Below, piece after piece: positions 1 to 39,763 of a stretch of 39,763 bases of DNA. The notes under the pieces were generated by a model, which worked only from the letters and a program-made list of their open reading frames with translations, was not told the origin of the DNA and did not search any database. This DNA comes from Deltaproteobacteria bacterium (GTDB lineage: Bacteria; Desulfobacterota; Deferrimicrobia; Deferrimicrobiales; Deferrimicrobiaceae): assembly GCA_016234845.1 (NCBI GenBank), contig JACRNP010000034.1, positions 1 to 39,763 of the forward strand, written 5' to 3'. A program made the translations under genes and the position numbers. Each line of letters opens with the position of its first letter. Within the stretch, counting starts at the first letter, position 1.

Positions 1-519
1 AAGGTGAACACGGCCGGGGTCATCCCGCCGATCTTCGCGTCGTCGATCCTGCTCTTCCCGGCGACGATCGCGAATTTCATCAAGCACCCGGTGACCCAGT
101 CGGTCTCCAACGCGCTGACGCCGGGCAGCGTCGCGTACGAAGTGCTCTACATGGCGTTCATCATCTTCTTCTGCTACTTCTACACGGCGGTCACCTTCAA
201 CCCGGTCGACGTCGCCGACAACATGAAGAAGTACGGAGGCTTCGTCCCCGGGATCCGGCCCGGGAAGAAGACGGCCGAATACATCGACAAGATCCTGACG
301 CGGATCACCCTCGGCGGGGCGCTCTACATCGCCGCCATCTGCGTGCTTCCGAGCATCCTCATCGCCCGTTTCAACGTCCCGTTCTACTTCGGCGGGACCG
401 GGCTCCTCATCGTCGTGGGCGTCGCGATGGACACGATCCAGCAGATCGAATCCCACCTGATCACCCGGCACTACGAGGGATTCCTCAAGAAAGGCCAGAT
501 GAAGGGAAGGAGGGGATAG
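1..519 (+). CDS. secY: SecY preprotein translocase subunit, C-terminal part (5' end outside window)
   Basis: C-terminal portion of SecY, the pore subunit of the SecYEG translocon in the inner membrane. The frame is open from base 1, so the gene continues upstream; the GTG at 4 is an internal codon, not the start. The visible 172 residues start with the conserved [13 protein letters not shown] stretch and contain hydrophobic segments at roughly 12-26, 46-65, 100-122 and 126-142, matching the last transmembrane helices of the family. The cytoplasmic loop with [16 protein letters not shown] lies between them. The basic tail [10 protein letters not shown] is typical. adk follows after 4 nt, the usual secY-adk-map-infA order of a spc operon. 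Confidence 0.96.
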
Positions 520-523
520 GACG

Positions 524-1168
524 ATGATGGGGATCATACTCCTTGGCCCCCCCGGTGCGGGGAAGGGCACGCAGGCGAAGAAACTCACTTCGACGTTCTC
601 CATCCCGCAGATCTCCACGGGGGACATGCTCCGGGAAGCGGTGAAGAACGGGACCGAACTCGGGAAGAAGGCGAAGTCGTTCATGGACGCCGGAGGCCTC
701 GTCCCGGACGAGGTGGTCATCGGCATCGTGAAGGAGAGGCTCGCCGCCGCGGACTGCTCGAAGGGGTTCATCCTGGACGGGTTCCCCCGGACGATCCCGC
801 AGGCCCAGGCGCTGGACCGCGTCGTGAAGGAGTTGGGCAAGGAGATCCGGTTCGTCCTCTCCCTCGATGTCGACCAGAAGGAACTGATGGAGCGCCTCTG
901 CGGCCGTAGGACCTGCACCGGGTGCGGCGCGATGTACCACGTCACGTTCAACGCCCCGAAGGCCGACGGGAAGTGCGACAAGTGCTCCGCCCCCCTGATC
1001 CAGCGGGACGACGACCGCGAGGAAACCATCAAGAACCGGCTGGTCAACTACAACAAGGCGACCGCCCCGCTGCTCGACTACTACAAGAGCACCGGGAAGA
1101 TCCGCACGGTCATGGCGTCGGGAGAGATCGACACCATCTACGGCAACATCGTAAAGATCCTCCAGTAG
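524..1168 (+). CDS. adk: Adenylate kinase, zinc-type LID
   Basis: Adenylate kinase (ATP + AMP = 2 ADP), cytoplasmic, 214 aa, normal length for the long bacterial form. The P-loop GPPGAGKGT spans residues 8-16. The NMP-binding part includes STGDMLR and GFPRTIPQAQ. The LID domain carries four cysteines, C131/C134/C151/C154, so it is the zinc-stabilised LID type rather than the enterobacterial one. Two ATGs stand in tandem at 524 and 527; a purine-rich AGGAGGGG upstream serves either, and the second would give the more usual MGIILLGPPG start. The gene lies between secY (4-nt gap) and map (3-nt gap) and is almost certainly cotranscribed with them. Confidence 0.97.
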   Translation: MMGIILLGPPGAGKGTQAKKLTSTFSIPQISTGDMLREAVKNGTELGKKAKSFMDAGGLVPDEVVIGIVKERLAAADCSKGFILDGFPRTIPQAQALDRVVKELGKEIRFVLSLDVDQKELMERLCGRRTCTGCGAMYHVTFNAPKADGKCDKCSAPLIQRDDDREETIKNRLVNYNKATAPLLDYYKSTGKIRTVMASGEIDTIYGNIVKILQ

Positions 1169-1171
1169 GGG

Positions 1172-1921
1172 ATGATCCTGATCAAGTCGCCCCGGGAGAT
1201 CGAGGCGATGAGGCGCGCGGGCGCCGTGGTAGGACGGTTCTTTGAAGAGGTGAGGACGTTGGTACGGCCCGGGGTGACCACCGGATCCCTGGAGGAGTTC
1301 GCCGACCGCTTCATCGCGCAAAACGGCGTGCGGAGCGCCTTCAAGGGATACATGGGATATCCGGCGCACCTGTGCACCTCCGTGAACGAGGAGGTGGTCC
1401 ACGGGATCCCGTCGAGCGCCCGGGCCGTTCGCGAAGGGGATATCCTGAGCATCGACTTCGGGGTTTTCCTCGACGGGTTCTTCGGCGACTCGGCGAAGAC
1501 GTTCGCGGTCGGGGAGGTCGACGATCTCTCCCGCCGGCTCATGGAGGCGACGGAGCGGTCCCTCGCCGCCGCCATCCTCGAGACGCGGCCCGGCAAGCGG
1601 CTGGGGGACGTATCCGAGGCGGTCCAGTCGGTGGTGGAGTCGGCCGGTTTTTCTGTCGTCCGGGACTTCGTCGGACACGGGATCGGCCGCGCGATGCACG
1701 AGGATCCGCAGGTTCCCAATTTCGGCAAGGGCGGCACCGGGCCGAAACTGCTGCCCGGGATGGTGCTGGCCATCGAGCCGATGGTCAACGCGGGGGGATG
1801 GGCGGTGGAAGTGCTGTCGGACGGTTGGACGGTGGTGAGCCGGGACCGGTCGCGATCCGCGCACTTCGAGCACACCGTCGCGGTAACGGAAACGGGGGCG
1901 GAAATATTAAGTCTTCCGTGA
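1172..1921 (+). CDS. map: Methionine aminopeptidase, type I
   Basis: Removes the N-terminal methionine from nascent proteins; cytoplasmic metalloenzyme. The 249-aa length fits type Ia MetAPs without the N-terminal zinc-finger extension. Expected metal ligands are visible in order: the first Asp in SIDFGVFLDGFF, the second in GDSAKTF, the His of VGHGIGRAMHEDP, the Glu of AIEPMVN and the Glu of FEHTVAVTE. The substrate His is in the YPAHLCTSVNEEVVHGIP block. The ATG at 1172 lies 3 nt after the adk stop, with a weak GTAGGGG ribosome site overlapping the adk end. The gene sits in the canonical adk-map-infA order. Confidence 0.97.
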   Translation: MILIKSPREIEAMRRAGAVVGRFFEEVRTLVRPGVTTGSLEEFADRFIAQNGVRSAFKGYMGYPAHLCTSVNEEVVHGIPSSARAVREGDILSIDFGVFLDGFFGDSAKTFAVGEVDDLSRRLMEATERSLAAAILETRPGKRLGDVSEAVQSVVESAGFSVVRDFVGHGIGRAMHEDPQVPNFGKGGTGPKLLPGMVLAIEPMVNAGGWAVEVLSDGWTVVSRDRSRSAHFEHTVAVTETGAEILSLP

Positions 1922-1959
1922 AGGGAACGGCGGCAAGAGAAGGATAAACAAAGGGATAT

Positions 1960-2178
1960 ATGTCAAAAGAAGAAGCGATAGAAATCGAGGGAACGGTGAT
2001 CGAACCGCTCCCGAACGCCATGTTCCGGGTGGAGCTCGACAACAAGATGAAGGTGCTGGCCCATATTTCCGGGAAGATGCGGATGCATTTCATCAAGATC
2101 CTCCCGGGGGACCGGGTCACGGTCCAACTGACTCCGTACGACCTGACCCGGGGCCGGATCGTCTACCGATCGAAGTGA
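1960..2178 (+). CDS. infA: Translation initiation factor IF-1
   Basis: 72-aa single OB-fold protein that binds the 30S A site during initiation together with IF-2 and IF-3. The sequence has the family signature: [20 protein letters not shown] at the start, then [20 protein letters not shown] and a [20 protein letters not shown] end. The length is the standard 72 residues. An AAAGGG sits a few bases before the ATG. The gene lies between map and rpmJ, as is usual in a spc-operon end. Confidence 0.98.
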
Positions 2179-2191
2179 AAAGGGGAGCGAA

Positions 2192-2305
2192 ATGAAAGTC
2201 AGGCCATCGGTGCGGAAGGTATGCGCCAAGTGCAAGGTCATCCGGCGGAAGGGCGTCGTCCGGATCATCTGCGAAAACCCCAAGCACAAGCAGCGCCAGG
2301 GCTAG
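2192..2305 (+). CDS. rpmJ: 50S ribosomal protein L36
   Basis: 37-aa ribosomal protein L36 (bL36) of the large subunit. The reading frame [20 protein letters not shown] ... [12 protein letters not shown] carries the zinc-ribbon ligands C11, C14, C27 and H32, so this is the zinc-binding C+ form. An AAGGGGAGCG purine stretch lies directly upstream of the ATG. It is placed between infA and rpsM, its standard position. The presence of the C+ form suggests zinc is normally sufficient; a zinc-free paralogue, if any, would be elsewhere. Confidence 0.96.
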
Positions 2306-2337
2306 GCGCTTCATTCGAACGCCCAGGAGGACAAAGG

Positions 2338-2721
2338 TTGGCACGCATAGCGGGAGTGGACATTCCCAAGACGAAGAAGATCGGAACCGCCCTGACGTAC
2401 ATCTACGGGATCGGTCCGACGACGGCCGTCAAGATCCTGGAAGAGGCGCGCGTGTCGGCCGACCTCCGGACGACCTCCCTCACGGAGGACCAGGTCGCGC
2501 GGATCCGCGACGTGATCGACGCCAACTATCGCGTCGAGGGGGACCTGCGCAAGGAAATCTCCATGAACATCAAGCGGCTGATGGACCTGGGGAGCTACCG
2601 GGGACTCCGTCACCGGAAGGGTCTGCCGGCGAGGGGACAGCGCACCCATACCAACGCCCGCACGCGCAAGGGACCCCGGAAGGGCGCCGTCGCCAAGAAG
2701 AAGGAAGCAACCAAGAAATAG
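2338..2721 (+). CDS. rpsM: 30S ribosomal protein S13
   Basis: S13 (uS13) of the small-subunit head, which contacts P-site tRNA and the L5 bridge. I choose the TTG start at 2338 because a perfect AGGAGG lies at 2325-2330 and the product then begins (M)[15 protein letters not shown], the family N-terminus; the frame is open further upstream but that part overlaps rpmJ. The protein is 127 aa, slightly longer than the usual 118-126. The helix-two-turn-helix motif and the C-terminal [20 protein letters not shown] are intact, ending in a Lys-rich tail. First gene of the classical alpha-operon set (rpsM-rpsK-rpsD-rpoA-rplQ). Confidence 0.96.
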
Positions 2722-2731
2722 CGGAGGATCG

Positions 2732-3121
2732 ATGGCAACGCCGAAGAAGAAGGGGAAGAGGAAGGTCCGCAGGAACGTGCCCGTGGGCGTCGCCCACATC
2801 CAGGCGACCTTCAACAACACGATCATCACGATCACCGACCCGGACGGGAACACCCTGGCTTGGGCCAGCGCGGGCGCCAAGGGATTCAAGGGGTCGAGGA
2901 AGAGCACCCCGTTCGCCGCGACGGTGGCGGCGGAGGACGTGGCGAAGAAGGCGATGGACTGCGGGGTGAACACCGTGACCGTGCACATCAAGGGGCCCGG
3001 TTCCGGCCGGGAGGCCGCGCTGCGGACTCTCCAGGCGTCCGGGCTGAAGGTCAACTATATCCGGGACGTGACGCCCATCCCCCACAACGGCTGCCGGCCG
3101 CCGAAGCGGCGTCGCGTGTGA
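2732..3121 (+). CDS. rpsK: 30S ribosomal protein S11
   Basis: S11 (uS11) of the 30S platform, near the Shine-Dalgarno helix. 129 aa, normal length. Recognisable blocks are [57 protein letters not shown] and the invariant C-terminus [21 protein letters not shown] site precedes the ATG. The gene starts 10 nt after rpsM. Confidence 0.97.
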
Positions 3122-3166
3122 AGGGATAACCGCCCCACCTTTCAAGGGACAAGGAGGACATTTTCT

Positions 3167-3793
3167 TTGGCAAGGTATCGTGAGGCCGTTTGCAGGCTGT
3201 GTCGTCGGGAGGGCGTGGAGCTCTACCTGAAGGGGGATCGCTGCTTCACCGACAAGTGCGCGATCAAGAGAAGGGGATACCCGCCGGGGCAGCATGGTCA
3301 GCGCCGTCCGAAGCACAGCGACTACGGCGTCCAGCTCCGGGAGAAGCAGAAGGCGAAGAGGATCTACGGCCTCCTCGAGCGGCAGTTCCGGAACTATTTC
3401 GAGAAGGCCGAACGGATGAAGGGGAAGACCGGCGACAACCTGCTGATCCTCCTGGAGCGGCGTCTGGACAGCGTCGTCTACAAGCTGGGATTCGCGCAGA
3501 CCCGCCGGGAAAGCCGGCAGATCGTTCGTCACGGCCACTTCGTCGTCAACGGCCGGAAGGTGAACATCCCGTCGTTCCTCGTGCGGGCGGGAGACGCGGT
3601 CGAACTGAGGGAAAAGAGCCGGAAGATCCCCAACGTCAACGAGGCGCTCGACGCGGTCGTCCGAAAAGGGATTCCGCCCTGGCTCGAGCTCGATCGGGAA
3701 AGCTTCCGGGGAACCGTCAAGGCGCTACCGGCGCGGGCGGACATCCAGGAGCCGATCCAGGAGCAGCTGATCGTCGAGCTCTACTCGAAGTAA
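3167..3793 (+). CDS. rpsD: 30S ribosomal protein S4, zinc-binding form
   Basis: S4 (uS4), a primary 16S rRNA-binding assembly protein and in enterobacteria the translational repressor of the alpha operon. The TTG start at 3167 gives (M)[15 protein letters not shown], with AAGGAGG at 3151-3157 as ribosome site. The 208-aa protein has N-terminal C9/C12/C26/C31 (CRLC...CFTDKC), the zinc-binding variant. The S4 RNA-binding domain follows at about 97-160 ([39 protein letters not shown]). It ends with the conserved [12 protein letters not shown] see no obvious alpha-operon-type pseudoknot, but did not fold the leader. Confidence 0.97.
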
Positions 3794-3823
3794 ACCTCTT
3801 TTGGGGCAGGAGAAGGGGGAATA

Positions 3824-4831
3824 ATGTTTCAGAGAAACTGGAAGCAGCTCATCAAGCCGCGCCGCATCGACGTGCAGACCGATACGGCGACGTTCAACTA
3901 CGGGAAGTTCGTGGCCGAACCGCTGGAGAGAGGGTTCGGAACCACACTGGGCAACGCGCTCCGCCGGATCCTTCTCTCCTCCCTCCAGGGCGGGGCGATC
4001 ACCTCGGTCCGCATCGAGGGCGTGCAGCACGAATTCTCCACGATGACCGGCGTCGTCGAGGACGTGACCGACATCGTCCTGAACCTGAAGGAGATCCGCC
4101 TCCGCATGCATTCCCCGGAGCAGCGGATCCTCCTCCTGGAGGCGAAGGGGCCGCGTCGCGTCAAGGCGTCCGACATTTCGACCGATCCGATGGTGGAGAT
4201 CCTGAACCGCGACCACCACATCGCCGAGCTCTCCGACAACGCCACGCTGAAGATGGAGCTCACGGTCCGGATGGGGAAAGGGTACGTTTCCGCCGAGCGG
4301 AACCTGGAGGAGAACTCCCCGATCGGGACCATCCCGATCGACGCGATCTTCTCGCCGATCCGCAAGGTGAACTTCACGGTGACGAACGCCCGCGTCGGGC
4401 AGCAGACCGACTACGACCGCCTGACCCTCGAGGTCTGGACCGACGGGTCCGTCCTTCCGGCCGACGCGGTCGCCTACGCGGCGAAGATCCTGAAGGACCA
4501 GCTGACCGTCTTCATCAACTTCGACGACGAGGCGGAGATGCCGGACGAGCCGGTGCGCCTCGACGAGGGGACCGGAAACGAGAACCTGTACAAGCCGGTC
4601 GAGGAGCTGGAGCTTTCCGTCCGCGCCTACAACTGCCTGAAGAACGCGGATATCAAGTTCATCGGCGAGCTGGTCCAGCGGTCCGAGCAGGAGATGCTGA
4701 AGACCAAGAACTTCGGGAAGAAGAGCCTGAACGAGATCAAGGAGGTCCTCGTGGGTATGGGGCTCTCCCTCGGGATGAAGGTCGACGGTTTTTCCCCGGA
4801 GAAGTACAGCCCGCCGCGGGAAGAGGATTGA
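3824..4831 (+). CDS. rpoA: DNA-directed RNA polymerase alpha subunit
   Basis: Alpha subunit of RNA polymerase, the scaffold of core assembly and the target of UP elements and activators. 335 aa. The N-terminal dimerisation domain contains [38 protein letters not shown] and [16 protein letters not shown] charged linker around residues 235-255 is followed by the C-terminal domain ([20 protein letters not shown], then [17 protein letters not shown]), which carries the DNA-contacting helix-hairpin-helix. GCAGGAGAAGGGGG upstream of the ATG is a strong ribosome site. Located between rpsD and rplQ as in most bacteria. Confidence 0.98.
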
Positions 4832-4857
4832 CCAACTGAACCAGACGAGGATGCCCA

Positions 4858-5421
4858 ATGCGCCACGCGAATGACCACCGGAAACTGGGAAGGAGCCCTT
4901 CGCACCGGAAGGCGCTCCTGCGGAACCTGATGAACAGCCTGGTATTGGCCGAGCGGATCGAGACCACCGTACCGAAGGCGAAGGAGCTGCGTCCGCTGGC
5001 GGACCGCCTCATCACGCTCGGAAAACGCGGAACCCTGCACGCGAGGCGGCGGGCCTTCGCCCTCCTGAGCAGCAAGGGCGCGACCGACAAGCTGTTCGAG
5101 ACGCTTTCCGGCCGTTTTTCGTCGCGGGACGGCGGCTACACGCGGATCGTCCGCACCGGATTCCGGCCGGGGGACGGAGCGGAGATGGCGATCCTCGAGT
5201 ACTTGCCGGCCGAGGAGAAGAAGGCGGGCGCCAAGGGCAAGAAAAAGAGGAAGGCGCCGGCGCGGAAAACCGCGGAGAAGGCGGCCCCGGCGAAGAAAGG
5301 TTCCGCGGCCGGGGAAAAAGCCACGAAGACCGCGAAGGCCAAGGGTAAGGTCGCCGACGGGGAAAAGAAGGCGAAACCCTCTCGCGCCCCGAGAAAGAAG
5401 AAGCCCGCGGAAGGGGAGTGA
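4858..5421 (+). CDS. rplQ: 50S ribosomal protein L17 with long basic C-terminal tail
   Basis: L17 (bL17), located near the peptide exit tunnel. Residues 1 to about 116 match the family: [58 protein letters not shown] and a final MAILEYL. Typical bacterial L17 ends about there (115-130 aa), whereas this protein has 187 aa. The extra ~67 residues are almost only K, A, P, G, E, R and T, with repeated KKxAPA-like units resembling histone H1/AlgP-type tails. The codon and base composition continues that of the core, so it is an extension rather than a frameshift. Last gene of the ribosomal operon; a terminator follows 35 nt downstream. Confidence 0.95.
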
Positions 5422-5456
5422 TTCCGCCCGCGCCGGCGATCCGGACAGGAACGACG

Positions 5457-5487
5457 AAACGGCCCTTCGGGGCCGTTTTTATTTTTC
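5457..5487 (+). terminator. Rho-independent terminator of the ribosomal operon
   Basis: AACGGCCC TTCG GGGCCGTT hairpin: nine pairs from 5457-5465 with 5470-5478, closed by the extra-stable C(UUCG)G tetraloop at 5466-5469, followed by a T-rich run to 5486 interrupted by one A. It ends the rplQ transcript and abuts the -35 element of the next promoter. Confidence 0.93.
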
Positions 5488-5517
5488 TTGACCCGCCCCC
5501 GGGCCGGGCTGTAACAT
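5488..5517 (+). promoter_or_regulatory. Candidate sigma70 promoter of the fur-feoB operon
   Basis: TTGACC at 5488-5493 (5 of 6 to the -35 consensus) and TAACAT at 5512-5517 (4 of 6 to the -10) are separated by 18 nt. The predicted transcription start, about 5524, falls inside the Fur box. No other convincing promoter is seen before the next large gap, so this may drive much of the downstream cluster. Confidence 0.65.
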
Positions 5518-5536
5518 GAAATTGAAAATCATCTTC
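5518..5536 (+). promoter_or_regulatory. Fur box (predicted operator)
   Basis: GAAATTGAAAATCATCTTC matches 14 of 19 positions of the classical GATAATGATAATCATTATC Fur operator, including an intact central A-ATCAT. It lies directly 3' of the -10 and 17 nt before the TTG start of the fur-family gene. Binding there would block the start site, so autoregulation and iron repression of feoB are the natural reading (inference). Confidence 0.7.
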
Positions 5537-5553
5537 ATCATGAGGTAATCCCC

Positions 5554-5997
5554 TTGAAGCGGCTGCTGAACCGGATCGACCGCGAGATCCAGGAAGCGGG
5601 CGGCAAGAGAAGCCGCAGCCGCTCGGCCGTGATGGAGCAGTTCTTCCACGGACGCGACCATCTCACGGTCGACGAGCTTACGGCCGCCGTACGGGAGAAA
5701 TCCTCCCGCGTGGGCGCCGTCACGGTGTACAGGACCCTCAAGCTGCTCGTGCGGATGGGCTACGCCAAGGAGGTCGATTTCGGGCAGGGGGCCAAGCGGT
5801 ACGAGAACAACCTGGTATCCCACCACGACCACCTGGTTTGCCGGAAGTGCGCCTCCGTGACCGAGTTCGAGGACCCGGACATCGAGAAATTCCAGGATCG
5901 GGTCACCCGGCGGCACGGATTCCGTCCGACGACGCATCGTCTCGAGATCTACGGCTTCTGCCGGAAATGCTCGCCGGAAGGGAGGAGGAAATCGTGA
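5554..5997 (+). CDS. fur: Fur-family ferric uptake regulator
   Basis: Metal-dependent DNA-binding repressor of the Fur family, 147 aa. The N-terminal winged helix spans about residues 10-83, with the recognition helix around VGAVTVYRTLKLL. The metal-sensing dimer domain follows, with the HHDH cluster (H90-H93), two CxxC pairs at C96/C99 and C136/C139 for structural zinc, and H121 and H128. The pattern is that of Fur rather than Nur or Irr, but PerR and Zur cannot be fully excluded from sequence alone. The TTG start at 5554 is chosen from the GAGG at 5542-5545. The stop overlaps the feoB GTG by 4 nt, and a Fur box precedes the gene, so it is probably autoregulated. Confidence 0.9.
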   Translation: MKRLLNRIDREIQEAGGKRSRSRSAVMEQFFHGRDHLTVDELTAAVREKSSRVGAVTVYRTLKLLVRMGYAKEVDFGQGAKRYENNLVSHHDHLVCRKCASVTEFEDPDIEKFQDRVTRRHGFRPTTHRLEIYGFCRKCSPEGRRKS

Positions 5998-7973
5998 CCT
6001 CCGTCCCCGGGGGCGGGAAAACGGTCGGCGGACCCGCGACGGTGATCCTCGTCGGGAACCCGAACGTGGGGAAAAGCGTCGTATTCGGCGCGTTGACCGG
6101 GCGCTACGTGAACGTCTCGAACTATCCCTGCACGACGGTGGAGGTCACCCGGGGAGAAGCCTCGGAACGGGGGAAGTCGTACGAGGTGATCGACACGCCC
6201 GGCGTCTACTCCCTTCACCCGATGTCGGAGGACGAGCGCGTCACGCGCGACATCCTGATGCGGGAGCCCGGCGCCAGGGTCCTGCAGGTGTGCGACGCCA
6301 AGAACATGCGTCGTTCGCTCCTGATCACCCTCCAGCTCTCCGAGATGGAACTGCCGCTCCTCCTCGCGGTCAACATGTCCGACGAGGCGAGGGACCGCGG
6401 AGTGATGCCGCGAATGGAGGCGATCGACGGGCGGCTTGGGGTCGCCGCCGTCCCGACGGTCGCCGTCCGGAAGAAGGGCACCGACCGGCTTCTGGCCCTC
6501 CTGGACCGAGCGAAGCCGGCGACCGTCCGCGTCCATTACGGCGAGCGGATCGAGGGCGCCGCCAAGCGGATGGCGGATCTGCTTCCGGCCGACGTGCCGT
6601 TGGGCAGGCGCTCGCTCGCGCTGATGCTCCTGTGCGGCGACGATTCCCTGACGCCATGGGTGACGGAGAACGTCGACCCGCTCCGGATCCGCGAGATCAA
6701 CGCCGTCCGGAACCGCCTCGTGGAGGAGATGGGGGAGGAGGTGGCGTACCGGGTGACCCAGACCCGTCTCGCGTGGATCGACCGGCTCCTCGAGGAGGCC
6801 GGGGTCGAACCGTCCCGCCCCGCCGGAAGGGATTTCGCGCAGGCGTTCGGGAAGTACGCGATGGATTCCGCATATGGGATCCCGATACTGCTCGGGGTGC
6901 TGACCCTGGCCTACCTGTTCGTCGGCCTGTTCGGGGCCGGCTACCTCGTGGACCTGCTGCAGGGCGCCGTGTTCGGGAGGTGGATCGTGCCGGCGGTCGG
7001 ACGGGCGGCCGATTTCGCACTGCCGTGGCCCCTGGCGCGCGATTTCCTCGTCGGTCCGTACGGGATGATCTCCATGGCCCTGTCGTACGCGGTGGCGATC
7101 GTATTGCCGATCGTCGGCACCTTCTTCCTCGGGTTCGGGATCCTCGAGGATTCGGGGTACCTTCCGAGGCTCGCCGTGATGGTCGACCGTCTGTTCCGGA
7201 AGATCGGGTGCAACGGAAAGGCGGTCCTGCCGATGGTCCTCGGCCTCGGATGCGACACGATGGCCACGCTCACCACCCGGATCCTGGAGACGCGGAAAGA
7301 GCGGCTGATCGTGACCCTCCTTCTCGCCCTCGGGGTGCCGTGCTCCGCCCAGCTGGGAGTGATCCTCGGCATGCTCTCGGACGTGGGGCCGGCCGGTACG
7401 GTCACCTGGCTCGCGATCCTGTCGGGCGTGATCCTCCTCGTCGGGTACCTCGCCGCGAAGGTCATTCCCGGCGACTCGGGCGATTTCATCCTGGAGATTC
7501 CTCCGATCCGGATGCCGCGGATCGGCAACCTCGTCGTGAAGACGATGGCGCGGATCGAGTGGTACCTGCGCGAAGCGGTCCCCCTCTTTCTCCTGGGCAC
7601 GTTCATCCTCTTCGTCGCGGACCGGATGGGGTGGCTCCTTTGGCTTCAGAAGGTCTCCGAGCCGCTGGTGGTCAACGCGCTCGACCTTCCCCCGAAGACG
7701 GCGGAGGCGTTCCTCATCGGGTTCCTGCGGCGCGACTACGGGGCCGCCGGGCTCTTCAGCATGGCGAAGGAGGGGATGCTCTCGCACCGCCAGGTGGTCG
7801 TCAGCCTCGTGACCATCACCCTGTTCATCCCGTGCCTCGCCAACTTCCTGGTGATCGTGAAGGAGCACGGCGGCAAGGTGGCCGCCGGAATGGCGCTGTT
7901 CATCTTCCCGTTCGCCCTGGTCGTCGGAACCGCCGTCAACTTCGCGGCCCGATGGCTCGGCGTCCGTTTCTAG
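5994..7973 (+). CDS. feoB: Ferrous iron transporter FeoB
   Basis: Inner-membrane Fe(II) transporter with an N-terminal GTPase, 659 aa from the GTG at 5994 (GGAGGAGG at 5981-5988; GTGA overlap with fur). G1 is GNPNVGKS at 21-28, followed by the FeoB-typical NYPCTTVE switch, DTPGVYSL (G3) and NMSDEA (G4 region). A helical GDI-like spacer follows, then about eight transmembrane segments from residue ~290. Within the membrane part, GCDTMATLTTRILETRKER, PCSAQLGV and FLRRDYGAAGLF correspond to the conserved Cys-containing pore motifs; the GCDTMAT form differs from the GCNVPA of E. coli. The protein is shorter than the 773-aa E. coli FeoB. No stand-alone FeoA gene is adjacent. Confidence 0.95.
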   Translation: MTSVPGGGKTVGGPATVILVGNPNVGKSVVFGALTGRYVNVSNYPCTTVEVTRGEASERGKSYEVIDTPGVYSLHPMSEDERVTRDILMREPGARVLQVCDAKNMRRSLLITLQLSEMELPLLLAVNMSDEARDRGVMPRMEAIDGRLGVAAVPTVAVRKKGTDRLLALLDRAKPATVRVHYGERIEGAAKRMADLLPADVPLGRRSLALMLLCGDDSLTPWVTENVDPLRIREINAVRNRLVEEMGEEVAYRVTQTRLAWIDRLLEEAGVEPSRPAGRDFAQAFGKYAMDSAYGIPILLGVLTLAYLFVGLFGAGYLVDLLQGAVFGRWIVPAVGRAADFALPWPLARDFLVGPYGMISMALSYAVAIVLPIVGTFFLGFGILEDSGYLPRLAVMVDRLFRKIGCNGKAVLPMVLGLGCDTMATLTTRILETRKERLIVTLLLALGVPCSAQLGVILGMLSDVGPAGTVTWLAILSGVILLVGYLAAKVIPGDSGDFILEIPPIRMPRIGNLVVKTMARIEWYLREAVPLFLLGTFILFVADRMGWLLWLQKVSEPLVVNALDLPPKTAEAFLIGFLRRDYGAAGLFSMAKEGMLSHRQVVVSLVTITLFIPCLANFLVIVKEHGGKVAAGMALFIFPFALVVGTAVNFAARWLGVRF

Positions 7974-7982
7974 GCTTTCGCC

Positions 7983-8177
7983 GTGGCGAAGACCATACGC
8001 TGCCCCCTGTGCGGTTTCGACATCGATCCGTCCGACAGGGGATGCCGCTCGGGTTGCCCTTTGGGCGCGAACTGCTCCCTTGTCTGCTGTCCCAGATGCC
8101 GGTACTCTTTCCCCATGCCGGAATCGAAGGTGATCCGGTTCCTCCAATCCCTGTTCCCGAAAGGACCCGGGAAATGA
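7983..8177 (+). CDS. Small Cys-rich protein of the feo locus
   Basis: 64-aa protein with eight cysteines in its first 39 residues: C7, C10, C21, C25, C31, C35, C36 and C39. The CPLC and CPRC pairs at the two ends look like a zinc ribbon or an Fe-S/Fe(II) site; four further Cys lie between them. The C-terminal part (KVIRFLQSLFPKGPGK) is a short amphipathic basic segment. No signal peptide or membrane helix is seen, so it should be cytoplasmic. The GTG start is 9 nt after feoB, and the stop overlaps the next ATG by 4 nt. I know similar short Cys-rich ORFs beside feoB in related bacteria but no established function; a FeoC-like accessory role is a guess. Confidence 0.75.
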   Translation: MAKTIRCPLCGFDIDPSDRGCRSGCPLGANCSLVCCPRCRYSFPMPESKVIRFLQSLFPKGPGK

Positions 8178-8821
8178 CCGACTACGGGCAGGACGAGATC
8201 CTCGAGCTCCTCTGGACGCTGCGGGAGGACGGAAAGTCCACGAGACCGGAGCTGCTGGAATCCTCGGCGGAGGAGCGGACGGACGGTATCCTCGAAGAAC
8301 TCGTAGCCTCGGGCCACGCCGAGCTTTCCGGAGAGGCGATCCGGCTCACCCCCCGGGGGGAGGAGCGTGCGAGGGGAATCATCCGCCGGCACCGGCTGGC
8401 GGAGGTGCTTCTGCACAACCTGTTCGACCTGGACAACGTGCAGGTCGAGAGCAGCGCCTGCCAGTTCGAGCACATCCTGTCGGAAACCGTGGTGGAAAGG
8501 GTTTGCGCTTTCCTCGGGCACCCTCCCGCATGTCCGCACGGGAGACCCATTCCCCGAGGGGAGTGCTGCGATCTCATCCGGAAGGAGATCCAGCCCCTGG
8601 TTTCGCGCCTCTCCGATGCCGCCCTTGGGGAACCGGTGCGGATCGTGTTCATCACGCCCAAATCGAAGCGGCGGCTCGAGAAGCTCTCCTCTCTTGGAAT
8701 CGTCCCCGGGAGCAGCGTGCGCCTCCTCCAGCGGAACCCTTCCTACGTTCTTCAGGCGGGGGAAACCACCGTCGCGGTGGACAAGGACATAACGGATGAA
8801 ATCTACGTGCGGCAGGCGTAG
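8174..8821 (+). CDS. DtxR/MntR-family iron regulator with C-terminal FeoA domain
   Basis: 215-aa metal-dependent repressor. Residues ~5-60 form a winged helix (KSTRPELLESSAEERTDGI, then RLTPRGEERARGII). RRHRLAE at 71-77 and C96..E99-H100, H116 match the dimerisation and metal-binding domain of DtxR/IdeR. The HPPACPHGRPIP segment at 116-127 is typical. Residues ~140-215 form an SH3-like FeoA domain (GEPVRIVFITPKS ... LEKLSSLGIVPGSSVRLL). Extra cysteines at 111, 120, 131 and 132 go beyond the usual single-Cys metal site. It may combine sensing with a FeoA-like contact to FeoB. The ATG overlaps the previous stop; the end overlaps the PEGA gene by 26 nt. Confidence 0.88.
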   Translation: MTDYGQDEILELLWTLREDGKSTRPELLESSAEERTDGILEELVASGHAELSGEAIRLTPRGEERARGIIRRHRLAEVLLHNLFDLDNVQVESSACQFEHILSETVVERVCAFLGHPPACPHGRPIPRGECCDLIRKEIQPLVSRLSDAALGEPVRIVFITPKSKRRLEKLSSLGIVPGSSVRLLQRNPSYVLQAGETTVAVDKDITDEIYVRQA

Positions 8822-10046
8822 CCGCGTCGCGCTAGCCCTGTGCGTCGCCATGGCGTCGCAGTGGGCGACTCCCTGGTCATCCCCCGCGGACGAGATCCTC
8901 CCGGAGCCGGCGCTGTTGCTGCGATTCGCCGGGTCCGACATCCCTCCCGACGAGGCGAAGGCGTCCCTGGGAATTCTACCCGGGGCGTTTTCCGGGACCG
9001 TGCGGGTCCGGTGGGTCCCGGTTCCCGCGGAGCCCGATCCGGTGCAGGGGGGGGAACGGGAGTTTCCGGTTCCGGACGACGCCGCATTGCGGGCGATCTC
9101 CGAAACGGTCGCGAAGGCGTCGATCCACATGGACAGGGTGGAGGACGCCGCCGCGGCGAAGGTATTGGCGGAAGCGGAAGCCCTGGTCCGACGATACCGG
9201 TTCACCGACGCGACCCGCCCGTTCCTCGCCGAAATTTTCCTGCGGGAGGGGATACTGAAGATCCGGGAAGGGGACCCCGGGGGCGCGGAAAAACTGCTGG
9301 CCCGCTCGAGAGCGCTTCGTCCGGGCTTTTCCCCCGATCCGGCGCTGTTCCCTCCACAGGTTCTCGCCGCATGGGAAGGCGCCAGGGGGCGCCCCCTCCC
9401 GGAGGCCGACCTGCTGGTGCAATCCCTCCCGTCGGGCGCCGCCATCTTCGTGGACGGCGATCCGAGAGGGACCACTCCGTCCCGGGTCCGTCCGGGAAAG
9501 ACCGGGCCGGTACGGATCCGCGTTTCCCATCCCGGGTACAGGGATGCCGAACGGACCGGTCAATGGCTGCCGGGCGACTCGGAGACCATCGGGTTCACCC
9601 TTTCCGGGGATCGCGTGGCGAGGCTCGGGGAACTCCTGGCCGACGCTTCCAGGCGGAGAGGCGAGGGAACCGGCCCGCTCGTTTCGGAGATCGCGCGGGC
9701 AGCGGGCGTTTCCCGCGTCGCGTTGCTCGCGTTCGAGCGCAGGCCGGACGGTTTCGAGGCGCGGATCTACAGCGGGGGGGCGGGGGGAGCGGATCCGGTT
9801 CTCCTCGGCGCGGAACGGTTTCCGGCGACCGCCGGGGATGCGATCGCGAGCTGGGCGTCGTCGAAACTTCTCGCCGCGGGGTGGCCCGGAAAGCGGGAGG
9901 AGGCGGGGGCCAAGCCGTGGTACAATAACTTCTGGTTCTGGACCGTCGTGCTGTCGGCCGTCGGGCTGGCCGCCGCCTTGGGGGGAGGCGGAGGGGGAGG
10001 GGGATCAGGCGGGTCCTCGAGCGGCACGGTAACGGTCAACTTCTGA
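8796..10046 (+). CDS. PEGA-domain envelope protein with C-terminal membrane anchor
   Basis: 416-aa exported protein. Residues 1-32 look like a signal peptide (basic CGRRSR, then VALALCVAMAS, cleavage near WSSPA-DE). Residues ~100-190 form a helical, TPR-like stretch. A PEGA domain lies at ~207-270 (LLVQSLPSGAAIFVDGDPRG ... VRIRVSHPGY), a fold usually found in surface or periplasmic proteins. A helix at ~380-395 (WFWTVVLSAVGLAAAL) is followed by a run of eight glycines and a short polar tail. The function is unknown. The start overlaps the regulator gene by 26 nt; a 32-nt gap separates it from the 12-haem cytochrome, so it may serve the cytochrome module. Confidence 0.75.
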   Translation: MKSTCGRRSRVALALCVAMASQWATPWSSPADEILPEPALLLRFAGSDIPPDEAKASLGILPGAFSGTVRVRWVPVPAEPDPVQGGEREFPVPDDAALRAISETVAKASIHMDRVEDAAAAKVLAEAEALVRRYRFTDATRPFLAEIFLREGILKIREGDPGGAEKLLARSRALRPGFSPDPALFPPQVLAAWEGARGRPLPEADLLVQSLPSGAAIFVDGDPRGTTPSRVRPGKTGPVRIRVSHPGYRDAERTGQWLPGDSETIGFTLSGDRVARLGELLADASRRRGEGTGPLVSEIARAAGVSRVALLAFERRPDGFEARIYSGGAGGADPVLLGAERFPATAGDAIASWASSKLLAAGWPGKREEAGAKPWYNNFWFWTVVLSAVGLAAALGGGGGGGGSGGSSSGTVTVNF

Positions 10047-10078
10047 ACCACCGGAAAGAACAGGAACCGCTTCCCGCC

Positions 10079-11422
10079 ATGCCCATCCTCTTGGCACTGC
10101 TCCTCCTTGCCTTCGCCCCGGTATGCGAAGCGACGGACGGCGAAACCGTCATCCGCGACCTCGGAAAAACCCGGATCATCCCCTCGAACGAGGCGCCGCA
10201 CAACATCCTTTCGGACGCGTGCCTCGCGTGCCATCCGAAGGAGAAGTTCGAGTTCTGGCTCCTGATCTACAAGGGGAAGCCGCCGACCGTCAGCGTCGAC
10301 CGGTTGCGGAAGCCGGAAGCCGCAGACGCGCCGGGGACGCCGTCCGGGAAACCGGCACAGGCGAACCGGTACAATTCGCACGACGGTCTCGCGTGCAACC
10401 TTTGCCACTTCGACAATCCCACCGGAACGACTCCGAAGTTCATCGTCGACGTCGCGGACCTTTGCCGCCTGTGCCACCCCGCCGTGGAACCCCACCGCCT
10501 TCCCGAGGGAGAAGGTCTCGATGTCGTGCGGAAGGCGATCCGCGAGAGGAAACTCCCCGGACGCGACGGGAACCTCCTGTGCACCACATGCCATAAAACG
10601 CACGATGCGACGTTCTCGATGCGGGACGCGTACGCCCAGGTGCTCTGGGAAGGGAAGGTGCCGAACCCTCACGGCAGCCGTCAATTCTGCTTCGCGTGCC
10701 ACCCCGGGAAGATCCGCGAGGGAGAGGAGATCCGGTTCGCCGCCGGGAGGGACAACAACCGCCTCTGCAACGAGTGCCATCTGCGGCCCGGCGTCCGAAA
10801 GGCGCCGCACGTGATCGACCTCACCTCGTCGGAGGGGACGTGGCGGATGGATTACCTGGGATACCCGCTGAACCAGGGGAAGTTGACCTGCTCCACGTGC
10901 CACGACGAGGTGTCCCACGGGAAACCGGATTCCGCGAACCCGAAATTTCTCCGGGGAGGACCGTACGCGGATCCGGACCGTTTCTGCTACCGTTGCCACT
11001 CGGAGGAAAAGGAAGTGTACGACAATCCCCACCGTCAGGTCGACGCGTTCGGCAGGGTGCGCGGGGAGTCGTGCCGGTTCTGCCACAAGGGGATACCCGA
11101 TCCGGACAGGAGAAAACCGGAAGACCTCGAACTGGTCGGCGAGGATGCATCCGTATGCTCGAACTGCCACCAGATCCGTCCCCACCCCGGCGCGGAGCAC
11201 GGCGTCCTCCTGAAAGGTGAAAAGCTGGCGCGCAAGGAGGAGTACGAGAAGAGGCACCAGGTCCGCCTGCCGCTCGCGGCGGACGGGAAGATCAAGTGCA
11301 GCACCTGCCACAATCCGCATGCGAAAGGGGTGTTGAAAGGGGAGGCCGGCGTGGGAGCCGGTTCCCGCTGGCGGGTGCCCGATTTCCGTGAAATGTGCGC
11401 ACCGTGCCACGGGCGGTACTGA
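10079..11422 (+). CDS. Periplasmic 12-haem c-type cytochrome
   Basis: 447 aa with an N-terminal signal peptide (MPILLALLLLAFAPVCEATD) and twelve CXXCH haem-binding motifs: CLACH, CNLCH, CRLCH, CTTCH, CFACH, CNECH, CSTCH, CYRCH, CRFCH, CSNCH, CSTCH and CAPCH. No C-terminal anchor is seen, so it should be periplasmic or exported. Motif pairs spaced about 25-45 residues apart and frequent extra His (HKTHD, NPHG, NPHAKG) fit the doubled-CXXCH cytochrome class with bis-His ligation. No OmcS-, OmcZ- or MtrA-type assignment can be made by eye. It precedes exbB by 40 nt. Confidence 0.92.
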   Translation: MPILLALLLLAFAPVCEATDGETVIRDLGKTRIIPSNEAPHNILSDACLACHPKEKFEFWLLIYKGKPPTVSVDRLRKPEAADAPGTPSGKPAQANRYNSHDGLACNLCHFDNPTGTTPKFIVDVADLCRLCHPAVEPHRLPEGEGLDVVRKAIRERKLPGRDGNLLCTTCHKTHDATFSMRDAYAQVLWEGKVPNPHGSRQFCFACHPGKIREGEEIRFAAGRDNNRLCNECHLRPGVRKAPHVIDLTSSEGTWRMDYLGYPLNQGKLTCSTCHDEVSHGKPDSANPKFLRGGPYADPDRFCYRCHSEEKEVYDNPHRQVDAFGRVRGESCRFCHKGIPDPDRRKPEDLELVGEDASVCSNCHQIRPHPGAEHGVLLKGEKLARKEEYEKRHQVRLPLAADGKIKCSTCHNPHAKGVLKGEAGVGAGSRWRVPDFREMCAPCHGRY

Positions 11423-11462
11423 ACGAGCCCGTGGACAACGCAAACCGTACACGGAGGGAGAG

Positions 11463-12128
11463 ATGATCGACCTGTTTCTCAAAGGGGGTTTCGCCATGTA
11501 CCCCCTGCTCGTCCTGTCCGTCGTCACCGTCGCGATCGCGATCGAACGGACGGTCTATCTCCGGAAAGCCAGGATCAACACCGGCGAGTTCATGGAAGCC
11601 ATCAACGGTTTCCTTACCCGGAACGCGCTGGAAGACGCGCACCGGCATTGCGAATCGACCTCGGGGCCGATTTCGCGGATCATCATGGCCGGCCTGAAGA
11701 ACCAGAAGCGGGGGCGGGACGAAGTCGTACGCTCCATCGAGGACGCCGGGGCGATCGAGGTGGCGCAGCTGGAACGGGGGATCCTGATCATCCAGACGAT
11801 CTCGAAGCTGGCGCCGCTGATCGGGCTCTTCGGAACCGTGACCGGAATGATCCGGTCGTTCCAGGCGATCGGGGGCGCCGGGGGAGAGAACCCGAGGATG
11901 GTGGCGGCCGGCATCGGCGAGGCGCTCGTCGCGACCGCGGCGGGGCTGGTCGTGGCCATCCCGGCCTACTTCCTCGGGTTCTACTTCATGAACCTCGTGG
12001 GAAAGTTCATCCTCGACATGCAGAAGAGCTCCATCCAGCTGCTCGACTCCCTCGGCGAACTGGAGGAGATGATCGCGGAGCGGACCCAGCGGTTCGATAC
12101 GATCGGGGGTGACTACCTTGAGATTTAA
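11463..12128 (+). CDS. exbB: ExbB/TolQ-family proton channel
   Basis: 221-aa inner-membrane proton-channel subunit of a TonB- or Tol-type energiser. The ATG at 11463 is supported by GGAGGGAG just upstream. Three transmembrane segments are visible: about 10-28 (FAMYPLLVLSVVTVAIAI), 108-130 (LAPLIGLFGTVTGMIRSFQ region) and 152-178 (ALVATAAGLVVAIPAYFLGF). The MotA/TolQ/ExbB signature GLFGTVTGMI and the EALVATAAGL helix are intact. It overlaps exbD by 20 nt. Because a tonB gene follows, I read the set as ExbB-ExbD-TonB rather than Tol-Pal. Confidence 0.9.
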   Translation: MIDLFLKGGFAMYPLLVLSVVTVAIAIERTVYLRKARINTGEFMEAINGFLTRNALEDAHRHCESTSGPISRIIMAGLKNQKRGRDEVVRSIEDAGAIEVAQLERGILIIQTISKLAPLIGLFGTVTGMIRSFQAIGGAGGENPRMVAAGIGEALVATAAGLVVAIPAYFLGFYFMNLVGKFILDMQKSSIQLLDSLGELEEMIAERTQRFDTIGGDYLEI

Positions 12129-12528
12129 GCGCCGCGTCCAGGGGGACGAAGAAGGGATCCCCATCACCAACCTCGTGGACGTCCTGTTCCTCCTCATCGT
12201 CTTCTTCATGATGTCCACCGTGCTGAGTTTCGATCGCGGGCTCGGAGTGAAGCTTCCGGAGAGTCAATCCGCGGGGGCCATTTCGAACAAAGGCGTCAGC
12301 GTGCTCGTCAACCGGGAAGGGAAGGTGTTCGTCGACGGCTCGGAAGTGCCGCTGGACCGGCTCGGGGAGACGGTGAAGGGGAAGCAGCGGAGCGCGGGGA
12401 CGAACGTGATCCTCAAGAGCGACCGGGAGACGCGTTTCCAGGCGATCGCGGACGTCATGGACAGGCTGCTCGCCGTCGGGATCTCGGATCTGTCCCTCCC
12501 CGTCGTGGAAAGGGGAGCGGAGAGGTAG
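12109..12528 (+). CDS. exbD: ExbD/TolR-family protein
   Basis: 139 aa. A short basic cytoplasmic N-terminus leads into one transmembrane helix (ITNLVDVLFLLIVFFMMSTV, residues 19-38), which contains D24, the proton-carrying aspartate of ExbD/TolR. A periplasmic domain with the GVSVLVNREGKVFVDG and VILKSDRETRFQAIADVMD blocks follows. The start is GTG 12109 or TTG 12118; both are downstream of a weak GGGGG and neither is decisive. The gene overlaps exbB and lies 4 nt from tonB, so the three should be translated together. Confidence 0.9.
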   Translation: MTTLRFKRRVQGDEEGIPITNLVDVLFLLIVFFMMSTVLSFDRGLGVKLPESQSAGAISNKGVSVLVNREGKVFVDGSEVPLDRLGETVKGKQRSAGTNVILKSDRETRFQAIADVMDRLLAVGISDLSLPVVERGAER

Positions 12529-12532
12529 CGCG

Positions 12533-13378
12533 TTGAATTCTTCGGGGGCGCGCCGATTCCTCCAGCCTGCGCTGTACCTCGCTGTGGCGACGTTTGCGCA
12601 CGGACTGCTGTTCCTCATCCCCGGGGAGTGGGGGAAGCCGGACAGCGGTACGACGCGGGGGATCCGGGTCAAGGTCCAGGGCGAGGCGCGCAGTGCCGCG
12701 GCGACCACGCGGCCGGCAACGGCTCCTTCGCCTCCGACCGCTTCCTCCGCGCCATCGGCGCTGCCGAGGAGGGACTCCGCGCCGGGCGCTTCGGGAGGCG
12801 GGGGGGGGACGCCGGGCGGAGCCGGCGGGACGGAGCCGACCGGCGGCCCGGTGGCCGGGGATGCCCCCCCGACTTCGGAATACGGCTCGTACCTGGCGCG
12901 ACTGAAGTCCGAGGGGGTGCAGGGGTGGGCGCGCGACAGCGCGGGGAAACTTCGCCAGGGGTGGAAAGGGAGCGGGAAATCCGGGAGCGGGTGGGGAGGA
13001 GGCTCCGGCACGGGTGCCGGGACCTGGACCGGCGGGGGAACGGGTCCGGGTACCGGCGGGGGGGGGTACCTGGACCCGAGAGTGCGCATGGTGGTGACCA
13101 GCTACCCCCCGACCTCCATCGAAAAGCGTCACACCCAGGTCCCGTATCCGGAAATCCGGGTCAAGAAGCACGAGTACGTCACGGGGTGGTGGAACGTCTA
13201 CATCCAGGTCTGGACCGACGGGGACGGGAAAGTGGTCAGAAGAACCGTCCTGCGCCCCGAAACCGACGGCGCGCTGGAGAGGATCTTCGTAACGCAGGTG
13301 AAGCGGGAGATCGAAAAGTGGTCGTTCGAACGGAAAGAGGCGGAGATCAACGTGGACGTGAGGTTCTACGTTGAATAG
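12533..13378 (+). CDS. tonB: TonB-like energy transducer with Gly-rich linker
   Basis: 281 aa with TonB architecture. It has an N-terminal helix (LYLAVATFAHGLLFLI, ~13-28), a long disordered linker (~35-185) and a C-terminal TonB fold (~185-281: TQVPYPEIRVKK, WWNVYIQVWTDGDGKVVRRT, IEKWSFERKEAEINVDVRFY). The linker is unusual: mostly Gly, Ser, Thr and Ala with several GGG runs, rather than the Pro-Lys/Pro-Glu repeats of classical TonB. The start is TTG at 12533 with GGAGCGGAGAGG upstream. The end overlaps the next cytochrome gene by 8 nt. No TonB-dependent receptor is present in the window, so its client is unknown. Confidence 0.82.
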   Translation: MNSSGARRFLQPALYLAVATFAHGLLFLIPGEWGKPDSGTTRGIRVKVQGEARSAAATTRPATAPSPPTASSAPSALPRRDSAPGASGGGGGTPGGAGGTEPTGGPVAGDAPPTSEYGSYLARLKSEGVQGWARDSAGKLRQGWKGSGKSGSGWGGGSGTGAGTWTGGGTGPGTGGGGYLDPRVRMVVTSYPPTSIEKRHTQVPYPEIRVKKHEYVTGWWNVYIQVWTDGDGKVVRRTVLRPETDGALERIFVTQVKREIEKWSFERKEAEINVDVRFYVE

Positions 13379-14135
13379 CGCGAGGGCCGCCGGGGTCCTC
13401 CGGCGGCTCCTCCTGGCCGTCGGGTTCCTGCTGTCCTCCTCTCCCGCGGCGGGATCGGACCAGGAAGGGTGCATGCTGTGCCACCGCCTGGAACTGCGCC
13501 TCCCCGCCGACAACGCGGCGAGGTCGTTGCGGACGCACGATTCCCCGGGAGGGAGTCACGACTCCCTGTACTGCTCCGACTGCCACCCGGACGCCCGGAC
13601 GGTGCCCCATCCCGCGACACCCGGGCCCGCGCTGTGCGTGGGCGAATGCCACGGCGGTACGGCGTCGTCGAAGTCCACGCACCGAAACGCCGGCTTCGGC
13701 GGATTGACGGAGGAGCACCGCTCCGCCGCCCTTCCGGGAACGCCGTGCCGGTTGTGCCACCGTGCCTCGGACGGGAAGGCCGGAAGGGCCCTGATCCGCG
13801 AACGTTGCGCCTCGTGCCACGCAGCGGAGTCGGCCGAGGTCTCCAGGGGGCCGCACGGACGGGCGATGGGCGGCTCGTGCGTCGATTGCCACCCGGCGCA
13901 TCCGACGGCGACCGCGGCCGCGGGCACCGGGAGGATGTCGTGCGGCGGAACCGGATGTCACCGCGGGTCGACCCCGCGGATGGAGTCCCTCGTCCGGCAC
14001 AGGAGCCGGGACGCCGCAATCCCCGTCGGAAGCGTCCTGTCGCGCGGTGCGGTCTTCTTCGCCATCGCGGCGGCGGGATGGGTCCTGGGCGCGATGCTAT
14101 CCCCCCGCATCACCCGCAGGGGAGATGCCCCTTGA
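13371..14135 (+). CDS. Membrane-anchored multihaem cytochrome with variant haem motifs
   Basis: 254 aa from a TTG at 13371. It has a signal peptide (RRLLLAVGFLLSSSPAAGSD) and a C-terminal transmembrane helix (GAVFFAIAAAGWVLGAML, ~224-242), so the haem domain should sit in the periplasm attached to the inner membrane. Five standard motifs are present (CMLCH, CSDCH, CRLCH, CASCH, CVDCH), plus a CX3CH (CVGECH) and a CX4CH (CGGTGCH). That gives up to seven haems if the variants are used. It resembles NapC/NrfH- or DMSO-type quinol-linked cytochromes only in topology. The gene overlaps the cytochrome b gene by 4 nt, so the two may form a complex. Confidence 0.85.
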   Translation: MNSARAAGVLRRLLLAVGFLLSSSPAAGSDQEGCMLCHRLELRLPADNAARSLRTHDSPGGSHDSLYCSDCHPDARTVPHPATPGPALCVGECHGGTASSKSTHRNAGFGGLTEEHRSAALPGTPCRLCHRASDGKAGRALIRERCASCHAAESAEVSRGPHGRAMGGSCVDCHPAHPTATAAAGTGRMSCGGTGCHRGSTPRMESLVRHRSRDAAIPVGSVLSRGAVFFAIAAAGWVLGAMLSPRITRRGDAP

Positions 14136-15073
14136 CCTGGCTGACCGCGCCTCCGAGGATCCGCCGGTTCACCCGGCACCAGCTCGCGCAGCACTGGGCG
14201 GCATCCGCCGTTGCCGTGCTCCTGATCCTGACATCCGTTGCGATGATCATCGGGGTGCCGATCGGCGCAACACTCCACGTCTACTTCGGACTGGCGGGCG
14301 CCGGGCTGCTGCTTTTCCATGCGTTGTACCTCGTGGGAGTCGGGATCCGCACGGACGTTCCTTTGGAAAAGGTCGCCTTCCTCCCGTCGCGCGAGGACCG
14401 GGGGGCGATCCGCAGCGGAACCACGCATCGGTCGCCGGCGGGGAAATACTCTCCCGCGGAAAAGGCCGACTATTTCGGAATCGTCCTCTGGTCCACGCTC
14501 GTCGCGGCGACGGGCGTGCTCCTGTATCGTCCGACGATGTTCGGGATTCCATCATTCGCCGCCTACGCATGGGTGCGGACGGTCCATGCCGGGTGTGCGG
14601 CCGCCTGGCTGATCCATCTTTCGACGGTCCACGTGTCCGGGAGGTGGTTCGGCGAGACGACCGGCCTCCGCAACGCGATCCTGTCCGGAACGGTCCCCCT
14701 CGAGGAAGCGGAAAGAAGAAGGGGGTGGATTGCCGATCTCGTGGCCGCGGGCGTCCTGGTTCCGGTCCCCGAGGAAGTCGTCCCCGAAGAGCGCAAGGAG
14801 TCGCAGAGGGTGAGGGACCTCCTCGAGGAGGGGAACCGTCTCGCGCGGGAGGGGGATTTCGGGGGAGCCTGCACGGTGTACGAGGACGCGCTGCGGCTGT
14901 TCCCGGACTACTCGCAGGCGCGCTACAACCTGGCGGTCGCGTTGACGAGAGGCGGGAAACGGACCGAGGCGAGGGAGCAGCTCCTCCGGTTCATCGAAAT
15001 GGACCCGTTCAATCCGATGACGGAAAAGGCGCGGGAAATGCTGGTCGCCCTCGGGAACGGGGAGCCGGAATGA
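14132..15073 (+). CDS. Cytochrome b (di-haem type) fused to TPR repeats
   Basis: 313 aa. The first ~180 residues form four transmembrane helices with histidines placed as in b-type cytochrome subunits of the FdnI/NarI/HydC group: H16/H21 (RHQLAQHW), H49, H63 (LLLFHALYL), and H's in VRTVHAG and AWLIHLSTVHVSGRWF. It should oxidise or reduce quinone and hand electrons to a periplasmic partner. The C-terminal ~100 residues are soluble and contain two TPR units (EEGNRLAREGDFGGACTVYE and ARYNLAVALTRGGKRTEARE). A TPR tail on such a cytochrome b is unusual. The TTG start at 14132 overlaps the preceding cytochrome stop (TTGA). Confidence 0.8.
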   Translation: MTWLTAPPRIRRFTRHQLAQHWAASAVAVLLILTSVAMIIGVPIGATLHVYFGLAGAGLLLFHALYLVGVGIRTDVPLEKVAFLPSREDRGAIRSGTTHRSPAGKYSPAEKADYFGIVLWSTLVAATGVLLYRPTMFGIPSFAAYAWVRTVHAGCAAAWLIHLSTVHVSGRWFGETTGLRNAILSGTVPLEEAERRRGWIADLVAAGVLVPVPEEVVPEERKESQRVRDLLEEGNRLAREGDFGGACTVYEDALRLFPDYSQARYNLAVALTRGGKRTEAREQLLRFIEMDPFNPMTEKAREMLVALGNGEPE

Positions 15074-15621
15074 ACCGCCCTGCGATCCTCCTTCTTCGAG
15101 CGGGGACGATCCTCTTGGCCGCCGCGATGTTCCTCCCGGAGGCGGGAAAAACCTGGCGCGCCGGCGCGGCCGCCCGTCCGTCCGCGGCCCCATCGAGCTA
15201 TTTCCACGGGGGGAAAACGGCGATCCGGGTGCCGCCTGCCGGGGGATGCCTCGCCGAATCGTGTCACAAGTCGCCGGCCCACCCCCGACGGCGCCCGGAG
15301 AGCGCTTTCCTCAACATGCACGAGACGGTCGTGGCGTGTCTCGGGTGCCACGGAAGGGATCCCGAACGGCACTGGACGGCGCCGGACCCCTCGGGGGACC
15401 AGAAGATGTTCCGGGTAGCCTATTCAAGGGGGCAGGCAACGGAGAAACCCCACGATGGGACAACGGCTCCGGCCCGCTGCCCGCGATGCCATTCGGGGAG
15501 CGGGAGGACGGCGCTGGCGGGAGCCGGGGTCGCGGGCTTGTCGGATGGATTCGATTCGCCGATCCCGATGCGGATGCTGGAGGGGGGGGGCAGGAAATGG
15601 CTGGCCGAAGACGCCCGATGA
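15070..15621 (+). CDS. Small exported cytochrome with three haem motifs
   Basis: 183 aa with a hydrophobic N-terminus (LLLRAGTILLAAAMFLPEAG) acting as a signal peptide or anchor. Haem sites are CLAESCH (a CX4CH variant), CLGCH and CPRCH. The rest is low in recognisable structure, and the last ~45 residues carry no haem motif. No family can be assigned. ATGA overlap with the cytochrome b gene and overlap with the following NHL gene argue for coupled translation and a role in the same electron-transfer complex. Confidence 0.75.
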   Translation: MNRPAILLLRAGTILLAAAMFLPEAGKTWRAGAAARPSAAPSSYFHGGKTAIRVPPAGGCLAESCHKSPAHPRRRPESAFLNMHETVVACLGCHGRDPERHWTAPDPSGDQKMFRVAYSRGQATEKPHDGTTAPARCPRCHSGSGRTALAGAGVAGLSDGFDSPIPMRMLEGGGRKWLAEDAR

Positions 15622-16511
15622 TTCCCGCGGCGCTGCTCGCCGCCTGCGTGCTCTGGGGGCACGGGACCGCGATCGCCGCGGGAACCGAGGCTGTCCGCAC
15701 GATCTCCAGGTCCCAGGGGAAACCGTTTTCGCTTCCGTCCGATGTGGCGGTGGACCGCAACGGCGTGCTGTTCCTGCTGGAGTCGGGATCCCGTTCGATC
15801 TCGATCTACTCTCCCCGCGGGGAGTTCCTGCGGGAGATCCAGGGCAGGGGAACATGGAAGGATCCTTCGGCGATCGCCGTTGCGCCGGACGGGTCCATTT
15901 TCCTGGCCGACGGGAATTCCGGAAGAGTCCTCGAACTGGAGCTGTCGGGGAGGATCCGGCGGGAGCACACGGCGGGAGGCAACGCCCGGATCACGGGCGT
16001 CGGGCTGTACGGAAGCTCCGTTTTCGGAGCGGACAACCGGAACCACCGCATCGTCGTCTTCCGAAGGGCCGGAGGGGCGCCCGACTATTGGGGGAAGCGG
16101 GGGGAGGGGCCGGGGGAGCTCCACTCCCCTTACCGGCTCGTGGTCGACCCTTCCGGGAGAGTGTTCGTCACCGACGTGATGAACGCGCGGGTCCAGTGGT
16201 TCTCCCCGTTCGGGAAACACCTGGGTACGTTGAAGCGGTTCGGGGCGGGGGAAGGCAGGATCTTTCGCCCGACGGGGATCGCGCTCGATCCGAGAGGGCA
16301 GGTGTGGATCGGGGACAGCTACACGGGGCTGGTCCAGCTGTTCGATCTGAACGGAACGTTCGTGAAAGGGATCGGCGCCCGGGGGAACCCCAAGGTATTC
16401 GCGGATCCCGTCGGCCTCGCGGTATCGGAGTCGGGGATATGGGTTGCGGATCAGAAGGACAACCGGGTCGGAATGTACGGGGAAAACATAAACGCAAAGG
16501 TGAGAAAATGA
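15597..16511 (+). CDS. Exported NHL-repeat beta-propeller protein
   Basis: 304 aa. I prefer the ATG at 15597 (GGGCAGG upstream, N-terminus MAGRRRP before the hydrophobic stretch), which overlaps the preceding gene by 25 nt. The in-frame ATG at 15618 (ATGA overlap) is a real alternative. After the signal peptide, five to six NHL repeats of about 42 residues follow. Examples are LPSDVAVDRNGVLFLLESGS, DPSAIAVAPDGSIFLADGNS, SPYRLVVDPSGRVFVTDVMN, RPTGIALDPRGQVWIGDSYT and DPVGLAVSESGIWVADQKDN, which together make a six-bladed propeller. Such proteins often scaffold exported complexes and are common in multihaem cytochrome clusters. No catalytic motif is seen. Confidence 0.85.
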   Translation: MAGRRRPMIPAALLAACVLWGHGTAIAAGTEAVRTISRSQGKPFSLPSDVAVDRNGVLFLLESGSRSISIYSPRGEFLREIQGRGTWKDPSAIAVAPDGSIFLADGNSGRVLELELSGRIRREHTAGGNARITGVGLYGSSVFGADNRNHRIVVFRRAGGAPDYWGKRGEGPGELHSPYRLVVDPSGRVFVTDVMNARVQWFSPFGKHLGTLKRFGAGEGRIFRPTGIALDPRGQVWIGDSYTGLVQLFDLNGTFVKGIGARGNPKVFADPVGLAVSESGIWVADQKDNRVGMYGENINAKVRK

Positions 16512-16714
16512 GCGGAACCAAGTGGGAATACGGACAAATTTTTCTTAAGAGTCCGGATGTCTTCGGCGGTCTTCCCAAGACCGGCCTGGAGATGGAGAAG
16601 ATGAACCGCGCGGGGGGGGAAGGATGGGAGGTCGTCGGGATCGTCCCCTTCACGCTCCCGACGGGGGAGGTCCGGGGGGCGTTCGTGCTCTTCAAGCGGG
16701 AAGTCGCCGGTTGA
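16508..16714 (+). CDS. DUF4177-like small protein
   Basis: 68-aa soluble protein. The WEY...GGEGWEVVGIVPF...FVLFKR pattern is that of DUF4177-type proteins, small beta-alpha-beta modules of unknown role. No signal peptide or Cys is present, so it is probably cytoplasmic, which is odd among exported cytochromes. ATGA overlap with the NHL gene; the 30-haem cytochrome starts 19 nt later. Confidence 0.7.
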   Translation: MSGTKWEYGQIFLKSPDVFGGLPKTGLEMEKMNRAGGEGWEVVGIVPFTLPTGEVRGAFVLFKREVAG

Positions 16715-16733
16715 AGCTCCGGCACCAAACCCC

Positions 16734-19496
16734 TTGATCCGGTTCCTCGCCCTTATCGCGGCGCTCTCGCCCCTCCTCCTGGTTCCGGCAGGCGCGCTCG
16801 CCCAGGCCGGTTTCGACCAGGAAAAGTGCTCCCTCTGCCACATCCGCGACAGCGTCTTCCTTCAACCGGGGTTTCTCAACCCGGAACGTTCGAAGGAGTT
16901 CGACGAGGAGCGGCTTTGCGGAAGTTGCCACAACGGCTCCGTCGAGGACAGCCGCGGCGTGCTCTGGCGGGGGGAGCAGCATCCCGCGCCCCCGGCAAAG
17001 AGGAAGGATCGCGGCTGCTCCGTCTGCCACTCCCCGCACACGAAAGGCGGATGGAGCGTGCTGGCGGGGAGCGGCGTCCCCCTCCGCAGGGGAGGAAATG
17101 CGGTCTGCACCGGGTGCCACCCGTCGTACCGCTCCTCGAAGATCGGACCGCACCTGCGAAGTTCGGCGGAGTCGATGTGCCGGGATTGCCACCAGGCGCA
17201 CGGCGGGACGGGCAAGGCCCTCTTGAGGGAATCCGGCGTCGGACTCTGCCTCCGCTGCCACGGGGAACTCGATCCGTCCAGGGGGGGCGGGCATCCCGTC
17301 GCGGAACTTCGAGGAGCGGCATCATCGAGAATGCCGGTGTGCACGGCGTGCCACCCCGTCCACCAGCCGGGGGAAATCGCCGCGGCTCCGACGGCGCGAT
17401 GCGCGGGGTGTCATCCGTTCGACGAGGGGAAAGGGCGGGAGGCCGTAAAGCGGCATACCGGAGAGGAGAACTGCTCCTCCTGCCACACGTTTCACGCACG
17501 GGCGGGGGGAGGCGGCCGGGCGTTCCGCGGGAAGGACATCCGCGTCGAATCGGTATGCAGGGGGTGCCATACCGCCTATTGGGCCGGCGATGTCGCGGCG
17601 GGGAGGTCGAACGGAACCCACGTCACGTTCTCCAAGGCGACGAAAGCGGAGATCTGCACGCGGTGCCACAGCGTCCACCGCGGGACCGCGGGGACGCCGC
17701 TCCTTCGGACCGCGAAGCCGTACTTCTGCCTGGAGTGCCACGAGTCCCAGAACACGATCCGGGAGATCGGCGGAGTGGCGCTCGCGCACCCGGTGTTCGA
17801 AAAGCTCGGGAAAGGGAGGCTTACGGAAGTCGCGCGGGAGAAGAAGCTATCGGTCGGCCCGGGCGGCGAAATCATCTGCGCGACCTGCCACAAGGTGCAC
17901 GGTTCCACGCCGGGGACGTCCCTGCTCGCCCCCGGCTCGGAAAAAGGGGAGAGCTGCTTCTGGTGCCATGGGGGGAAGAGGGGAAGCAGCCACAAGGCCG
18001 CGTCCCGGGAGCCGGGAAACGATTGCGCCATCTGCCATGCGACGCACGGCCGGAAAAGCACGGGATCCGATCCATGGATCGCGCTCTGCCGGAGCTGCCA
18101 TCCGAGGGATGCCGTGCACAAGCCCGGGCGCGAGGACCGGGAGGTGGGGCGATCGGACGACCTGCCCGATTTCGACTCCCGGGGAAGAAAATCGTCCTTC
18201 GGGGACATCAGCTGTCCCACCTGCCACCAGCCGCACGGGATGACCGCCGAGCCGAAACGGCTCCGGAAGAACTATCGCCCGGGCGCCATCCTCTGCACGA
18301 CGTGCCATCGCCGACAGGAGTCGATCGCGCTGACGCCGCACGACCTCCGGGGGATCTCCGGCGATAGCGCCTGCGAGCCGTGCCATGTGCCGCACGCCGG
18401 CGCTCCCCCCTGGATGTGGGGGATGAAGCGGGGCACGGGGGAGATCGCCGAGGAGACGTGCCGCGCTTGCCACCCGGGAAAAGGCGGGAAAGGCGCGGGC
18501 ACTCCCGTCGCGGAAGGCGGACACCCGAGGAACGTCATGGCTTCCCGTCCGATGCCGGACGGTTTTCCGTTGTACGGTCCGGGCGGCGATACGACCCGCA
18601 AGGGGGTCGTGTCGTGTCCGACGTGCCACGAGGTCCACGGCACCGGGATCATGCCGACCGGGCGGGGAGTCGAAAAGCTGCTTCGACGAACGGACGGGAG
18701 CGGTTCCGGCGCGCGGGGAAAGCCGTTTTCATGCACCGCCTGTCATTCGGGGAAGGAGACCGCCCACGGGAAGGCGGATTGCATCGGATGCCACCCACCG
18801 CACTCCGAGGAGAAGCCGGAACGGATCTGTTCCGGATGTCACCGGGTCGGCGAGGGATTCCTCCTCGGGAAACACCGTTCCGCCGGGAAAAGTTGCGGCT
18901 CCTGCCATTCGATTCACGGATCGGGGGGGGGGAAGGCGTCGGAGAGCGGTTGCGCCGGCTGCCACCCCGGCACCCTGAGGATCCGGAAGACCTCGCACGC
19001 CGCGATCGGGGACTCCTCCTGCGACCCGTGCCACCCGGTCCACCGGGACCCACCGACACCCGTCATCAAGTGGAGAATCGGCGAAGACCCGTTTGTCCCG
19101 AACATCCCGTGCCTGCGCTGCCACGCGGAAGGCGGAATCGCCCCCGTCCCCGCCTGGCCGACGCATCCCTCGCGGGAATCCGAAGTGCCGACCAACTACG
19201 GGGCGAAAGTCGTCCTCGAGACCCCGATCAGCATGCTGGGGCGATACAAGGAAGGGGACCGCCCGCTGTTCCCCCTGTTCGGTCCCGACGGCAAGCGGTC
19301 CCTCTCCGGGGTCATGGGGTGCCTCACGTGCCACGATCCCCACGCGGGCGGGATGCGGGACGGGGAGCCTTCGGCGAACGCGTATCTCCGGGATCCGGGC
19401 CACGCCTTCCTGGCGGAACTCTGCTCTTCGTGCCACCGCGGGGACACCTCGGACCGGGTGAGGAATTTCCACAAACTTCCGCGAAAAGGGCATTGA
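16734..19496 (+). CDS. Giant 30-haem c-type cytochrome
   Basis: 920 aa from TTG 16734, with a clear signal peptide (LALIAALSPLLLVPAGALAQA, cleavage after AQA). Thirty CXXCH motifs run from CSLCH near residue 32 to CSSCH near residue 900, about one per 30 residues. Many occur as CxxCHxxHG...LL...CxxCH pairs typical of doubled-CXXCH domains, so the protein looks built by repeat duplication. It has no transmembrane anchor or lipobox, so it is periplasmic or secreted. Two longer motif-free stretches, near residues 330-380 and 790-865, may be non-haem inserts. The terminal HKLPRKGH gives no sorting signal I know. A long haem wire across the periplasm or outside the cell is the likely role (inference). 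Confidence 0.9.
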   Translation: MIRFLALIAALSPLLLVPAGALAQAGFDQEKCSLCHIRDSVFLQPGFLNPERSKEFDEERLCGSCHNGSVEDSRGVLWRGEQHPAPPAKRKDRGCSVCHSPHTKGGWSVLAGSGVPLRRGGNAVCTGCHPSYRSSKIGPHLRSSAESMCRDCHQAHGGTGKALLRESGVGLCLRCHGELDPSRGGGHPVAELRGAASSRMPVCTACHPVHQPGEIAAAPTARCAGCHPFDEGKGREAVKRHTGEENCSSCHTFHARAGGGGRAFRGKDIRVESVCRGCHTAYWAGDVAAGRSNGTHVTFSKATKAEICTRCHSVHRGTAGTPLLRTAKPYFCLECHESQNTIREIGGVALAHPVFEKLGKGRLTEVAREKKLSVGPGGEIICATCHKVHGSTPGTSLLAPGSEKGESCFWCHGGKRGSSHKAASREPGNDCAICHATHGRKSTGSDPWIALCRSCHPRDAVHKPGREDREVGRSDDLPDFDSRGRKSSFGDISCPTCHQPHGMTAEPKRLRKNYRPGAILCTTCHRRQESIALTPHDLRGISGDSACEPCHVPHAGAPPWMWGMKRGTGEIAEETCRACHPGKGGKGAGTPVAEGGHPRNVMASRPMPDGFPLYGPGGDTTRKGVVSCPTCHEVHGTGIMPTGRGVEKLLRRTDGSGSGARGKPFSCTACHSGKETAHGKADCIGCHPPHSEEKPERICSGCHRVGEGFLLGKHRSAGKSCGSCHSIHGSGGGKASESGCAGCHPGTLRIRKTSHAAIGDSSCDPCHPVHRDPPTPVIKWRIGEDPFVPNIPCLRCHAEGGIAPVPAWPTHPSRESEVPTNYGAKVVLETPISMLGRYKEGDRPLFPLFGPDGKRSLSGVMGCLTCHDPHAGGMRDGEPSANAYLRDPGHAFLAELCSSCHRGDTSDRVRNFHKLPRKGH

Positions 19497-19570
19497 ACGG
19501 AAAATTCCCTGAAGCGGGGCGCCTTCGATTCCGATACTATCGGGAAAGGAAACCCGGATGGCGATCCACG
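19497..19570. other. 74-nt gap between the 30-haem cytochrome and ftsB
   Basis: The largest gap in the 5.5-22 kb gene run. It holds a short imperfect inverted repeat (TTCCGAT at 19529-19535, ATCGGGAA at 19539-19546) with a TACTAT-like hexamer in its middle. There is no T-run after it and no convincing -35 element. It may contain a weak promoter for ftsB or nothing at all. Confidence 0.3.
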
Positions 19571-19933
19571 ATGCGACAGATGGCCGCTCCCTCTAACCAA
19601 TCGACCCGGAGGATCCGCAGGCTTCCCCTGCTGATCGCGGCGGGCCTCCTGCTGCTCGCGGTGCTCATTTCCCTGTTCCGCGACATGGGGGTCGTCGGGA
19701 CCTGGCGCCTCCGGAGCACGGAGAAGCAGCTTCGGTCCGAGGTCGAGGCGCTGCGGAGGGAGAATGCCGACCTGAAACGCCAGGTGGACGACCTTCGGAG
19801 CAATCCCGCCGTGATCGAGGAAGAGGCCCGCAGGCTGGGCCTCGTGAAGGACAAGGAAAGAGTCATCGTCGTTCCCAATCGGCAGGATGCCACCTCCCCG
19901 GCACAACAGAAGTCCGGCGCGCGGCGTCCGTAG
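19571..19933 (+). CDS. ftsB: FtsB/DivIC-type septum formation initiator
   Basis: 120-aa bitopic division protein. A basic N-terminus and one transmembrane helix (LPLLIAAGLLLLAVLISLF, ~20-38) precede a periplasmic coiled coil (LRSTEKQLRSEVEALRREN, ADLKRQVDDLR, ~50-80). The family-typical NPAVIEEEARRLGLVKDKE block follows, where FtsB/DivIC has the E-x-x-AR-x-x-LG signature. The start is ATG 19571 or the in-frame ATG 19580. A 47-nt overlap with the following diguanylate cyclase couples the two. It probably acts in the FtsQLB complex at the septum and is not an obvious part of the cytochrome module. Confidence 0.85.
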   Translation: MRQMAAPSNQSTRRIRRLPLLIAAGLLLLAVLISLFRDMGVVGTWRLRSTEKQLRSEVEALRRENADLKRQVDDLRSNPAVIEEEARRLGLVKDKERVIVVPNRQDATSPAQQKSGARRP

Positions 19934-22007
19934 GCATTCCGCGAGGCTGCTCGCCCCGGCCTACATTCTCCTCCTGTCCCTGCTGCGGATCCGGTACGCC
20001 GGCGGGGTGCCGTTGGCGATCGCCGCCGCCGCCGGCGTCCTCGCGTTCGCGTACGTTCTCGGCGCATACCTCGTGGCGCGGAAGAGGGACGATCGCGTCC
20101 CCGAAACGGAAGGCTGCCTGATCTGGGGAGGCGCAGCGGCGATGGCGCTCCACGCGGCGTTCCCGCCGGTCGCGGGGAGCCGGACCGTTCCCGCCGCGAT
20201 CGGTTTCGGTCTCGGCGTTTCCCTCCCGTTGCGCTATTCCATCCCGTGCGCCGCCTGTGCGGCCGCATGGCTTGCGGCGATTCCCGGTCCGTTCCCGGCG
20301 GAGTCCTTGCCGGTCGCGGCGATGTCGATCCTTTCGTTCGCAGCCGGAGCGGGGGGACGCTCGCACCGCCTGCGCCGGCCTCCGGAGGAAGAGAGCGCGA
20401 AAGCGGCGATCGCGAGGAGTCGTTCCGTCGTCCTTCCTTGGGAGGAACCTCCGGAGGGGGGGCGCCGTTCCGAGGGGGAGACGACCGAGGAAGGGGCCCT
20501 GATGCGCCGGGGACTCGAAATCCGGGAAGACATCCGGAGAGCGCTGGAAGGCGTGTTGCCGTTGACCGGGGCGACGCACGCCGCGTACCTCTGGCCGTCC
20601 CGGTCCCCGGGAGTCGCCCGGCATGACGGCTTCCTCGTGAGCCGGGGCCGGGACTTGCCTCGGGACTTCTCCGTTCCCGAAACGTACGTGCCGGTCCGGG
20701 AGGCGACCGTTTTCCGCCGCCCCTTTTTCGAAACGGGGGAGGAAGCCGAACGGTACTCCCCCCGGATTTCCGCGGAGTCGGGCGCGACGAAAGGAATCGC
20801 CGCGGTACCCGTTTTCCGGGAAGATGCCGTGGAAGGCGTTCTGCTCGCCATCCGCGAGGACGAGGAACCGTGGGTCGATCCCGTCCTGCCGCTGCTCGGC
20901 CTGGTCGCGTATTTCATCGGCCGGGACATCGAAAGAACCCGTGCGCTCCACAGGGAGGAAAGGTATCTCCTGCGGGAGGACTGGTACCACAAGATGGTGC
21001 GGAAGATGGCTCAGATGGGCGAATCGGGGAGCGATGCGGAGGGCGCGAAGCCGCGTTCGCGACGCGAGCGCGTCTATGCGGAAGCGGTTGGGCAGGTGCG
21101 CCGCCAGGTCGGCGCGGGGCGCGTGCTGCTCGTGGGCACGAGCGACGGCGGCCGGAACGGGTGGCTCACGTGGGAGGAGACCGAATCCTTCTCGGGGGGA
21201 TCCGACCAGCCGCAGTTGCTGGGGGATTCGTACGTGGGATGGGTGATCCGCCACGGGTCGCAGCGGATCTTCTCCGGCGAGCAGGGGCGGCCGAGGAACC
21301 AGGGAGTTCGTCCGAGCGCAGGGGAGAAGCCGGGCGAACGTTCCTACCTCGTGCTTCCGGTCGCCGGCGTCGGCGGTTTTCGCGGCGCGGTGGTATGCGC
21401 CCACGAATCGGCGGGACGATTCGGGAAAGCGCACGCCGAGGTCGTCCGGGACGTGACGGAGGTCATGCAGATGGGGCTGTCCCACGTGGAGCACCTGGAA
21501 ACCCTTACGCGGCGGGCCACGACGGACGGCCTGACGGGGCTCCCAAACCGGAAATCGTTCCTCGACCGGCTCTCCTCGGAACTCGAACGCCTGGACGGGC
21601 GTCACCCCTGCGCGGTCGTCATGCTGGACCTCGACCATTTCAAACGGATCAACGACACGTACGGGCACCCGTTCGGGGACGAGGTCCTGAAGCGGGTCTC
21701 CGGGGTGATCGCGAAGGCGGTCCGCAAGGGGGACGCGGCGGGCCGCTACGGCGGAGAGGAGTTCGTCCTCTACCTCCACATGACCGACCCGGAGCGCGCG
21801 CAGGAGGCGGCGGAGCGGTTCCGGCGGATGATCCGGCAGACGAAATTCCTCCACGAGGGGCGCGAGGTGGCGGTGACCGCCTCCCTCGGGGTCTCGTGCG
21901 CCCCGATCCACGGAAAGGGCGCGGGGGAACTGTTGAAGCGCGCGGACGAGGCGCTCTACCTGTCAAAGGAGCGGGGCCGCGACAGGGTGACGGTGTACCC
22001 CGGGTAG
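19887..22007 (+). CDS. Membrane GAF-type diguanylate cyclase (GGEEF)
   Basis: 706 aa. Residues ~18-140 contain four to five hydrophobic helices. Two soluble regions follow, ~200-350 and ~385-520, with GAF-like character (e.g. RSYLVLPVAGVGGFRGAVVC at ~485). A complete GGDEF domain spans ~535-706, with TDGLTGLPNRKSF, LDLDHFKRINDTYGHPFGD and the active site GGEEF at 622-626. The product-inhibition I-site RKGD (613-616) lies exactly five residues before it, so it should be an active, feedback-controlled c-di-GMP synthase. The ATG at 19887 lies inside ftsB; a later start is possible, since the first helix begins near residue 20. It ends the 5.5-22 kb run. Confidence 0.88.
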   Translation: MPPPRHNRSPARGVRRHSARLLAPAYILLLSLLRIRYAGGVPLAIAAAAGVLAFAYVLGAYLVARKRDDRVPETEGCLIWGGAAAMALHAAFPPVAGSRTVPAAIGFGLGVSLPLRYSIPCAACAAAWLAAIPGPFPAESLPVAAMSILSFAAGAGGRSHRLRRPPEEESAKAAIARSRSVVLPWEEPPEGGRRSEGETTEEGALMRRGLEIREDIRRALEGVLPLTGATHAAYLWPSRSPGVARHDGFLVSRGRDLPRDFSVPETYVPVREATVFRRPFFETGEEAERYSPRISAESGATKGIAAVPVFREDAVEGVLLAIREDEEPWVDPVLPLLGLVAYFIGRDIERTRALHREERYLLREDWYHKMVRKMAQMGESGSDAEGAKPRSRRERVYAEAVGQVRRQVGAGRVLLVGTSDGGRNGWLTWEETESFSGGSDQPQLLGDSYVGWVIRHGSQRIFSGEQGRPRNQGVRPSAGEKPGERSYLVLPVAGVGGFRGAVVCAHESAGRFGKAHAEVVRDVTEVMQMGLSHVEHLETLTRRATTDGLTGLPNRKSFLDRLSSELERLDGRHPCAVVMLDLDHFKRINDTYGHPFGDEVLKRVSGVIAKAVRKGDAAGRYGGEEFVLYLHMTDPERAQEAAERFRRMIRQTKFLHEGREVAVTASLGVSCAPIHGKGAGELLKRADEALYLSKERGRDRVTVYPG

Positions 22008-22025
22008 CCCGTCCGCGGGGTCGCG

Positions 22026-22055
22026 TTGACACCCCCCCGCACCGGGGGCTAAACT
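22026..22055 (+). promoter_or_regulatory. Candidate sigma70 promoter upstream of argS
   Basis: A perfect TTGACA at 22026-22031 and TAAACT at 22050-22055 (4 of 6) are separated by 18 nt, about 40 nt before the argS TTG. The spacer holds a C5/G5 inverted repeat that could also form a hairpin, but no T-run follows. All genes down to lepB are closely packed, so this may be the main promoter of argS-trp-accD-folC-lptD. Confidence 0.6.
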
Positions 22056-22092
22056 GTCAGCTTTACTGTAATTTTTCCTTCGGGGCGGCGAA

Positions 22093-23757
22093 TTGGACAT
22101 CCGGCAGATGGTGGAATCCGTTGTGTCTTCCGCCGTGCGGAAGAAGCTGGCGGAGTGGGGCGTGGACGCACCGGTGCCGGTGTCCCTCGAGGTCCCCCGG
22201 CAGGAGGAGCACGGCGACTTCTCCGTGAATGCCGCCATGCAGGTGGCGCGGCACCTGGGGAGGAAGCCGCGTTCGATCGCCGACGAGCTGGCCTCCGCGA
22301 TCCGGAAGGAGGACGTGGATCGCCGGATCGCCTCGGTGGCGGTGGCGGGTCCCGGCTTCATCAACATCGTCGTTTCCGAGGACGCCTGGAGGGAGATCCT
22401 CTCGCAGGCGATCGCCGAGGGGCCGAAGTTCGGATCCCCGGGGACGGGCTCGGGCGAAACGGTGCACGTGGAGTTCGTCTCCGCCAACCCCACCGGCCCG
22501 CTCCACGTCGGGCACGGCCGCGGCGCCGCGGTCGGCGACGCCATCGCCCGGATCCTCGAGTTCACCGGCCGCAAGGTCGTCCGGGAATATTACGTGAACG
22601 ACGTCGGAAACCAGATGGACAACCTGGGCCGCACGCTCCTTTCCCGGTACCGGAACGAGTGCGGACGCCCCTCGGAACTCCCGGAGGACGGCTACCGCGG
22701 CGGCTACATGATCGAGATCGCCCGGGAGCTCCGGGCGGATGTCGGGGACCGGTACGCCGACGCCCCGGAGGAAGAGGTTCTCCCCCTGTTCCGGAAGGAG
22801 GCGGGAGACCGGATCCTGCGCGGCATCCGGGACGACCTGCACGCGTTCCGGGTAACGTACGACCGGTGGTTTCCGGAGCGGGATCTGCACGACCGGGGCG
22901 AGGTCGCGGCCGCCATCGGGGAGCTTTCGGACCGGGGGTGCCTGTACGAATCCGACGGGGCCACCTTCATCCGCAGCGCGGAGATGGGGGACGAAAAGGA
23001 CCGGGTGCTCGTCCGCGCGGATGGCCGGACGACCTACTTTGCGGCCGACGTGGCGTACCACCGGCACAAGATCCGGGAGGGACACTCCCGGATGATCGAC
23101 GTTTGGGGAGCCGACCACCACGGATACGTGGCAAGGCTGCGCGCTGCGCTCCGGGGGCTGGGGGAGGACGATTCCCGGCTCGAGGTGCTGCTGGTCCAGT
23201 TCGTCACCCTCCTCCGGGAGGGGAAGGCGGTCCAGATGTCCACCCGGTCGGGGGAATTCACGACGCTCCGCGAGGTGCTGGACGAGGTGGGGACGGACGC
23301 CGCGCGGTTCTTCTACCTGTTGCGGAGCCACCACACGCACCTCGATTTCGACCTCACGCTGGCGAAGACCCAGTCCCGGAACAACCCGGTCTACTACATC
23401 CAGTACGTCCACGCGCGGATCTGCAGCATCTTCCGGGAAGCGGAAGGGAGAGGCGAGGCGCCGGTCGGCCACCCGCCGCTCTCCATCCTCACCCTCCCCG
23501 AGGAGGTGCGCCTGATGAAGGCGGTGGCGCGGTTCCCGGACGTCGTGTCGGAGGCCGCGAAGACCCGCGAGCCCCACCGTATCCCGTTCTATCTTCTCCA
23601 GGTGGCGGACCTCTTCCATGCCTTCTACCACCAGCACCGGTTCCTCGGGGAGACTCCGGAGCGCACGCACGCGCGGCTATCGCTCGCAGGCGCCGTCCGG
23701 ACGGTCGTGGCCACCGGCCTCTCCCTGATCGGCGTGACCGCGCCGGAGCGGATGTGA
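22093..23757 (+). CDS. argS: Arginyl-tRNA synthetase
   Basis: Class I synthetase charging tRNA-Arg, 554 aa, normal length; TTG start at 22093. The N-terminal additional domain (~1-115) is followed by VEFVSANPTGPLHVGHGRGA with the HIGH signature as HVGH, then YYVNDVGNQMDNLG and WGADHHGYVARL. The KMSKS region reads QMSTRSGEF, with a glutamine replacing the first lysine; ArgRS enzymes often have degenerate KMSKS motifs. The C-terminal DALR anticodon-binding domain (~430-554, ending LSLIGVTAPERM) is intact. The stop overlaps the next GTG by 4 nt. Confidence 0.97.
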   Translation: MDIRQMVESVVSSAVRKKLAEWGVDAPVPVSLEVPRQEEHGDFSVNAAMQVARHLGRKPRSIADELASAIRKEDVDRRIASVAVAGPGFINIVVSEDAWREILSQAIAEGPKFGSPGTGSGETVHVEFVSANPTGPLHVGHGRGAAVGDAIARILEFTGRKVVREYYVNDVGNQMDNLGRTLLSRYRNECGRPSELPEDGYRGGYMIEIARELRADVGDRYADAPEEEVLPLFRKEAGDRILRGIRDDLHAFRVTYDRWFPERDLHDRGEVAAAIGELSDRGCLYESDGATFIRSAEMGDEKDRVLVRADGRTTYFAADVAYHRHKIREGHSRMIDVWGADHHGYVARLRAALRGLGEDDSRLEVLLVQFVTLLREGKAVQMSTRSGEFTTLREVLDEVGTDAARFFYLLRSHHTHLDFDLTLAKTQSRNNPVYYIQYVHARICSIFREAEGRGEAPVGHPPLSILTLPEEVRLMKAVARFPDVVSEAAKTREPHRIPFYLLQVADLFHAFYHQHRFLGETPERTHARLSLAGAVRTVVATGLSLIGVTAPERM

Positions 23758-24416
23758 GAATCCTGCGCCACAAGGGCGGATACCGCCGCAGCGACCCGGA
23801 TCGCCGTTCGTTCGCCTTTCTCGCGGTCGGCGCCCTGGTCATCGTCGCCGCGGCATTCCTCCTCGGGCTCCAGGCCGGGCGCGTCGTCGAGAAGAACGCG
23901 GCCCGGGAGCGGGCCGGAAAGGGTCCGGCGGACAACGTCGCGGCGGGAGTCCGCGCATCGGACGTCCGGAAGGAGATGTCGGTTTTTTCGGAGGAGGCGG
24001 TGCGGATCCCCGCCGTCCCCCCACCCGCGGTCGTCCTCCCCACGGCGGGGGAGGAGCTCCGGAAATCCGAGGCCGCCGCCACGTTCCCGGATTCGCTTTC
24101 GCGAAGAGATCCTTCCCCGCAACCCCTGGTCAAGCCGAAGGGGAAGGAGAAACCGTCTCCGGCGCCGGAAGGGAAATTCCTGCTCCAGGCCGGAGCGATG
24201 AAGAACCGGGAGACGGCGGAAGCGGTCCGGAACCGCATCCAGCGGGCAGGGTACAGGTCGATACTGGTGCACGCGACCACGCGGAAGCGGGGGGAGGTGT
24301 TCCGGGTCCGGGTCGGCCCGTTCGGGTCCCGGGAGGAGGCGGGAAAGGCGATGAAGAAGATCCGCTCCGAAATGAAGATCGACGTCATTCTTCTGACGGG
24401 CGAGGTGAAACCGTGA
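23754..24416 (+). CDS. SPOR-domain membrane protein
   Basis: 220 aa. One N-terminal transmembrane helix (FAFLAVGALVIVAAAFLLGL, ~22-41) is followed by a low-complexity periplasmic spacer rich in P, E and K. A C-terminal SPOR domain lies at ~140-215 (KFLLQAGAMKNRETAEAVRN, VFRVRVGPFGSREEAGKAMK), which binds glycan strands lacking stem peptides and targets proteins to the septum. FtsN/DedD-like topology. The GTG start overlaps the argS stop, and the stop overlaps the trpE GTG. An argS-SPOR pair fits other proteobacteria. Confidence 0.88.
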   Translation: MRILRHKGGYRRSDPDRRSFAFLAVGALVIVAAAFLLGLQAGRVVEKNAARERAGKGPADNVAAGVRASDVRKEMSVFSEEAVRIPAVPPPAVVLPTAGEELRKSEAAATFPDSLSRRDPSPQPLVKPKGKEKPSPAPEGKFLLQAGAMKNRETAEAVRNRIQRAGYRSILVHATTRKRGEVFRVRVGPFGSREEAGKAMKKIRSEMKIDVILLTGEVKP

Positions 24417-25897
24417 TACGGCCCGACGCGGAAAGCTTCCTCCGGCAATCCTCCCCCGGGACGCTGATCCCGGTGTGGAGCGAATTCCACGCGGACCTGG
24501 AGACCCCGGTCTCGGCGTACATGAAGGTCGCGTCCCGATTTCCGACGGACCACTTTCTCCTGGAGAGCGTCGAGGGGGGGGAGACGTGGGCGAGATACTC
24601 CTTCATCGGATTCGACCCGCACCTGACGTTCCGCGCGACCCCCGACGAGATCGTCGTCCGGAAGGGGAGCGAGACGCGGATCCTTCCGGTCGGAGAGGAC
24701 CCGCTCGACGCGCTGGCGGAGCTCCTTCGCGGGATCCGCCACTGTCCCGCGCCCGGGCTTCCGCGCCTGTCCGGAGGCGCGGTGGGGTACATCTCCTACG
24801 ACTACGTCCGTTACCTGGAACGGGTCGGCGGGGTGCGCCCGCTCACCTCCGCGCCCGACGCGATGTTCCTCTTTCCGTCCCGCCTCCTGATATTCGACAA
24901 CGTCCGCCACACGATCCTGATCGTCGTCCTCGCGGAAATCCGGGGGGGTGAGGCTCCCGCCGCGTCGTACTCCCGCGCGCTCGCCGCGATCGACGACGTG
25001 CGGCGGATCCTCCGCGAGCCGCTCGCGTGGTCGGACGTACCGGAGGGGGATGCCGCGGTCGCGCCCTTCGAAACGTCCCGGGACGAATTCATGGCGGCGG
25101 TCCGGAAGACGAAGGAGCACATCCGGGAAGGCGACATCATCCAGGCGGTCCTCTCCAACCGCGCAAGGGGAAGGACGAAACGGACGCCCGCGGAGGTGTA
25201 CCGGGTCCTGCGGGCGCTGAATCCCTCCCCCTACATGTACCTGCTGCGGATGGGGGAGCTGTCCGTGGTCGGCTCCTCGCCGGAGATCCTCGTGCGCCTC
25301 GAGGGGGACGACATCCAGCTCCGTCCGATCGCCGGGACCCGTCCCCGGGGCGCGAACCCCGAGGAGGACCGCAGGCTCGAGGTGGAGCTTCTGTCCGACC
25401 CGAAGGAGATCGCGGAACACGTGATGCTGGTCGACCTCGGGCGGAACGACGTGGGGCGGGTGGCCGACTGGGGGACGGTGAAGGCGGACGAACTCATGGT
25501 CGTCGAGCGGTACTCCCACGTGATGCACATCGTATCCAACGTGGTCGGAAAACTCCGGAAGGACCGGAACGCGTTCGACGTGCTTCGGGCGTCGTTCCCG
25601 GCGGGAACGGTGTCCGGGGCCCCGAAGGTTCGGGCGATGCAGATCATCTCCGACTTCGAACCGTTCCGCAGGGGAATCTACGCGGGCGCCGTCGGCTACT
25701 TCGACCTCCAGGGGAACATGGACTTCTGCATCGCGATCCGGACCATCGTCATGGAGGGAGACGAGGCCACCATCCAGGCCGGGGCGGGGATCGTCGCCGA
25801 CTCCGATCCCGCAAAGGAGTGGGACGAGATCCTGAGCAAGGCGAAGATCCTCTTCCGCGCGGCCGGCCTGTCGCCGGAGACGGGAGGCCCCGGGTGA
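24413..25897 (+). CDS. trpE: Anthranilate synthase component I
   Basis: First step of tryptophan synthesis, chorismate + NH3 to anthranilate, with TrpG supplying the ammonia. 494 aa, full length. The N-terminal domain carries the LLES motif (FLLESVEGG, residues ~43-51) that forms the tryptophan feedback site, so allosteric inhibition is expected. Catalytic blocks include [63 protein letters not shown] and [21 protein letters not shown] start; GTGA overlaps with both neighbours. There is no leader peptide or attenuator space before it. Confidence 0.97.
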
Positions 25898-27525
25898 TCG
25901 CCGTCATCGACAATTACGACTCCTTCACGTACAACCTCGTGCAGTATCTCGGAGGCCTCGGAGCGGAGGTTTCCGTGCACCGGAACGACTCGATCACCGT
26001 GGAGGAACTGGCGCGGCGCAATCCTTCCGGCCTCGTGATCTCGCCCGGCCCCGGCGGTCCCGACGGCGCCGGCATCTCGCTGTCCGCCATCCGCTCGTTC
26101 CAGGACCGCATTCCGATCCTGGGGGTCTGCCTGGGACACCAGTGCATCGGGCAGGCGTTCGGGGGGCGGATCGTCCACGCGCAGGCGCTGATGCACGGGA
26201 AGACGTCCCGGATCCGGCACAACGGCAAGGGGATCTTCTCGATGGTCGAGAATCCCATGATCGCCACCCGGTACCACTCCCTCGCCGTGGACCGGTCCAC
26301 GCTCCCCGTCGAGCTCGAGGTGTGCGCGGAATCCGAAGACGGCGAAGTGATGGGGATCCGGCATGTGGAGAAGCCGATCTTCGGCGTCCAGTTCCACCCG
26401 GAATCGATCCTGACCCAGTCGGGCATGCGGATCCTCGAGAATTTCCTGTCGATGATCGACCCGTCCCAGCCGGTCCTTCGGGAGTTCGGAAACATCCGCG
26501 AGGCGATCGCCGCGGTTTCCTCCCGCCGGAACCTGTCGGCGGACGGGATGCGGGACGCGATGCGGATGATCATGGGAGGCGAGGCTTCCCCGTCCCAGAT
26601 CGCCTCCTTCCTCTCCTGCCTGGCGATGAAGGGCGAGACGATCACCGAGATCGCCGCGGCGGCGGAGGTGATGCGCCAGAAGGCGACCCGGATCGTGCCA
26701 CCGGCCGGCCGCGACGTGCTCGACACGTGCGGGACGGGAGGGGACCGGTCCGGCACGTTCAACATTTCGACGACGGTCGCATTCGTGGCGGCGGGCGCGG
26801 GAGTCCCGGTGGCCAAGCACGGCAACCGGTCGGTCACCAGCCGGTCCGGGAGCGCCGATGTGCTGGAGGCGCTCGGGATGGATCTCGGCTCGGATACCGC
26901 CGCCGTCCAGAGGGCGCTCGACGATGCCGGAATCACGTTCATGTTCGCCCCCAAATTCCACGCCGCGATGAAGCACGCGATCGGACCGCGAAGGGAGATC
27001 GCGATCCGAACGATCTTCAACATCCTGGGCCCTTTGAGCAACCCGGCCGGCGTGCGATGCCAGGTCGTCGGCGTGTTCAGCGAGGAGCTCGGGGAAACGT
27101 ACGCCAGGGTGCTCGCCGAATCGGGGCACCGCAGGGCGTTCGTGGTCCACGGAACGGACGGCCTCGACGAGGTTTCCCTGTCCGCGGCGACGATCGTGTG
27201 GGATGTCCGGGACGGAAAGGTGAAGCGGTTCCTCTTCGAGCCGCGCTCCGCGGGATTCGATTACGTCCCGCTGACGGCGCTAAAGGGGGGGGACGCCTCC
27301 GCCAACGCGAAGATCCTGGCCGACATCCTCGCCGGTGCGGCGGGCCCCGGGCGGCAGGCGGTTCTCCTGAACAGCGCGTTCGCCCTGGTCGCGGGGGGAA
27401 TCGCGGAGGACGTCCGCGAAGGGGTCCGGCTGGCGGCGGAATCGATCGATTCGGGGGCGGCGCGCGAACGGCTTTCGGCATTCCTTTCGATCCTCGGGCG
27501 CAAGGGCGCCGCGCCGCCCGGATGA
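25894..27525 (+). CDS. trpGD: Fused anthranilate synthase component II / anthranilate phosphoribosyltransferase
   Basis: 543-aa bifunctional protein. Residues 1 to ~195 are the TrpG glutamine amidotransferase: [25 protein letters not shown], the nucleophile in [10 protein letters not shown], and the His-Glu pair in [11 protein letters not shown]. Residues ~205-543 are TrpD, which transfers phosphoribose to anthranilate: [55 protein letters not shown] and [10 protein letters not shown]. The frame is continuous with no stop or frameshift at the domain border, so this is a genuine fusion of the enterobacterial type. GTG start overlapping trpE; stop overlapping trpC. Confidence 0.96.
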
Positions 27526-28298
27526 GAAGCCACCTGGATCGCATCTTGGAAGGGGTCCGGGAGGAGCTGGCGATCCGGAAGGAGAGGGTTTCGCTTGGAG
27601 CGCTGAAGGCGCGTTCGGACGCCCGCGCGGTTCGGGCGGATCCGTTGGCGGACCTTCCCGCCGGACCGGGGATCATCGCGGAGATCAAGCGGGCCTCGCC
27701 GTCCCTCGGATGGATCCGGAAGGATCTGGACGCGGTGGAGACGGCGCGCGCGTACATCGCCGGCGGCGCCTGGGCGGTGTCCATCCTCACGGAACCGCGC
27801 TTCTTCGGCGGGTCGCTCGTCGACCTCGCGCGGGTCCGCGCGGAGTTTCCCGCGGCGCGGCTCCTGCGAAAGGATTTCGTCCTGGACGAATACATGGTGG
27901 CGGAATCCGCCGCCTTCGGCGCCGACCTGGTCCTGCTGATGGTCAGCGTGCTCGGGGATTCCACGCCGGGGATGGTCGCCCTCGCGAGGGAGCATCGACT
28001 CGAGCCGCTGGTCGAGGTGCGCGACGAAGCCGAGCTGGCGGTCGCGGCGCGGTCCGGGGCGCGCATGATCGGGATCAACAACCGGGACCTGTCGACCCTT
28101 TCGGTCGACCTGTCCGTGTCCGGGCGCCTCCTCCCTTTCGTCCCGCCGGGCGCGGTCGCGGTGGTGGAAAGCGGGATATCCGGGGCAGACCAGGTCCGAA
28201 GGCTGCACGCGCTGGGCGGACGGCTGTTCCTCGTCGGGGAGTCGCTGGCCCGCAGCCCGAACCCCGCTGACACGATACGCGGGTATGTGGGAAAATAG
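27522..28298 (+). CDS. trpC: Indole-3-glycerol phosphate synthase
   Basis: Converts CdRP to indole-3-glycerol phosphate (TIM barrel), 258 aa, monofunctional. Conserved residues are in [18 protein letters not shown] (catalytic Glu and Lys), [44 protein letters not shown] and VVESGIS. The usual ASPSKG loop reads ASPSLG, so the lysine of the phosphate-side motif is changed; the rest is canonical. ATGA overlap with trpGD. The last codons overlap the region from which trpB2 is translated. Confidence 0.95.
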
Positions 28299-28329
28299 TG
28301 CGGGCACATTCCGAATGGGAGCCGATGCG

Positions 28330-29682
28330 ATGCAGGTGAAGATCCTCTTGAAGGATTCGGAAATCCCGAAGACCTGGTACAACGTCGCGGCCGACATGCC
28401 CAACCCCCCGGCGGTCGTCCTGCACCCCGGGACCGGAAAACCGGTCGGCCCGGACGACCTCTCCCCGCTCTTCCCGATGCCGCTCATCGAGCAGGAAGTC
28501 TCGTCCCAGCGAGAGATCCCCATCCCCGACGAGGTTCGGAAGATCTACGCGCTGTGGCGTCCGACACCGATGTTCCGCGCAAGCCGGCTCGAGGAGGCGA
28601 TCGGCACGAAGTCGAGGATCTACTACAAGTACGAGGGCGGAAGCCCCGCCGGAAGCCACAAGCCGAACACCTCCATTCCGCAGGCGTATTACAACCGGAT
28701 GGCGGGGCGGAAGCGGATCGCCACGGAGACCGGCGCGGGCCAGTGGGGATCGGCCATGGCGCTCGGGGGAAGCTTCTTCGGCCTAGAGGTCAAGGTGTAC
28801 ATGGTGAAGGTCAGCTACAACCAGAAGCCGTACCGCCGGATGTACATGGAGACGTACGGCGCGAAGGTGGTCGCCTCGCCGAGCGCCGACACCGCGTCGG
28901 GAAGGGCGATCCTCTCCGGGGCTCCCGACTCGCCGGGATCGCTCGGGATCGCGATCAGCGAGGCGGTGGAGGACGCGGCGACCCGCCCGGACACCAGCTA
29001 CGCGCTCGGGTCGGTGCTGAACCACGTCTGCCTCCACCAGACCGTCATCGGGCTCGAGGCCCGGGAACAGATGAAGGCGGCGGGAGAGTACCCCGACGTC
29101 GTCATCGCGTGCTGCGGCGGCGGGAGCAACCTCGCGGGCATCGGATTCCCCTTTCTGCGGGACAAGTTCTCCGGGAAGCGGAACCCGCGGATCGTCGCGG
29201 TGGAGCCGTCGTCGTGCCCCACGCTCACGAAAGGGGTCTACGCGTACGACTTCGGGGACACGGCGAAGCTCACGCCGCTCATGAAGATGTACACGCTGGG
29301 GCACGACTTCGTTCCGGCCGGGATCCACGCGGGCGGGCTTCGATACCACGGCGACTCCGCGCTCGTCAGCCAGCTGTACCACGAGAAGTTCCTGGAAGCG
29401 CAGGCGTACGGGCAGATCGCCGTCTTCCGGAGCGCCCTGGTGTTCGCGCGGACGGAGGGGATCCTTCCGGCGCCCGAATCGTCCCACGCCATCCATTCGG
29501 CGATCGTCGAGGCCCGGCGGGCCGACGAGGAAGGGAAGCGGAAGACCATCCTGTTCAACCTGAGCGGCCACGGGTTCTTCGACCTGTCCGCCTATGACGA
29601 TTTCCTCAATGGGAGGCTCGCCGATCACGAGCACCCCGAAGAGAAGATCGCGGAGGCGCTGACGCGGCTGCCGAAGGCATAG
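28330..29682 (+). CDS. trpB2: TrpB2-type tryptophan synthase beta subunit
   Basis: 450 aa from the ATG at 28330, which has a GGGAG 8 nt upstream; in-frame ATGs at 28285 and 28315 are less likely. PLP enzyme of the TrpB2 branch: N-terminal WYNVAADMPNPPAVVLHPGT, RPTPMFRASRLEEAIG, then YEGGSPAGSHKPNTSIPQA with the Schiff-base Lys in SHKPN, ETGAGQWGSAMALGG and the phosphate-binding CCGGGSNLAGIGFPF. TrpB2 enzymes make tryptophan from indole and serine and interact weakly with TrpA. A separate TrpB1 is encoded 650 nt downstream next to trpA, so this copy may salvage indole or act on another amine. Confidence 0.93.
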   Translation: MQVKILLKDSEIPKTWYNVAADMPNPPAVVLHPGTGKPVGPDDLSPLFPMPLIEQEVSSQREIPIPDEVRKIYALWRPTPMFRASRLEEAIGTKSRIYYKYEGGSPAGSHKPNTSIPQAYYNRMAGRKRIATETGAGQWGSAMALGGSFFGLEVKVYMVKVSYNQKPYRRMYMETYGAKVVASPSADTASGRAILSGAPDSPGSLGIAISEAVEDAATRPDTSYALGSVLNHVCLHQTVIGLEAREQMKAAGEYPDVVIACCGGGSNLAGIGFPFLRDKFSGKRNPRIVAVEPSSCPTLTKGVYAYDFGDTAKLTPLMKMYTLGHDFVPAGIHAGGLRYHGDSALVSQLYHEKFLEAQAYGQIAVFRSALVFARTEGILPAPESSHAIHSAIVEARRADEEGKRKTILFNLSGHGFFDLSAYDDFLNGRLADHEHPEEKIAEALTRLPKA

Positions 29683-29684
29683 GA

Positions 29685-30347
29685 ATGTTCCGGATAAAGA
29701 TCTGCGGCGTGACGAACCCGGCCGACGCCGCGCACGCCGCGGCGTGCGGGGCCGACGCGATCGGGATAAACTTCTACCGCGGATCGCGCAGGTTCGTGCC
29801 GGAAGATTCCGCCCGCGAAATCGTCCGGGCGGTGACGGAGCGAGCCCTGGTCGTGGGAGTGTTCGTGAACGAACCGCCCGGATCGATCGCCGGGATCTGC
29901 GGACGGCTCGGAATCGCGGCGGTGCAGCTCCACGGGGACGAACCGGCGGAAGAGGCGTCCCGCCTCCCGTTCTGGCGATTGAAGGCGGTCCACGCAACCC
30001 GGCCGGTGGATCTCGAGGCCCTCGCGGCGTATCCGTGCGAGGCGTTTCTGCTGGACGCCGGGGGACCGGGAGGGTACGGCGGAACGGGGGTGCGACTCGC
30101 CTGGGAGGGGCTATCGGATCGATTCCCGGGCGCGCTCGCGCGCAACGCGTCTCCGGGAATCGGCAAGCCGTGGGTGCTCGCGGGGGGGTTGACCCCCGAA
30201 AACGTCGAGCGGGCCGTGACCCTGGCGAAACCGTTCGCCGTCGACACGGCGTCCGGGGTGGAATCGTCCCCCGGGATCAAGGACCCGGGGAAGGTCGCGG
30301 CCTTCATCGAACGGGCGAAAAAGGGGTTCCAGCTTGCGGGAACGTAG
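29685..30347 (+). CDS. trpF: Phosphoribosylanthranilate isomerase
   Basis: Amadori rearrangement of PRA to CdRP, a TIM-barrel protein of 220 aa. The catalytic Cys is in [13 protein letters not shown] at the N-terminus, and the general-acid Asp is in [36 protein letters not shown] and [15 protein letters not shown] are family blocks. The start is 2 nt after trpB2, and the end overlaps trpB by 14 nt. Confidence 0.95.
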
Positions 30348-31548
30348 GAAGAAAGGATTGCCGGACAAGGCGGGCCACTTCGGCTCCTTCGGGGGGAGGT
30401 ACGTCGCGGAAACGCTGATGTCGGCGCTCCTCGAGCTGGAAGTCGCATACCGGTCCGCCATCTCCGACCGCCTCTTTCGAAGGGAGCTCGCCTGCCTTCT
30501 TCGGGATTACGCGGGACGGCCGACCCCGCTCTACTTCGCCGCCCGCCTGACGGAACGGGTCGGCGGGGCCAGGATCCACATCAAGCGCGAGGACCTGGCG
30601 CACACCGGGTCCCACAAGATCAACAACACCCTGGGTCAGGGGCTGCTCGCCCGGAGGATGGGGAAACGCCGGGTGATCGCGGAGACCGGCGCGGGGCAGC
30701 ACGGCGTCGCGACGGCGACGGTGTGCGCGAAGATGGGGATGGCCTGCGAGGTGTACATGGGGGAGGAGGATGTCCGGCGCCAGGCGCTGAACGTCTTCCG
30801 CATGCGGCTCCTCGGCGCGAAGGTGATCCCGGTCGTCTCCGGCAGCCGAACCCTGAAGGACGCGATGAACGAGGCGCTTCGGGACTGGGTCACGAACGTG
30901 CGGACCACCTACTACCTGATCGGCTCCACCGCCGGGCCGCACCCGTATCCCCGAATGGTCCGGGACTTCCAGTCGGTGATCGGACGCGAGGCGATCCGCC
31001 AGTTCCGGAAGGCGGAAGGGAAGTTGCCGGGCGCGGTGGTCGCGTGCGTCGGAGGGGGGAGCAACGCCATGGGCGTCTTCACCCCGTTCATCCCGCACCC
31101 GAAGGTACGCCTCTACGGGGTGGAGGCGGCGGGGCTCGGGCTTTCGTCCGGGAAGCACGGGGCGACGCTTGCGCGCGGCGCGGTGGGAGTCCTCCACGGA
31201 AGCAAGTCGTACGTCCTGCAGGACCGGGACGGCCAGATCGTGGACGCGCACTCGATCTCGGCGGGTCTGGATTATCCGGGAGTCGGCCCGGAGCACGCAT
31301 GGCTCAAGGATTCCGGGAGGGCGCGCTACGTCTCGGTCACCGACTCGCAGGCCCTCGAAGGGTTCGACATGCTCTCGCGTCTCGAGGGGATCCAGCCCGC
31401 CCTGGAATCGTCCCATGCGGTCGCCTACGCGGTGTCCCTCGCGCGCAGGATGCCGCGCTCCTCCTCCGTCCTGGTGAACCTCTCCGGGAGAGGGGACAAG
31501 GACATGGGGATCCTGATGGAGCGGGAGCGGAAGGGGGATCGGGGATGA
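30334..31548 (+). CDS. trpB: Tryptophan synthase beta subunit (TrpB1)
   Basis: Condenses indole with serine in the alpha2-beta2 complex, 404 aa. The PLP Lys is in [13 protein letters not shown], followed by [30 protein letters not shown] and the tail block [10 protein letters not shown]. Two TTG starts are possible: 30334 (AAGGGG at 30321-30326, overlapping trpF by 14 nt) or 30358 (AGAAAGGA just upstream, giving [13 protein letters not shown] directly). I keep the longer one. The stop overlaps the trpA ATG by 4 nt, which fits a stoichiometric TrpAB complex. Confidence 0.96.
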
Positions 31549-32339
31549 CGTCGATCGACGCCGCGTTCCGGAGGCTCCGCGACGCCGGCGAAAAGGGGCT
31601 GGTCGCCTACCTGACGGCGGGGGATCCGTCCCCCCGGGCGTCCCTCTCCTACCTCCGGTCCGCCGCCGACGCGGGAGCCGACATCCTCGAGGTCGGCGTA
31701 CCGTTCTCCGATCCCACCGCGGACGGACCGACGATCGAGGCCGCTTCCCGGAGGGCGCTCGCGGGGGGCATGAACGTCGCCGGCGCCATCGACCTGGTGG
31801 CTTCCTTCCGGCGAACCCACGGCACGCCGGTCGTTCTGTTCGGCTACTACAACCCGTTCCACCGGTACGGTATTCCGAAACTGTGCGCCGATTCGCGCGA
31901 AGCCGGAGCCGACGGGTTCCTGATCGTCGACCTGCCCCACGAGGAGGCGGGCGAAGCGGCGCCTGCGATCCGCGGAGCCGGCATGTCCCTGATCCCCCTT
32001 GCGGCGCCCACCAGCGGAATGGACCGGATCCGCGCATTCGACCGGGCGGGGTCGGGCTTCCTGTACCTCATCTCCGTGACGGGCGTGACGGGGATCCGGG
32101 AATCCCTGCCGGCCGGGATGGTGTCGTGGACGCGGGAGGTGAAGCGGGCGGTTACGCTTCCGGTCGCCGTGGGGTTCGGCATCTCCTCCCCCGCGATGGC
32201 GCGGTCCGCGACGCGGTACGCGGACGCGGCGGTGGTCGGCAGCGCGTGCGTGAAGATCGTCGAAAAGCACGGCCGCGGGCGCCTGGGCCCCGCGGAGCTT
32301 TCCCGGTTCGTCCGATCCCTCAAAAAATCCCTGAGGTGA
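31545..32339 (+). CDS. trpA: Tryptophan synthase alpha subunit
   Basis: Cleaves indole-3-glycerol phosphate to indole, which channels to TrpB. 264 aa, TIM barrel. The catalytic Glu is in [11 protein letters not shown] and the catalytic Asp in [59 protein letters not shown] and [11 protein letters not shown] are family blocks. ATGA overlap with trpB. It closes the tryptophan set; accD follows after 8 nt. Confidence 0.97.
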
Positions 32340-32347
32340 CCCTGTCC

Positions 32348-33196
32348 ATGGCCATCCGACTGTTCCGGAAGAAGGACGAGAGCGACAAGAAGATCAAGAT
32401 CCCCGAGGGAATGTGGATCAAGTGCGATGCCTGCCTCGAGATCATCTACAAGCCCGAGGTGGAGCGGAACCTGAACGTCTGCCCGAAGTGCGTCTACCAT
32501 TTCCGGATCCCGGCGATGGAGCGGATCGCCGCGGTGACCGACGAGGGGACCTTCGCGGAGTTCGCCGAGGATCTGGAGTCGGTGGATCCCCTGAACTTCA
32601 CCGACACCAAGAAATACGTCGACCGCATCAAGGAGGCGCGGAAGAAGACGGGGCGCCGGGAGGCGGTCATCACGGGCAGGGCGAGGATCAACGGGATCGA
32701 GGTGGTCCTCGCGGTCCTCGATTTCGAGTTCCAGGGCGGGTCGATGGGAAGCGTGGTCGGCGAGAAGGTCGCCATGGCGGCCGAGGCGGCGCTGGAATCG
32801 GGGATTCCGCTGATCGTCTTCAGCGCCTCCGGAGGCGCCCGGATGCAGGAGGGGACGCTTTCCCTCATGCAGATGGCCAAGACCAGCGCGGCGCTGGCAC
32901 GCCTCTCCGACGCGCGGCTTCCCTTCATCAGCGTTCTCACCGACCCCACGACCGGCGGAGTGGCGGCGAGTTTCGCGATGCTGGGAGACGTCATCATCTC
33001 GGAGCCGGGCGCCCTCGTCGGCTTCGCGGGGCCCCGGGTCATCGAGCAGACGATCAAGCAGAAGCTCCCGGACGGGTTCCAGCGGGCGGAGTTCCTCCTC
33101 GAGCACGGGATGGTGGACATGATCGTGGAGCGGAGCCGGATGAAGTCCACCCTGACGCAGCTCCTGCGGTACATGTCGGGATCCGGGGATCGATGA
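32348..33196 (+). CDS. accD: Acetyl-CoA carboxylase carboxyltransferase subunit beta
   Basis: Beta half of the carboxyltransferase that makes malonyl-CoA for fatty-acid synthesis; it pairs with AccA, which is not in the window. 282 aa. The N-terminal zinc ribbon CDAC...CPKC (~27-50) begins [20 protein letters not shown]. The crotonase-like fold carries [63 protein letters not shown] and [20 protein letters not shown]. The start is ATG 32348. The trpA-accD-folC order is common in proteobacteria. Confidence 0.97.
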
Positions 33197-34476
33197 CGCG
33201 GGAGGCGGGGCCCGCCGGTCCGGAGATCGTACGTCCGGGTCTGTCCCGGATCCTCCTTGCGTTCGAACGGTCCGGCCACCCGGAGGGGTGTTTCCGCACC
33301 CTGCACATCGCCGGGACCAACGGAAAAGGCTCCACCGCCTGCATCGTGGAGGCGGTCGTCCGGCGTCTCGCAGGCCCCCCCGTCGGTTTGTACACGTCTC
33401 CCCATCTCGTCTCGCCGGAGGAGAGGATCCGGGTCGACGGGAAAAAGATCCCCGCGCCCGCGCTGCGGGCGGGATTCCGGGCCGCGGAGGAAACCGCCGG
33501 TCCGTTCGGCCCCTTGACCTATTTCGAGAAGATGACGTGGACGGCCGCGGACTGGTTCCGGCGGAGGAAGGTCCGCCTGGCCGTGATGGAAACGGGGCTC
33601 GGAGGCCGCTGGGACGCGACCACCGCGTGCCGTCCGGCCGTCACCATGATCACGAACGTCGGGTACGACCACCGCGACTGGCTGGGAGACACGATTCCCC
33701 GGATCGCGGCGGAGAAGGCGGGCATCCTGAAGGAGGGCGTTCCCCTGGTCACGGGTCGGCTTCGCCCCGCCGCGCGCACGGTGGTCCGCGCGCTCGCTCG
33801 CTCGCTCGGATGCCCCTCCTGGGAGCTGGGCAGGGATTTCGACTGGCGGGAGGCCGGGGACGGCACGATTACGATCGCTCTGCCCGGAATTCGCCTGGAT
33901 GGGCTGCGGTTGGCGCTGATCGGGCGGTTCCAGAAGGACAACGCCTCGGTTGCGCTCGCGGGAAGCTGGCGATGGGCGGTCGCCGAGGGGATCGGCGCCG
34001 GGACGTTCGCCCGCGCGGCGAGGGAGGCGGTGCGCTCCGCACGGTGGCCCGGAAGGCTCTGCCCGATCCCGTATCGACGCGATGCCGCCGGATGGGTCGA
34101 CGGCGGGCACAACCGGGACGCCGCCCGCGCCCTGGCGCGGGAAATATCCGATTCGCCCCCATGGGGGACCGGAAGGAACGTCGTCGCGCTGTGGAGCATG
34201 CTGGCGGACAAGGACGCCGCCGGCTACCTTCGTGAGATCGCCCCTCACCTGTCCGGCGTGGTGACGTACCGCCTGCTGCACGATCGGGCCGCGGACACGG
34301 AAACCCTTCGTCGCGCATCCCGCCTTGCGGGGGCGGAATGCGTCGTGGCGGACGATTTCCCGGGCGGGTGGAGGAAGGCGCGCCGCTGGGCGGGAAAGGG
34401 GGGTGTCGTCCTGGTCTGCGGATCCCTGGCGGCCGTCGGCGACGCCTACCGACACCTCGAAGGAGAGGTGCCGTGA
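33193..34476 (+). CDS. folC: Folylpolyglutamate / dihydrofolate synthase
   Basis: Mur-ligase-type enzyme that adds glutamate to dihydropteroate and folates, 427 aa. ATP-binding [15 protein letters not shown] lies at ~40-54, then [15 protein letters not shown], a [13 protein letters not shown] block and [15 protein letters not shown] with [16 protein letters not shown]. The C-terminal domain has [15 protein letters not shown], where most FolCs have DGAHNP, and [13 protein letters not shown]. These are mild variations; the fold and both ATP motifs are intact. ATGA overlap with accD and GTGA overlap with lptD. Confidence 0.93.
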
Positions 34477-36620
34477 AATCCGGCATCCGTGCCGCCGCGG
34501 CGATCCTGCTCGCGCTGGTCGGGGCGACCGCCTTCGCGGAGGTGCGCCTGCCGGGGACACTCCCGCTTCTCCCGGGCAAGGACGGTTTCCGGCTGGATTC
34601 CCCGGTTCGGCTGTCGGCCGAGACCTTGTCGTACGACGAGAAGACCGGGGTGGCGCTCGCGGAGGGGAAAGTCGAACTGGGCCTCGGCAACCGCACGATG
34701 CGTGCGGACCGAATCCGGTACGACTCCGTCACCGGCGAGGCGGACCTCTCCGGAAAGGTGCACTACAGGGACGCGGACGAGGAGTTCGCGTTCGACCGGA
34801 TCACGATCAACCTCGATACGGAGACCGGCATCCTGTACAACGGGACGATCCGGATCACCGCGAACAGCTACCTGATATCGAGCGAAAAGCTGGAGAAAAC
34901 GGGGAAGCAGTCGTTCCTGATCGAGAAGGGGGTGCTGACCACGTGCCCCTGCGACCCCGAGCCCGACTGGAAATTCGAGGTGAGAAAGGCCCGCGTCGTG
35001 CTCGACGAATACGCCCGGGCGAAGGACATCACCTTCCGCATCCGCGGGGTGCCGGTGCTCTGGCTCCCGTACGGCGCCTTCCCCGTCAAGCTCACCCGGC
35101 AGAGCGGTCTCCTCATGCCGGGGTTCTCGAGCGGGAAATCGACCGGGTACACGATATCCCTCCCCCTGTACTGGGCGATCAACCGCTGGAGCGACGCCAC
35201 CGTCACCCTCGACGCCATGAGCAAGCGCGGATACCGGCCGGAAATCGAGTACCGCTTCTCCCTGAACCGCGAATCGGAAGGCGCGATCCGGGGAACGGCC
35301 TTCCGCGACAAGGCGACGGACGATGCCCGTTGGCGGCTGTACGGGGAAAACGTCTACCGTTCGGGAGCGTGGACCGCGAACGGGAAGCTGGAGATTCCCT
35401 CCGACGACACGTACTACCTGGACCTGGTGGATACGGAACTCCTGCGGTCCGCGCGGACCGTGCGCTCCACCGGCTTCGTCGGTCGATCCGGAGAACATTC
35501 GGCCCAGGAGGCGCACGTCACCTGGAACCGGGACCTCCAGAGTCTCCCGGTCGACAACACGGTGCAGCGTTTTCCGGAATACACGATGACGGTCCTCCCG
35601 CGCTCCACCCCGGTGGCGGGGGTCGAGGTCTCGGGGGAATTCGCAGGGACCCGGTTCACCCGCGACGACGCGCCGGACGAGTTTCGCGGAAGGGGGGCCG
35701 CCGCCGTTTCCCGGACGTTCGGCCTGCATCCCTCGATCCACCTCGCCCCGTTCCTCTTCATCGATGCGCTCGGGGATCGGCGGGACGAATCCCGCGGGAA
35801 TTCCCGGGATTCCGGAAGGGTCGTGCCCGGCGCGGGGGCGAATTTCACGGTGGACGCGGGAAGGGATTTCCGCGGAACCGACGGGAAGGGGAACGTCCAC
35901 GCGATCCGCACCTCCCTGGGGTACCGCTACGTCCCGAAGGTCCGGCAGGACGATATCCCGCTCACCGACCAGTGGTCGCGGCTGGCTCCACAGAGCCAGT
36001 TCGCGCTGACGGTCTCCCAGCGGGTCCTCGCCTTCGACAACGGAACCTCCCCGGGAGAGCTCGCTTCGCTCACGCTGGAATGGGCGTACGACCCTTCGGG
36101 AAAGGATCCGGCGACGACGCCGTACGTCGACCCGCTGTCCCCGTTCGTCCGGACGTTCCGGGACCAGATCGATACGGTAGCCGTCCGTCCGGCCAGGGGG
36201 AAGACCGCGTATTCCGACGTGTATGCCAACCTGCGGATATCCCCCAAAGGTCCCTGGAAGATCCACGGCGAGACGCTGTTCGACCCGGTGTATTCGAGGA
36301 TCATCCTCGGAGCCGTGAGCGGGGAGTGGCGCAGGGACGACGACAACCGGGTCCTCGCGGAATACCGGATATCCCGCGACCTTGCCGAGGACGTTCACGG
36401 GCTCGCGTCGTGGCGCCCGATCCGGTCGCTGCGGCTACAGGGGCAGACGAACTACTCGATCCGGAACCGGGCCCTGATCGACGGTTCCGCGGCCGTGACG
36501 CTGTTTCCCAAAAGCGACTGCTGGACCGTGGGGATCATCGCCGAGAGGAAGTCCAACCCCTCGGACACCACCTTGAAACTCACGTTCGGCCTGAAGGGGA
36601 TCGGCTCCGTAGGAAAATAA
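34473..36620 (+). CDS. lptD: LPS-assembly outer-membrane protein LptD
   Basis: Outer-membrane beta barrel that inserts LPS into the outer leaflet with LptE. 715 aa. It has a signal peptide (IRAAAAILLALVGATAFAE) and an N-terminal OstA/beta-jellyroll domain at ~35-170 (SAETLSYDEKTGVALAEGKV, VTGEADLSGKVHYRD). A barrel of alternating strands begins near ~200 (LWLPYGAFPVKLTRQSGLLM). Few cysteines are present: a CPC pair in TTCPCDPEPDW, and one near the C-terminus in KSDCWTVG, whose neighbours match the family's terminal disulphide region. The C-terminus LTFGLKGIGSVGK lacks a perfect terminal aromatic. GTG start with AGGAGAGG upstream. Evidence for a genuine LPS-containing outer membrane. Confidence 0.92.
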   Translation: MKSGIRAAAAILLALVGATAFAEVRLPGTLPLLPGKDGFRLDSPVRLSAETLSYDEKTGVALAEGKVELGLGNRTMRADRIRYDSVTGEADLSGKVHYRDADEEFAFDRITINLDTETGILYNGTIRITANSYLISSEKLEKTGKQSFLIEKGVLTTCPCDPEPDWKFEVRKARVVLDEYARAKDITFRIRGVPVLWLPYGAFPVKLTRQSGLLMPGFSSGKSTGYTISLPLYWAINRWSDATVTLDAMSKRGYRPEIEYRFSLNRESEGAIRGTAFRDKATDDARWRLYGENVYRSGAWTANGKLEIPSDDTYYLDLVDTELLRSARTVRSTGFVGRSGEHSAQEAHVTWNRDLQSLPVDNTVQRFPEYTMTVLPRSTPVAGVEVSGEFAGTRFTRDDAPDEFRGRGAAAVSRTFGLHPSIHLAPFLFIDALGDRRDESRGNSRDSGRVVPGAGANFTVDAGRDFRGTDGKGNVHAIRTSLGYRYVPKVRQDDIPLTDQWSRLAPQSQFALTVSQRVLAFDNGTSPGELASLTLEWAYDPSGKDPATTPYVDPLSPFVRTFRDQIDTVAVRPARGKTAYSDVYANLRISPKGPWKIHGETLFDPVYSRIILGAVSGEWRRDDDNRVLAEYRISRDLAEDVHGLASWRPIRSLRLQGQTNYSIRNRALIDGSAAVTLFPKSDCWTVGIIAERKSNPSDTTLKLTFGLKGIGSVGK

Positions 36621-36643
36621 CCGGGAACGGGAGGGTTCATCCA

Positions 36644-37582
36644 ATGCGAGTGCTGGTCACGGGGGGAGCCGGGTTCATCGGATCGCATGTCTCGCAGGCG
36701 TACGTGGACGCCGGGCACGAAGTCCTGGTGGTCGATAACCTTTCCTCCGGGAAGAAGGAGAACGTGCCCGAAGGGGCCCGCTTCGTCTTCGCAGACGTCG
36801 GTTCGGACACCGCCCTCGAGGCGGTCCGCACCTTCCGGCCCGAGGTGGTGAACCACCACGCGGCGCAGATCAGCGTCCGGAAATCGGTGGAGAATCCCGT
36901 GTTCGACGCCCGGGAGAACATCCTCGGCACGCTGAACCTCCTGGAGGCGTCCCGGAAGAACGGGGTCCGGAAAGTGATCTTCTCCTCGTCGGGCGGGGCG
37001 GGGTATGGGGAGCAGGAGTATTTTCCCGCGGACGAGAAGCACCCCCTGCGGCCGGTATCCCCGTACGGGGCGGCGAAGGTGGCCGTCGAGCTGTACCTCC
37101 ACTTCTACCGGGTCCAGTACGGCCTCGAGTACACCGCGCTTCGGTATTCGAACGTGTACGGCCCGCGGCAGGATCCGCACGGGGAGGCCGGGGTGGTGGC
37201 GATCTTCTGCACCCGGCTGCTCCGGAAACAGACGGCGGTCATCAACGGGGACGGGGAGCAGACCCGGGACTACGTCTACGTCGGCGACGTGGTCCGGGCG
37301 AACGTGGAGGCGCTTTCCCGCGGGGAGGGGTTGGGGATCAACATCGGGACCGGGTTCGAGACCGACGTGAACACGCTCTTCCGCAGGCTTCGCGACCTCT
37401 CCGGGAGCCGCCAGGAGGAGATCCACGGGCCCGCCATGGCGGGGGAGCAGCGGCGGTCGGTCATCGAAAACCGGATGGCCTTCGACGAACTCGGATGGTA
37501 TCCTAACGTTTCACTGGACGACGGGCTCGCCCTCACGCTGGCGTACTTCCGCGAAAAAGTGAAAACTTCCGGCAGCTGGTAG
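36644..37582 (+). CDS. NAD-dependent epimerase/dehydratase, GalE-like
   Basis: 312-aa extended short-chain dehydrogenase. The N-terminal [10 protein letters not shown] is the NAD-binding Rossmann signature; [36 protein letters not shown] and the catalytic [14 protein letters not shown] (YxxxK) follow. [13 protein letters not shown] and [15 protein letters not shown] are typical of UDP-glucose 4-epimerase-like enzymes. Substrate specificity cannot be read from the sequence, so a symbol is not given. It lies between lptD and lepA, and an envelope-sugar role (LPS or polysaccharide) would fit. Confidence 0.88.
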
Positions 37583-37584
37583 GC

Positions 37585-39209
37585 ATGCGCATCGAGAACA
37601 TCCGCAATTTTTCCATCATCGCCCACATCGACCACGGCAAGTCGACGCTGGCCGATCGGCTGATGGAGATCACCGGAACCCTCTCCGGAAGGGAGAAGGT
37701 CGAGCAGTTCCTGGACAAGATGGACCTCGAGAGGGAACGGGGGATCACGATCAAGGCGCAGACCGTCCGGATGCGGCACGTAGCTTCGGACGGCAAGGAG
37801 TACATGCTCAACCTGATCGACACGCCGGGGCACGTCGACTTCTCCTACGAAGTGTCCCGGAGCCTGTGCGCCTGCGAGGGGGCGATCCTGGTCGTGGACG
37901 CGTCGCAGGGGGTCGAGGCGCAGACCCTGGCCAACGTGTACATGGCGCTCGAGCAGAACCTCGAGATCCTCCCGGTGCTGAACAAGATCGACCTGCCGAA
38001 CGCCGAACCCGAACGGGTCCGCCGGGAGATCGAGGAAGTGATCGGTCTCGACGCCTCGGGGATGCTGGCGGTCAGCGCGAAGAAGGGTACCGGCGTGCCG
38101 GAACTCCTCGAGAGCCTCGTCCGGCGGTTCCCGCCGCCGCAGGGGGACCCCGGCGCGCCCGCCAAGGCGCTGATGATCGACTCCTGGTTCGACAACTACG
38201 TCGGCGTGGTGGTCCTCGCGCGCGTCTTCGACGGGTCGATCCGTCCCGGGCAGCGGATCGCGTTCATGTCGACCGGGAACTCCTTCGAGGTGCAGAAGGT
38301 CGGCGTCTTCTCCCCGCACCCGATGGAGGTGGATTCGCTCGGGACGGGGCCGCGATCGAGAAGCTGCGCCTGAACGACTCCTCGTTCACCGCGGAGCCGG
38401 AGAGCTCGGTCGCGCTCGGGTTCGGCTTCCGGTGCGGCTTTCTCGGCCTGCTGCACATGGAGATCGTCCAGGAGCGCCTCGAGCGCGAGTACGGGGTCGA
38501 GCTGATCACCACCGCTCCCACCGTCGGATACCGCGCCGTGAAGATGGACGGTTCCGTCGTCGAGGTGGACAGCCCGGCGCGTCTCCCGGAACCGCTGGAG
38601 CTGGAACACATAGAGGAGCCGATGATCCTGGCGACCATCCACCTGCCGGCGGAGTACCTGGGCGGGGTCCTGAAGCTCTGCGAGGAGCGCCGGGGCGTGC
38701 AGAAGCAGATGAAGTTCGCCTCGACCTCCCGCGTGATCCTCGAGTACGAGCTCCCGTTGAACGAGATCGTCCTCGACTTCTACGATAGACTGAAGACCGC
38801 CTCGCGAGGCTACGCCTCGATGGATTACGAGTTCCTCCGGTTCCAGCGGTCCGAACTGGTGAAGCTCGACATCCTCCTGAACGGCGACAAGGTGGACGCC
38901 CTCTCCCTGATCACCCACCGGGAGAACGCCTACCCGAAGGGGAGGGAGGTGACGGAGCGCCTCCGCAAGCTGATCCCGCGGCAGATGTTCGAGGTGGTCA
39001 TCCAGGCCGCCATCGGCTCCAAGGTGATCGCGCGGGAATCGGTCAAGGCGATCCGCAAGAACGTCCTCGCGAAATGCTACGGGGGGGACATCACCCGGAA
39101 ACGGAAGCTGCTCGAGAAGCAGAAGGAAGGAAAGAAGCGGATGAAGCAGGTGGGCGCCGTCGAGATCCCGCAGGAGGCGTTCCTTTCCATACTGAAGGTG
39201 AAGGAGTAG
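37585..39209 (+). pseudogene. lepA: Elongation factor 4 (LepA), disrupted by an internal out-of-frame deletion
   Basis: LepA/EF4 is a ribosome-associated GTPase of about 600 aa. Residues 1-262 (frame of 37585) show G1 [51 protein letters not shown] and domain II up to MEVDSLGTG. The frame then ends in an unrelated PRSRSCA and a stop at 38373. From about 38350 the correct family sequence resumes in another frame ([11 protein letters not shown]...[20 protein letters not shown]) and runs to the normal C-terminus at 39209. The segment normally between them (GEVGY...PGFKxVKP...YxxLRD, about 58 residues) is missing. The span is 1625 nt against about 1800 expected. Either a true pseudogene or a local misassembly. 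lepB starts 9 nt downstream. Confidence 0.85.
38341..38360 (+). other. Deletion junction in lepA
   Basis: Left side GGGACGGGG encodes the end of family block SLGTG; right side CCGCGATCGAG encodes the start of (R)[10 protein letters not shown], normally about 58 codons downstream. The missing length must be 1 modulo 3 to explain the frame change, so about 172-178 nt. No insertion sequence or long repeat is seen at the junction. Confidence 0.7.
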
Positions 39210-39218
39210 GAGGCATCC

Positions 39219-39763
39219 ATGAGGAAGGGGAAGGTCCGGGAGTACCTGGAGGCGTTCGCGATCGCCCTCGTGATCGCGCTCGTGGTCCGCACGCTGCTTC
39301 TTCAGGCGTTCAAGATCCCCTCCAGTTCGATGGAGAACACGCTGCTCGTAGGGGACCACATCTTCGTGAACAAGTTCATCTACGGGTACCACATCCCCTG
39401 GACGAAGGGGCGGATCCTCCAATTCGCCACGCCGAAGCGGGGGGACATCATCGTGTTCGTCTTCCCCGAGGATCCGAGCAAGGACTTCATCAAGCGGGTG
39501 GTGGGGACTCCCGGAGACGTCGTGGAGGTCCGCCGGAAGACGGTCCTGGTCAACGGCGCGCCGGTCGCCGAGCCGTACACGCGGTTCGCCGACGGGATGG
39601 AGGTCGAGGGGTTCGTCCGCACGCGGGACAACATGCCACCGGTGAAGGTGCCCGCGGGGAAGCTTTTCGTGATGGGGGACAACCGGGACCGGTCGTACGA
39701 CTCGCGCTTCTGGGGATTCGTGGACATGGACGCGGTGATCGGGAAGGCGCTCTTCATCTATTT
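39219..39763 (+). CDS. lepB: Signal peptidase I, N-terminal part (3' end outside window)
   Basis: Leader peptidase with a Ser-Lys dyad in the inner membrane; 181 complete codons are visible and the frame is open to the window end. A basic N-terminus and one helix (FAIALVIALVVRTLLLQAF, ~13-31) precede FKIPSSSMENTL with nucleophile S37. The general base K92 is in FIKRVVGTPGDVVE, and the GDNRDRSYDSRFWG box follows. AGGAGG lies just upstream of the ATG. The lepA-lepB order is the usual one. Confidence 0.95.
   Translation, partial: MRKGKVREYLEAFAIALVIALVVRTLLLQAFKIPSSSMENTLLVGDHIFVNKFIYGYHIPWTKGRILQFATPKRGDIIVFVFPEDPSKDFIKRVVGTPGDVVEVRRKTVLVNGAPVAEPYTRFADGMEVEGFVRTRDNMPPVKVPAGKLFVMGDNRDRSYDSRFWGFVDMDAVIGKALFIY

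Follow-up and report, generated by a model that had tools for sequence, protein, structure and literature searches.

The window analysed here is a 39,763-nucleotide stretch of DNA from a bacterium of the family Deferrimicrobiaceae (assembly GCA_016234845.1, contig JACRNP010000034.1). Within it lie ten co-directional genes, several of which overlap by four bases, and the last of them encodes a 30-haem cytochrome, referred to as C30. The initial annotation missed this ten-gene module, which, as judged from gene order and sequence, is conserved in at least five bacterial families. A literature search of open-licence papers found no published description of it. Its members run in the order C12, ExbB, ExbD, TonB-like, C7, cytochrome b561-TPR, C3, NHL, DUF4177-like and C30:

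10079..11422, + strand: C12, a 12-haem c-type cytochrome with an N-terminal signal, the first gene; 12 CXXCH motifs, all conserved in 10 orthologues
11463..12128, + strand: ExbB, a proton-channel subunit; Pfam MotA_ExbB 4.2e-31; syntenic in all module loci examined
12109..12528, + strand: ExbD; Pfam ExbD 2.2e-23; syntenic
12533..13378, + strand: TonB-like protein; N-terminal membrane helix, Gly/Pro-rich linker and C-terminal domain, as read from the sequence
13371..14135, + strand: C7, a 7-haem cytochrome with a C-terminal membrane helix; five CXXCH motifs plus CVGECH and CGGTGCH
14132..15073, + strand: cytochrome b561/FdnI-type membrane protein fused to TPR; Pfam Ni_hydr_CYTB 1.3e-9, TPR_16 1.7e-9
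15070..15621, + strand: C3, a small 3-haem cytochrome; one CX4CH and two CXXCH motifs, sites conserved in 8/9 genomes
15618..16511, + strand: NHL-repeat beta-propeller with a signal peptide; Pfam NHL 8.9e-25
16508..16714, + strand: DUF4177-like protein, 68 residues, no signal; Pfam DUF4177 5.4e-5, just below cut-off
16734..19496, + strand: C30, 30-haem cytochrome; open reading frame of 920 residues with a TTG start
16803..19493, + strand: mature C30, 897 residues, ~95 kDa without haem, pI 8.9; cleavage predicted after ALA

Together, these genes encode 52 c-type haems. A plain CXXCH scan undercounts them, finding five sites instead of seven in C7, which also uses CX3CH and CX4CH, and two instead of three in C3 (CX4CH). 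The seven C7 motifs and seven further histidines (14 conserved histidines) recur in 10 genomes, one of which lacks the first cysteine of the final motif. In the PDB, the b561-TPR protein matches formate dehydrogenase cytochrome b556 (1kqf_C, 7e-4). Because no TonB family profile from Pfam or NCBIfam matches 12533-13378, the name TonB-like rests on sequence layout and on the position of the gene after exbBD; the C-terminal ~105 residues are mostly 35-45% identical across other families. The DUF4177-like protein, which has no signal amid exported cytochromes, is among the best conserved members (58-79% identity across families). Pfam matches revealed no porin, outer-membrane lipoprotein or secretion genes in the window module, and promoter and terminator scans gave nothing scoring over shuffles.

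Haem array of C30

The C30 gene opens with the first in-frame start, a TTG 19 bp past the stop of the preceding gene. No clear Shine-Dalgarno sequence precedes it, and the start is the weak point of the gene call. Its 920-residue product contains exactly 30 CXXCH motifs, as the initial annotation had stated, and all 60 of its 60 cysteines fall inside them; composition-matched shuffles gave a mean of 0.26 motifs and a maximum of 4 (2000 trials). The regular pairing of motifs described in the same annotation is equally real: motifs 3, 5, ..., 29 read CXXCHxxH in 14 of 14 cases and no even-numbered motif does, so that CXXCHxxH and CXXCH alternate strictly over motifs 3-29 (probability by chance ~2e-8). 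Its third claim, that an anchor is lacking, also agrees with the sequence, in which a Sec-type signal peptide of about 23 residues lacks a lipobox and every other hydrophobic 19-mer in a whole-protein scan stays at or below KD 0.65. Pfam recognises Paired_CXXCH_1, Cytochrome_C7 and Cytochrom_c3_2 in C30, and the score against Paired_CXXCH_1 (PF09699), 149.5 bits over five stretches against a gathering score of 20.6, places it among doubled-CXXCH proteins. No relatives of C30 were found in viral contigs. Between motifs 28 and 29 lies a strongly conserved haem-free stretch (residues 798-862, window 19125-19319) ending PLFPLF...SG..GCLTCHDPHAG, which may be a docking domain.

Haem ligation was assessed with four close orthologues, 49-50% identical to C30 and one of them partial, and with a more distant partial one at 38%. 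All haem motifs present in these five sequences align with C30 motifs. Outside the motifs C30 has 31 histidines, 29 of which are invariant among the close orthologues, while those at 890 and 920 are not shared. At position 908, C30 itself has Arg, and all five of the other sequences that extend over it have His. By this count, the close orthologues have enough histidines for bis-His ligation of every site, and in C30 one of its private histidines, 890 or 920, may serve as the last ligand. A single non-bis-His haem had been considered from the 29 conserved distal histidines and was dropped once the other sequences proved to have a 30th, at 908. Several distal histidines are not kept in place in families f23, f46 and f89, and full bis-His ligation, as read from the alignments, holds for the close group only.

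The array itself is more widely shared. Ten sequences from five families, 31-50% identical, keep the 30 sites in one-to-one register. Departures are limited to gaps where sequences are incomplete, a single weak site in one incomplete sequence and one CXXCH fewer in one genome (G083); additional haems occur only in another (G300), which has four of them inserted close to residue 130. A profile of C30 motifs 3-8 also picks up residues 243-347 of C30 (4e-10), and the two-haem unit is, by this internal alignment, a true repeat. The initial annotation had proposed that C30 was built by internal duplication and that an internal repeat alignment could check this; the proposal stands for the two-haem unit, provided that the duplication is not taken to be recent. 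The one-to-one correspondence of sites between families indicates that the complete 30-haem array is ancient.

Conservation, gain and loss of the module

The order of the module is identical in three other genomes of the window family (G016, G011, G001) and essentially the same in two genomes of f23 (G046, G196), one of f46 (G083) and one of f89 (G300). In the f24 genome (G047), it is divided between two contigs. The corresponding C30 proteins carry 30 haems in G046 and G196, 29 in G083, 34 in G300 and 18+12 in G047. A single in-frame TAA separates the 18 and 12 haems of the last (L070:3053-6760) and may reflect two proteins or a sequencing error. Outside the window family the flanks vary, with a metallophosphatase and an RND pump in one family and a redoxin and MlaC in another, and because they differ, the unit is C12 to C30. 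The two cytochromes occur together in 6 of the 26 genomes of the class, none of the remaining 20 has C12, and neither occurs alone; C12 is also present in all four f23 genomes sampled. The pair offers a clear marker by which further genomes with the pathway could be recognised.

In the window family, the module is flanked on one side by a PEGA gene, which follows feoB and dtxR-feoA, and on the other by divIC-GGDEF-argS. The PEGA gene directly adjoins divIC in one module-less relative (G004), an empty site, and in three others (G005, G008, G009) a gene named by reading its sequence lies between them:

L083:4699-6015, L084:4530-5825, L082:4992-6272: FAD-dependent oxidoreductase-like gene in module-less relatives
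L082:6273-6500, - strand: C12 relic in G005, a broken start of C12 with first haem motif CITYH, then a stop

Given this broken relic and the occupied or empty sites, at least the G005 lineage has probably lost the whole module in one piece.

The ExbBD-TonB set also follows the module. One Plug-domain receptor was found in the window genome and one in each of three module-less genomes (G004, G005, G012), and G004 and G012 have only one ExbB/TolQ-family gene each. The module carrier G083, rated 100% complete, has no Plug-domain receptor. As G083 thus keeps the set without a receptor, and as G004 and G012 have a receptor with a single ExbB-family gene, ExbBD-TonB tracks the module; by gene content, it goes with the cytochromes and not with ordinary receptors.

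Proposed electron path and competing readings

In metal-respiring bacteria, small cytochromes that diffuse are usually taken to ferry electrons across the ~200 Å periplasm. In peptide-minimal cytochromes (<5 kDa per haem), length is reported to grow linearly with haem number, and ~27 haems are estimated to span a 200 Å periplasm (PMC7096707). C30 has 29-34 haems in its complete orthologues, just over this bridging estimate, which makes the idea of a fixed wire testable in one protein. From the published scaling, C30 would be about 220 Å long if the chain is straight. At the spacing of known cytochrome filaments, 7-8.5 Å per haem from helical rises (PMC12954529), a straight chain would measure 210-255 Å. 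AlphaFold2 modelling of the whole protein from two sequences gave pLDDT 26, a low confidence, and was discarded. An 8-haem piece, modelled from an alignment of 19 repeat-unit rows from C30 and relatives, reached a low-confidence pLDDT of 50 and gave no fold match in Foldseek.

The initial annotation had suggested a long periplasmic or extracellular wire. A long soluble multihaem wire fits, because each haem is carried on 3.2 kDa of peptide (~30 residues), the CXXCH motifs are paired and there is no anchor. As for location, the signal peptide indicates export, and the periplasm is favoured over the extracellular space because the operon has an anchored C7, a quinone-type cytochrome b and ExbBD-TonB, and no porin, outer-membrane lipoprotein or secretion genes. 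The preferred reading, for which the chances are put at about even, is that C30 is a soluble, elongated periplasmic wire forming the end member of a quinol-fed electron-transfer module, with ExbBD-TonB acting at the outer-membrane end. With the quinone-type cytochrome b and the anchored C7 at one end, a fixed wire from the inner toward the outer membrane is the simplest arrangement.

Under this proposal, menaquinol would be oxidised at the cytochrome b561-TPR protein, and electrons would pass to the membrane-anchored C7, then to C3 and C12, and on to C30. C30 would extend as far as the outer membrane and hand over to an acceptor or conduit whose gene lies elsewhere, and the final acceptor might be iron or another extracellular compound. 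Powered by the proton gradient, ExbB-ExbD-TonB would act at the outer-membrane end to open, load or position a partner. The NHL propeller could be a docking scaffold. That the module carries respiratory electrons across the periplasm is probable, and ExbBD-TonB is an unusual companion for such a pathway. A stronger version, which is tentative and rather doubtful, is that the proton-driven ExbBD-TonB and a continuous, periplasm-spanning 30-haem wire form one machine, an undescribed respiratory module whose motor gates or loads the outer-membrane end. If so, electron export would depend on force from the inner membrane. The linkage of ExbBD-TonB to the cytochromes raises the question of whether the proton gradient drives or gates outer-membrane electron transfer.

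Similarity searches bear on a different role, in which C30 would be an outer-membrane conduit with an MtrA-like N-terminal part within a beta-barrel encoded elsewhere and the remainder extending into the periplasm. A profile of ten C30 orthologues searched against the PDB found its best solved relative in 6r2q chain A (3.8e-18 over ~210 positions), presumably MtrA within the MtrCAB complex. The search library labels this chain 'Cystathionine beta-synthase', though its sequence, with its haem motifs, is that of a decahaem cytochrome. Further matches were 6qvm ('Multiheme cytochrome cf', 6.8e-17), HmcA (2e-11) and 3ov0 (5.5e-7), the last of which is taken here to be GSU1996. Likewise, the best NCBIfam models for C30 are TIGR03508 (MtrA/DmsE decahaem, 144.8 bits) and NF041028 (OmcK/GSU2203 decahaem, 128.7 bits). 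Both scores fall below the cut-offs, however (192.2 and 325, respectively), as does that against the 16-haem HmcA model NF045713 (29.8 bits, cut-off 400). Moreover, the window genome (~96% complete) has no match to the MtrB/PioB barrel (PF11854), and the module has none in any family examined. An MtrAB-type conduit was down-weighted on this absence and is considered unlikely.

Thirty haems in a soluble protein, in a module without an outer-membrane partner, would also suit a periplasmic electron store that buffers respiration like a capacitor instead of conducting in one direction, a role suggested for the large PCC3 cytochromes (PMC10734462). Storage alone, however, leaves unexplained why the number and placement of haems have barely changed between deeply diverged sequences and why the modules include ExbBD-TonB and a quinone-type cytochrome b, and C30 is probably not a store.

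Less probable still is a role of the module in iron acquisition, with ExbBD-TonB importing a ferric chelate, the cytochromes reducing it within the periplasm and FeoB taking up Fe(II). The Feo neighbourhood was weighed as a functional link, and the module does lie directly downstream of feoB, the DtxR-FeoA gene and the PEGA gene in the window family, but Feo adjoins the empty site in module-less relatives too and was not found beside the module in other families. In addition, 52 c-type haems would be costly for uptake, and the complete module carrier G083 manages without a Plug receptor.

It is very improbable that C30 is a secreted subunit of a filament that polymerises outside the cell: solubility, lack of an anchor and a low peptide-to-haem ratio would allow it, but the similarity to filament cytochromes that the initial annotation had proposed to look for amounts to short or marginal matches to OmcE (1.8e-6 over ~60 positions) and OmcS (8e-4 over ~40) and no match named OmcZ in the profile-search list, Geobacter filament subunits carry only 4-8 haems (PMC12954529), no secretion or filament genes lie near C30, and its in-cis histidines nearly suffice for all haems, as in OmcZ and unlike OmcS and OmcE. 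The extracellular nanowire was accordingly rejected as the lead reading, there being no whole-subunit homology and no filament genes.

Relation to known cytochrome systems

The preferred reading, a periplasmic wire within a quinol-fed module, can be set against several characterised systems. MtrA, DmsE and PioA are built from the repeat unit His-x(n)-CXXCHxxH-x(n)-CXXCH that is common to C30, but they carry ten haems and work with an MtrB-type barrel, whereas C30 has 30 and no such barrel was found. OmcK of Geobacter has similarly paired motifs and differs in size and context. At the inner membrane, the CbcL-type quinol dehydrogenases of Geobacter combine a multihaem c part with a b-type membrane part and draw electrons from menaquinol. 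Compared by description, the c part (C7) and the b part are encoded by separate genes in the module, and the b part carries TPR.

Among pathways, a close parallel is the periplasmic PCC3 cytochrome of Sideroxydans and other Fe(II) oxidisers. Like C30, it is very large, is built from repeats and has a low residue-to-haem ratio and a predicted periplasm-crossing length, and its gene accompanies one for a quinone-type inner-membrane haem b protein (PMC5566968, PMC10734462). PCC3 is known here by description, and the shared low ratio is a likeness of kind, not homology. The PCC3 subunit of Gallionellaceae has 21-27 haems, whereas C30 has 30 (29-34 in orthologues). PCC3 also includes a porin, an extracellular cytochrome and a five-helix HX13H membrane protein, whereas the present module has a b561/FdnI-type protein, and neither a porin nor an extracellular multihaem cytochrome was found in the window module or recognised in the loci of other families. 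C12, C7, C3, the NHL protein and ExbBD-TonB are additional to PCC3. Some of these recur in the Uet pathway, which, compared by description, has an 11-12-haem doubled-CXXCH cytochrome, 3-haem cytochromes and NHL proteins, as in the module (PMC10734462). Uet differs in its beta-barrel UetC, peptidyl-prolyl isomerase and extracellular tetrahaem subunit, and neither ExbBD-TonB nor a 30-haem wire is described there (PMC10734462).

Very large cytochromes are already known in such bacteria, with up to 43 haems in MBNT15/Deferrimicrobiota genomes (PMC9386147) and up to 86 in Desulfuromonas (PMC12133095), and haem number alone is therefore not new. In its 67% GC, its size and its cytochrome content, the window genome appears similar to those MBNT15/Deferrimicrobiota genomes. 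The window genome itself encodes, on a contig other than that of the module, a 2486-residue frame with 43 CXXCH motifs (L050, G000:C12:15000-34999, 2961-10421), beside which lie frames with 14, 17 and 19. What is new is the conserved module with ExbBD-TonB. The closest known kinds to C30 are the MtrA/DmsE repeats and the 21-27-haem PCC3 cytochromes, and it belongs to neither.
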